Below are positions 1-64,000 of a DNA stretch of 64,000 nucleotides, piece by piece. The translations under genes were made by a program, and so were the position numbers. The notes below the pieces were generated by a model. That model made no database searches. It was given only the letters and a program-made list of their open reading frames with translations, and had not been told where the DNA came from. The first letter of the stretch is position 1. Every line of letters begins with the position of its first letter. This DNA is from Panorpa germanica. Taxonomy: Eukaryota > Arthropoda > Insecta > Mecoptera > Panorpidae. The stretch is from the NCBI GenBank assembly GCA_963678705.1, contig OY783219.1, positions 9,052,001-9,116,000 on the forward strand, in the 5' to 3' direction.

Positions 1-1534
1 TAAATTAATTATACAAAATTAGTATTTGAAATTACTTGTACTTATGATACTGACTTTTAATAAAATAAAAACATTCAAGAAAATTTATTTTTTATTTTCC
101 TGAACGCTGCAAGCTTTCAAAGACTAATAACTCTCTCGCTAAACACAAAAAATGAATACTACCTTACATTCTACTTATATAAATCCTAGTAATATTTAAT
201 TCAAAAGAGTCTTCTTTATAGTTATTCTACATTCTTAAAAGAATCTTCTTAAAAGGTCTTATAATTATGTTAATGATAAAAGGATAGAACTATTTTTTTT
301 AATTGTCGAAAAATAGGTCACAGTACATTGTATATTAAGTAACATTGTTTACGTAACAGTTAGTTTATGTTGTGTTAGATATACCTTAATTGTTTTAGCA
401 GGCAAGAATACTTAGTTCAAAAAATATGGATAAATAGTAAAAATTGTCTGATCTTTGAGACGTTATATCGATAGACATTCATATATAAAGAACTCAAGAT
501 AATTTTTATGGCTTAATAATTATTCATCCGATCAAGATCCAATTTTGAATGAAAATGTAAAATACATATCTGCAGAGGTTTTGCCCAACTCTGCAACTGT
601 TTTACTGTTTTCTCTCAATGTGAAAAACAGTACATTTAAGAAATTAACCTATGGCTTCATCAATTTTATGGAAAGATTTATGGAAATCCATTGGTACCTT
701 TTAGACAAAATGGCAACTATTTCACACACAGTTATATCTTTTGACTGTCTGTAGGTTGAACAATAAATAACATGTGTAAATAAAAAAAATATGAAGAATA
801 TAATACATGTTTGCATTTATTATATAAACTCGTATTTGAGTGCTGCTCTATTGCAGTCAAATAGAGAACAAAATTAATAAACTTATTATTATATTGCAAT
901 CTTAAATTTGACTGACAAACAGGCTCGATTTAAGCAACTTGTTTTTCAATTAAAGTAGTGTCGCCCTAGGGCACAGCATTTAGATTCGGGAGAACTAACA
1001 TATTTAAGGCTCCTTTAAATCTAAATTTCGCCAAATTCTACTATATCTAGTCAAATTTACTAACTAGGCAGTAAGTGACCCTTTTATTTGGAGGGTCTCG
1101 AGGCAGAAGCTCTTTTAGTTCTCCATTGTAGACGGGTAATATTTTCTTCTACCACCGAGATCTGCACTGATGGCAGCACCAGGCAAAGCCACGACTAGAC
1201 TTTCAATGCAACCATTAAAAGGATTTTTTGGAAAACCTCTTCTTATTTACTCCAAATTCAGGAATAGTTTATCGGAGTAGAGCCCAACATATTCGATTTT
1301 GCATTGCACCTTTAAAATCTAATAGCCCGCCGAATTCAGTTCGTGATGTTCCTACTTCAAATGGAAAAATATTATTATTCAGCAAAAACAAGATTGTTTT
1401 GTAAATCTTTCTTTGCCCGCAGGATTGACAACTTTTCAATATTTATATTTTAAGTGTTGTGATAATTCTGTCATTAACAAACCCCTCAGGACTAATTTCC
1501 GAAATTGTTATTGAACGTACTGACTAGATATAAG

Positions 1535-1570
1535 TATATATAAGCGAGGATAATTTATGACATTATCAGT
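1535..1570 (+). promoter_or_regulatory. core promoter of the chemosensory protein gene
   Basis: A TATATATAAG box lies at 1535-1544. An arthropod initiator TCAGT follows at 1566-1570, roughly 30 bp downstream, the normal TATA-to-Inr spacing. The start codon at 1614 follows after a short 5' UTR. The assignment rests on motif and spacing only. Confidence 0.6.
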
Positions 1571-1613
1571 TAACTGCAAACATTGCAATTAAAACATCTA
1601 CTAAACCAGAATC

Positions 1614-2974
1614 ATGAAGAATATGGTAAGTTAAAAAAATAATAATAAAATATTACAGCTATATAAATCTTATTAATTTTAGCATTTATTCAAACCACTG
1701 TTATTCAATAACTAAACCATTTATTCTTGATTTTCAAAGGGAGCTATGTTAGGCCTATTGGTCGGCGCTTGCATGATCTACGGAGCTTTTGGAGACGCTG
1801 GACTACACGAGTCTGTAACCTTAGACCATATTGATGAAATCCAAAACAATGCTGATGACTATGAAGCGTCGATCAAATGTTTTAGAGAAGAAGGTCCTTG
1901 TACCGACAAAGTCCAAAAACTAAAAGGTATGAATATCAAAGTGCCGCTTTACGATCTACTCGCAGTCGTGTATATCCAGAATATCTTTGGATACATAGTG
2001 TGTACTGATTAACATTAAAGGAGAAAATTCATTTGCTGTATATTGTGCTATTGTGAAATAACTCCAATTCACTGTATTCAAAAAAGATAGCAGTAGTAGC
2101 CTGTTCCAGTGTGAAATCACAATGGAGTTGTGTCCTCATTTTTTAGTGGTCAATTTTTCAATTGTTGATTGAAATTGATGTTAATAAATATGTTTGGTGT
2201 GTCTATTTTATTAAATATCTAAATGTTGACGGAGATATAGCAATTAATAATTTGAATTGTAGTTTTAGCGCTAGAAATGGTCGGCCATATTTATATGACG
2301 TGAAATGCATTTTAACGTCAGTTATTTGTTGAGTAGGTCAGTGCTGCGGTAATGTTCTATAGCTGTTGGTAGTCGAAATAATCAAGTCAAGTCAAAGAAT
2401 AATAAGTTTTTATTTTATTTAACCTTGTTAAGGCAGACATAATATTGGAATTTTATTGTTCCTTGAAATAGCTGTAAATAATATTTAATATTTTGATATA
2501 TAAATACATATAGCAGAGATTTATGAGCTGTAAGGTTGGCAGCGATTGTGATGTTACATGCATATGGAATGTATACAACGTTGAATCCCTTTAATAATTA
2601 AAGAGACAAAATGACTTTTTTAATTGTTAATATCTCTTAACATATAAGGAGTTATTAAAAAATAATTGAACATTTGAGTTTCTAGTAACCAACTTTATCA
2701 ATATATAGTACACTTTAATAGAAATTAAGACATAGGACACAAGCCTATTATGATACTACCAACACAATTAAATTTACTTTCTTCTTTTGCAGACGTCTTC
2801 CCCGAAATTTACAAAGCCGCCTGCTCTCATTGTTCCGAGGGGGAGAAGGGTATCTACAAACGTGGATGCAGCAAGGTATACCGTGACAGCCGTGACGACT
2901 TTGACTACATTGTTAGACTTGTTGATGCAGAAGGCATTTATTATGATGAATTCGTCAAATTCTGCATCGCATAA
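1614..2974 (+). CDS. chemosensory protein (OS-D / CSP family)
   Basis: Secreted carrier of small hydrophobic ligands, as known for the OS-D family. The exons are 1614-1625, 1740-1926 and 2793-2974, which total 381 nt and give 126 residues. Exon 1 codes only for MKNM. Exon 2 completes a hydrophobic signal peptide (about residues 1-24) and carries the first two cysteines (CFREEGPC, spacing C-X6-C). The last exon carries CSHC (C-X2-C), with 18 residues between the pairs, the diagnostic CSP spacing. Intron 2 follows one base into the codon after a Lys, the classical CSP intron site. Two extra cysteines near the C-terminus (GCSK and FCIA) are unusual and could form a third disulfide. Intron 2 contains a 630-bp MITE. 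A polyadenylation signal AATAAA is at 3021-3026. Confidence 0.93.
2121..2749 (+). mobile_element. MITE family A copy in CSP intron 2
   Basis: This roughly 630-bp non-coding element has inverted ends related to GGGCTTGTGTCCT / AGGACACAAGCCC. Both ends are mutated here (GGAGTTGTGTCCT and AGGACACAAGCCT). The body matches the copies at 3335, 8328, 31455, 47865 and 49856. It sits between CSP exons 2 and 3 and ends about 40 bp before the acceptor of exon 3. Confidence 0.85.
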
Positions 2975-3334
2975 TTGAACAATATCTGTCACAAATGACT
3001 ATTACAGAGTTATTACCAAGAATAAAATAAACATAATTGTTGTTTTCATTCTTTTATATTTTAATAAATTTTACGCAAAACTGAAACCAAATTGTTTTCT
3101 TTTACACTTTGTTCTGTTTGATTTGTTTGATATTACCATGTCATTCCTGTAACACCCTGTGTAATTAAAATATTAATTAAGGTAAGTGTTACATTTAAAA
3201 AATTACTATAAAAATTTCAACAATTAATAAAAATCGCTAATAGCTAGCAGTCCACTAATAGTTAATTTTATATATATTTATATACCTGAATATAATTATA
3301 TATAAAAATTTAGTCTGCGTTTGTGACAGTGACA

Positions 3335-3952
3335 GGCTTGTGTCCTCATTTTTAAGGTCGATTTTTCAATAATTGATTGAAATTGATGTTTATAAATGTG
3401 TATTGGCGTGTCTATTTTATTAAATATCTAAATGTTGAAGGAGATATAGCAATTAAAATTTTGAATTGTAGTTTTAGCGCTAGAAATGGTCGGATATATT
3501 TGTATGAAGTGAAAAGCATTTTAACGTCAGTTATTTGTTGAGTAGGTCAGTGCTGTGGTAATGTTTTGTAGCTGTTGGTAGTTGAAATAATCAAGTCAAA
3601 TCAAAGAATAATAAGTTTTTGATTTATTTAACCTTGTTACGGCAGATATAATATTGAAATCATATTGTTCCTAGAAATAGCTGTAATTAATATTTGATAT
3701 TTTGATATATAAATACATATAGCAGAGATTTATGAGCTGTAAGGTTGGTAGCCTTACACAAGGATTGTGATGTCACATGCACTTGGAATGTGTACAACGT
3801 TGTGAATCCCTTTAATAATTAAAGAGACAAATGACTTTTTTAATTGTTAATATCTCTTAACATATTAGGAGTTATTAAAAAATAATTGGACATTTATATA
3901 GACATTTTATATACACTTATATAGATATTAAGACATAGGACACAAGCCCATT
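3335..3952 (+). mobile_element. MITE family A copy
   Basis: Second copy of the element with GGCTTGTGTCCTCATTTT at the left and GGACACAAGCCCATT at the right. It directly abuts the hAT-like end (CGCCACTG, read inwards) that bounds the inverted duplication starting near 3955. Confidence 0.85.
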
Positions 3953-3954
3953 TT

Positions 3955-4830
3955 TGGCGTTGCGCAAGTCCGCCACTGAGTACATCTTACGATCTATCAA
4001 ATATTACAAAAAAATAATATCATCAATTTTTCAGGGTAAAAGCTTTTATTACAGTTTCATAGTATAATAAATAAATACATTGCAAATTAGTTTTTCAAAA
4101 AATGACATCTGTTGATAGGACAATCTAATTATCATTATCATTCATCTTGAAGAAGAATGCAGCTTCTAATGTGATACATCTTCATGAACTTTACAAAATA
4201 ACCTGAAATGTTTAAAAATATATGTACTTACACATATGCTTATGTACATATGTATATTATATTTGAAATACCACAAGTAAATACCTATAAAACATTTGGA
4301 TATACATACTATATTCAAGGTATATGCATTCATATATACTGAATATCCTATGTATATGCTGTTGTAATGTAAAACGTACACTGTATGTCTTATGTATGTG
4401 CATATCTAAATATTGCTGCATGTATATTGTATGTATGCTTATGTTTATCCATTTCATGTATATGCAATATATATACAGGATTTTCACATTATGGATTATA
4501 TATGAATATACAGGAAATAACTAAAAAATTGTGGATATTAATGAATAATACTAACACAAATAGACTGTATACATTCCAGTAGGTCACTAGAAAATGACGG
4601 TGACTCTGGAATATCACCGGGAAGCATCACAGGCCCAGACGGGGGAGCTACTTCTATTAGATTTTCCGTCCAAGACGGAGGAATAGGCAGCCCAACTTGC
4701 ATCTTTTACAATCTTCTACAATAAAGAAAACATTTGTTACAAATTTCAGTTTTAATGTTCGTATATCCAGCCATACCTGCTGAACACAGCACAAATATCT
4801 AAGATTTAAAATATTAAAACTATTACTTTT
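3955..4830 (-). repeat. left arm of an inverted duplication (partner 6950-7795)
   Basis: Read on the minus strand, this arm aligns over most of its length with the plus strand of 6950-7795. The two arms share the 5' leader, a 61-bp first intron, a roughly 355-bp second intron, the terminal exon, the 3' UTR, the polyadenylation signal and the outer edge with a CAGTGGCGGA end. Each arm carries one CaaX-peptide gene, so transcription runs outwards from the middle. Only the central coding exon is strongly divergent between arms. Confidence 0.85.
4191..4702 (-). CDS. short CaaX-terminated peptide, member 1 (ends CVIL)
   Basis: Coding exons are 4556-4702 and 4191-4202 (minus strand), giving 52 residues. 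A non-coding leader exon ends at 4777 (GCAG|GTATGG), followed by a 61-bp intron with acceptor TATTGTAG before 4715. The peptide starts MQVGLPIPPSWTEN, is rich in Pro, Ser and acidic residues, and ends ECIQSIC + VIL. The intron donor GTTAGT follows the final TGT codon exactly. The last exon is GTT ATT TTG TAA, creating the CaaX box CVIL, a known geranylgeranyltransferase I type signal. There is no signal peptide, so a cytosolic, membrane-anchored product is inferred. AATAAA lies at 4045-4050 on this strand. Compared with member 2, a short in-frame stretch (IQSIC) lies before the splice site. I recognise no homologue. Confidence 0.65.
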
Positions 4831-5052
4831 ACACTTGAGCTATAGTAAAATTCCATTAATTTAAAATTCACTTGTAAAAATTGAAAACCTAAACTTACCA
4901 TTAAATTAAATGCAGAGGCGAATTAAATGTAGGGTTCATATGATGGTAGATGCAACCTTACAAAAAGTATTATTATGATTGGATACAAGTAAACTTGGCG
5001 TGAAACTTCGTTTAAGAAAACAATTTCATGAGCGACACAGAGGGCCCACAAG

Positions 5053-5768
5053 CAGTGGCGTAGCTAGGTAACCAAAGGCCTCGGTGCAAAAAAAAAATCT
5101 GGGCCCCTAACTATAGGCTAACTATAGATGGGCGAAATAATGGTCCGATTTGAAGTACGACTTCACCGTTGGAATCAACGGAAAATTTTACCCTAAAATA
5201 CATTTTAAAAAGTTGAGGAAAACGAGTTTTAAGTTTTCGGTTTATGTTAAGGTAAGACAGGAAAAACAAACGTCACTACCTTTTGAACCGCTGGTCCGAT
5301 TTGAAAATGGTTTTCACTGTTGGATTCATCGGAAAATTGTACGAGAAAATACATTTTCAAAAATTAAGAAAACGCAAATTTTGTAAAATTTTCGACTTTT
5401 AAGTTTTTGGTTTATGTTAAGATAAGACGAAAAAAATTAATGTGCTCCGATTTGAAAAATTTAAACGGGTCCTATAGTAAAATTCAACGCTGATTCCAAA
5501 TCCGTAAAAAAATTCATTCCTATTTAGAATTTTTGTTATTGTTTATGTTTTTGTTATAAAAGTTTTGTAAGCATTGTCGGGAATAACTATTTACTAAGGG
5601 TATTACTTCACTGTGAAACCGTTAAAATATAAATATAAGTTATAAAAGTCCGAGGGCCCCCTAAGCTTGGTGGCCCCGGTGCACTGCACCGACTCGCCCA
5701 TACCTAGTGCCATGCCATGCCAGTGCCATACCATGCCAGTGCCCACAAGCGGGTTAATTCGCCACTGC
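5053..5768. mobile_element. hAT-like non-autonomous element
   Basis: The ends are CAGTGGCGTAGCTAGGTA at the left and an inverted CGCCACTG at the right, typical of hAT superfamily termini. The interior has several sub-repeats (for example a 'ggtccgatttgaa' phrase near 5140 and 5289, and 'ttaagttttcggtttatgttaag' near 5230 and 5399) but no convincing transposase. It lies in the spacer between the two arms of the inverted duplication. No clean 8-bp target duplication was seen, so boundaries are approximate. Confidence 0.55.
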
Positions 5769-6111
5769 TCTTAAGCCAATGAAAGTTAATAAAATATTAA
5801 TATAGGTAAGTGGTTTAAATTATTATTAAATAGTGTTAAAACACCTGAATAATCTCAGACAGTGAAGACTAACAATCGAGTCGACGTCCAGTGGATAAGT
5901 CACTCAGATTTGTACTTGTTAAGGTATTGTAATCAATAATATATGTACCCGCTAAACACAGTTACGTAAATGTAAGGTTTATTTAACATAATTAAGTTTT
6001 CCTTTTATTTAACTTTTCTTAGGTTAAATGAAAAACATTTTGCAGAGAATGCAAAATACATTAAAAATCTTGTACAGCTATATTAATTTAATATGTAAAA
6101 TTTTATACCAG

Positions 6112-6765
6112 AATATACCCCCGTCGCGAAGCGACGTCTATTTAGTCTGTATGATTTGAATCCAACAAAGTAATTCGTATTTTCATTTTAAATTTTAATT
6201 CTATTTTCAAATTGAAATATTTAACTCATTCATTAATAAATAATTTTTCATATAAATTAACTAAAAAAATTTATTTCTTTCAACAAATTATTTTATTAAA
6301 TATTTTCAATTTATTCGTTAATTGACCAACTTTTTAAACATTTCAACTTTCTAGCCCTATTTTTACCCTCGACAAAAACCACCCTCGAGCCCCCAAATAA
6401 AATCTTTGAATTTTTAATTCTATTTTTTTAATAATATATTTCATTATTAAGTAATCCAAAATTTGAGTTTTCTCCAAAGTTTCCAACCGGGCCCCCTAAT
6501 TTTTTCAACGCCCCCTTTTTCAATTTCTTAATTTTTAATTTTCAAAAAATGTTAGCATTGAACATCGTAATACACATGCCAAATTTCAACTTTCTATCTT
6601 TTACGAATTAAAAGTATAACTTTAGCAAAAAGCAAAAGTATAGTGAGCAAAAAGTAAAAAATATTTTTTTAGATTTTCCAAAATTACTGGTTTCCAGGAT
6701 GCGCGGAGCCGTTTTCGAGCTACCATACAAATCGCGTAAACATATAAACATATCAACAAACAAAC
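6112..6765 (+). repeat. interspersed repeat D, copy 1 (CGTCGCGAAGCGACG hairpin)
   Basis: It begins with a short palindrome CGTCGCGAAGCGACG and shares a roughly 650-bp AT-rich body and a distal GCGCGGAGCCGTTTTCGAGC segment with 9870-10570. Shared phrases include 'ccaaatttcaactttctatctttt'. No protein-coding capacity was seen. A Helitron-like or MITE origin is possible but cannot be decided from two copies. Confidence 0.65.
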
Positions 6766-6949
6766 AAATAAACAAATAAAAAAGTAAACAAAAAAACAAA
6801 TAAACAAAACATATAAACTTTCAGTTGGAACATTATAATATAGGATATTGCATAGAAAGATTTATTAACGGCAGAAAACGTAAATTTATGTCCAAAGATA
6901 TTTTTGGTTATGTAATCTTATATTATATTAACCTAAAAAAATGTAAATA

Positions 6950-7795
6950 TGTTATATTAAATCTTAGATATATGTGACTGTCTTCAGCAGGTATGGCTGG
7001 ATATACGAACATTAAAACTGAAATTTTTAGCAAATGTTTTCTTTGTTGTAGAACATTGTAAAGATGAAAATTTTGCTGCCTATTCCTCCATGTGGTGCGA
7101 AAGTTCCTCCGTCTCAGTCTATGTTGCCTGAAGCCATACGAGACTGTCCTATCTGGCCAGACGACTGTGTTAGTATTATTCATTAATATTTACATATTGT
7201 TAGATATTTCCTGTATATTCATATATAATCCATAATGTGAAAATCCTGTATATATTATATTGCATATACATGAAATGAATAAACATAAGCATACATACAA
7301 TAAACATGCAGCAATATTTAGATATGCGAATACATATGACATACAGTGCACGTTTTACATCACAACAGCATATACATAGGATATTCAATATATATGAATG
7401 CATATACCTTGAATATAATATGTATATCCAAATGTTTTATAGGTATTTACTTGTGGTATTTCAAATATAATATACATATGTACATAAGCATATGTGTAAG
7501 TACATATATTTTTAAACATTTCAGGTTATTTTGTAAAGTTCATAAAGATGTATCACATTAGAAGCTGCATTCTTCTTCAACGTGAATGTGCAATAATTAG
7601 ATTGTCCTATCAACGGATGTCATTTTTTGAAAAACTAATTTGCAATGCATTCTGTTATTATACTATGAAACTGTAATAAAAGCTTTTACCCTGAAAAAAT
7701 GATGATTTTATTTTTTTGTAATAGTTAATAGATCGTAAGATGTATTCAGTGGCGGATTTCGTTATTTGTAGGTCCAGTGCAACGCCACAAAAATT
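6950..7795 (+). repeat. right arm of the inverted duplication (partner 3955-4830)
   Basis: Inverted partner of the left arm. Non-coding parts match closely, including the leader around 6965-6990, the intron 7169-7524 and the 3' UTR with AATAAA at 7675-7680. The outer edge near 7750 carries CAGTGGCGGATTTCG, the same hAT-like end seen at the other outer edge near 3975. Confidence 0.85.
7064..7536 (+). CDS. short CaaX-terminated peptide, member 2 (ends CVIL)
   Basis: Coding exons 7064-7168 and 7525-7536 give 38 residues. The leader exon ends at 6990 (TCAGCAG|GTATGG). A 61-bp intron follows, with acceptor TTTGTTGTAG at 7051. The peptide begins MKILLPIPPCGAKVPPS and ends WPDDC + VIL. As in member 1, the donor GTTAGT comes immediately after the TGT codon, and the terminal exon is GTT ATT TTG TAA preceded by ACATTTCAG. 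The result is a CVIL CaaX box, a geranylgeranylation-type signal in known proteins such as G-gamma subunits. Two further cysteines lie in the body. Retention of the intron would instead add VSIIH-stop and remove the CaaX signal. AATAAA is at 7675-7680. No known family recognised; membrane anchoring is inferred from the CaaX box. Confidence 0.7.
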
Positions 7796-7827
7796 GATTG
7801 TATCTAGAATGAATTGTATCCACTCAC

Positions 7828-7864
7828 AATGGGCTTGTGTCTTCATTTTTCAGTGGTCGATTTA
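7828..7864 (+). mobile_element. MITE family A, end fragment
   Basis: Only the first 35 bp of the element remains (AATGGGCTTGTGTCTTCATT). It then passes directly into repeat E, suggesting repeat E inserted into or recombined with this copy. Confidence 0.6.
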
Positions 7865-8328
7865 AATGTCTAGCTTTGCGATGAAATATAGTTCTAGCAA
7901 TTTTATGTTCTTAAAAAAAAATATGATTAATTTAGTTATTTTTTAATTTATTAAAAAGTTTTAACTTATTCAGCATTCCTGCCATAAAAGTACATATATA
8001 AGTTAATGAATAAATATTATTGTTAATAATTATTTCCGCGATGAATCGCATTGCATTAGCCACGCACCGTAAAAATCACTTATCAATTTAATAACACTAA
8101 TGCTAAATTTAAATTCTTTTTCAATTATTTATTGTAATTTAAAAATGATCCATACTACGTATTTCATTACTCTTATTTATTTAATTAAAGTAGCTTTAAT
8201 AAATTGAAATATTTATAAAGTACTTTTGATTAACATCAGTTGAAGAAAGTAATACACACACTTGGCCAATACTGGTCGTGACATCTATTAGAACTTTTCA
8301 GAACTAAACCTACTCACTGCAATAATAA
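7864..8328 (+). repeat. repeat E, copy 1
   Basis: About 465 bp, nearly identical to 12340-12815 (shared 'aatgtctagcttt', 'ttccgcgatgaatcgcattgc' and 'cagttgaagaaagtaatacac'). Both copies lie next to a family A MITE on their right side. No coding potential seen. Confidence 0.75.
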
Positions 8329-9019
8329 TGGGCTTGTGTCCTCATTTTTTAGTAGTCGATTTTTCAATTGTGGATTGAAATTGATGTAAATAAATGTGTA
8401 TTGGCGTGTCTATTTTATTAAATATCTAAATGTTGACGGAAATATAGCAATTAAAAATTTGAATTGCAGTTTTAGCACTAGAAATGGTCAGTTATATTTG
8501 TATGACGTGAAATGCATTTTAACGTCTGTTATTTGTTGAGTAGATCAGTGCTGTGGTAAAGTTTTGTAGCCCTTGGTAGTCGAAATAATCAAGTCAAGCA
8601 AAGAATAATAAGTTTTTATTTTATTTAACCCTATTACGGCATACATAATATTGGAATTGTATTGTTTCTTGAAATAGTAAATAATATTTTGATATATAAA
8701 TACATATAGCAGAGATTTATGAACTGTAAGGTTGGTAATCTGTAAACTTGTCAGAATACTGTCAAGAAAATATCTCTTTTACGCTCTGTTGTATAAAAGA
8801 AATAGCAACTACCGGTTGTGATGTCACATGCATTTGAAATGTGTACAACGTTGAATCCCTTTAATAATTAAAGAGAGAAGATGACTATATTAATTGTTAA
8901 TATCTCTTAACATATAAGGAGTTATTAAACAATAATTGAACATTTGAGGTTCTAGTAACCCACTTTATCAATATATAGTACACTTTTGTAGAAATTAAAA
9001 CATAGGACACAAGCCCATT
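8328..9019 (+). mobile_element. MITE family A, near full-length copy
   Basis: Both ends are intact (AATGGGCTTGTGTCCTCATT and GGACACAAGCCCATT). The 690-bp length exceeds the other copies because of a segment near 8750-8815 ('aacttgtcagaatactgtcaag') that is also present in the copy at 36046. This shows two length variants of the family. Confidence 0.85.
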
Positions 9020-9161
9020 GTCTTCAACGGTAGGCCTATTTCAAAGGTAGAGCAGAATATTCAACTTTTCTTGAACAAACTATCTATCTGAATCAGAATC
9101 ATATCTAATGGTACAAATCAGATTTAAAGCAATTGTTCTGCTTGTTACAACTTATTCTAAC

Positions 9162-9235
9162 ATGGGCTTGTAAAGCATGTTTTAATTTCTATAAAACTGC
9201 ACTATACATTGATAAAGTTGGCTTGCAGAACGGCT
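9162..9235 (+). mobile_element. MITE family A, short degenerate fragment
   Basis: A short stretch matches the subterminal part of the element read from the other end (ATGGGCTTG, then 'taatttctataaaactgcactat' and 'ttgataaagttgg'). Nothing else is recognised between here and 9860. Confidence 0.5.
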
Positions 9236-9869
9236 CTAGACGATGCGGTGAACGTTTGATTCAAATGCTTGTCTCCAACGTGTGAGTCAAATATTGGAAG
9301 ATTGACACGGTGGAACGTATGTTTGATGACACTGACACTGTTTAAGAAAAACTTTCAAGTATAAAACCTTCAAATGTTGATCAAGTGTGTGGTGGGGGTA
9401 GAAAAATCCCCTTGACGCGAGTCAAAAGACCGATAACAGCCCGAACTTCTTCTAAGTAGAACGCACTTAGTTCCAGCGTCGGCCACACGATGCGTCCAAC
9501 GTTGGAAGGTATTCGTAGCTTATTACAATAGGTGGTTCGTGTTATATTATAATAAATGCAAGATTTAATAAAGCTATTGAACCGCAGTAATATAATAAAA
9601 AAAATCAAAGAAAATGAAATTCTTTATTTAATTCATCCAAAATAGTACAAGAATCACCCTGCAATAGCCACATTTTTTAAAGTATTAAACTTTAAACTAT
9701 TAAACACCTTGTGCAAATAAAATTTTAATAAATTTAAGTGTATTTAAATTATTATTAAAAATATGTTTAATAATTCAGAATATCAAAAATCGAGAACAGT
9801 CGCAACAGTCAATTAGTAAAGGAAAGTTCTTAGCTCTGATTTTAACATATAAGGTATACATATATACTA

Positions 9870-10570
9870 AAGTTAACCCCGTCGCAAGCGACGACTGTCA
9901 TTTATGTGTGCATTGAATTTCATTTCAAATTTTAATTCCATTTTTAAATTGAAATATTAAACTCGTTCCATATTTGTTCTTGTTTGTTTACATATAACAA
10001 CAAATAATTTTTCATATTAACTGACTAAAAAAATATATTTTTTCCTTTATAATATTTATCCTTTTTTTAAAATTTGGGATTTTATTTTTCGACTTGTAAA
10101 TTAGATACCAAAGTTAGCCCATATATAAAATATTAACTTTCTAACCCTATTTTTAACCTCGGCAAAAAACCGCCCCCGTGTCCCCAAATGAATTTTGAAT
10201 TTTTTTTTCTTAATAACATATTTCATTATTATGTATTCCAAAATTTGAGTTTTCTCCAAAATTTCGTACCGCTCCCCCTAATTTTCTAATTTTTTCCATT
10301 TTTCAATTTCTTATTTTCAAAAAATGTTAGCATTGAACACCGTAATACACATGCCAAATTTCAACTTTCTATCTTTTATGAAGTAAAAGTAACGGTAAAA
10401 ATTTCTTTTTAAGTTTTTCTAAAACTACGGGTTTTCAGGAAATTCAGGAGAAAATCCAAGGACGCCAAAGGTGTTAGAATTTTTTTTCTCTTCGAAATAG
10501 GCAATTTTTAAGAAAATGCGTGGAGCCATTTTCGAGCTAGCATACAAAATTCGAACCAAACATATAAGAA
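9870..10570 (+). repeat. interspersed repeat D, copy 2
   Basis: Partner of 6112-6765. It starts with CCCCGTCGCAAGCGACG and ends near GCGTGGAGCCATTTTCGAGC. It contains an extra segment near 10430-10500 that copy 1 lacks. No open reading frame of note. Confidence 0.65.
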
Positions 10571-10958
10571 AATAATATATGTATTTTATATATCTCCAAT
10601 TTTATTAGGAATTGTACATTTTTAAACAAACTTATGTGTTGCGTCATTGCGTTATGTGTTGTGTCAAAGACTTTCATTTTAGTAATTTACGCATTATAAT
10701 AATTACACTGTTTAACTTAAATCATGCTATCTTACCTGAAATCAAAGAAACGACTTTTAAAGTTTATTATTTAAATTGTCAATTCCTTTTTATTTGATTT
10801 TTTAATAACTTAACAATATGCACAGTGAGTTCTGCAAACTCCAAATATCAACTATGCTGGCCGTTATTTCTCACAGCGTCATCTATGAAGTTCACGAGTA
10901 TATGGTCACTGTTTTACCGACAACGAGCTTTGTACCAACTAAAGAAATTTAATTTCTT

Positions 10959-11108
<150 letters not shown>

Positions 11109-11167
11109 TGTTCAGTAATAATATAAAGTGTAATAAATTCTTTTTAAATTCTTATCAGATACACAAG

Positions 11168-11416
11168 ATGCCAGCACTTGCTATTCCTGATACGCCTATT
11201 GGACCTCCTGTTTGGCCCACATGGCCTCAACCATTCCCTCGCCGTCAGTCTAACCGTGAAGATGTTGACGAGCCAGCGTTTGACAGGGACAGTAGTTTTT
11301 CATTGATCAATGTCAAATGTGTAAGTTATATCCATTGATATTTAAAAATCGCATTTCAATTATAATACATATAACATATACACTAAAGTTTAACTACATT
11401 TCAGTCCCTCCTGTGA
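11168..11416 (+). CDS. short CaaX-terminated peptide, member 3 (ends CSLL)
   Basis: Coding exons 11168-11320 and 11405-11416 give 54 residues. The start codon lies nine bases after a good acceptor (TTCTTATCAG), so an upstream non-coding exon is likely, as in members 1 and 2. The peptide begins MPALAIPDTPIGPPVW, continues with a Trp/Pro stretch (WPTWPQPFP), a basic RRQ, then an acidic half, and ends INVKC + SLL. The donor GTAAGT directly follows the TGT codon. The terminal exon is TCC CTC CTG TGA, giving CaaX box CSLL, whose final Leu favours geranylgeranylation. Intron retention would add VSYIH-stop. Overlapping AATAAA signals lie at 11527-11536. There is no signal peptide. It resembles members 1 and 2 in the N-terminal L-x-I-P motif and in gene structure, not in the rest. 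Confidence 0.6.
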
Positions 11417-11846
11417 AATGTTTGGACCTGCATCACTGTATTTGTCTCCAAGATAAATTTGAAATAATTTGATTGTTCTATCCACTGTTGTAACTTTTTC
11501 TTAGCAAATTTCAAAATTTCTCTTTAAATAAATAAATGTCTATTCGAAATGAATATACATGAATACGTTATGCATAAAACTATTACATAATAAAAGCTTC
11601 TAATTTGAAAAATATATGTTTATTTTGATTTTGTAAAAGTTAGTACATTAAATTATGTAAAGACACCTGTACTATAGACAGTGTTTTTAGTTTTTTAATA
11701 GCAAATTTAAATTGAGGTTAAGTTGAACAATTGTAGTAAATTCAATAGAAGTTTACAATACATTCTTATTTTACTTATGTTAAGTAAGTTTTCAACTTAT
11801 TTTTTTCATTTCTTTTTTATTTATTTATATTAATGTACAACATATT

Positions 11847-12250
11847 AAATTGAAACGATACTTGACCATTTTTTCTAGCGAAATATAGATGGCGACACTA
11901 TACAGCAGGTTAAATATTGTCAAAGAAACCATGTGTTTTTATGTTTAAATCGTTTTATGTAAGTAAATATAAACGCGAATCAAAATCTAAAGCTGCAATT
12001 AGTTAGATGAATAACGTATCTACATTTTAAGCTTTCTTCCACTGACTTTCAATGAGTTGGAACCGCAAAAATAAGTTTTGAAAATGAGTATTGCTATATT
12101 TTCTAGTTAAATTCCAATTTTAGTATTTCAGAATACTCTATATATTTTTAAGTCGTAAGCGTGTTTGAGAACCATAATAAAGGCTATAAAATTTATGACA
12201 AACCCTTAGAAATGTTACCAGTCATATAAAAATTGGAATTTAACTATATT
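11847..12250 (+). mobile_element. MITE family B, partial copy
   Basis: It shows the left terminal sequence TGAAACGATACTTGACCATTTTT followed by the shared body ('gcgaaatatagatggcgac', 'cattttaagctttcttccactgac'). The right inverted end is missing. Related copies lie at 14095, 34448, 40300 and 56305. Confidence 0.75.
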
Positions 12251-12339
12251 AACCAAGAATTAAAAAATCAGTGAGTTCACAACGCAATTTGTTTCAAGTA
12301 GTAGTCACCGCCCAACTCTCGTAATTTTAACTATTTATA

Positions 12340-12815
12340 AATGTCTAGCTTTGCAATGACATATAGTTCTAGTAATTTTATATTCTTGAAAAAAAAAAAA
12401 GATTAATTTAATTATTTTTTATTTTATTAAAAGGTTTTAGTTTATTCAGCCTTCCTGCCATAAAAGTACATATATATATAAGTTAATGAATAAATATTAT
12501 TGTTCGTAATTATTTCCGCGATGAATCGCATTGCATTAGCCACGCACCGTAAAAATCACTTATCAATTTAATAACACTAATGCTAAATTTAAATTCTTTT
12601 TCAATTATTTATTGTAATTTAAAAATGATCCATACTACGTATTTCATTACTCTTATTTATTTAATTAAAGTAGCTTTAATAAATTGAAATATTTATAAAG
12701 TACTTTTGATTAACATCAGTTGAAGAAAGTAATACACTCGTGGCCAATACTGGTTGTGACATCTATTAGAACTTTTCAGAACTAAACCTACTCACTGCAA
12801 TAATAATTAAAATTC
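12340..12815 (+). repeat. repeat E, copy 2
   Basis: Near-identical to 7864-8328 and, like it, followed at once by a family A MITE. The shared arrangement suggests the two were mobilised or duplicated together. Confidence 0.75.
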
Positions 12816-12822
12816 AAGTAAG

Positions 12823-13318
12823 AATGGGCTTGTGCCCTATGTCTTAATTTCTATAACAGTGTACTATATATTGATAAAGTTGGTTACTAGAACCTCAAAT
12901 GTCCAATTATTTTTAATAACTCCTTGTATGTTAGGAGATATTAACTATTAAAAAAGTCATTTTGTCCCTTCAATTATTAAAGGGATTCAACGTTATAGAA
13001 CATTCCAAGACATGTGACATCACGTCCGCTAAGTTGCTGTCTCTTTTATACAACAGAGCGTAAATAGGATAACATATTCAACACAGAACTCTTATCCATA
13101 GAAAAAATAAGTGACCTATCCATAATAGTACAGACATGTTACGTCATAAGTATGGCCGACATCTGTAGCGCTAAAACTACAATTCGAACTTTTAATTGCT
13201 ATATCTCCGTCAACATTTAGATATTTAATAAAATAGACACGCCAATACACATTTATTAACATCAATTTCAATCAACAATTGAAAAATCAACCACTGAAAA
13301 ATGAGAACAAAGCCCATT
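12823..13318 (-). mobile_element. MITE family A, inverted and internally deleted copy
   Basis: It runs from AATGGGCTTGTGCCCT to AGAACAAAGCCCATT, opposite in orientation to the copy at 8328. Shorter than the typical 620-690 bp, it lacks the central segment. Confidence 0.8.
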
Positions 13319-13963
13319 GTATATATAGTGACCCATTTTAAATAGGTCTTCAGCTGAAATTTTGCGCGGTAATAGCTTAAGGATAGATAAATAGGGAATT
13401 TATCAAATATACAAATGGAACGTTGTGATGACAATTCCAAAAATATAAAATTGGCAAAAGATTTGAAGATTTGACATTTAGAAAAACAATAATTAATTTC
13501 AAAAGATTAATTATTGTAAGTAACTTTTAAATTATTTATTTTATTATTGTAGAGAAAAGCTTTTAAAATCAGTAAAATCGATTATTCACATTTAATGCAA
13601 ATTTCAGATGGACTTTGTAATATTATTAGAGTAATGGTTACAGAGTGTCCAAAAATTTTGACAAAAGAAGACAACGTATGAAGAGGAATCTAGTGTCCAC
13701 TTATAGTTGAATTTTAGGACACATTGTATATGTTTAATTACAATTTTTTAAACATTACTACTTTTCAGAATACCCTTTCAAAACTAATTTCATTAAATTA
13801 AATTTTACACATATTATTAAAACAATATAGCAATTAGAATTAGCGAAAAATAACACCGGGAAATCTATAGCGCATTTGCGCATAATTTAATAGATTTTGT
13901 AGTACTATATACATACATTTTTTTCCTTTGACTCTATTATATTCCTAAAATTAATACTAAAAA

Positions 13964-14793
13964 ATGGATAATATGAATTTAATCCACCAATGGTGGGACG
14001 ACGCTCATTTCCACTGGGAAATTCTAGAGGACTGCGTAAGTAAATTTAATAACTTTTTACATTCTGATTATGTGCAACCATTTAGTTAATTATATTAGGG
14101 TAAAACGATAATTAAGTCATTTTTTCTCCCGAAATATAGATGGCGATACTATACAGCAGGTTAAATATTATCAAAAAAAACATGTTTTTTTATGTTTAAA
14201 TCAATATATGTAAGTAACTATAAACGCGAATCAAAATCTAGAGCTGCAATTAGTTAGATGAATAACGTATCTACATTTTAAGCTTTCTTCCACTGACTTT
14301 TAATGAGTTGGAACCGCAAAAATACGCTTTGAAAATGAATATTGCTATATATTCTAGTTAAATTCCAATTTTTATATGACTGGTAACATTTCTAAGGGTT
14401 TGTCATAAATTTTATAACCTTTATTATGGTTCTCAAACTTACGCTTATGACTTAAAATTATATAGAGTATTAGATAATATAGCAATATTCATTTTCAAAA
14501 CTGATTTTTGTGTTTCCAACTCATTAAAAGTCAGTGGAAGAAAGCTTAAAATGTAGATACGTTATTCATCTAACTAATTGCAGCTTTAGATTTTGATTCG
14601 CGTTTATAGTTACTTACATAAAACGATTTAAACATAAAAAAACATGGTTTTTTTGGTAATATTTAACCTGCTGTATAGTATGTCCATCTATATTTCGCGA
14701 ATCAAAAATGGCCAAGTATCGTTTCACCTTAATTGAATTGATATAATTTAAAGTCAATATTTTTTTGTAATTTTGTTCAAGGTCATTATATAA
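13964..14793 (+). CDS. short CaaX-terminated peptide, member 4 (ends CVII)
   Basis: Coding exons 13964-14035 and 14782-14793 give 27 residues. The peptide begins MDNMNLIHQWWDDAHFHWEI and finishes LEDC + VII. It is rich in Trp, His and acidic residues and lacks the Pro-rich start of members 1-3. The donor GTAAGT is exactly after the TGC codon. The terminal exon GTC ATT ATA TAA is preceded by TTTTGTTCAAG. The box CVII is CaaX-like, with Ile as X, which can be read by geranylgeranyl- or farnesyltransferase. The 746-bp intron holds a complete family B MITE. AATAAA lies at 14994-14999. Reading through the intron would give an 18-codon non-CaaX tail. Without the other members this would be weak, but the identical Cys/intron arrangement supports it. 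No homologue recognised. Confidence 0.5.
14095..14732 (+). mobile_element. MITE family B copy inside the member 4 intron
   Basis: The left end is degenerate (AGGGTAAAACGATAATTAAG) and the right end is intact (GGCCAAGTATCGTTTCACCTTAA). The long inverted halves mirror each other ('gattcgcgtttatag', 'gctgcaattagttagatgaat'). A snap-back structure is expected in the pre-mRNA. Confidence 0.85.
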
Positions 14794-14999
14794 GAGTATA
14801 AAAGGCACTACACTAAAAATGCAGCTGTCTAATCAAGAACCTTACAAAGGAACCTTAAAAAAACAGATCCTGTAGATATCAATATGTATTTTACAATCTT
14901 TATATTATATTTTAAACTTATGAATTTATTATTTTTAAACAAATTTTCATTTTAAGTTCAATTTGATAGATTGTATTCTTCTCTATATGCTGCAATAAA

Positions 15000-15780
15000 G
15001 TTAAATATATAAATTCAATTAATTTGTTCAATTAATAGTTTTGATTTCTTAAACTTAATTGTTGATATACTATGAATGCTTTTAAATTTAAAAATAATGA
15101 AGTAAATTTGAATTAACCATAGATACTTTTATATTTTCAATTATTATGCGCCTGATTACATGCAACTATTCCATCACTTAAATTTTGCATTGTTTGTTTC
15201 GTAGTCCATAAATCAGGGGCAATCATTACCTGTTGCTAAAATCGGTATTATATGATATGACTGCACATGCGAAATCAATTGTATCTAGTCACAACATCCA
15301 GCCTTCACTTAATCCACTCCTGCTTATATGCTATTTTCTATATTTAACAAGCGTCTTTATAATAGAAATTAGATTATACAATCGAATGCTATATAGAATT
15401 TTGAGAAAAAGCTTATTTGAAAATTGTAAAAATTTGCACTGGATAGAATTGATAGTAGGTTAGCACTTCTATGGTTTCAATCTCATTATCCTGATTTGTG
15501 TTAACTGTTCCAACTCGAAAAGGTCACCCGAAAATATAAAGACAAATTGACACTGGATGTATTTCTCTATCCAATAACATCATGCAAAATATAATTGTCA
15601 GGATTGAATATTAGAGAATTGTCAAGACAGTATTGAATATTAGAGTTGAAGCAAGTTGTATCGTTCTTGCGAATGGACCAATGGATAAGAATCTTGAAGA
15701 CGTGTGCTGTAATAAATAAAAATTAAGAAACTGTTCTTAAAAAGAAGTTTTTTGATTCGTCAAGATTCAAAAAGAAAATT
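15000..15780. other. gene-free AT-rich stretch
   Basis: I see no supported gene, repeat family or RNA between the polyadenylation site of CaaX member 4 and the tRNA. A 76-codon open frame near 15233-15463 has no recognisable content. Confidence 0.5.
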
Positions 15781-15862
15781 CGCAGTCGGTAGGATTCGAA
15801 CCTACGCTCCCAGAGGGAATCTGATTTCTAGTCAGACGCCTTAACCGCTCGGCCACGACTGC
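15781..15862 (-). tRNA. tRNA-Ser(AGA)
   Basis: An 82-nt cloverleaf on the minus strand. The 7-bp acceptor pairs GCAGTCG with CGACTGC and leaves discriminator G. The anticodon stem TCTGA/TCAGA holds loop CTAGAAA with anticodon AGA (complement of 15827-15829). A long class II variable arm (TCCCTCTGGGAG) is characteristic of tRNA-Ser. Internal promoter boxes are TGGCCGAGCGG (A) and GGTTCGAATCC (B). A T-run follows at the 3' side (complement of 15774-15777), serving as the Pol III terminator. No intron. Confidence 0.97.
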
Positions 15863-18049
15863 TGTTGTAATAATTTTTCTGATTAAACTTCTAATTCGAT
15901 ATCTATGATTAGCATATTAAAGTGTATTACAACACTTCATTACCTTCAACATTTTATTTAATTATATTTTTGATTAACTTTTAAAACTATCTTTTAAGCC
16001 ATAACACTTTCATCGATATGTTTAATGCAGTGGTGACCTAAGCTCATCCGATAAGTCGCCCTTAAAACGTAAGTTGTAATGGTGTATATATATATATATA
16101 TTATAAATTTCCCTATATTATAAAGCCCCTCGAATTGTGGCGCTCCTAGCCCCTAATTTGTTCTTACAGTGGATGCCATCACATTTTTAATTATAGTCGC
16201 CTTTAAAATTTTGTCGCTTTTCAAATTGTTGCACCCCTATCCCCTAAACTCATAATAAATTTGTTCTTATAGTCGACGAAAAAGGCATTAGATTTCGAAT
16301 TAAAAGTTTGTCGCCTCTAGGCCCGGGCCTCACGAGTATGTGTAGGCCTAAATTCATCGATAGTTTAACCTGACCTTATGCTAATTTATTAGTTCCAGCG
16401 GAACTTACACCACCACGTGTTTTTGCAATCGAAACATATTTAACAAGACACAAATCCATTTCAATAAAGTGACAAGTAACAATTTTACGTAACTAAGGAG
16501 TAAAGTATATATTTGACAATTTCAGAAGCCCATTAATCAATCTTCAGTCATAAGCAAATGACAAGTTTAATTATTATTTTAACAAATTAGAAATTACTTT
16601 TTGAATTACTACTTTACCCGTATGACATATTTTTTACGAAGTTAATTAAATAAAATATCTTGTTTCATTTAATAACAGTTTTATATGGGATTGCGTAAAA
16701 TAAACACCAATTAAATTAAGAGCGACTCAATTTATTAAAAATGTACAATTATTTCGTAGTTAATACGTATATAAAAATATGAACAAGAAAAATATTATAC
16801 CATATTATTAATAATATAAAATATTGGAAGTTTTAGTTCGTTATCATTTACTATATATCAATATATGCTTACACATTAATTACCGACATTTATGAGTATA
16901 TTTTCATCCCAGCTACAACACAGTTGCTCTGAAATTTGAACTTAGAAGTACTACAATTAACCATTTACTTATTTCGTATCGAGTGAGTATTTGTGCCTCA
17001 ACAAATTCGGACAAAATTTACTTGAATAGATGTAAAGATACACATTTTATGACTGTAATAAAAAAGTTTCAGGTAGTATTCAACTTTTGTATAAATACGC
17101 AATTACTCAACAACTAAAATCGCCTCGTGAGAACCCCACTTAAGCTTGCTATACCCCAATAAATCAAATGCTAACTTCAGATTGTCATAACAATCACCTG
17201 CTTACAACGGTAAGTATTTCAATTGTAATTTGTTTTAAGAAACCTAATTAAATTTTATTTCCACCTACTAAGTATTAGTTTTAATTTAATGTTTTAACCA
17301 TTAAGCCCCCTACACACGAACCAACATTATTCTTGATACTTTTTTTTTTATTTGAATCTGTTTTTGTACACACATGAAATATATAACTGTACTATTAAAT
17401 TTTTGTTCAGTCACTATATATTATTATATTCGTGTGTTGGGAGTAATAAAAATCGCTTACAATTCAGTTTTTCACAGTGGTTCATATGAAATGTACTTGA
17501 TATGGGCTATAACTGCCGAAAACACTTCATCTGTCAAAATACAAGCGATGAAAAAGTTGATGCGAACTACAATTGAACTACATTTCACCAAATTTTTTAA
17601 TGTGATCCGACCTGATTCATATTTCAGTTCTATAATATTAATAATTATTGAAAGTAATTGTCACTCAAATATGGTATCATTTTATAAAAGTTGTTTTTCA
17701 TTTGTTATATTTCATAGATATCAATATTTATAATAACATTTTATGTGCTACATATTCAACTTAAAAAATTTCTAATAAATATATTATTTCTGACATTAAA
17801 AATATGCGGAACATGATTAATACTGAATTTATAATACTGAAATTTAAATAAACATATAATATTTAACTTAATACTATTCTTAAAGTATATACGACACATA
17901 TCTTTAAGAAACTTACAATGATTGAAAATAATTATGCACTATTTTATATAGCTTCAATAAAAATATTAAATTTCATTTTTGAAAAGTCACATGATTAAAA
18001 AAATAACAGCAAATGTATACATGTCGTATAACTTATCATTATAAAATAA
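15863..18049. other. gene-poor stretch upstream of the tRNA
   Basis: It contains a short (TA) run at 16085-16101. A degraded copy of the small repeat F lies about 17440-17610 ('aaagttgatgcgaactacaattgaa'), related to 36066-36319 and 49540-49770. The 119-codon open frame at 17374-17733 overlaps that repeat and is not considered a gene. Nothing else recognised. Confidence 0.45.
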
Positions 18050-21000
18050 TTAATTTGAGCTTACTATCTGATCTGATTGATCTAAATCAATTTCCATTGG
18101 TTCATGAGCATTACTGAGATCATTATATTCAGTAAAAAGATCAGCGAGTTGTGATAATGTTAAATCCTTATCATTCCAGTTTGAATTCGAACTATTTTCA
18201 ACACATGTGTTTACAATATTATGAATTCGTTCTTCAATTGTATTTTTTACAATAAATCTATGCACAAATGTTGGTTTTGTTTGACCAATTCGATGAACTC
18301 GGCCAATTGCTTGAAGTTCATCTCCTGGATTTAAAATTGGTTCCATTAGAATAACATGAGTTGCTTCAATTAAATTTAAACCCTTTGATCCATATCGCAA
18401 TGGCATTAACAAGCACGTCACAGAAAACTTTGGGTCCTAAAAATATATTCAAAAATAAATAAATATTATATTGTTAATCTAAATATAAAAGTAATCGGTG
18501 TTTAATCCATGTCACAATTAAAGTATTTATATATATAGTTCAAATTACGAGAGTTCGGCGGCGACATAACTAAAAAGCACTGATTCACTCATTTTTCTAC
18601 AATGTATATAGAAACGAATAAGATTAGTTTTAAAGTTTAGTTTAAGTTGCAATGCACAGAGCAATGAAATGTATTAAGAAATAGAATACGGAAGATTGTA
18701 ACTAGACACAAGATATAAAAGGATTTGGGAGAGAGAGATACCACAGTACTTAATAGAAAAAGACATAAAAAAACATGAGAAGGATTGCAAGGTTTAGATT
18801 GGGAAACGAGGAGAAAGGAAACTGATAATGGGCAAATAGCAAGGAAAGAATGTGTAGAGTGTGCGGAACGGAGATTGAAACACTGGAGAACATTAAGTTT
18901 GCTTGTCAGGAAAAAGTAATGAGCGAGAAGAATATTGGGCAGCTATTAAAGGGAGGCAGTGAAGGAAAGAGGTGGATGGCGGAAATAGAAAAAAGGAACG
19001 AAAAACAAGACAATAAATAATCTCGTTATCTGGTTTGCATGGGGAACATGCAACAGTTTAGTTTTAAGTAAATAATTAGTTTTAAATAAAATTAATAAAG
19101 TTTAGTTTTAAGGTTGAATTGTTAAGATAAGAATGAAATATAATAAGAAATAGAATACGGTAGATTGTAAAGCCTAAAGGCACACACAATTAATAATAAA
19201 TAATAAGAATAATTATTATATATTGAATCGATCGAATAAAGAAACCGAACCAATAACACTGCGCCGTATTACATGAACTCTACAGAGATCAATATTAAAT
19301 ACTTTATTTAAGATGGAACATAATTTTAAAAACAATATACTCACTTTAAACTGATAAATTTGGTTCCCTGAACTACCAGTTTGAAGCCTGTATTTTACTT
19401 TATTTTCTAATAAAGCCTTAGCAATACACTCCAACATATCTCCCCATGTTGAGAAAATAATAATTTTAACATCAGGATCGGTTCCCAATAAATTTAAAAC
19501 GCAATTGACTATGCCATCGATTTTAGTTGAATACCATCCGGTAACCTTAGTCTCTTCAGATATACTTTTAGATAATTGTGAAGATACGTAAGAAATAGTA
19601 TTTTTATTCTGGTGTACTCTGCAGACACAACAATTAAAACCATTTGTTCTATTTGAAGATATTAACACTTGCACACAGTCTATACAAAAGCAATGGCCGC
19701 ATGCTAAGACTGTCCACTATAAATAAATTGAATAAATATTAATACCTAATGTTTGCAAGAAACATTGAAGTGTGAAAAAAAAAAACTGAATGCATTTTAT
19801 TCATACTATTTATAATACCTGTTTTCCTAAAGATTCACGACAAACGGGACAAAGTTCTGGATTTGACTGCATGCCTTCTTTATAAATATTTTGCAAATTC
19901 TTCAAGTACATAAAAGAAAGATGTTTTTGCACTACATTTTGTTCAGAAATTTGTCGGTCAACTTGAAATTGTCGCAAAGATCCAGCAACCTAAAATAAAA
20001 GTAGTTAAAAAATTCGCCGTAATTTTGCTTGATTTAAAATAATTTCTTAAAATTTTTTTACCTCATCTTCTTCAAAGAAATGATGGACTCTTATTTCTTC
20101 ACGTTCTTGCAGAGCTCTAAGTGTTCTCATAGATCTTGATACATCAGTAGAACTACTATTGGGTATATAGTCATCTACTTTTAACTGCATTCTAGTTTTA
20201 CATAATGTTAACTCATCACTAGCACTTACTAAATCTAGATAATGCGTGTAATACCTATTCCACTCTTTAAATTCCTTTTTAATAGATTCTATCCAAAGTA
20301 ACTGAATATCGCCATCTTCAACGAGTTCTTGTGGGGCGTTCTTATTTCTAGCGAATGATATGAAGCTTTTAATCATCCATTCTACATACGATGGCTGCCA
20401 AGAACCTTTATTAGCAATATCCTGTTCCTTGAAATTATTTTTTCTAAATGCCATATGATAAATTAGACATTCTACTGCTTTTATTTTCTTATTGAATTTA
20501 CATATAAGACATTTCGCTTTTTTTCCAGTTGTTCCACTTGTTAACACAGGTCTTAAATGACAATCTCTTCCTGTTTTGGATATTTTTTTGAAAAATTGTG
20601 TCCCAAAAAATGAAATTGCATCTATTTCGGAAATATGTAAATCTTGTAATATTTTCCCGATTGATTCATATTCTTTATATAAATCACCCAGCCAAGTTTT
20701 GAATGCATGTTGCATTTCAAAAATTGTATTGAGCCTGAAATATAATCAATTTGATTTAATTGTACAGAATAAGAAATAATGACAAAAAAAAATTATCTTA
20801 CTCTGCTGTAAATGTCTTTTCGTAAAAAGGAGATCCAAAAAGATCAGTAATATCTAATCGAACTTTTTGTTCAAGTTGATCGCTTAAATTATTATTCATG
20901 AACCAATTAATCATCTTTCCACACCAGTCTCCCATTGGAGCAGAAAAATCATTAAGACATTTTTCCACACCATTTATTGATTGCAGTAACTGCTCATTTT

Positions 21001-24000
21001 GTATTTGGATTAGCTAAATTTAACAGAAAAACTTAATTATCTTTGTAACAAATCTACATTTGAGAATCGTAAATCAGTGGAAAACCTTAACAGTGAGATT
21101 TAGACAGATATTTCATTTAAGACAGTTACTTTAAAATAATTAAAATACAAACATTCATACCTTATCAAAAAATTTACGTAAATATCTTAACTCTAATTCG
21201 CTGCACATTCTTTTGTATTTATTAGTGTCATCAGTAATATAATTCAAATTATCTCCATATATCATAATCATAACTTCACAAATATTGCTCAATGTGTGAA
21301 TTCTCTACAAGAGGAAACAATATTATATAACATAAAAGCCATAGTTAGTCATCAAAAAAAAAATTGGCATACTTGAAGTGAATCAACGTGTAAGGTGTCT
21401 TCATATTTCGCTGATATTCGTAAAACTTCCTTGTAAGCAGCATACGATTCAGAAAAATTGCATTGCAGTATAAATAAACCTGCCATACCTGTAAAAAAAA
21501 TAAGAAATTAAATATTATATGATATACTAGCAAGATTAAAAGAGTAACATTACTCACTATTATTATTTACATACCATTTAAATTACTGACACATAATCTA
21601 AGAGCTTCTTCAGCTTCTGTTTGTGTCTTATTGATTAAATGCTTAAGCAATTCTTGCATTGTTAAAGGAGCTTTACTTGTCATTACTTTAGGCTGAGTAC
21701 AATCTTGTCTTAATGACAACAATGGAAGTAGCATCTGATGATAAATAATAATTACTGTATAAAAAATTGAGTTTCACTCTTCACTATAGTTTTCTTTAAA
21801 TAAATTTACCTTATTAAGAGTTCCTACATCAAAAGATTTTAATTTTCTAGAAAGGGTGTACTTATTTAGTTTAGATATTAAATTTTCTGCAGATTTAGCA
21901 TGTTGCTGTTTATAAAAGAACGATTCCGCTGCTGAAAAATCTAACCAAATTGTCTCATGACTCTGTGGAGGAATGTTAACCTAAGAGAAATAATTTTTTA
22001 TTGGTAAATATATTGTATTTTCATATTCATTATATAATTATGAGGCAGTGAAGGGAAGCAGGAGAAAGAAAGAAGTAGCGAGGAAACAGTTAAACTTCAG
22101 TCCAGAAAAATAGAGGATTTTCGGAAAGGAGATATGGACAAGAGGTAGATGACGGAGATAGAGACAATAATAACATAGTAAAGGTAGAGAGTCAAGAAGA
22201 AATAGTAAAGACAGAGCGTCTAGGCCTGTGATAGACATAAGTGGAGAAGTGAAAACGAAGAGAGAAGGCAGGAAGGATAGTGAAAAGATAATAGAGGGTC
22301 TGTCGAGAGGAGACAAGGAAGGCAAGAGATGGTAGATGAAAATACAGGCTATAAGAAAGGAGAAGCAGGAAACGGTTTGTCGAGAGGAGACAAAGAAGAC
22401 AAGAGGTGAGGAAACGGTGAGAAGGAAGGAAGACTAGGGAAAATGAAGGAAGAGGGTCAAGAGAAGAAGAAGCAGAAAGTACTTTTGGAAATAAAAAGGT
22501 CTAGAATAGTTTAAATTTAATTTTAAGTTGAAGTTCTATGAAATGTATTAAGAATGTAGATTGTAAAGCCGAAAGGCGAACAATTAATAATAATAATAAT
22601 AATAATTATGCAGTGATATGTATTAAGTAAATCAATCTTGATTCAAAGATCGTTTATAATAATATAATATAATAAATAATCACTTTTATGAATTCATATG
22701 CTGTATTTTTACTTTATGTTTAAAAAATATAATGAAATGAAATTACCTGATCTTCAACGTCTATTTTACAAGTTCTCCACATTATTTTGCTTAGAAGATT
22801 CACCAAAGGTGAATAATTTCCTTCAGTATAAGGCTCAAATAAAAATCGTTCACTAACATCAGCAGAATTATACGGCTCAATATCTAAAAAGTCGATTAAG
22901 CCGTATAAGTCTGAAAATAAAATAGTTAATTACGATAAAAATATAAAAGTATAATTATGTGATAATAATAGCAGATATACAGAAGACTTGATATGAAAAA
23001 GTCTTAAGGAAAATATTACATTGAATTTATAATTTTTTGCAAAATAAAATATATTACCTGCAACACTTTTTTGTATCGGAGTTCCAGTTACTGCCCATCG
23101 ATGAATCGTTGGCAATAATTTGACCATAGCAGCTGCATTACTAACACCAGATTCCACCATTTGGGCTTCATCCAGACAAATTCGCCACCATTCAATACAG
23201 GTCAAAGGTGAAATCAGAGAATCATATTTGCGTTTATGTCGGAACCTAAAAACAAATTTGATAAATAAAATAAAAATAAAAAATTATTTTTAAAAATACA
23301 TACCTAGAAGTTTCTATTTGTTGCGTTTTCGTGAAATAGATTTCAGATCTTAATACATTATATGTAGTGAGGATAATATCATATTCCACTAATTCATTAG
23401 GTGGTATCCAGCCCTTTTTGATACCTTTATAAATTAATAAGCGTACTTTTCCTTTCTGTAATTAAAAAAACCATTAATCATTAATCTTCTACAATACTTT
23501 GACCAGAAACTCAAATTTAAAATAAAAACTCGATGTTTTTAATGTTTAATACAGACTGTTTATTAACGTTTTACTACACTTGATTATAACAAATTATTAA
23601 TTAAGCATAACTGATTAATCTAAATCCACATTAATCCACATCTAAATCATTGCATAAGCTATCAACACATTGAAAGCATTCCTTCAATTTCAGATCTGCT
23701 TTTTTAGCTTCTGCTGCTAGACTATAACAATCCCATTCTATAGAAATACAACCACGAATTGAAAATGGTTCAAGGTTGTATTTAACTGTAAAGAATAAAT
23801 GCAATTTTACAAATATTATATAAAATATCTACATTATAACTATAAATATGTGGTACATTTATAGTAAAAGAAGCGATTTTTTAAACAATATATTTACATA
23901 TGCCTTCCATTGTATAGCATCTATCCGTCCTACTAGGGCACGTAATTATTAATGGATCCTCACACTCAGGATCATTTATGAGTCTGCATTCTACGCATTG

Positions 24001-26202
24001 AAGATAATTACCTAAGATATAAACTTTAAGATTAATAGCATAATAAAAGAGTAATAAATTGTTATTTCTCACAAAGAAATGATTCAATAATTTAAAAGTA
24101 TTTATAAATCGTACTTGCCTGCATTTATAACACCCGGCAAAAGTAAAAACAATAAAATTAATATCATTTTTAAAATGAATTACCCAAACACAACAAATAA
24201 CAATAAAAATCAATAAATTGAAGTGTCTTTTTTGATTTAATCAAAATTCAAAAATAATTACTTCAATATCGAAAGGTTGTAACACGTAATCAAACATTTA
24301 ATAACATACATTATTTAAGCTTTAAGATTAACAATTATATTAGGTTTGAAATTCGTTTCAGTGCTTTTTCTTTTTACAGTTAATTGATTTCTTATTCATA
24401 GAAAATTATATTAAAAAACATACCTAATAATATGTAATTAACATTAATTTATTTCCATTAACGGAATTAATGTCATTAATAACTCATTTTACCTTTGTAT
24501 GCTTTTTAATTTCATTTTCCCATTGTGTACTGATAGCAAACGGAGATACAATCAAAGTTGCAGCTGATTTGAATAAGGGCTAAAAACAATTGTAAATTAT
24601 TGGTTTTTAAGCAAGTTTTATTACAAATATATATACCAATCATTATTTACCTGTGTCGTCCAACACTGTGGGCAAATATGAGCATCAGTAACTTTTTGAT
24701 TTTTGTGGTAACTATACAAACAGTTAAAGTGTTGAACTTTAAAACAAATAGCACATGCTATAACGTTTGTAGGAGTATAAGACAAATCACCACAAAAACA
24801 TCGAACACGAAATACTTCCTTTTCCGGTTCTGAAAAACAAATTTTATTAAATATACAATTGATAAACAATTTACATGTAAGAATTTGAGTGACAATACCT
24901 TTCCTTCGTCGAGACAAAGTAGTAGACATGCTTCCTATTTCACGTTCATATACTGCTCTTAACATAATTTTTAATTGTGATTCTTTCTTAGGCTTTGTAA
25001 CTTTTCTAGATTTACGTTTTGGTTTAACTGGTTCATCAGTCTTTGGTGGAGATATGGATTCTGATGGAAAATCAACCATCCGTGGGGTTAATAACTGCAT
25101 CCGTTGAGTTTGATCAAAAGCACTTGAAAAAAATATTCAAAATTTAAAAAAGGCGAATTAGGAAAATGTTTCCTTATAATTAAAAATAATACCTTAAATC
25201 TCTTTGATTCATTAATGTCAAAGCAAGTACTTCTACTGTTTTTCCAAGACCCATTTCATCTGCAAGGATACCTCCTGATGTAGAGGTCTTAATTAATGGT
25301 GCTAGCGGTAATATTTCTTTGAAATAACTTGAATAATACAAAATTGAACCATCAGGAGTTTTGACAGGATGGTACAATGGATTCAAAATATCTAAAATGA
25401 CACCTCGTGTTGTATTAAGAATTATTAAAGTAAAATTAAGTATGCATTGCTTTGATAGAATTATCACACAAACCTTTGACATTTTCATTATATTCTCTGT
25501 GAAGCATCCAACGAACAGCTTCTATTTGATATTTTCTAAGATTTGGCAATAGATTAGTATGATGTATATTTTCAGGTATTTTGTCAGAAAGGTCATCTTT
25601 AATATGATTCTCTTTTAACATATCAAACAACATATTGGGATATTGTATACACTCATTCTCTTCTTTTGAGAGAGGGGTATCTTGTTTTGCTAATGAAATG
25701 TTCATTATAATTTAAATTATACGAAATTCTACAAATTTATTATAACACAAATCAAATTAGCATTTACATAAATATACCTCTTGTAACATCAGAATAAAAA
25801 TGTTGAATTATAGCGGCGGTCTGCATAGGCTGTTGGATTTCATTATAATGCCAAAAAACATTTAAAAAAGATTTTTCTTCCTCTGGTAACCTTTTGCTTT
25901 CAGATAAGTCAAAATGCTTTGCTTTCAAAATTTCTGAAATAAAAACTATTTGAAAATGTCTTTCATAATAGTTGCAAGATAGTATATCATTATTAGAACG
26001 AACCTTTAAATATTTGGATATCTTTATTCGATATTTCATATATTTTATTTTGACACACGACTTTTGTAAATAATTCATTGGTGGTGTAAGAGAGTTTCTG
26101 TTTTTTTAATGAAATAGTTCCTTCAAAGAAATCTTCGCTTTCAGAATTAATAATACGCACTGGTATATTTCCGATAGTGTATTTTGTATTAAAATCAACC
26201 AT
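18050..26202 (-). CDS. SHPRH: E3 ubiquitin ligase / SNF2-family ATPase SHPRH
   Basis: Orthologue of SHPRH, a nuclear ligase-translocase that in other animals polyubiquitinates PCNA in DNA-damage tolerance. Nineteen exons join in frame: 26202-26004, 25933-25778, 25689-25474, 25391-25193, 25122-24899, 24829-24651, 24579-24493, 23455-23304, 23245-23058, 22910-22747, 21980-21810, 21734-21575, 21488-21373, 21304-21161, 21013-20802, 20734-20062, 19989-19819, 19716-19345, 18436-18050. This is 4170 nt and 1389 residues. The helicase motif I GGILADEMGLGKT lies near residue 238. A PHD-type finger (CFCG...CAIC...HFNC...CPQCW) is about 338-388, and the DEAQ box near 497. The RING finger starts with CPVC near 1127 and continues over a splice junction with CGHCFCIDC and CCVC. 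The C-terminal helicase lobe ends with the motif VI-like VHRIGQ near 1312. It is shorter than human SHPRH (about 1680), and I saw no linker-histone domain. The start was chosen as the first ATG giving a conserved-looking N-terminus. Confidence 0.95.
18590..19210 (+). mobile_element. non-LTR retrotransposon 3' fragment in an SHPRH intron
   Basis: The plus strand still shows a degraded C-terminal coding trace (CRVCGTEIETLEHI, a Cys/His motif seen after the RNase H region of I/R1-like and related LINEs). A UTR ending in 'agattgtaaagcctaaaggc' and a TAA/TAATAA-rich tail at 19185-19205 follow. It is antisense to SHPRH, between its last two exons, and 5'-truncated. Confidence 0.75.
22035..22610 (+). 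mobile_element. LINE 3' fragment (purine-rich) in an SHPRH intron
   Basis: A long purine-rich tract ('gagaggagacaaggaaggcaag' type phrases) ends with 'tagattgtaaagccgaaaggc' and a (TAA)n tail. The end matches the fragment at 18590-19210. The purine-rich body matches the reverse complement of 38240-38706. It lies antisense to SHPRH in the intron between the exons at 21980 and 22747. Confidence 0.7.
23631..24167 (-). CDS. Ly6/three-finger-like secreted protein nested in an SHPRH intron
   Basis: Exons 24167-24119, 24011-23898 and 23785-23631 total 318 nt and give 105 residues. Residues 1-16 are a hydrophobic signal peptide (MILILLFLLLPGVINA). The mature part begins with LQCVECRLINDPEC, a typical Ly6/uPAR start. 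It continues with paired cysteines and ends with CFQCVDSLCND, matching the family's terminal Cys-Asn motif. Insect members act at the cell surface or as soluble modulators, for example in septate junctions or at channels. No GPI-attachment tail is visible, so this one may be soluble. The first intron begins AG|GCAAGT, a GC-AG intron. The whole gene lies on the same strand inside the SHPRH intron 23456-24492. AG acceptors and phases are consistent throughout. Confidence 0.8.
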
Positions 26203-26822
26203 CTTTGTAGAAGGAATACCTTTTAAAATCTTAATTAATATCTTTATTTTGCATGAAATAAAGATCACTGTATATAGTACAGTAATTTCGGGTAATATTT
26301 ATATTGCGTAACTACTATTATTCATCTAGAATCTATCTGTTAAAGAACTCCAAAGAACAGTAAAATGAAATAAACAGAATAAACTTAAACATGGTGGACA
26401 AGTTGTGTCAAATTGTTTCAAATCATTTCAAATTGTTTCAAATAATGTTAAATGATATTAAACATACGGTATGACCAGATAATAGGTATGACCACATTTG
26501 ACATAAATGGTAGTCAGCAACTAATAGCTACATTTTACTGGTAGCACCATGTATTTTTTTTTGTGAAGTTGGTGTGCACGGTATTTTTATCTGTGCTGTT
26601 TCTGTTTTGTATTCCTGGTAAAAAGCCATCTTCGGTCTCCGGTCATTTATTTGACAGAAAAGGATTATAATATATATTTGCAACATATAAGAAATAAAAA
26701 TGTATTTCATTTCATTTAAGTTAGTTTAGCTGTAAATACTGAATGTCTAGTATTTTTCAAATATTTAGTGAAGTGTAATTCAACAGTTTGCTTGCTAAGA
26801 AGTTTTCATTATATTTTCTATC
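26203..26822. promoter_or_regulatory. divergent promoter region between SHPRH and IWS1
   Basis: About 620 bp separates the two start codons, which point away from each other. The region contains a short direct-repeat tract (about 26406-26450) built on 'tttcaaat'. No TATA box was evident at a convincing spacing. Shared control of the two nuclear housekeeping genes is inferred from arrangement only. Confidence 0.45.
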
Positions 26823-29800
26823 ATGGACAAAAGTAAAGGTAATATTTTAATTTTGTATTCAGAAATGTTTGTACGGTTATCTCACTTTATTTTAACTATT
26901 TATAATTTTAAATAGTAATATTGTTACTTTTTTATAAGGAGAATATTAGCAGACTTTTCTGTCGATAGTCTTATGTGTATGATAATCAAAGTGTGTTATT
27001 TCGTTATTGAGTTCAATTAATTAAGAAATGATAAATAATTTCGTTTTCGTCTTTAATCATACTTTTTATTTGTTAAAACATAATACACTTTGTATTGAAA
27101 TATTTCATTGTGCAAACATACAAATATTTTGGCATAAAATTTCATTAGGTACTCCAGGGTATCTTTTAGGTTATGATGTACAGTTCTTTTGCTTGATGCT
27201 TCATTGCTTTTATTATGATATATTATATTTTCGTTTTTGTAAATCTAACTGTCCATATTTTGCCTAATCTTTATATTATAACATAACTTTCTAATTAAGA
27301 TCAAAGTAAATACAAGCTGAAACTTCTTTTAAACCTAAAACTCTGTAGATGGGATTATCACTTGACGATATTGTTGGTATATATAATTATAATTATTAAT
27401 ATTCCTATAGACTTTTTACTTTTTCTGTCAAATATATTTAGTATTAGTGATATGTATCTGTAAAACATTTTAAATAAATTATTTATGGTTGATTTTGATA
27501 AAACATATGTGTTACATAAGAAAATGTTTTGTGCACACTTTTAATTCAATAATGTGTAATTTTTACAGATTCACCTCCAGGTTCTCCTGCTGGTTCGGAC
27601 CGTTCCAATAGATCGCGATCTGGTTCTCCTGCAAGTTTAACAAAATCTCCATCCATATCACCATCAAAAATCAACAGATCGAGAAGTGGTTCTTTAGTTT
27701 CAGCAAAATCAAGATCACGTTCAAGATCAAATTCCAAATCACGAAATGGCAGTGCGTCACCTGCTAGATCTACCAGATCATTTTCAGGATCTCCTGCTAG
27801 ATCAATACGCTCCAGATCCCGTTCTAAATCCGGCTCTAGAGATGGCAGTGTGTCTCCTGCAAGATCAGGTTCTGTTAAATCAGTTGGGTCACGCAGATCT
27901 CGTTCCGGTTCTAGAAAATCGCGTTCTAGATCCAGGTCAGCTTCTGGATCAGTAAAATCAAGTTCTTTACGAAAAGGTCGATCCAGATCTCGCTCAGGTT
28001 CTGTGAAGTCAAACATATCTAACAGATCGCGTTCAGGGTCTTTAAAATCTAATAGATCAAGATCTGGATCCAGAGCATCAAATCGATCTCGTTCAGGATC
28101 TATACGATCAAATCGCTCACGTTCCGGTTCCGCAAAGTCAAATCGTTCACGTTCGGGATCTGCAAAATCAAATAGATCCCGTTCTGGGTCTGCTAGGTCT
28201 AATAGATCACGTTCTGGTTCTGCGAAATCTAACAGATCTCGATCAGGATCTGCAAAGTCAAATAGATCACGATCAGGATCTGCTAAATCTAATAGATCTC
28301 GATCACGTTCAGTAAGATCAAATAGATCGCGTTCTGGTTCTGCTAATTCCAGAGCTTCCAGATCAAGATCTCGTTCCAAATCATCTAGAGCATCAAAATC
28401 AAGGTCCAGATCGCGTTCTGGATCAGTGAGGTCTAGATCTAGATCACGTTCGGGATCTAGGAAGTCTAGATCTCGATCTAGATCTGTCAGATCAAAATCA
28501 CGATCAAGGAGTCGATCAAGATCTGGTTCCAGGAAGTCTAGATCAAATAGCAGATCTGTATCTCGCTCAAGGTTAGTTCAGGGGTGTACAAGGGTATACA
28601 TTAATCTTCGTTCTTAATCTAGTGAAACAATTATCATTTTTATATTCAAATAATTTACAGGTCCAGATCACGTTCTGGTTCACGAAAATCAAAATCACGT
28701 TCTCGCTCCAGATCCGGTTCAGGGTCACCGTCACCCCGTAAAAGACAACGGAATGTTTTAAGCGATTCGGATAATGAAACTGATGATGGCCCTCCGAAAA
28801 AGCGCCCTACTGTAATAGATTCAGATAATGAAGATGATCCTCCACCACGAGAGGAGCAAACAGAAGAAGGAGCCGTTGCAGAAGCACCACAAGGAGAGGT
28901 AGTACCACCTCAGGAAGAATATGACTCTGATGAAGGGGTTAATAGGGGACGTGATGAACCTGACAATTCTCATATGACAGACTTTGATATAATGTTGCAA
29001 AGAAAACGAGAAGAAAAGTCAAAACGTCGTAAAAGGAGGGATATTGATATTATTAATGATAATGATGATTTGATTGCGCAGCTGTTGCAGAATATGAAAA
29101 GCGCTGCAGATGAGGATAGGGAATTAAATAAAGCTAATCAACCCGCTGTTAAAAAGATATCAATGTTAAAACAATGTATGTCCCAATTAATCAAAAAAGA
29201 CTTGCAATTAGCTTTTATTGAACATAACGTTTTAAATGTTTTGTGCGATTGGTTGGCACCACTTCCAAATAGAAGTTTACCTTGTTTACAAATTCGTGAA
29301 AGTTTATTAAAATTATTAGGCAGTTTTCCCACTATAGATAAATCATATTTAAAACAATCTGGTATTGGAAAAGCTGTTATGTATTTATATAAGCATCCAA
29401 AAGAAACTAAAACAAATAGAGAAAGAGCTGGTAGACTTATATCAGAATGGGCAAGACCAATCTTTAATTTATCAGCCGATTTTAAAGGTAAGTTCATTTA
29501 CGAACGATTTGCTAATGGAAAAATGTTTGATCATAGTATGTTATTAATTGTATATTTTTTGTAGCAATGTCACGGGAAGAACGTCAACAAAGAGATTTGG
29601 AGCAGTGTCCTAAGAAACGAAAAAATAGTCCAGAACCTGAAGCCAGTTCAAGTCAATCCAAGAAGGAACTGGCGCAAGCTATGACTGGAGACGAAAAGTA
29701 AGTGAAACATATTCAGCAAATAATCCGGTATATTTCGCATAGAGCTGAAAGTTGGTATACGCCTTGGGGACATTATTACAAATAAAATACTAAAAATCCT

Positions 29801-30735
29801 CACCGATCGCACATCTGCATAAAAAGTTATTCAAGGTCAAAAGTCAATAAAAATAACTTGTAAATACAAATTGTACGATTGTGAGAATATAAACATTGTT
29901 AAAGAAAATATGGACATTTCAAAGTGTTCCGAAATTACACAGTTATGCAATGTGATTTAAATTGACTATTTAAAGTGCAAGTTAAAATATTTTATGTAAA
30001 GCATCAATAAACTTAACGTATGTTAAGATATTCACATAATGCAAGAATTATGAGATCATTTTACTTTCATTTGCTCAAGGATCTCTAGGATAACATCACA
30101 ATATTGTTATCTTGATTCAGTAATAGTCAATTTTTAGACAATTATTGTAGATAATTTCATGATCTACAACTTTGGTCTGATCTATTTTTATGATAAAACT
30201 TACCGTTTACCGGAAAAATTGGAAAAGCCATTTTTGTTGACCTTTAATCTTGAATAACTTTTTTTTATTTGTAATAATGTACCCAAGGTCTGTACCAACT
30301 TTCAGCTCTATGCGAAATATAGCTAATTCAAATGTTTATTTTGTCCGGGTTATAAATTAACTTAATTCCTTTATACAACAAGCTAATCAATTAAATATCT
30401 TTAGAGCGCTGCGACCTGGAGATAAAGGGTGGGTTGGAAGAGCTAGGGTGCCATTGCCTTCAAATAAAGATTATGTAATTCGACCACAGTCAACTTGTGA
30501 TATTGATATGAGCCGGGTAATTATTTTTTTCTTTTATAAAATTACATAAGATATTTTATAAGCAAAACTACTGATCATCAAATTAATTACAACAATATTA
30601 TGTATATTTTAGCAATCTAAGAAAAAACCGAACAGATATGAAAAACATATGAAACGCTTTATAGATCAAAAACGTTTAAAATCGTCAAGGAGAGCAGTTG
30701 AAATATCAATTGAAGGAAGAAGAATGGCGTTGTAA
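26823..30735 (+). CDS. IWS1: IWS1 transcription elongation factor homologue
   Basis: IWS1 binds Spt6 and RNA polymerase II and couples elongation with chromatin and mRNA processing. Six exons (26823-26838, 27569-28571, 28661-29487, 29565-29697, 30405-30516, 30613-30735) total 2214 nt and give 737 residues. Residues 6-350 are a low-complexity Arg/Ser region with many units of type [10 protein letters not shown]. An acidic stretch follows (SDSDNE, DSDNEDD). The conserved core (about 445-680) includes [14 protein letters not shown] and the TFIIS N-terminal (LW) fold ([29 protein letters not shown]). The basic C-terminus ([15 protein letters not shown]) is typical. The very basic RS repeat replaces the acidic repeats seen in many orthologues. 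A MITE occupies the fourth intron. Confidence 0.93.
29731..30323. mobile_element. MITE with long inverted ends in IWS1 intron 4
   Basis: The left end (TATTTCGCATAGAGCTGAAAG, about 29731-29785) mirrors the right end (CTTTCAGCTCTATGCGAAATA, about 30265-30322) over more than 50 bp, including 'acattattacaaataaaa'. TA dinucleotides flank both sides, suggesting a Tc1/mariner-type origin. It is a single copy in this window. Confidence 0.8.
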
Positions 30736-31454
30736 AAAAATTATAAAAATATTTATAGAGTTTACGTTTTCGTAAATTGATTACCACGGTATTTTATATA
30801 AATTTAAATTTTAATTTATGCTGATATGGTTTATACCATTACTTTATTACTTGTCGTTTTAATACTGAACTGAAATCATAGGCAATCATGGAAGCAATCG
30901 TTCTTTTTTACAATTTTTTTTATTAGTGAATGATTTGTTATTACTTTACAATAAATTGTCTGCTGTGTGAATTCAGCATAGATACTTAAAACTCAAATAT
31001 ATTTAAAATCTAAATTACGTAATAATAAAGTATTATGTAATATAGATATAAGAAACGAAAATATTTATATTGAAACAAAATAAAAAATGTAATTAATGCA
31101 TTCAATGACTGACGTTAATCAATAATATTGCATTATTCAATGGTAAAATCTGCATGTTGAAAGTGTGTGCTTGTTGCAGAGTAGCACTAGTTTATCATGA
31201 AATATATTAATTATCATCAATTGGCAATTACAAAGTTTTTTACGATTGACTTTTTTTGTTTCCTATGAATGAAATGTGCAAAATTTACTGTAAAATACAT
31301 TCTTATTATAAAAATAATAAATAAATTTAATGTATTTAGTTTTGTTTTTATTTAATATGTAACATATTTTGATTTAACAGATAATTATATTAAAAGCAGA
31401 ACACTGGTTGACACTAAGCTGCTGTCTAAGCACAGTGACCTATTTTTTGGGTTT
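30736..31454. other. IWS1 3' flank
   Basis: 3' UTR and intergenic DNA. An AATAAA-type signal lies at 30950-30955 ('acaataaattg'). No further gene recognised before the MITE at 31455. Confidence 0.5.
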
Positions 31455-32094
31455 AATGGGCTTGTGTCCTCATTTTTTAGTGGTCGATTTTTCAATTGTT
31501 GATTGAAATTTATGTTAATAAATGTGTACTGGCGTGTCTATTTTAATAAATATCTAAATGTTGACGGAGATATAGCAATTAAAAGTTTGAATTGTAGTTT
31601 TAGCGCTAGAAATGGTCGGCCTTATTTGTATGACGTGAAATGCATTTTAACTTCAGTTATTTGTTGAGTAGGTCTGTGCTGTGGTAATGTTTTGTAGCTT
31701 TTGGTAGTCAAAATAATCAAGTCAAGTCAAAGAATAATAAGTTTTTACTTTATTTAACCCTGCTAAGGCAGACATAATATTGAAATTTTATTGTTCCTTG
31801 AAATAACTGTAAATAATATTTGATATTTTGATATATAAATACATTTAGCAGAGATTTATGATCTGTAAGGTTGGTAACCTTACACAAGGATTGTGATGTC
31901 ACATGCATTTGGAATGTATACAACGTTCAATCCCTTTAATAATTAAAGAGACAAAATGACTTTTTTAACTGTTAATATCTCTTAACATATAAGGAGTTAT
32001 TAACAAATAATTGAACATTTGAGGTTCTAGTAACCCACTTTATCAATGTATATTACACTTTTGTAGAAATTAGGACATAGGACACAAGCCCATT
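31455..32094 (+). mobile_element. MITE family A, full-length copy
   Basis: Intact inverted ends AATGGGCTTGTGTCCTCATT and GGACACAAGCCCATT enclose 640 bp. This is one of the cleanest copies for building a family consensus. Confidence 0.9.
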
Positions 32095-33118
32095 GTTTCG
32101 GTTACTTAAAATATACAATTATTCAAATATTATAAGCAGTGGTGTAATACACCTACATGAGTCCTTGACAATATAAATATTACTATCATTGGAGCAGGTT
32201 GTCGTTGATAGCATTCATAAAGTAGTTTGAAGATTGTTTACAATAGTCCGAAGTTATGCAATTTTCTTTAGTTGAGTATGAAACAACATATTGTCTTAAA
32301 ATATGAAACTTAAGTTAGTTCATTAGTGACAATTGTAAGCAAATGAATAGTTGGATATTAAGTACAAACGCTGGGGATTGTATTAAATGCATTTAAGCTT
32401 TTATATACACAGTAAATACAATCACACCATTATGTATGCTATATGATATAACTAAGGCACGAAGTTAAATCATTAAATACCTGTACATAATTTGCACTTC
32501 TTTTTTGCGAAATAAGTAAAAAAAGAAAACCAGAAAAAAAGGAAATATGCAAATAAAAAACATAATATGTCAATGAAAAAGTTAGAATAAAACATTTAAA
32601 ATAACATATGCATCTCTAAGAAGACAGTTCATAAGACCATTGCATAAAAGGAGTAACCACATAAAATAAATCGTTGTAAATAAATAAATCGATTCGTTAA
32701 CACATAAAATAATGCAATTCAATTATGAACATGTACAGTAAATATGGAACAAAAATAGGTTAATATGCACAATTCATTTTTCATATATTTAAAATATGTT
32801 ATTGCGTATGTACTTCGCACCCACTATTGCTATACCCACTACGCAGATGTTGTTTTAGAACAATATCAAATTTAAACCTCTCTATCTTTCTAACTAACTG
32901 GTCAAACCATCTAAAATCAATCAAAGTATTCCTAATTATCGTTTAGTTAAACAATAAAAATAGAGAATCCAGCTGCAGAGGTATGCTACATAGAAAAAAT
33001 GAAAAAGGAAAATGTTATACTTGAATAATAATTTATTAGTGAAAACCCCAATAACTAATAACCAAAAGTACATAGAAGAATATCACAGCCTTAATGAGTT
33101 TCATAAATATTTTTATAT
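32095..33118. other. gene-free AT-rich stretch
   Basis: No repeat family, RNA or coding exon recognised. It is the 3' side of the minus-strand gene that ends at 33119. Confidence 0.4.
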
Positions 33119-35033
33119 TTAATCTTCAATTTTCTTTGGTACTGTAAATGGTGCAAGAGCATTTCCAAGATCACGGTCTTTTTGTTCTACGTTGTAAAAC
33201 GATTGCTGAAAAATAAAAAAATATTAATCTTATACATCGGTGTGTGTCTCGGCTAAGACAAATTTTTGACGAGTATATGTTTTTCTTACATTAAGAGCGT
33301 CATCCAGTTCAAGTCTAAAAAGTCTTACAAGCCCACGATAGTTTCTGCCTAAAATGTACCCAAGTTGTTTTCGTGACACTCTGTATGGTGCTGGTGTTGT
33401 GGATGCATTAGGCTCCAAATTTTTCACAGGCTAAAAATTGAAGTCTATTATAATCTTACAGTAATATGTTAAAAGTCGGTTCAAATATTGCGAATTGATA
33501 TATAAATATTTTGCAATTATGTATACAAGTAAATTTATAGACAAGTAAATTTTGCGCGCCTAGTTGCATGCAATTACTCTAACAAAGTTAAAATTGCGTA
33601 AGTTTTAATTAATTATGATGATAGATTTACTATAGGCTTCCATTAGGGAATTCTGCGTACACTATATACACGGGTTTAAGCAGCCTGTGTAGTTTTACAT
33701 ATATAAAACATAATCTAAAAAACTGTTTCGTGAATACATCACAGTTTTTTAGGTTATAATGTAAATTGATGTGAAAAAAGCCTAGCCAATTTTATAATTA
33801 AAAATTCATTGAATATATTACCGCTGTTGTTGTAGCTGTATCCGAAAAACTGTTTGTGAGAAGGTTGTTTATTTGAGACAATGCACTAGTAGTTTCATTA
33901 TATTGCTGAAATAGATATTTTCCTAACTTAGATCGTAAATATTAATTATGTTTCTTTCTTTACCCTGCTACACGCATTGAATATAGGCTAAAGTCATTTC
34001 ATCATCAAATCGACAGAAAATTTAAATTTTGTAATTAATGAACAATATTATTTCTTAAAATTGAAATTGGCTTGGGAACTATTTTTTTAGGTATTTAGTT
34101 TGCAGTAGGATGATGAAAGAAACAAATATGAACAAATCATTATTTAAATAAAGCACAACAAGATACATAACAATTTGAATATAAAAATACTTCATATATA
34201 AGACGTCCAATTGTTCCAAAAAATCCGAAGAATCCTAGGTTGCTTTTAAGCGCTCTTGGTTCCCTAGTTATTACCTGTTCCTGAAATTATATTCATAAAT
34301 TCATTATTTTATACTTTATTTATAAATAAGAGCCTTAATTTGTAACATTTTCCTCGACGTCATGCGTTGTGAATTGAATAAATGTGATTTTCATTTGTTT
34401 GTTAATGTTGCTAAATATATTTTATAAAATTGTAGTGAATATGCAACTTAAGGTGAAACGATACTTGACCATTTTTCCTCGCGAAATATAGATGGCGATA
34501 CTATACAGCACGTTAAATATTATCAAAAAAAACATGTTTTTTTATGTTTAAATTGTTTATGTAAGTAACTAAAAACGCAAATCACAATCCAAAGCTGCAA
34601 TTAGTTAGATGAATAACGTATCTACATTTTAAGCTTTCTTCCACTGACTTTTAATGAGTTGGAACATTGTTTTTTTGATAATATTTAACCTGCTGTATAG
34701 TATCGCCATCTAAATTTCGCAAGAAAAAATGGCCAAGTATCGTTTCACCAGGTTAAGCTTTTATATGCAAATATTAACAAACTAATGAATACTAAACTAG
34801 TTCAATTCATAACGCTTGACATCTGAGAAAAAGTTTCAAAATAAGTGCTTAAGAATATATTTTATTTGATGATATATTTCGATATTTGTTATTTATCCAA
34901 GATTTAAACCTTAACTTAAAAGATTATAATATACTTTGTTTTTATTTTCGTTTACTCCTGGTGCTCCGGAAGGTGTAACAAAAGCCGTCACGAGGAGTAG
35001 AAGTGAACATCGCCAAAGCAATCTACTGGCCAT
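33119..35033 (-). CDS. secreted protein of unknown function, five exons
   Basis: Exons 35033-34956, 34280-34191, 33905-33822, 33430-33290 and 33205-33119 give 159 residues. All four introns are phase 0. The first exon encodes a textbook signal peptide (MASRLLWRCSLLLLVTAF, probable cleavage near residue 24). The mature protein has a Gly/Phe patch (LGFFGFFGTIGRL), a Ser/Thr-rich linker and a basic-aromatic segment (RKQLGYILGRNYRGLVRLF). It ends in TVPKKIED. There are no cysteines after the signal peptide and no transmembrane segment. The start is the first ATG, three bases after a strong acceptor (TTTTGCAG), so a non-coding exon lies upstream. I do not recognise the family. A hemolymph, salivary or glandular product is possible but not supported by any motif. 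Confidence 0.8.
34448..34755 (+). mobile_element. MITE family B, short copy in an intron of the secreted-protein gene
   Basis: It begins TTAAGGTGAAACGATACTTGACC and ends GGCCAAGTATCGTTTCACC, followed two bases later by TTAA. The centre is deleted. It lies in the first coding intron (34281-34955) of the minus-strand gene. Confidence 0.85.
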
Positions 35034-35332
35034 TGTCTGCAAAAGAATAATTTCGTAATATTACGTAAATATTTTCGTACTTTTTTATTTAATCCATAAC
35101 TTTACGTTGATTTTCAACTACGTAGACTTATCGGATTATGACTTGGCATATATTATTTTATTATTGACAAAAAATATTATAGATTCTGTTCTTTTGCAAA
35201 TGTACACCAATTTGAACTACTATATCGTTATAATCTATAGTTACGATCAGTGTTCACCTTCCTCTCTCCCCATTCTCTTCTCATTTTTCATATTTTAATG
35301 AAATATGTGCAAATACGTCTAGTTCGCATATG

Positions 35333-35680
35333 TATTAATTTCTATAAAACTGTACTATATATTAATAAAGTTGGTTACTAGAACCTCAACTCAGAATCAG
35401 AACTCTTATCCATAGAAAAAAGAACTGACCTACCCTTAATAGTACAGACATGTTACGTCATAAATATGGCCGACATTTGTAGCTAAAACAACAAATCGAA
35501 TTTTTAATTGCTATATCTTCGTCAACATTTAGATATTTATTAGAATAAAAACGCCAATATACATTTATTAACATCACTTTCAATCAAAAATTAAAAAAAC
35601 AACCCATTTTTATTTTTAATTTAACTTAACTTAAACTTTATTTAACCTAACCTAAAAAATGAGTTCACAAAACCCATTAC
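35333..35680 (-). mobile_element. MITE family A, deleted fragment
   Basis: It matches the inverted orientation of the element ('ttaatttctataaaactgtac' to 'gttcacaaaacccatt') with the middle missing and the outer left end lost. Confidence 0.7.
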
Positions 35681-36045
35681 CAGTAGATTAAGTAGCGGCA
35701 CTCTTATTTACATTACATTTAGAATTCGTTTGCATAATCGAAAGTGATTTTAAAGTAGAATTTTTTGTTGTTCTTATAATAATTGAGTAATACTTTCACG
35801 TTCCGTGATTTTGTGTACCAAATATCAACAATAAGTAGCGGACATGGTTTGTCGTGTCGTGAACGAATGATGTCTACATTAGGTAGGGCGCCAGACGAGA
35901 CAGTACTACTGAATGTGCACTAGGAGTCCTTGGAATACATATTTGAAGAAAGTTAGCTAGAGAAGATGACAAAGAACTTGTTTCTACGAGTATATGACAC
36001 GTGTTTTTACTTTCGATGCTATCAGACGTGCTATTTGATTGGTGT

Positions 36046-36990
36046 AATGGGCTTGTGTCCTATCCCAGTAAACATTTTGGAGTCACTTTGACATCATATT
36101 GAAGATGCGTCATGATTTTTTTGTCCAGAAAGAGTTCATTTATAGTTCAGTTTCTCACATTTTTTCATATAAAATGTCTACTTTATCGGCTACAGATGGC
36201 GATATTACTCCACCTGTCGGAAAACAAATGAAGATAAAGTTGATGCGAACTATAATTGAAGTGAAATAGTGATAGAAACGTCACTAAATAGGGCACTTCA
36301 CCAAATTGTTTACTGGGATGTCTTAATTTCTGTAAAAGTGTACTATATATTGACAAAGTTGGTTACTAGAACCTCAAATGTTCAATTATTTTTTAATAAC
36401 TCCTTATATGTTAGGAGATATTAACAATTAAAAAGTCATTTTGTCTCTTTAATCATTAAAGCGATTCAACGTTGGCCAACATTCGAACTGCATGTGACAT
36501 CAAAGCTGCTAGTTGCTATCTCTTTTATATAACAGAGCGTAAAAGAGATAGCATAGTCAAGATAGAACTCTGGCAAGTTTACAGGTTACCAACCTTACAG
36601 CTCATAAATCTCTGCTATATGTATTTATATATTAAAATATCAAATATTATTTACAGCTATTTGGAGGAACAATAAAATTCCAATATTATGTCTGCCTTAG
36701 CAGTGTTAAATAAAATAGAAACTAATTATTCTTTGACTTAACTTGATTATTTGACTACCAACAGCTACAGAACATTACCACAGCACTGACCTACTCAACA
36801 AATAACTGACGTTAAAATGAATTTCACGTCATACAAATATGGCCGACCATCTCTGGCACTAAAACTACAATTCAAATTTTTAACTACTATATCTTTGTCA
36901 ATTTAGATATTTAATAAAATAGACACGTTAATACACATTTATTAACATCAATTTCAATCAACAATTGGAAAATTGACTACTAAAAAATGA
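36046..36990 (-). mobile_element. MITE family A copy carrying a nested insertion
   Basis: It starts AATGGGCTTGTGTCCTAT and resumes at 36320 with GTCTTAATTTCTG. Comparison with uninterrupted copies (CCTATGTCTTAA) shows that a repeat F element entered within this MITE. The distal end is degenerate ('gactactaaaaaatga'). Confidence 0.8.
36066..36319 (+). mobile_element. small MITE (repeat F) nested in family A
   Basis: About 250 bp with inverted ends CCCAGTAAACATTTTGG and CCAAATTGTTTACTGGG. The host sequence repeats only AT on both sides, so the target duplication appears to be 2 bp. A second copy is at 49540-49770 and a degraded one near 17440-17610. Confidence 0.8.
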
Positions 36991-37640
36991 TTTTTTGATT
37001 GGCATAACCTGCACAAACAAAAAAGTGAAAGATTTGAATACATTTTTACTTTTATCATAATACCAACTTAATAAATTGGTTAAGCTTCATGAATTTAACA
37101 TATCTAAGCAATTAAACATTATGAATTTTTATGGCAAATTTAAGACATTAATTAAGTCAATATTACTTTCAAGAAATTAAAAACGAACGACAAAAAGCGA
37201 AATTAAAAAAAATATTGGAAGTGTAAAGGTCAGAAATTATGAATTAACGCTTGGTATTTGTAATAAATGAATCTTTCTTTACATAAAGAATTTCTTTTTA
37301 TGTGCGAGAGTTATATAAATAATTACTGTGTTACATGGATGGTAAAAATACGTAATGTTTAACACAGATTGAAGTTTGATAACATTTACTAGGAAAGTAA
37401 CGATGTTTTTTGATGGACACAAATGTTGTATAAATTGTGTTATGTTGTAATAGAAGTTGTGTTATATTTTTGACTAATTAGCGGAAGTATTTCTTGATTT
37501 TAAAGTTTATACTTTATTAGCTTTCTCTGTTGGCGATATTGACTATATACATCATTTTACAGTAGCTATTTCTTTGTCGCTTCAAGTTACCGTTCTCCAG
37601 GACTAAGTTGTTCTAGATCTCATTAGTCATCGCGAAACCT

Positions 37641-37700
37641 ATGGCGTCAGATTTTTGCGAGGCCTTTGCTTTTTTGTGTAATTTATGTAAATTAAAAGTA
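37641..37700 (+). CDS. possible first coding exon, gene unknown
   Basis: An ATG opens MASDFCEAFAFLCNLCKLK and runs directly into a strong donor (GTAAGTATTTTTG), with higher local GC than the surroundings. No downstream exon could be assigned. It may be the start of a gene with a long first intron, or chance. The three Cys residues are not arranged as a known motif. Confidence 0.25.
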
Positions 37701-38239
37701 AGTATTTTTGATGATGATTGATAAGAAATACAATAAAGGTAGAGTTTTAAATTTTATATTGGAATATTGGCACAAAGACGACAAATATTAATGATGATAA
37801 ACTAAAGTACATGAATGTCTTAAAAGGTATACGCAGTAATTCAAAAATTAGTGGGTTGTCTAAAAGCGCGAAGCGCGAGATTCAAGTACTAACATAGTAA
37901 TGACTTTTTCTATTTAGGTTGCCCTGCTTGTCACCCTTTAAGGTCGCCACTATGAGCGAATAAATATGGTACCTTGAAAGCATGCTAGTATCAAGCAAAA
38001 GCAGCACTGTAATAAAAATTGGTTGAAATTGGGAAAACGTATTGCGCGATTTTATTTCTGCGCAATGTTTTTGTAACCCTAACCTGAAAAGGTGGCACCT
38101 AAAGCTTTTCTTTTAACTAAGTTTTATACAGTGCACCCAGTTTTATATCATTATCAAACAGATGCTAGAGATAAGCATGTTGTGATAGGGATGGAAAGAG
38201 GTGTGCTCTTTAACATGTATGAACATGAATGCTTTTAGC

Positions 38240-38706
38240 ATGCTAGTATTATTTATTATATTAATTGTGTGCCTTTCGGCTTTATAATCTACATTATTAT
38301 ATTTCCTAATACATTTCATACAAATTCAAACTTAAAACTAAACTAAAACTATTCTAGACTATTACTACTTCGAATAGTATTTTCTGTTTCTTCGTTTTTG
38401 ATACTCTCTCTTCATGTCCCCTACTCCTCCTTTATTCTCACCGTTTCCTGCTTCTCCTTCCTTCTTGCCTGTATCTCCGTCTCTCACCTCTTGCCTTCCT
38501 TGTCTCCTCTCGACAAACCCTCTATTATCTTTTCGATATCGTTCCTGCCTTCTCTCTTCGTTTTCACTTCTCCACTTATGTCTATTACAGACATAAACCC
38601 CCTATGTTTACTATTTCTTCTTGAAACTCTTCCTTTACTATTTTATTATTGTCTCTATCTCCGTCATCCATCTCTTGTCCTTATCTCCTTTACGCAAATC
38701 CTCTAT
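38240..38706 (-). mobile_element. LINE 3' fragment (minus strand)
   Basis: On the minus strand it ends in the same UTR as 22035-22610 ('gattataaagccgaaaggc') followed by an AT-rich tail (complement of 38240-38270). The body is pyrimidine-rich on the plus strand (38395-38700). The open frames here are by-products of the biased composition. Confidence 0.7.
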
Positions 38707-38715
38707 AAGTGCTAG

Positions 38716-40299
38716 TATTAAACACTATTATGCTCTTACTATTTAATTCAAAATGTAGATATATAGATTAATTAAAGATTTTGTAGTTTCGGCAATTATA
38801 AATCTTATTGTTTAATATTTTAAGGTTATGTTGAAAATACATTAAATTTCATAGAAACATAACAGTCTGCGGGTCCGATTGATTGCTGCACGAATGTGTT
38901 TATGCGAAATTCGTTTCCATTTCCGGCGATCGTTTGACTTTAATCTTTGCATACGGAAGCTTGCGTAAATAATTGTTATACCTGTTTTTATCTTCATCTA
39001 GCATTTCTACTGATAAACGAGTTCCAAGGTTTTTTCAACGAGTTCTTTTACTTATCCAATTTTGAACCCAAGTCGATCGGTTTCCTTTTCTTTCACTCTC
39101 ACGCTCACGAACAAGTTTTCAAAACCAATAGGACGATTTTGTTAAATTAAGTTCGCAAAAAACTGTCACAAATGAAATGTTAATCTTTTGGTTAACTTAC
39201 AAGCGTAAACTCATATATTTAGTATAAAGATTTTTTATTGAGTATGTTTATAAATATTATCACAGCAAATGTGAAATTGTCATGAGTATGCTATTTTTAA
39301 GCACGTATTCTTTTAGATTTAATGCTTTATTTTCTTGGCGCTACAGCACGTTTGTTATTGGGTTTACAAAAAAGTTGCTAAGATAAAATTTGTTCAAAAT
39401 TTAATCCTCTTTAAGATTTGTAATAACTACCAAAGTTGTGGAACCATCTTTTGTCGAGATATCTCAAAGAAACTAAAAAAAGGTTAAAAATTCCATGGTT
39501 TTAAAGGCAGATAAAATTTTTCCAAGGAATTTGAAATCTTTGATCTTCACTTCTGGCTTTAATTAAGAAAGTAGAAACAAATCTAATACCCGATGTCTTG
39601 CGCTAGTTCTAGGTGCAATTTGTAGGTGAACCACTTGTCGTATTTGGTTTTGAAAGCATAATCATTGATCAGCTTCTATTAATTAACAAAAGCAAACCTA
39701 AGAACAGTTCACTACAAGTATGTGACCATGAATTCAAGGATTGATAAAAAAATTGATATTATTATACATATTCAAATCTCTTAATGTTTTAATAAGAGCA
39801 AGGTTATTGAAAATAAAGCCTCTTCTATAATATAAGGCTACAAATAGTAATAATAAAAATCTTCACAATACCGAAACAGTGTTGCACTCTATTTTATAGT
39901 TCTACACTAGTTTTATCGCTTTTTCGGCTCTGAATAGAACACAAAAAATACCATTTCCATTAAAAAGCAATGCTTTTTGAACACACGGAATTCATATTTT
40001 TCCATGTTTTTGAAAACTACAAAAGTATCGTCACTAAAATCACTTTAACTCGTAACTAATCGTATGTCTAGAAATTATAATACATATCTTTTTAAGGTTG
40101 GTAGTGGTACTATCTAAAAATCATATAGTGTATCCATCTATATACATCTTACGAACTTATTGAGTATTGTGATAATACACTATCTACCTATTATAAAATA
40201 AACAAATCTACACCAATGCACATTTATTATACTATTAACATTATACAATTAATGTGAGATTTGACCTAGATGCTGAAATCGCAGTAATATAATAAGAAA
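38716..40299. other. gene-free stretch
   Basis: Nothing I can assign. Open frames up to 67 codons show no recognisable content. Confidence 0.4.
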
Positions 40300-40890
40300 T
40301 AGATTTTGATTCGCGTTTATAGTTGCTTACATAAAACGATTTAAACATAAAAAAACATGGTTTTTTTTTGATAATATTTAATCTGCTGTATTGTACCGCC
40401 ATCTATATTTCGCGTTAATATATATCGCTATATATCGTTTCACCTTATATATCGTTTCGCCCATCTATATATCGCTATATATCGTTTCACCTTAAGGTTT
40501 TGAAAATGAATACTGAATATATGAATAATAATGAATACTCTATATATTTTTAAGTCTTAAGCGTAAGTTTGAGAACCATAAAAAAGGTTATAAATTTAAT
40601 GACAAACCCTTAGAAATGTTACCACTCATATAAAAATTGGAATTTAACTAGAAAATATAGTAATATTCATTTTCAAAAGTTATTTTTGCTTTTCAAACTC
40701 ATTAAAAGTCAGTGGAATAAAGCTTAAAATGTAGATACGTTATTCATCTAACTAATTGCAGCTTTAGATTTTGATTCGCGTTTATAGTTATTTACATAAA
40801 ACGATTTAAACATAAAAAAAACATGGTTTTTTGATAATATTTAACCTGCTGTATAGTATCGCCATCTATATTTCGCGAATCAACCTTAAG
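40300..40890 (-). mobile_element. MITE family B, two rearranged partial copies
   Basis: One fragment (about 40300-40494) ends in a short triplication of 'tatatcg...tttc' around 40425-40492. A second (about 40497-40885) repeats the same body in the same orientation, ending at the 'gccatctatatttcgcgaa' inner motif. Local tandem duplication of the terminal region is likely. Confidence 0.65.
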
Positions 40891-41419
40891 GAACTTGAAG
40901 TAACAATTGAGTAACAAAAATGACCAGAGATCAGTAGATAGGGGAGAAACGTACAAAAAGTTACACTGTCTTATTGTACATACGCAATTTAAGTATTAGA
41001 ACTTTTATATAACGCAAAATACACGGTGCCGGAAGTCCAGAAAAACGCTGATGGGGTACATATTACCTGCACAGGTAAACCGGAACGCGTATGCGATAAA
41101 ATTGTAAGGTTAATCGTACAGTTTTATTACATACACTCTCCGGTTTACCTGTGCAAATAGTTTACTAGGTAAACCTGTTAGATATACCGTTATACAACTA
41201 CGTCAACAGCCTACATTACATTTAAAGTTACATCGCCTTTGTGAAAAACCCATTACAACAAAATGAGAACGTATATGTTACAAAGCGATATTAATTCCAT
41301 TAAATAATAAATGATTTAATAAACATCAACATCATCAATCCGATTGAATCATCATCATGATATAATCATGGTATTTAAAATTACAACATTTTAACAACAT
41401 TGTTATACAATCTGTCCAT

Positions 41420-41660
41420 ATGTGACCGAACCGTACGACGTAACGGTTTGGAACATTGCCGTTGCCGTTACCGTAGCCGTTGCTGATGGTCTAAATAAAA
41501 GGGAAAGTCGTTACCAGTTTGGAGCCCGACTTTTTGAGTTACTGGTACTGCTTGTTGGTGAAGAATGGGTTGCCAGCAGTGGACGTGTGTGTTGCGACAA
41601 CGTTGCGACCAATCACGCATGCGCGGACTGTATATGACAGACAGATCAATTACGTTACGA
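41420..41660. promoter_or_regulatory. GC/CpG-rich island, possible promoter
   Basis: About 240 bp stand out by their CpG content in very AT-rich DNA. They contain an NRF1-like CGCATGCGCG near 41614-41623, an ATTGG (CCAAT) motif on the opposite strand near 41605-41612, and a short array of CCGTTGCCGTTACCGTAGCC. The open frame through it (71 codons) looks like a consequence of composition. No gene could be tied to it. Confidence 0.35.
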
Positions 41661-42519
41661 TATTATTGAATATTTATTATAGAATATTAGAGATATGACC
41701 CAATATTTCAAGGTGAATTTTGTGTAATAAAACACGTACTCGAAAACGTACAATGGGGTTGCGGATTGGGCTTTTTTTAATATTGGCGTATTATTATTTT
41801 AAATATCCAAATGTTTATAGAGTAAAGCCTCATACTCACGCACTGTTTTGATATTGGATTTACTGTTTTTATTTAATATTGTAATCTAGATTTCAGGTTC
41901 TCGTTTAAGCATTCCTTTTCACATTTGTGTTTTAATTTAAATTTAGTTAAATTAGTTGGTGCGTATGCATCGTTAGTAATATAAATTTTGACAGTTCGAC
42001 AAAATTGTATGTGAAATAATTAAAATTGATATTTTTAATAACAATTAATAATCGAAATTGTTTTCACTTCTATATTTTTCAAAAACTGACATTTAACTTC
42101 TTTAAAAAATAAATCCTACTGCATTTTGACATATTGTCACATTTTGGAGGTTATAATTTAATATTTTTAATTTAAAACATTGGACCTTGTAAGGTTCTAT
42201 AAAAACTTAAAAAATAAATTAAATTAAAAAGGGTACTGTGAATGACTACGCGTATTGCCCTATGCTTAACAATTTAAATTAAATACAAAATACAAAATTA
42301 AATTAATGCAGTGAGTGGGAATGATACTTTATAGTTATATCAAATTTTAATTTCAGTTTTGCCGCTAGTTTTACAAGAAACAAGTAGTAGTAAGTAATCG
42401 AGATTATTTTTTCTTGCTCGCAATCTTCGTTATATAATACTTTATGGGATACACAATCCAACTGGTATCTCTGTTGTATAAAAAACATATTTGCTGCAAG
42501 TCGCGAGACATGCATTGGA

Positions 42520-42625
42520 ATTTTCTATAACGTTGAATCCCTTGAATAATTAAAGAGACAAAATGACTTTTTTAATTGCTAATATCTCCTAAAATATAAG
42601 GAGTTATTAAAAAATAATTGGACAA
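42520..42625 (+). mobile_element. MITE family A, internal fragment
   Basis: About 100 bp match the 'acgttgaatccctt...ataattggac' part of the element. No ends are present. The rest of 41660-43350 shows no recognisable features. Confidence 0.6.
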
Positions 42626-43351
42626 GCATATTATTCTTCATTGTTCAAGGTACTCGCCGCACAGACAAGGCTGTAATATGCCTGAGGAATATAGGCAGAT
42701 ATTTGAAAGCAGGGAAAACCTTATTGCGTTTATCAGTAAAACTAATTTAATTTTTTTTATTTTAAGTAGTCATACTCGTGTTTATAAGTTGTAAATGTTT
42801 ATACATGTATATATTGTTTTAAGTGCTAATAACCTTTAAAAGTTGTTGCACTCAAATAAATATTAAAAAAAATAATAATTGGATATTCGAGGTTCTGTTA
42901 ACTACATACTTTTATAAAAAAATTTCGTTGAAAGGGTTAAAAAATCATTTCTTTCAAAAAGATAAAAATTAAAAAAAGAATTATTGATTCCGAAACAATT
43001 TTTTTTGAGGTTTGGGCTCCTGTGTTGCTTTTGGTTAATTGTGGCACTCACTGCTTTGGATTATATGATATAAATTCAACAGTGGAGTCATTAGAAACCC
43101 ACCCCCTATGGGGCTTCGTTAGAAATTCTGGACCTACATTCATCATATCGACAACCACTGCTCGTTTAGGACGAAATTTCCTTGGAATATAGGCTATTTA
43201 CTGACTAGATGCGATCCCAAAAGAATTTTTTGTTTAACTCGCTATGGTCAACAGGCTATGTAGAGGTGAGAAGATAAGGGTTGGTATGTGGGTCATATAA
43301 TATGTTGTGGCTATTGCTTAAATATATGTAATAAGCTAATATATATCTTCT

Positions 43352-43667
43352 TCTTAATATATATAAATTACGTGTCACGTTGTTCCATCGCGATGGACTC
43401 CTAAACTACTTAACCGATTTTAATCAAATTTGTACACCGGGTGCAGTTTGATCCAACTTGAAAGATAGGATAGCTTACATCTCAATTTATGATTAATTAT
43501 TATGATTTATTATTAATTATCTGATTTTAAAAGATGGCGACATCTGTTGATAAATAGATTGAGTAAATATTCTGTTGACTAGATTGAGTAAATATTCAAT
43601 AGATGGCGCTATGTAATGTAATATGACAAAAACGTTAGTCACAGCAACGCGTGGCCGGGACAGCTAG
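43352..43667 (+). mobile_element. Helitron-like non-autonomous element, copy 1
   Basis: It starts TCTTAATATATATAAATTACG and ends GGCCGGGACAGCTAG, followed by T. This fits Helitron termini (5' TC, 3' CTRR, insertion between A and T). The body shares 'gatggactcctaaactacttaac' with the other copies. There are no terminal inverted repeats. Confidence 0.85.
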
Positions 43668-44267
43668 TAAAATATAAATTCAACTTGAATCCGTATAAAA
43701 TCTAAATGGTTCACTGGGTTAGCTGCTAACTCCACTGTTGATATCTATAGTACAACGGTGGCTCAACAGGAACTAGTAATACTATACACGAAATTAGGAA
43801 ATTCATTTTACTCCTATTGACTAATTCTGATTATTAATGATATTAATTATACACAAATATGACGGAAATTAATTATACAGTTAATTAATATTTAAATCAT
43901 TAACATAATAGCACTTTTATTTAAATACAAATTAAAAACTAATTACTTTTTGTAAAATTTAAATATCAATATTACGAAATACGTATTCAAAATTGTTGGT
44001 AGATTTCTAAAAGGATTATGTTCGTATATGGAATATAGCAGACGTTCCCAAACTATGATCCTGCGTCTCATCCAGCACATAACCTGATGAATTAACATAA
44101 AATACATGTATGTTAACTGTGGGTCGCAGGTATGTCCCAAATTACGTCACTTTGTTTTGAATTGCATTGCCTTTGTTCAGTATTGTGTAACGCATTGCTG
44201 CAACTTTACTATTACTTTATTATTTTATGAAATTTGGAATAACAAATTTTATATTATATTTATATAC

Positions 44268-44833
44268 ACTAAACTCTCTTTATTCCGGCATTTTATAGGT
44301 CGGTATATCCTGTAAAGTCCGGCATCGATTCAGCTGTTTTTACATATTAAAAAAAACATTTTCTTATCATAATGCAGAATTGAAATAGACAAAAATATCT
44401 GTATTTTATGTAATTTGGAATAACAAATTTTATATTATACTTATATACAGTAAACTCTCTTTATTCCGACATTTTATGGTTCGGTATATCCTGTTAAGTC
44501 CGGCATCGATTATTGTATAAACATATAAAGGAGTGAGAAAGGACTTTTGGAAGGGGTGTGAATGGGTAGATAGAATAAGGATCACAAAATATAATTAAGC
44601 ACAATGATATGTAATTTAAGGATTTAAGGCGGAAGAATGTAGTGCGTTATGGCAAATACATTACAATAAATAATTAATAATAATATTTAAAATAACATAT
44701 AGCAATCATATCAAATACATGTTTAAATTGTTTTGCATTTTTATCTAGAGTGATTTATATTTGATATTTAAAGTAAAACTGCATTGATATTCGATAATCC
44801 GATACCGAACGTCGGATAAAGAGAGTTGTAAGG
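44268..44833. mobile_element. pogo/Tigger-like MITE
   Basis: Left end CTAAACTCTCTTTATTCCGGC and right end GTCGGATAAAGAGAGTTGTAAGG form imperfect inverted repeats of the pogo/Tigger type. The left end is duplicated in direct orientation at about 44408-44510 (a roughly 180-bp tandem step). No transposase is present. Confidence 0.7.
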
Positions 44834-45049
44834 TATATTAGCATGTGTATCTGCAAAGTAATAAATAGGACACTGTCTTCTTAGACTGTAGACTGTAAAT
44901 ACCTTATTCCAAAAATATAACTGTCGGTAAACACAAGGAACCAAATCTGGCAATGCAATGTTTGTCTTTATTGCATCTAAAACGAAGATAAATGCGCAGG
45001 GCAACTTAGGAGAATTAGCCTTGTTAACATCCAAAATATATAGATACAT

Positions 45050-46530
45050 AATATGAAAATAATAATAAAAATTCTATGGGCCGGTTGCTGAACACATAAT
45101 TATCGCAAAGTTTGAGTAAAATGGACAGTCGTAAATGCAGTACCTTTTACTTTTACGATAACTATGAGTTCAGTAACCAGTTCTATAACTAAAGAATAAA
45201 TAAAATAAACAAATTGACATATAAAAAGAAATTGCATAAATAAGTTACATAGCATTTAAATAAAATATAAATATAAATTTTACGTAAATACTATATTTTG
45301 TTTACTGTGCATGCAATAGTGTAAGTTTTTAATGTTATAAAATACCAATACAATAATAAGTAATATATCTTACCCTGATAAATGTAATAATATTTATATA
45401 TACGAGTATATGGCACAACGGACACACCCCCTTGCACTGAGGTTATAAAAACAAGAATATGTTCACTGAATCGAATCCTTTGTCGATGGAACGTATCTAG
45501 TAGGTTGCTTAGATGCTGCTAGACCACTCGATAGATTATTAAATAACACTATTTATGTATACTATATAATTGCTATTAAAATAACAAAGCAACAACGTGG
45601 ACTGACGATGGCCGGTCTAGGTGTTGGTCTGGGGCATTGATCGACGTTTACTAACTTCAAGACATGCGTTTACTTTCTGCAGGTGTTGGACCTTTGTGGT
45701 GTACTTCTTATGTCCCCCCTTTTTCCCCACTTTTACTTATTTGTAAGAAATTTATGTTATCTATATAGTAATGTGCTATCGCGTATAAACGGACTGTTTT
45801 TTGAATCATCGTGGGTTTTCAGAATACATTTACAATTAATTATAAAATTTGGTTGTGAAGTTTGGACCTTATAGAGATCTATAAGCTGCTAGGGCGTATC
45901 TGCGATCTGTCGGCGGTATCCAAGTTCTCGAACGGCAAATGTCGCTCAGTTCCTTTCAATAGCTTAGTGGGCGCACAATTTGATTATGAAGGACCTTTTA
46001 GCTATTTAGTAATTAATAGCAATTTTTTATTTATATCAAAAGTACACTATTGAATTACATATACACTATTGAATTACATATTAATTGATTAAAAACTTTA
46101 GTTAATAAGAATACTAGTTACGATACTAGCCATGTAACTCGCGGTTTAAGTTATAAATAAAAATATGTGTAATTATTATTTTATGTAAATGCACTAAAAG
46201 GTTAAGCGTGCTGTAGGTTTGAGTGTTGAAGCGATAAGAACGAATTAGAACCAAATGCGTAGTCTAGAAAAGTGAATCGTAAAACAAAGGATGTTTACAT
46301 AAGAAATATTGTCGTTTGCCCACAGAGAGTAGTGTATATAAAACCAACTAGACATAAAATATAAATGAAATACAAAGAAATCTTAGATCTAACATTAATT
46401 AAAAATAAAAGCAAAATATTGATATACAAATATGAATATTGCATGCATTTATTAACAGAATTCTTAGATTTAATATTTATTTTTTTCTGAAAACTGATAT
46501 AGAATTTAATAGAATCGACATTAGAATTAT
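45050..46530. other. gene-free stretch
   Basis: Mostly featureless. A GC-richer patch near 45870-45990 is open in one frame but lacks recognisable homology or splice context. Confidence 0.4.
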
Positions 46531-46531
46531 A

Positions 46532-46566
46532 GAATCGACCACTAAAAAATGAGGACACAAGCCCAT
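46532..46566 (-). mobile_element. MITE family A, terminal fragment
   Basis: Only the last 35 bp survive (GACCACTAAAAAATGAGGAC to AAGCCCATTG). Confidence 0.7.
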
Positions 46567-46742
46567 TGACTTCAAATTCAACGGAGTCTATTTTAATCAT
46601 TATTAATTCAAACACAGTTTTAGAGTGCTTTGTCCGAAATGCATTCTGTGATTGGTACACATCATGGACGCCAAAGCAAGTGGGCGAAAGAATTAGCGAA
46701 GCAAATAAGCCAACATTAAATAAAAATTATAATATTATCTAA

Positions 46743-47074
46743 TCTTAATATATATAAATTACGTGTCACATGTTTGTCCGAGTTTGTCCGCGATGGACTC
46801 CTAAACTACTTAACCGATTTTAATCAAATTTGTACACCGTGTGCAGTTTGATCCAACTGGAAAGATAGGATAGCTTACATCTCAATTTATGATTGCAATA
46901 TTATCTTATTGCAAATTAATTAATTATCTGTTAGCTCCAAACGATTTTAAAAGATGGCGACATCTGTTGACTAGATTGAGTAAATATAGATTGAGTAAAT
47001 ATTCAATAGATGGCGCTATGTAATGTAATATGACAAAAACGTTAGTCACAGCAACGCGTGGCCGGGACAGCTAG
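46743..47074 (+). mobile_element. Helitron-like element, copy 2
   Basis: TC start, CTAG end, body as in copy 1, followed without any spacer by copy 3. Confidence 0.85.
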
Positions 47075-47387
47075 TCTAATATATATAAATTACGTGTCAC
47101 GTTGTGTGTCCGCGATGGACTCCTAAACTACTTAACCGATTTTAATCAAATTTGTACACCGTGTGCAGTTTGATCCAACTTGAAAGATAGGATAGCTTAC
47201 ATCTCAATTTATGATTGCAATATTATCTTATTGCAAATTATTTGTCTATTAATTATCTGTTAGCTCCAAACGATTTTAAAAGATGGCGACATCTGTTGAC
47301 TAGATTGAGTAAATATTCAATAGATGGCGCTATGTAATGTAATATGACAAAAACGTTAGTCACAGCAACGCGTGGCCGGGACAGCTA
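47075..47387 (+). mobile_element. Helitron-like element, copy 3, head to tail with copy 2
   Basis: It begins TCTAATATATATAAATTACG directly after the CTAG of copy 2. The 3' end stops at GGGACAGCTA without the final G. The in-tandem arrangement is typical of Helitron insertion at the end of an earlier copy or of end bypass. Confidence 0.85.
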
Positions 47388-47864
47388 TTATATTATATAA
47401 ATTAAAATATTGCATAAACATAAAAGTATATTCTATGAGAACTTTCCGCCAGTGTTAATCACACAGTTTTATAAAATTATATAGAAATTAATATTAATTG
47501 ACTAATGCATATTCTTTATAATTAAATTGCAGTTGTAGTTGCAATAATTATTTATAAAACAAACAACGCAACTACCAAGTAATTAACGCAACAAATTCAA
47601 TTGTTAATTGCATTGAGGCTGAACATTTCAATTATTCATAGGTGATATAACCTATTTCATTTCTGAATTATAGAAATGTTTAAAAAGTTTGCTGTAATTG
47701 AATTATACATGTCTAGTGTTTTTTTCTGTTTTAATTTCTAACGTCGCGGCTAACATGAAACGTATATTTGACTTAAAATACTGGTTAAACTTTATCTATA
47801 AAAACTACTGATATTTTACTTATTTTAAAAAAGTAAGAAAGAAAACTTAAAGTAAATGTAAAGA

Positions 47865-48495
47865 AATGGGCTTGTGTCCTCATTTCTTAGTGGTCGATTT
47901 TTCAATTGTTGATTGAAACTGATGTTAATAAATGTGTATTAGCGTGTCTATTTTATTAAATATCTAAATATTGACGGAGATATAGCAATTAAAAGTTTGA
48001 ATTGTAGTTTTAGCGCTAGAAATTGTCGGCCATATTTGTATGACGTGAAATGCATTTATTCGTCAGTTATTTGTTGAGTAGGTCAGTGCTGTGGTAATGT
48101 TTTGTAGCTGTTGGTAGTCGAAATAATCAAGTCAAATCAAATAATAATAAGTTTTTATTTTATTTAACCCTGTTACGGCAGACATAATATTGAAATTTTA
48201 TTGTTCCTTAAAGTAACTGTAAATAATATTTGATATTTTGATATATAAATACATATAGCAGAGATTTATGAGCTGTAAGGTTGGTAACGCTTGTGATGTC
48301 ACATGCATTTGGAATGTTGTACAACGTTGAATCCCTTTAATAATTAAAGAGACAAAATGACTTTTTTAATTGTTAATGTCTCTTAACATATAAGGAGTTA
48401 TTAAAAAATAATTGAACATTTGAGGTTCTAGTAACCCACTTTATCAATATATAGTACAGTTTTATAGAAATTAACAAATAGGACACAAGCCCATT
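47865..48495 (+). mobile_element. MITE family A, full-length copy
   Basis: Intact ends AATGGGCTTGTGTCCTCATT and GGACACAAGCCCATT; 631 bp. Confidence 0.9.
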
Positions 48496-49022
48496 TTAAA
48501 AATTGGACGTATTTTTTCATCAAACTTCGAACACTACATTCAAGACAACAAACAGTATTTAAACTAAGAAATCTTGTAATTACCAGTATTTAAATAGCAT
48601 CAAGTAAAAAACTTGGCATAACTTCCTGTATAATAATATACTCGTAGTACAGATTAAAATCCAGTTGCCAAATAATTTGCAAGTACGACATGTTTCTAAC
48701 CGGGCTACTTTGTGCGTAATGGTTTGGTCTTAGCTCTTAGTAGATATGCACAGCCCCGAGTCCAAAGTACTTGTGTTTAAGTTTGTTCAAGGCCGTTTGG
48801 TCTTGTACAACTGTGTACTAAGAAACATAAAGAGTCATTATGTTATGAGCGTGTTAATTAATCATGTAAATATTATATGGTGATTGTGTAATACTCACTA
48901 TGTTGGCAAACATGTGTGAAAAAGTTGTGCTGCGTTCTCACACATGTCAAGTAAACAAATGCAATTAGAAAATGCATGCGTTATATAATATGCGTGATGC
49001 AAATACGTTATTCGCTTGTGTC

Positions 49023-49437
49023 GTGCCAGTGTTACCAACCCTACTGTTTTAACAGTAGATTTGCTGTTTTCACATGGATGTCCCTGTTTTCTGTTTCATT
49101 CCTAATTTTTACTGTTTTTCGATTAGCGTTCAGCGCCACCTATTACACTATGCAAATATTTTTTAAAAAGAAAAATGAGTGTGAAAATATTGAATATGAG
49201 GCAATTGAGAATGAAAGTGGAAAATAATTTTACTTTGATTTTTATTTTTTTGTTGTTGTGATTATTAATATAACAATGTATGTGAGTTCTGGTAACTAAG
49301 AAAATTGTTCATTGTTTTAATTATATGAGCAAAAGTATGAAATCTGCCTTTTTTTCTTTACCTACTGTTTTCTCCTGTTTTTTTTTTGCGAGCTGCTGTT
49401 TTTTAGTTTTTTGGGGTTGGCAACACTGTGTCGTGCA
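49023..49437. mobile_element. MITE with CAGTGTTRCCAACC ends
   Basis: Left GTCGTGCCAGTGTTACCAACC is mirrored by right GGTTGGCAACACTGTGTCGTGC about 400 bp later. Short T-rich direct repeats around 'ctactgtttt' lie inside. Open frames are not convincing. Superfamily unassigned. Confidence 0.6.
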
Positions 49438-49539
49438 TTCGCATTGTATAGTAGTATTAAAACGCATGCGCACTTTTGAGGTTATGGTACGAATACACAT
49501 GCTAGTAATAGCAAGAAGGCAAATGACAACGCGGTAAAC

Positions 49540-49770
49540 ATTTTGGTGTCAGTTTGCCATCATATTTAAGACGCGTATGATTTTTTTGTCATGAAAGAGT
49601 TCATTTACAGTTCAGTTGTTCATATGAAATATCTATTTTATTGCCTACAAATGTCGAAACCAATCCACCTGTCGGGTTACAAATGAAAATAAAGTTGATG
49701 CGAACTATAATTAAAGTGAAATAGTGATAGAAACGTCACAAAACAAGACACTTCACCAAATTGTTTACTG
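49540..49770 (+). mobile_element. repeat F, second copy
   Basis: Ends CGGTAAACATTTTGG and CCAAATTGTTTACTGCG; body as in 36066-36319 ('aaagttgatgcgaactataatt'). Confidence 0.75.
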
Positions 49771-49855
49771 CGTGCTAAAAATTAATTGCTTTCGTTTTAC
49801 TAGCATACTCAAATAGCAGGTACATTTCTAGCACATGCTTAATAGATATGGTGGC

Positions 49856-50514
49856 AATGGGCTTGTGTCCTACGTCTTAATTTCTATAAAAGTGTACTAT
49901 ATATTGATAAAGTGGGTTACTAGAACTTCAAATGTTCAATTATTTTTTAAAGAACTCTTTATATATTAGGAGATATTAACAATTAAAAAAGTCAGTTTAA
50001 GTTTGTTTAGTTTATTCAGTTTATTTTTGTCTATTTAATTATTAAAGGGATTTAACGTTGTACATATTCCAAGTGCATGTGACATCACAATCCTTGTGTA
50101 AGGTTACTAACCTTACAGATCATAAATCTCTGCTATATGTATTTATATATCAAAATATCAAATATTATTTACAGCTATTTCAAGGAACAATCAAATTTCA
50201 ATATTATGTCTGTCTTAGCAGGGTTAAATAAAATAAAAACTTATTATTCTTTGATTTGATTTTACCAACAGCTACAGAACATTACCACAGCACTGACCTA
50301 CTCAACAAATAACTGACGTTAAAATGCATTTTACGTCATACAAATATGGCCGACCATTTCTAGCGGTAAAACTACAATTCAAATTTTTTATTGGTATATC
50401 TCCGTCAACATTTAGATATTTAATAAAATAGACACGCCAATACACATTTATTAACATCAATTTCAATCAACAATTGAAAAATCGACCACTAAAAAATGAG
50501 GACACAAGCCCATT
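49856..50514 (-). mobile_element. MITE family A, full-length inverted copy
   Basis: It runs from AATGGGCTTGTGTCCTACG to GGACACAAGCCCATT in the orientation opposite to 47865. A short T/G-rich duplication lies near 49995-50030. Confidence 0.9.
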
Positions 50515-50899
50515 GCTCGATTTTATCAAGCTTTCATACTACTATTCAGTAAGTGTATTAGCACTATTATACGCGTATCGAAAAGTTTCGGTACTATTGC
50601 GAGCATACCTTTAAATCAAAACAACCAATTGATAGTTATTTATTTAACGGATGCCGATTTTGTAAGTTATTTAAATTACAATGAAGTTACGAGAATTGAG
50701 GTTATAAATGAATTCATTGAATGTTTTATATTTGTATTTGTAAAGACTTTCTGGAAAGTTGGCAGCATTGCATCAGAGCAAGTTGTAAGAGTAAGAGTAT
50801 TACGGATGCTGGAACTAGAGTTAACGTCGCTGGAGCTGGAGCTGTTAGACAAACAAGCTGCTCTTAGCAAATGCGAGAGTATTATTCGCTCTAACTAAG

Positions 50900-51165
50900 G
50901 AAATAAATAAATACAGATGATGTAATTAACATTTAAGTAATTGGTTGTATTTTGATGTTTTGTTGAGTTACTTTTGTTTGTAAATATTGTAATACATGAT
51001 ATTATATTGTGACGCATTAAAATATAGCACCGGGGAGTAGGAGCCATCTTCCTGTTAGAAAGAAAATAAGTAAAAAAATATAAAAAATTTGACGAATATT
51101 AAATTCATTATTAATTCAATTTCCTTATTTGAATTTATTACTAAGTCTATACGAATTCTTGTCTA
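50900..51165. other. no recognised feature
   Basis: AT-rich spacer. A polyadenylation-like AATAAATAAATA lies at about 50901. Confidence 0.3.
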
Positions 51166-51168
51166 TAC

Positions 51169-51318
51169 GAAAGAGACAAAATAACTTTTTAATTGTTAAT
51201 ATCTCCTAACATATAAGGACTTATTAAAAAATAATTGAACATTTGAGGTTCTAGTAACTCACTTTATTAATATATAGTACACTTTTATAGAAATTAAGAC
51301 ATAGGACACAAGCCCATT
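51169..51318 (+). mobile_element. MITE family A, 3' fragment
   Basis: About 150 bp of the right end ('aaagagacaaaataactt' to GGACACAAGCCCATT). Confidence 0.8.
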
Positions 51319-51319
51319 G

Positions 51320-53838
51320 TATTAGACAATATAAATACAATCAGGAAAGTTATAATATATGTATAAAGAATTGGAAACTGTTTTGGAACAATTTGTTTCT
51401 TTAATAAATGATTATAATAAATAAAATATTATACTTTCGCAATGATCTTGTTATTACATACTTGTAGTTGTTCACTAAATGCATATTTACTATTATTAAA
51501 TAAATTATAGGTTATAACAAGTTCATAACATTTTATCAATTTTCAAATGTTACCCGAGGTTCAAACCTATTCTGAAATAAAATAACAGTTTCAACTTCAG
51601 AATTAAACTCTTTGGTTATTGCTACTATAATTTGTTTTAATAATAAGTAATTTATAATTAGTAACTTCTTTAAAATGAGTATATATTTTATAGTTTTCAA
51701 ATTATTAGTTTTTAAATTTATCAAAGATTATAACCTTCAGTTGGCAGATGTTAAAGTTACCTTCCTATTTTATTCGCACCAAAAGATTACAACGTAAGAA
51801 TTAAGATGTCGCTAGTTGTTTCATAAAATTTAAATTATATTTGTAATTGGAAATTAAACTAATTATAGATAAATCTAAATTAATTAAAAGTAAATAAAGA
51901 CAATAATAAATTACGATAGTTTTATGGTGATAGTTTAAATATCTTCCTAAATGGAACATGGCAATTGTTGAAGTCATTATGGAATTAAGGTAAGAACTAA
52001 TATATTAATTCAATAATAATTTCTTTTAATATAGAACTACTTATATCTTTAGTTTTGGAGGTTATGTAACTAAAACTATGTTTTATTTCGCAAGTGCATG
52101 CTTTTTTGTAAATTTTATAAAAAACTTTTGCGCAAATTTCATATTATGATAATTTCTATTTATTATCTTTGGCACGGCTATTATTCCATTGAAAGTTCCT
52201 TTCTGTTTTTATTGTCCATTGACAGTCGACAGGTTTCGTGCATTATTCAGGACATTTCTTACTGCTAATAAACCTGTTATAATTATGCATTTATTAAGCC
52301 TTTTCATTAAAATATACGTTAGGAACAGTAACAAGGTCGGACATTCACATCTCGTATTGGGATAATTAGAGTACGCCATACGCTTTAAGACAAGGGTTAC
52401 CAACCTTTGTTGATGACAAATTATATTTATGTTAAGAGAATTATCTCTTTTCGGCCTTTGGTGTTACGTCATTAATCATGTGTGCTGGCGGGATTGCGTT
52501 CAGAGAGGGTAGGGTGGAAGTAGATAGGAAAAAGGTAGAAGAGGATACTGAATTCATTGACAACAAAGTGCTGAACAAAGTTGGACAACAACCCAGACAC
52601 CTTAAGTTTTTAGTCAAACAGTCACTTTAATAATAATAATTTTATTACTTAAGCTTTTGCTTTGTACTTTCTTTCATGCAAATGGAGGGAGGGTGAGGGG
52701 GGGGGGGGGAGAGGTCGTTGTAAGTGCATCAACAGCCCTTTTTACAGATAGGACGATTCTCAGCTCAAACCATAATTTTTATAATGTGAAATTTGACTGT
52801 ATCTATTTACAATTTTACTTCATAATTTGGCCACCATATGAATGTAATGTTAAATATTTGCTAGTGTGACGGTTGGCACGTGTACTATTTTAGATGTTAA
52901 CTCGGCGACTATTAAATTGTGATTACTTTGAGTTGTGCACTCGACGAAGGCGTTAACTTCAAGAGTATCAGATTGTGGCTATTAAGTAGTAGTAGTTCAC
53001 TAGTTCAATAAAACATGACAAAAACTTTTTTTCTGATTAAAATCACCAAGGTTTACAAAACATACCCATATGGAGTCGCTAAGATCAAAGAAAAACACGT
53101 TTGCTGTAGATTTTTAGTCTGCTTGGTTTAAACACGTAGTTTTGTTTTTCATGTTTATATTTTTTATGGGACACACAGAAAAACACTAAAAACAAGTCTG
53201 TTCAGTGCAAATAAGTCTGTTTTTGAAAATGAGAACTGTTTTAAAATAAAACAAAACATGATTTTATTTTGTTTTTTTGACAACAAAACTGTCTCTGTGG
53301 TATGAAACCGGCATTAGATATATATACCTATCTGATAGACTAAGAGTAAAAGAGACAACTCGTGATTTTTCAGGATAGAGCGAGACAATAATAAGTCGTG
53401 TGAGCCATCATGAATATTTTATTGGTGTGAAGTAAGTACAAGCGCAACAAAGAACAAATCGAAATGTTTCATGCCTCTGCTGTAGTTCATTGAATTATGT
53501 CAATAATTTGCTGCAATAAACGCAGTTTAATTCGTCTGCAAGGAGCATAGGTTAAGGATGACTGCTTGTGCTTGATAATTGCTTAATAAGTTAGAAAAAA
53601 GTATAAATAGACAACTCTACCTATAAAATATATGCGCTTATGTATATATATATTATTATAAAAAAATTAGGGCAATTTGATTTATTGCAATTAGTATTAA
53701 TATTAGGATAATTGTCTTACAATGTATGCAAGCATTTTTAATTAGATTTCTTTTAGTATTAAAGATATTCAGATTTATATACGTGCTTATTAAATAATTA
53801 AAACATAAATAAAACGATAAAAACTGGGAGTGATTGCT
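51320..53838. other. gene-free stretch
   Basis: No gene seen. A purine-rich patch followed by a (TAA)n tail at about 52490-52645 may be another truncated LINE end. A G-run lies at 52690-52712. Confidence 0.35.
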
Positions 53839-54330
53839 AATGGGCTTGTGTCCTCATTTTTTAGTAGTCGATTTTTCAATTGTTGATTGAAATTGATGTT
53901 AATAAATGTGTATTGGCGCGTCTATTTTATTAAATATCTAAATATTGACGGAGATATAGCAATTACAAATTTTAATTGTAGTTTTAGCGCTAGAAATGGT
54001 CGGCCTTATTTATGATATAATATGTAGTGGGATAGGTCAGTTATTTGTTGATTCGGTCAGTGCTGTGGTAATGTTTTGTACACAGGACTTCCACTGTATA
54101 TCTAGTACGCATGCGTTAGTTAGCAAAGATTAATAAGTTTTCATTTCATTTAACCCTGTTACAGCAGAGAAAATTTTGAACATAACATAACAGTTGAAAT
54201 TTTCAATACGGGTAATTCAAAATCTGTAACTTTGTTTTTGAGCTGTAAGATTGGTAACTTGTAAACTTGTCAGAGTCTGTCTTGAATATGCTATCTCTTT
54301 TACGCTCTGTTGTATAAAAGAGATAAATAG
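53839..54330 (+). mobile_element. MITE family A, degenerate copy lacking the right end
   Basis: Left end AATGGGCTTGTGTCCTCATT is intact. After about 54080 the match becomes patchy and ends near 'ctctgttgtataaaagag'. Confidence 0.75.
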
Positions 54331-55036
54331 TAAAACAAGACCGTTTAATAGAATAGTTCTATTGATGCCTTGTGACTGTTTCATGGAGTTTTGAAACACC
54401 TAAGCTTCGGTTTAAGAAATATTATATGTATTTAACTCGTTGGTGAAGAACGCAGTCAATTCGCACTAGTGCAGTCGATATTAAATCGAACTGTACTATA
54501 TTTAAACTTATATTCAAATGATATTAGACTGTAGAATTAGATTAAGTAACTTAAATATTATTATATAATATATAAATTTACCAATTAGTGTCTTATATTG
54601 AAGTTTTAATATTGGTAAAATAAAACGCGAATGAATACCTTGTTGTTCAACATTAAATCAAATTTTCTTTTAATAAATAGGTTAACTAATATATCTCTTA
54701 AATAATTATAAAATTTCAGCCGTAACAAATACTTATTTGTCTCAAAAATTATAATTTATTTAAACCATGTACAATGAAAGCTCTTGTCCAGGCGTGTGCA
54801 GGCAACTCATAAAATGCTTATTAATATGATGTTACACAATATTTAATCAAATTTCTTATAATAAATAGATTAACTAATATGTATTTTAAATAATTACAAA
54901 GTTTCAGCCGTATCTGACACTTATTTAATTTTGAATTTGTATTTGACATAATTTGTGTTTAGCAGATGCTGCTATATTATTTAGAAATAACTAATATGAA
55001 TAGATACGTTATTGATATGCTGTATGTATAATATTA

Positions 55037-55371
55037 TCTTAATATATATAAATTACGTGTCACGTTGTCTGTCCGCGATGGACTCCTAAACTACTTAACC
55101 GATTTTAATCAAATTTGTACACCGTGTGCAGTTTGATCCAACTTGAAAGATAGGATAGCTTACATCTCAATTTATGTTGCAATATTATGTTAGTTATGTT
55201 ATATTATGTTAGCTCCAAACGATGACATCTGGCGACGATGATGGCGACATCTGTTAACAAGATTGAGTAAATATTCTTTTGACTAGATTGAGTAAATATT
55301 CAATAGATGGCGCTATGTAATGTAATATGACAAAAACGTTAGTCACAGCAACGCGTGGCCGGGACAGCTAG
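55037..55371 (+). mobile_element. Helitron-like element, copy 4
   Basis: TCTTAATATATATAAATTACG start and GGCCGGGACAGCTAG end, with T following. All four copies in the window lie in the same orientation. Confidence 0.85.
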
Positions 55372-55565
55372 TAGCATATAAAACTAAGTAGTCTACCCAA
55401 TTCTATCTTAAACAAAAACATAAAGTAATATAAAAGCGCCATTTATTAAAAAAAATATTACACTACATTAAATAATTAATAAATAATCCCAGAAATTAAA
55501 TTAATAAGTTTACTAATTAAGCTAACAAGAAATTAGTTTTAATTAACTTTCTCAAAAGACTTCCA

Positions 55566-55948
55566 TCAGACACTGTTAGAAGACGGAGGTGGAAGATCAA
55601 CTCCTTTAATTTTCAGCCAATCTCCAAAAATCGGTTTAAACAGCTGAAGGAAATCACTAGTACGTCTGGCTGAGTTCTGAAAGAATAATTTCTTTTTAAT
55701 ATTTTACGTACTATTTATATAAAAAGAAATGTATATAAAATGTTTACCATGATGACGTCTCCAACAACTTTAGAAATGTTCGTGACGAGACTGACAGATG
55801 ATCCAAAAAGTTCATCAGGAATGTCCAAAGATACCTTCGCTCTGTCGAAAATTGGGGTATCGTCAGTTGTGGTAGAAACGGGACCGCCTACTGCACCTTG
55901 TCCTCCTATTCTTGCAGTTCCAAACGATGGCTTGGAGAAAGATATTCC
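55566..55948 (-). CDS. 3' exons of an unidentified gene
   Basis: Two exons, 55948-55748 and 55676-55566, splice in phase 0 and give 103 C-terminal residues. The first begins GISFSKPSFGTARIGGQG (Gly-rich) and contains DIPDELFGSSVSLVTNISK. The second contains FLQLFKPIFGDWLKIKGVD and ends PPPSSNSV. The acceptor TCATTTTAG and the donor ATG|GTAAAC are good. No upstream exon could be placed with confidence between 55950 and 60560. It may belong with the exons at 60566-61156 as an alternative 3' end, because those exons also use phase 0, or be a separate tandem gene. Function unknown. Confidence 0.6.
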
Positions 55949-56304
55949 CTAAAATGAACCAGATATTAGTTAAAAACATTTGCTTGGATACTGTGAGAAA
56001 TACATAGAAAAAGAGAATGTCACAATTTAATGAGTAAACAACCAAATTTTGAAGGACATTTAAATGAAGATATTGTTGAACATGCTATTAAAGATTTGTT
56101 AGTTGTCAAGTTTCAGTTTTCGTAGAAAAGTGGAAATAAGAAGGCTATACATTTATACCACTAAATAATGTTAGTTTATGATAACAAATAAGAACCACAT
56201 ACTAAAGCCTATGCCAAAAGTACGTAGCGTTCCTAAACATACACAAAATAGTTTCTTTTTAAAATATTTATTTGAGTGCATCAACTTTTAAAAGTTATTA
56301 GCAC

Positions 56305-57269
56305 TTAAGGTGAAACGATACTTGACCATTTTTGACTCGCGAAATATAGATGGCGATACTATACAGCAGGTTAAATATTATCAAAAAAAACGATGTTTTT
56401 TTATGTTTAAATCTTGTAGCTAAATTCCAATTTTTATATGACTGGTAACATTTCTAAGGGTTCTTCATAAATTTTATAACCTTTATTTATTTATTTATTT
56501 TTTTTTTTATTTTACAACATACATAATTTACAATCTGTCCTCGAAGAACAATAATTAAATTTTGGGAATATATATAAATAAAAAATGACATGCGAGCTTG
56601 CCATCCATCGATGACTCACCCTTTGACTTAACCTATTACATTAATTTTTAGTACATATGGAACCTATTCTACACCATATTTGGTAGGTCAATTGGATTTT
56701 TACGTTTCAGTCGTCTAATCGGTTTATGCTGGAAAAGTTTTACAACTGATTCATTTGGATGAACTTCTAATCTTTTTACGTATTTCTTGCTGCTATCCTT
56801 AATTTCACTTCTTATATATGGAACCCCAAGATCTTGATGTGTTAACCAGTTTGGAACGAATCGCGGCACGTTAAGGATTTGCTTTAACAGTTTATTTTGA
56901 AACCTTTGTATTTTGTAACCTTTATTATGGTTCTCAAAGTTACGCTTAATACTTAAAAATATATAGAGTATTCGATAATATCCCGGCCATATAAATATGG
57001 GAATTTACCTAGAAAATATAGCAATATTCATTTTCAAAACTTATTTTTGCGGTTCCAACTCATTAAAAGTCAGTGGAAGAAAACTTAAAATGTAGATACG
57101 TTATTCATCTAACTCATTGCAGCTTTAGCTTTTGATTCGCGTTTATAGTTACTTGCATAAAACGATTTAAACATAAAAAACATGGTTTTTTAGATAATAT
57201 TTAACCTGCTGTATAGTATCGCCATATATATTTCTCGAGAAAAAATGGCGAAGTATCGTTTCACCTTAA
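56305..57269. mobile_element. MITE family B, long copy interrupted by a Jockey fragment
   Basis: Ends TTAAGGTGAAACGATACTTGACC and AAGTATCGTTTCACCTTAA are both present with TTAA on each outer side. The interior is split by the LINE at 56487-56915. Confidence 0.9.
56487..56915 (-). mobile_element. Jockey-type LINE, 5'-truncated
   Basis: The minus strand encodes the C-terminal reverse-transcriptase tail, with WLTHQDLGVPYI, KKYVKRLEVH and RRLKRKNPIDL motifs typical of Jockey-clade proteins, stopping at 56669. The poly(A) end appears as a T-rich run at about 56487-56510. A perfect 10-bp target duplication TAACCTTTAT flanks it (56477-56486 and 56916-56925). Confidence 0.9.
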
Positions 57270-57289
57270 CTTCAAGACAATTTCTATAT

Positions 57290-58575
57290 GACAAGAAGAA
57301 AATAAATATAGGAATGAAATGGAGTTAGGTTGTGGCAAGTTAGAAAGAGTGAATCTTGCACTGCAAGACAATTGTCTATCTGGGAGCTGTAGACAACATA
57401 TTTATATCTTGAAATTGACTCGCCTACTTAATCATCAAACTAATTTTTAAATTAGTTCTCTTTTTCTATCAGAAGTGTTCCAGATAACACGCGCAGTCTG
57501 AACCAGCTGCTGCATTTGTAAAATAACATATTATGCGGCACTAGCGAATTTATTTATAAATTAAAATCCGGTATAAATCCAGCTAATGGTTATTGAACTG
57601 CAGCTTGACCTGAATTAAATCTTGTACAGTCCACTACCGAACGTAATAAATATATTAAATTATGCAACAACAGTCTAAATCATTATGGAACAATTAATAG
57701 CTCTAGGATAAATGATTTTAAAAAGTGAAATCACCAAAATCTTGTTAACATGACATAACAGTCATATAGTAAAAGGTCAGAGTGAATTAGAAAAATTGCT
57801 TTGAAATTTAGAGCAATGGTAAATAGTAAAAGGGATTGAGGCCAAAGATAAATTAATGACAGTAGCTTTAATTTTGTGATAAAAAATTTCATTATTGCAT
57901 TCATAAATATTCATTATTATTTCTTTTTTTTAAAGTACATAACTAGATAGTACTCAGACATGATCTGATCAGATTCATATTCGTTATATTTTATTTTCGA
58001 TTCGTTTTCGATTTTAAATTGTACTTGTGTCTCACATTAAGTGTACAGCGCAATATAAATGAAGACTGACATGAATGAAGACTGTTTCATTGCAGTAGGC
58101 TAAGCTTGACTTAGCTTAACCATCTTGTAGCAAGCTAGCAAGTGTAAAATTGTACTGTAAAAAAATGTCTACATGAAAATTAGAAAATTAACCTTGGAAT
58201 TAACTAGTGGCAGACTTGCAGGTATGAAACTGCATTGCAATTCACAGGTAGAAAATTGTCTTACAATGTAAATTTCACACAGGGTAGCTTGCCAAAAGCT
58301 TATTCTAAGGTTCATTTTCTATCTGGGAAGATTATTTATATATAAGAAGTAGAAAAAGAACCTTGCAATTAGCCTGTGGTACAGTAGAAACTGTGAAACT
58401 ACAATTTCTATGTAAGATGTAGATGTATGTAGTAAATGTAGTGTTGGAATTAACTTGTAGCACACTAGCAAGTGTGAAGATGCATTGCTAGAAAAATTCT
58501 ACAAAAGAATTAGAAAATTAATTAGCTTGTGGCAAACTAGTAGGTGTGAATCTGCACTGCAAGATGTATTACAGG
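57290..58575 (+). repeat. degenerate tandem repeats
   Basis: A unit of roughly 100-150 bp recurs with many changes. It is recognisable by phrases such as 'ttgtggcaaactagtaggtgtgaa', 'cttgtagcacactagcaagtgtgaa' and 'ctgcattgcaa', each following 'aaccttg(g)aatta'. At least five units are visible, and a related phrase recurs at about 62040. No coding potential. Confidence 0.55.
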
Positions 58576-58579
58576 AAGG

Positions 58580-60560
58580 GTACTGATACTGCAGATACTG
58601 AACAATATCTCTCGCAATCATACAGATAATAATTATAATATTTTCTTAGTAACTCCTTCCGGAATGTTGTTTTTAGCTGATGATATAATAAACTTATTTA
58701 CCATATTGAATATAAATTAATATTTAATAAAGAGAATGGCCCTTATATAGATACTAGTTTTTTACCTTTCCTTAAGAAACCTTCGCTTAAATATTTTTGA
58801 CCTTGATAAACAAGTCCCGTCATTAATTTTATTTAAAACTATTCATTGAAATTGATTTGTAATTAAATAAATAAAAATATTTTTATAACAATATTAAAAT
58901 ATGAAAATTCTAAATGTTTTTTAGGTTCGTTGTTTATTTGACAAATGCTGTCTCCAAATGTTCTTTCGTTTGGAGAAAATATCGGTCAACTAAAAGTGAA
59001 TTTTAAATACACTGTAAGTTTATAATACAAAAAGTAAAAAACTGGAGCAATAGTTGTCCTATTCGTATCTCTAAATTTTATTTAGATGTAAGGCCAATGG
59101 GAAAGTTAAAAGAGTTTTAATTAAATGTCGGTACAGTGCAGTTATTTTTCTGATTAAAACAGGAATTTTTTTTAGGGAATTAAGAGAAAATTTGGAATAT
59201 AACTCGAAAATTGTTTTTGTTGTTATCTCACTAATGAACTAAACGATCATTATGCAATATTATCTGGTTCACATAAAACAAGCCACGATTTAAGCACCAA
59301 ATCTACGCATTTATAATATTTATTAGGCCCCAAAAATTTTGATGATATTATAATTAAATATCTAATAAAAAAATCTTTATTTTAATTTTTAATATAAATT
59401 TAATTATGAATAAAATTTATTCAAAATAATATTACAAATAAAATAAAAGAAATAATAAATCTTATAATAAATAATATGCAACATTTTTGTTATTTAATTT
59501 TTTTTTTAAATATTTATTTATTTATAAAATTAGATTTTTTACATTTACAAGTAAAAAGAAATTTTATTTATTTTATTACAATTATATAAAATGATATATT
59601 ATTTATGAATAAAAATATTATATTTATATTATATTAAATATTCATTTTTATTCTAAATAATAATTAATTACTAATTTATTTACATTATTATTATTAAGAG
59701 AGTAAAAAAAAGTATTAAAGAAGTATGGCAAAAGAAATTAAAAATAGAATAAAGTAGAAATAAGATGGCGGACTTATAAAAAGTGACAAGGATAAGTCCA
59801 TACAAGAATAGTTTTAGATAATAGTAATTTAGTGTATTAAGACAACTTAAAAGTGGTGGAATTTTCAAATATTTTGAGGTTAATTTTTTTTAACCTCAAA
59901 ATTAATATTAAATTTACTTATGATGATTTTTGGGCTACGATTAGTTAATAAACGACCAGTTTTTATGTAAATAAGTAAATAAAGTTGGCACATTTTGAAA
60001 ATATGGTTAAATAATAGAAAATAGAAAAAGAGCCATGAATTATACAAGGAAAACAGATTTTAAGGTTATGTAAAAGGAAGAGTGAAATTCATAGATCTAC
60101 TTAAGTTATATGCAAAAGAAGAATACTTTTAATGTAATTAAGGAATTAATAACATCAATCGTTTAATTAAATTACAGCCATAAATTTTAAAAAGAGTAAA
60201 GAATATTCAGGAAAAGTTTCTAGAAAGAAATAGGAGAAATTTGTAAATAAAATGTAGAATCACAAACCTACTAAACACATTTATGTATCTGCTAGGTAAT
60301 TTTACTTTAATAAATTGATCCAGACATCGAGAGAAGAGATTTGTTGTTTTGACAGAGAGGAGCATAAGAGCAGAATACTTCTAGTAAGATTTGGTGACGT
60401 CAGATATGATATCAGTGAAAGAAAAATGAAACGAAAGATTGCCAAATTTATAGTTAAGAAAGTAATTGAAGGTATGTAGCTTAAGTGAAAGAAACGGAAG
60501 ATTGTTAAAGTGGTGGATAGAATGAGATAGATGAAAGAAACTAATGATTAACAATTAAGT
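58580..60560. other. very AT-rich gene-free stretch
   Basis: Nothing recognised. 59340-59700 is almost pure A/T. Confidence 0.4.
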
Positions 60561-60565
60561 GTGAT

Positions 60566-61156
60566 CTATTCATCTGAGGGATCAGAATCTGCAGATGCAC
60601 CTCCATTAGAAGAAGCTGAAGCAGAAGAAATAAGAGGACCAGATAGTCTAAGGAAAGAAGATAAAAGCCCTCCTAAGCCAGAATTTGTAGAGCTAGCATC
60701 TGAGGACCCTCCAACGGAACCTCCAATAGAGCCTCCAAAACCACCGCTACTTAAGGAACCGAGTTTGGTTGTAATAAAGGAAATCTTGGGTCCAATTACC
60801 GATGAAATGACATTGGCGAATCCTCCAAAACTTGGTGCACCTGGGGCTTCAATTCCGTATTGTTTGTTCTTGGCGATGTTTGTTTGGTCTAATTGAGCTA
60901 CCAGGCGGGTCTTGGAGTCGATTAATTGATTGATTTTCTGAAATTTATTGATTAGATATATATTTTATTAATAAATGGCTATAAGAAACTATCTACTTAA
61001 TTAGGGAATATACGATTTATTTTGATTTGAGTGGATATCTTTACTCACTCCAAACAAAAATCCAAGGACGGCGTTCTTGGCTTCGAATCCTATTTGGGCG
61101 ACTCCTTCCAGCTTCCGTTTTGGTCTATCACCTGTCTGGACATCCCCTCCAATTTC
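60566..61156 (-). CDS. unidentified insect protein, two 3' exons
   Basis: Exons 61156-61049 (36 codons) and 60937-60566 (123 codons and stop) join in phase 0. The upstream exon reads AQIGFEAKNAVLGFLFG before the splice. The downstream exon continues KINQLIDSKTRLVAQLD and NIAKNKQYGIEAPGAP, an amphipathic segment that looks like a conserved domain. A Gly/Ser-rich tail with repeated GGSxGG units follows, ending DSDPSDE. The acceptor TTTCTATAG at 61157 shows more exons upstream, where a signal peptide would be expected, but I could not place them before 64000. Secretion is a guess by analogy with similar Gly/Ser-rich insect proteins. The relation to 55566-55948 is unresolved. Confidence 0.65.
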
Positions 61157-61536
61157 CTATAGAAAAAATTACTGAAATTTATGACGTCCAAGTATATGAC
61201 TAATAATTAGGTCAAGGATAATTGTCCTTATAATTTGATAACCTATTCCGTTCTATATATTTGCAAACGTTTTCTTCAAAAATTGTATTTTTCGATTTTC
61301 CGCTATGTTGTATTATTATATTTTAAAAGTAACGTAAGCGTTAACTGCATGCTGCATAGAATTGGCATGCTGTTTCTACACGAAGGCTTTATCTTAACAT
61401 TAAATGCGCTAAAATGGAGGAATGTTACATTTTACCTAACGCCACCACTATCTGTAGATGGGATGGATTATCCTTTATGCTAATCCTATACTAAACTTTA
61501 TGATTTATTTGTTTAGTAACGGTACTATCATATTAA

Positions 61537-61587
<51 letters not shown>

Positions 61588-62639
61588 TACAGGGTGTGCC
61601 AAAATTCAACGATAAGCGGGCACTAGAGGGTGGTACTGCTCATAACTACAAAAGAAAAAAAAAAAAAAATTATCTCATTTTGTTTTGAAATTACAAAAAA
61701 AATAAAGATCTTTCGAAAATTGAAACACCTTAAAATGTTTTTTCAAATATTTCTGATTTTCTTTTTTTCTCGTGTAGTCATGAGCAGGACCATCCTCTGG
61801 TGCCCGTTTACCGTTGAATTTTGGGTTACCCTGTATATATAGGTATTGTATTAAATATTTATGAAATATTTTAAATTTTTGCGCTATGTAATTCGAGTTG
61901 CGCGCATTGGGTTTTATTTAATTTTGCCTTTACACCAGCAAAAACATTCGAACCCGGATCCATCGGGTTTTCTACCCGAGTCCAGGTCGGGTCGGGTAGA
62001 GAAGTACTGTACGATAATTTTTATATGAAAAGAAGAATAATGAACCTTGAAATTAGCTCGTGGCAAGTATTAATTCAATTTAAATTAAATTATTGAACAA
62101 ATTCCTTTGGCATTCTTTCTAATTATCTGACACCAATCATAGTTTGTTTTAAATGTTAAGCTTTGCATTGAATATCAACTAAACCACATGTTAATACATG
62201 TGTAAACATGTTTGAAGGACATCTATATAGTTTTTACATTGACGTGTCGCTTCAAACATTAGTGCGTTGTGCAACCGCAATTACCATTTTCAGTAGATTT
62301 TTTTAAATTCATTTTCGTAATGCTTGTGTATTTATTATGCTGTCCATTATTACATTATTACCACACTTTATGAATATCGTGGTGTTTTGTATGCAGAAAG
62401 TTGTTTATGAACCTCGCAAACTATATGGTGTTCTAAAATTAAATACTGGGTGGCCTGAAATGATCTTTTTATATTTTACAATTAACTTTTAGTATGACTA
62501 CAAAAGCGAACTTACTATTTAGTACTAAAATGTGTTTTTAATTTGTCTTAAATTAATTTTAAGTCTAAGGATAAGAGATAGATTGAATTTGGTAAGAGTA
62601 ATTGAATTGGGTTGTGATCTAAGTTGTGAACCATATCCT

Positions 62640-62970
62640 AATTACTATAAAATGGAACTATGTGATAAAGTTGGCTACTAGAACCTCAAATATCCAATAA
62701 TTCCTTATATTTTAGGAAATATTAACAATTAAGAAAGTATTTTTGTCTCTGTAATTATTAAACGTATCCAACGTTGTAAAAAATTCTAATGCATGGTGGG
62801 AGATACGTCATTTACTGCTACCAGTTCGTGTATCCTATAAAGTATAATATTGTGAACGTTGTACATATTTTTTCAGTGACGTATTATGCGTAGCTAAAAC
62901 AAGCGGCAAAATTTAAATTCAAATTTGATATAGCTACATAACTCCGTCAAATGTTGGATAATTAAAAGAA
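62640..62970 (-). mobile_element. MITE family A, old degenerate copy
   Basis: Diverged but recognisable phrases in order ('gataaagttggctactagaacctcaa', 'aacaattaagaaagta', 'aacgttgta'). Both ends are lost. Confidence 0.6.
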
Positions 62971-63184
62971 TAAAATATTTTATAATTAACTTCAATTTAA
63001 ATTAAAAAAAAGTCCCCTAAAAGCCAATTCCAATGAAAACAAGAACATATATTTAAGCAACCCTGTTATAAAAGATTCGAGTTTATTTATTGCGTTATAT
63101 TTTAAAATTAACCCTTTAGTATTCACTGTTACATACATTGACAACCTGTGAACGTAATCTATACGGTCTTTTAACAAGAGCGGT

Positions 63185-63620
63185 TATTTTATGGATGTTT
63201 CAATAAGAGCGGTCATTTTGTGGATATTTCAACAAGAGCGATCATTTTATGGATGTATCAATAAGAGCGGTTATTTTATTGGATATTTCAACAAGAGCGG
63301 TCATTTTATGGATGTGTCAACAAGAGCGATGGATGTATCAATAAGAGCGGTTATTTTATGGATATTTCAACAAAAGCGTCATTTTATGTATGTGTCAACA
63401 AGATCGGTCATTTTATGGATGTTTCAACAAGAGCGGACATTTTATGGATGTGTCAATAAGAGCGGTCATTTTATGGATGTGTCAACAAGATCGGTCATTT
63501 TATGGATGTGTCAATAAGAGCAATAATTGTATGGATATGTCAACAAAAGCGGTTATTTTATGAATGTGTCAATAAGAGCGGTTATTTTATGGATATTTCA
63601 ATAAAAGCGATCATTTTAAG
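63185..63620. repeat. 29-bp minisatellite
   Basis: About 14-15 units of ATGGATGTKTCAAYAAGAGC + GGTCATTTT. Because 29 is not a multiple of three and the unit lacks stops, all three plus-strand frames stay open, which explains a 108-codon open frame that is not a gene. The array abuts an inverted repeat (63620-63650 versus 63719-63760). Confidence 0.9.
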
Positions 63621-63775
63621 TCAATAGGAAAACGCAATATTTCCGGAAAAAGTGGTGTTATTTTAATTTTAATCTAAAGTACAAACTAAGGTTAGTAATG
63701 AAATACAATATCTACCGAATGTCACCGAAATATTGTGTTTTTCTATTGATTTAAAATGACCACTCTTATTGAAAG
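63620..63775. repeat. inverted repeat beside the minisatellite
   Basis: CATTTTAAGTCAATAGGAAA at 63612-63631 and onwards is mirrored by 'tttctattgatttaaaatg' at 63742-63760, with 'caatatttccgg' against 'ccgaaatattg' inside. The right arm then carries one inverted minisatellite unit ('accactcttattgaaa'). This suggests the array is the expanded terminal repeat of a foldback-like transposon. Confidence 0.65.
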
Positions 63776-64000
63776 ACCTTATATTATCACTAATAATACA
63801 TAACGTAATGTTATGTTATTTAACAGGAAGCTTCATAACGACTCATAAAGACACCGAACATTACAAAAAAATCTTCCTAATTATCTACTCTTTATAATAC
63901 TTCGTTTATATCATAAACCACCATCTAATAATTACCATCTTAAAAATAACACGTCAATTTGTAAACAAATAACCGAATGTCCTTGATAAGTAATAACACG

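What the first reader, a model, noticed from the sequence alone, without database searches (positions are those of the whole stretch)
4191..14793. A local family of four micro-genes encoding prenylation-tagged (CaaX) short peptides
Four spliced genes within about 10.6 kb encode peptides of 52, 38, 54 and 27 residues without signal peptides, each ending in a CaaX box (CVIL, CVIL, CSLL, CVII). In each case the box appears only after splicing and is invisible to ordinary ORF calling. CaaX motifs ending in Leu or Ile are known substrates of geranylgeranyltransferase I. Genome-encoded prenylated peptides this small are familiar from fungal a-type pheromones, and I know of none described as a gene family in insects. 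The sequence shows four good splice pairs and downstream AATAAA signals. Prenylation, membrane anchoring and any signalling or effector role are inference.
Basis: partly seen in the sequence, partly recalled or inferred. Interest (0 to 1): 0.93.

Follow-up and report, generated by a model that had tools for sequence, protein, structure and literature searches.

The report
Scorpionfly cluster of tiny CaaX peptides
A 10-kb stretch of a scorpionfly chromosome appears to hold three related, and perhaps four, tiny spliced genes whose short peptides end in a lipid-attachment tag, with changeable peptide bodies but near-identical non-coding parts; no such animal gene family turned up in our searches, but nothing yet shows that they are expressed.

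Summary
All four spliced micro-ORFs are at the stated places and end in CVIL, CVIL, CSLL and CVII. A structural scan of 264 kb around the locus finds these four and no others. In 1000 shuffles of the 13-kb locus none gives two; the scan filter was, however, set after seeing them.

Genes 1, 2 and 3 are one family. Genes 1 and 2 are inverted copies whose leader, introns, terminal exon and 3'UTR are 92-100% identical while the coding exon is 63% identical. Gene 3 shares their 3'UTR and acceptor but no recognisable peptide body; its terminal exon reads S-L-L instead of V-I-L, so the box is kept. A 3'UTR motif occurs only in these three genes in the 464-Mb genome. Gene 4 shares the architecture only.

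The genome is almost certainly Panorpa germanica. Genes 1-3 are best read as a locus-restricted orphan family of geranylgeranylated, membrane-directed peptides with a diversified body in a homogenised frame. Expression, splicing, prenylation and role are inferred. The evolutionary pattern matches Hessian-fly SSSGP genes (no signal peptide here); the tail resembles fungal a-type pheromone precursors.

The parts
4556..4702 (-). g1 coding exon 1 (49 codons, MQVGLPIPP...SIC), strongly diverged from g2
   Evidence: translation; GC 47.6% vs 29.5% background, reached by 0.6% of 7132 windows
4203..4555 (-). g1 3' intron, GTTAGT...TTTCAG
   Evidence: 95.8% identical to the g2 intron
4191..4202 (-). g1 terminal coding exon, V-I-L-stop
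   Evidence: identical to g2
4716..4776 (-). g1 probable 61-nt leader intron, GTATGG...TTGTAG
   Evidence: inferred from splice-like ends and homology with g2, no transcript
4045..4050 (-). g1 AATAAA polyadenylation signal
6991..7051 (+). g2 probable 61-nt leader intron, GTATGG...TTGTAG
   Evidence: inferred as for g1
7064..7168 (+). g2 coding exon 1 (35 codons, MKILLPIPP...DDC)
   Evidence: GC 48.6%; peptide similarity to g1 p=0.0008 against 5000 shuffles
7169..7524 (+). g2 3' intron; contains a dispersed genomic repeat within about 7187-7471
7525..7536 (+). g2 terminal coding exon, V-I-L-stop
   Evidence: its acceptor ranks first of 58 AGs within 1.5 kb by a rough score of my own
7537..7755 (+). 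g2 3'UTR and downstream, homologous to g1 and (7565-7628, 7674-7733) to g3; AATAAA at 7675
11168..11320 (+). g3 coding exon 1 (51 codons, MPALAIPD...VKC)
   Evidence: GC 49.0%
11321..11404 (+). g3 84-nt intron, GTAAGT...ACATTTCAG
11405..11416 (+). g3 terminal coding exon, S-L-L-stop
11417..11648 (+). g3 3'UTR, homologous to g1/g2 at 11436-11499 and 11588-11648; AATAAA at 11589
   Evidence: blastn E 2.9e-6 and 1.0e-5; alignment
13964..14035 (+). g4 coding exon 1 (24 codons, MDNMNLIHQWWDDAHFHWEILEDC); family membership not shown
14036..14781 (+). g4 intron, GTAAGT...TTCAAG, holding a fold-back repeat
14782..14793 (+). g4 terminal coding exon, V-I-I-stop; AATAAA at 14994
   Evidence: acceptor ranks 4th of 60 AGs by the same rough score

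Best explanation
g1-g3, and probably g4, are a small orphan gene family at one locus on chromosome 16 of a scorpionfly. Each makes a 27-54-residue peptide with net negative charge and no evident signal sequence, so made in the cytosol. Splicing a 12-nt terminal exon onto a Cys codon creates a CaaX box. The box (CaaL/CaaI) would be geranylgeranylated by GGTase-I, trimmed by Rce1/Ste24 and methylated by Icmt, and would take the peptide to membranes. The constant parts (in g1/g2 leader, introns, 3'UTR and CaaX exon; in g3 the 3'UTR, acceptor and box) are kept, in g1/g2 probably by conversion between inverted copies, while the peptide body diverges; so the tail is a common delivery device and the body the variable ligand. 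Shown from sequence: gene structures, family relation of g1-g3, retention of the box, the conserved-frame/variable-body pattern. Inferred: transcription, splicing, prenylation, membrane location, role.
For: Spliced ORFs exact. Four in 10.6 kb, none elsewhere in 264 kb, 0 of 1000 locus shuffles with two or more. g1/g2: leader region 6961-7001 95%, leader-intron part 7002-7051 94%, 12 bases before the ATG 91.7%, 3' intron 95.8%, terminal exon 100%, 3'UTR 92.1%, against 62.7% for the coding exon, similarity resuming at the TGT codon and donor. One-base gaps in the g1/g2 leader and pre-ATG stretch, whereas both coding exons stay open. Coding exons of g1-g3 have GC 47.6-49.0% in a 29.5% background. 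g3 keeps acceptor, 3'UTR and CaaX although the terminal codons differ. In g1 and g4 an in-frame TAA stands two codons before the ATG; in g2 with the leader intron removed, and in g3, no in-frame Met lies between the last stop and the ATG. 3'UTR motif only at g1-g3 in the genome, reversed control 0; no extra copies of the g2 3' part or of g3.
Against: No transcript evidence. No relative found in 5.8 billion proteins for g3 or for the g1/g2/g4 set, though such short peptides may be missing there. Scan filters were set after seeing the genes; g1 and g2 are not independent. g3's peptide body resembles neither g1 (p=0.16) nor g2 (p=0.48), and g4 none of the three (p 0.18-0.69). The g3 and g4 acceptors are not the best scoring nearby (ranks 9 of 66 and 4 of 60). 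pS in the g1/g2 exon (0.52) exceeds pN (0.34), so positive selection is not shown. Homology with g2 stops about 110 nt before the ATG, so promoters and first exons are unknown.
Confidence: 0.62

Rival explanations
1. Exported lipopeptide signals that work like fungal a-factor: the peptide is geranylgeranylated, N-terminally cut and exported by an ABCB transporter, so the CaaX tail carries export and the body carries specificity. This is one form of the best explanation, not exclusive of it.
For: Size, absence of an evident signal peptide, constant tail with variable body. No basic patch next to the box; DDC and EDC contexts in g2 and g4. [quoted passage not shown] A geranylgeranyl-dependent germ-cell attractant in Drosophila is debated (PMC3772052, passages).
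Against: No receptor or transporter gene was looked for near the cluster; no N-terminal processing site defined; no expression data; that paper argues for a Hedgehog connection of the attractant.
Confidence: 0.15
2. Intracellular membrane-tethered ligands or decoys: the proline-rich bodies of g1-g3 bind the insect's own protein domains at the membrane, for example in a fast-changing reproductive or antiviral conflict. Also a form of the best explanation.
For: 8-10 prolines in g1-g3; extra upstream Cys in g1 and g2; diverged bodies.
Against: g4 has no proline; no known short motif was tested by a tool; positive selection not shown.
Confidence: 0.35
3. Non-coding or intron-retained transcripts: the locus makes RNAs whose 3' parts are conserved, and the ORFs, or the CaaX splice, are incidental. 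Unspliced g1/g2 would end CVSIIH and g3 CVSYIH.
For: Non-coding parts are more alike than the ORF in g1/g2; no peptide homologues; the unspliced tail C-V-S-x-I-H-stop is similar in g1-g3.
Against: Frames open in all, GC of g1-g3 coding exons 47.6-49.0%, CaaX kept in g3 with changed codons, donor and acceptor kept; similarity of the g1 and g2 peptides p=0.0008.
Confidence: 0.15
4. The exons belong to longer multi-exon genes whose upstream coding exons, possibly with a signal peptide, were missed, the 12-nt exon still being terminal.
For: A splice-acceptor-like site lies 13, 12 and 9 nt before the ATG in g1, g2, g3; the g2 frame (leader intron removed) and the g3 frame are open for some codons upstream.
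Against: g1 and g4 have an in-frame TAA two codons before the ATG; g2 and g3 meet a stop without a Met in contiguous sequence; one-base gaps in the g1/g2 leader.
Confidence: 0.12
5. g4 alone is a chance look-alike beside a real three-gene family.
For: No sequence shared with g1-g3; about 1.2 chance candidates expected per 264 kb; within 264 kb its 24-aa body has one weak hit (E 0.021), whose frame lacks a Met after its last stop and ends KCSL-stop, not a CaaX box. Genome-wide searches for g4 did not complete.
Against: Consensus donor, AATAAA, and proximity; 51 of 1000 shuffles of the 13-kb locus give even one candidate.
Confidence: 0.3

Closest known systems
Hessian fly small secreted salivary gland protein genes (SSSGP-1 family; PMC2955719, abstract, outline and section 7 seen)
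   Same: [quoted passage not shown] highly diversified coding region with conserved UTRs and intron; concerted homogenisation proposed for the non-coding part.
   Different: SSSGPs have a conserved signal peptide and promoter, and positive selection was shown; here there is no evident signal peptide, g1/g2 homology ends about 110 nt before the ATG, positive selection is not shown, and the conserved coding part is a C-terminal CaaX exon.
Fungal a-type and h-type pheromone precursors (PMC3068285, abstract and passages seen)
   Same: Very short precursors with a C-terminal CaaX box; loose sequence consensus.
   Different: Animal genome; L/I-ending boxes rather than the M-ending box of HPP1; box made by a 12-nt terminal exon; no receptor, mating or processing evidence; no Pfam match.
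G-protein gamma subunits and small GTPases with CaaL boxes (recalled)
   Same: GGTase-I type box.
   Different: No Pfam family at E up to 10 for any of the 4 peptides; far shorter; no basic patch.

Membership tests
CaaX proteins (GGTase-I substrates) | Cys four residues from the C-terminus, aliphatic or tolerated a positions, L/I at X | tested here: met
   Spliced translations; depends on the inferred splice. The rule itself is recalled.
CaaX proteins (GGTase-I substrates) | Actual prenylation | not testable with these tools
   needs metabolic labelling or mass spectrometry
Fungal a-type pheromone precursors | Sequence membership of a fungal pheromone family | tested here: not met
   0 Pfam families for any of 4 peptides at E up to 10 (HMMER filters drop most matches above about 0.1); so works-like only
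Fungal a-type pheromone precursors | Export by an ABC transporter and a cognate receptor | not testable with these tools
   no functional data; genome not searched for them
Hessian fly SSSGP-type genes | Non-coding regions more conserved than the coding region, clustered copies with an inverted one | tested here: met
   for g1/g2; for g3
Hessian fly SSSGP-type genes | Conserved N-terminal secretion signal peptide | tested here: not met
   no hydrophobic N-terminal stretch in any of the 4 peptides (judged by eye, no predictor run); a missed upstream coding exon is not fully excluded for g2 and g3
Hessian fly SSSGP-type genes | Positive selection on the coding region | tested here: inconclusive
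   g1/g2 pN 0.34, pS 0.52 over 105 aligned nt, alignment uncertain
One gene family g1-g4 | Shared sequence beyond architecture | tested here: inconclusive
   met for g1-g3, not met for g4
Transposable element family | Many dispersed copies of the gene body | tested here: not met
   g3 stretch 1 place, g2 3' stretch 2 places in 464 Mb; only an intron repeat is dispersed; g4 not tested

The most novel reading that the evidence does not exclude
The first animal counterpart of a-factor-type lipopeptide signals: a diversifying locus of micro-genes whose geranylgeranylated peptides are exported and act between cells or individuals, with splicing versus retention of the last intron switching each peptide between a lipidated (CaaX) and an unlipidated (CVSxIH) form.
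Probability: 0.1. Interest if true: 0.92.

Novelty: new variant of a known kind. Interest (0 to 1): 0.66.

Why it matters
If expressed, this would be a family of genome-encoded prenylated micro-peptides in an animal, of a kind that ordinary ORF calling cannot see because the lipid tag arises only by splicing a 12-nt exon. It would give concrete candidates for the question whether animals, like fungi, use prenylated peptides as signals, a question raised by the geranylgeranyl-dependent germ-cell attractant of Drosophila. It also repeats, in an insect that to my knowledge makes no galls, the conserved-frame and variable-body pattern of Hessian fly salivary genes, with a lipid tail in place of a signal peptide.

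Tried and rejected
Other family members in the genome: the 3'UTR motif (3 mismatches allowed) found only g1-g3. The donor-region motif (2 mismatches) found 172 places against 139 for the reversed control; of 5 exact matches 3 are g1-g3. I looked at the other 2 (C17, C11): an in-frame stop lies 21 and 11 codons upstream with no Met between, and the scan finds no CaaX structure; the places with 1 or 2 mismatches were not examined. The weak g4-like hit at C16 about 9.197 Mb was judged chance. Searches with the g3 peptide found only itself in the genome and nothing in the protein collection; nor did the g1/g2/g4 set (1 candidate, none at E up to 10). Positive selection on the g1/g2 exon is not supported by pN/pS; conversion of the flanks fits better. 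Genome searches for the g4 5' and 3' parts and for the g1/g2 leader did not complete.

Literature: searches (0 papers; 3; 1; 1; 10; 2; 8; 2) were seen as listings; none listed a paper on CaaX micro-peptides in insects by title and abstract, and I did not open the papers of 24, 42 or 47. Passages of PMC3772052; passages and section 5 of PMC11464959; abstract, outline and section 7 of PMC2955719; abstract and passages of PMC3068285. The 2009 paper on export of the germ-cell attractant (Mdr49) is recalled; I saw only its entry in a reference list; it is not held. GGTase-I specificity, the Rce1/Ste24/Icmt steps, basic patches of CaaX proteins, G-gamma features and scorpionfly biology are recalled.

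Full report
What is there. All four spliced micro-ORFs exist as described: g1 (-) MQVGLPIPPSWTENLIEVAPPSGPVMLPGDIPESPSFSSDLLECIQSIC|VIL, g2 (+) MKILLPIPPCGAKVPPSQSMLPEAIRDCPIWPDDC|VIL, g3 (+) MPALAIPDTPIGPPVWPTWPQPFPRRQSNREDVDEPAFDRDSSFSLINVKC|SLL, g4 (+) MDNMNLIHQWWDDAHFHWEILEDC|VII. In each the last codon before the donor is TGY and the terminal exon is 12 nt including the stop. AATAAA follows at 4050 (minus strand), 7675, 11589 and 14994. No stop-to-stop ORF of 110 aa or more is listed in window 1-17355 (ORFs running off the window's end are not listed there).

Where it is. The window is C16:9052001-9116000 of a 464,208,970-base genome in 249 contigs. C16 is 14,495,396 bases, C17 14,118,734 and C11 17,094,263. 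The Panorpa germanica assembly spans 464,228,243 bases in 254 scaffolds, with chromosomes 16, 17 and 11 at 14.5, 14.12 and 17.09 Mb (PMC11464959). The counts differ slightly, so the identification is an inference, but a firm one. The neighbouring IWS1 gene is nearest, among the named rows of the 120 listed of 746 hits, to Phlebotomus (85%), then to several Lepidoptera and mosquitoes (79-82%; two other Lepidoptera 73-74%); unnamed rows reach 87%.

Is it more than chance. A scan on both strands for the whole architecture found 4 candidates in 264 kb, exactly these. The filter was loosened, which found only g3, so that all four pass; the count is therefore post hoc. Under the same filter 100 block-Markov shuffles of the 264 kb average 1.22 and never put more than 2 within 10.7 kb; the reversed sequence has 2 pairings from 1 first exon. 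In 1000 shuffles of the 13-kb locus 949 have none, 51 have one, none has two or more, and the rest of the real 264 kb has none. In the real 264 kb, 12 distinct Cys-ending first exons pair with a 3-codon terminal exon of any kind. With introns up to 5 kb there are 15 pairings: g1-g4, 6 others starting inside the locus, 5 outside.

g1 and g2. They are inverted copies. Identity is 95% in 6961-7001 (leader and first bases of the leader intron), 94% in 7002-7051 (rest of that intron), 91.7% in the 12 bases before the ATG, 95.8% in the 3' intron, 100% in the terminal exon and 92.1% in the 3'UTR, but 62.7% over 102 aligned bases with 42 gap columns in the coding exon. Similarity falls after the first 26 coding bases and returns at the TGT codon and donor. 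The two peptides are still related (p=0.0008 against 5000 shuffles). pS is 0.52 and pN 0.34 over 105 protein-aligned bases (the alignment is uncertain), so the exon looks old rather than shown to be under positive selection; flanks homogenised by conversion between inverted arms explain the contrast (inference). Single-base gaps lie in the leader and the pre-ATG stretch, as expected outside coding sequence. The probable leader introns are 61 nt each, GTATGG...TTGTAG.

g3. Two blocks of its 3'UTR match g2 (7565-7628 with 11436-11499 at 75%, E 2.9e-6; 7674-7733 with 11588-11648 at 76%, E 1.0e-5), and an alignment with g1 and g2 runs through the shared ACATTTCAG acceptor and the polyadenylation region. 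Its peptide body is not recognisably similar to g1 (p=0.16) or g2 (p=0.48). The terminal exon reads TCCCTCCTGTGA against GTTATTTTGTAA: most nucleotides replaced, CaaX kept. A motif drawn from the shared 3'UTR occurs at exactly three places in the genome, g1, g2 and g3, with 0 for the reversed control, 3 mismatches allowed. DNA searches find no other copy of g3 or of the g2 3' part. The family is thus confined to this locus as far as these searches reach; the searches for the leader did not complete.

g4. It has the same design and a consensus donor but no shared sequence; its acceptor ranks fourth of 60 AGs by a rough score. I give it about 70% of being real. Genome-wide searches for it did not complete.

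Coding. First exons of g1, g2, g3 have GC 47.6, 48.6 and 49.0% in a 29.5% background, reached by 0.6, 0.8 and 0.2% of windows; g4's 43.1% is reached by 6.5%. g1 and g4 have an in-frame TAA two codons before the ATG. In g2 the genomic frame meets a stop formed by the last bases of the leader intron; with that intron removed the frame is open for 14 codons upstream to a stop, without a Met. g3 is open for 20 codons upstream to a stop, without a Met. The CaaX acceptors of g2 and g1 rank first of 58 and second (tied in score) of 54 AGs within 1.5 kb, that of g3 ninth of 66 (the scoring matrix is approximate and my own). No Pfam family matches any of the 4 peptides at E up to 10, and protein searches return nothing.

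Against the reading. There is no transcript evidence. Unspliced reading gives C-V-S-x-I-H-stop in g1-g3, which is also similar among them; an intron-retained form cannot be excluded. g1 and g2 upstream homology ends at about 6956, so the promoters are not known to be shared.

How it most likely works. The box predicts geranylgeranylation by GGTase-I, then AAX removal and methylation (established pathway, recalled). The result would be a small lipidated peptide on membranes. Acidic residues stand next to the box in g2 and g4, and D+E exceeds K+R in all four (6/0, 4/3, 7/5, 6/0); this lacks the basic patch that often holds CaaX proteins at the plasma membrane (recalled). What the body does is open: an intracellular ligand or decoy is the plain reading; an exported lipopeptide is the bold one. 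A paper notes the suggestion that export of a-factor may depend solely on the prenyl and methyl groups, so bodies may vary, though some influence of sequence was reported (PMC3068285, passage); that would suit the pattern seen here.

What is known. The pattern of conserved non-coding and diversified coding sequence, clustered with one inverted copy, was described for Hessian fly SSSGP genes, where positive selection was found (PMC2955719, abstract and section 7). Those have signal peptides; these do not, judged by eye. Fungal a-type precursors share size and tail, not sequence. No paper listed reports such genes in insects by title or abstract; the library is open-access only.

Verdict. Interest 0.66.

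Noticed in passing
window about 7187-7471 and the matching part of the g1 intron: The g1/g2 3' intron contains a dispersed genomic repeat: one search scored 40 of 1104 candidates, and all 40 rows outside the locus fall in this part (76-87% identity), on many chromosomes.
   Followed up: partly
window 3356-3960, 7913-9019, 12389-13309: Repeated segments (direct and inverted, 79-99% alike) lie between the genes, several near the word ATGGGCTTGTGTCC; they may be a mobile element that mediated the duplications (sequence).
   Followed up: no
window 14088-14739: A 269-nt fold-back repeat (89% complementary arms) sits inside the g4 intron, with a related copy at 11867-12126 downstream of g3.
   Followed up: no
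L018:5406 to L019:561, outside the window: Two long open frames (1174 and 562 codons) that look like a retroelement upstream of the locus (my recognition); only observed.
   Followed up: no
window 18050-25521 (-) and 27553-29564 (+): Exons that look like SHPRH (my recognition, not searched) and IWS1, the nearest conserved genes seen downstream of the cluster.
   Followed up: partly
window about 4690-4900: In g1, by eye, a possible upstream exon ending ATG at about 4900 would give a short MIFVLCSAEDCKRCK... peptide in another frame; the same reading is broken in g2.
   Followed up: partly
window 15781-15862 (-): tRNA-Ser (AGA) just past the cluster.
   Followed up: no
window 63158-63517: Tandemly repeated open frame translating as repeated GYFMDVS-like and similar units.
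   Followed up: no
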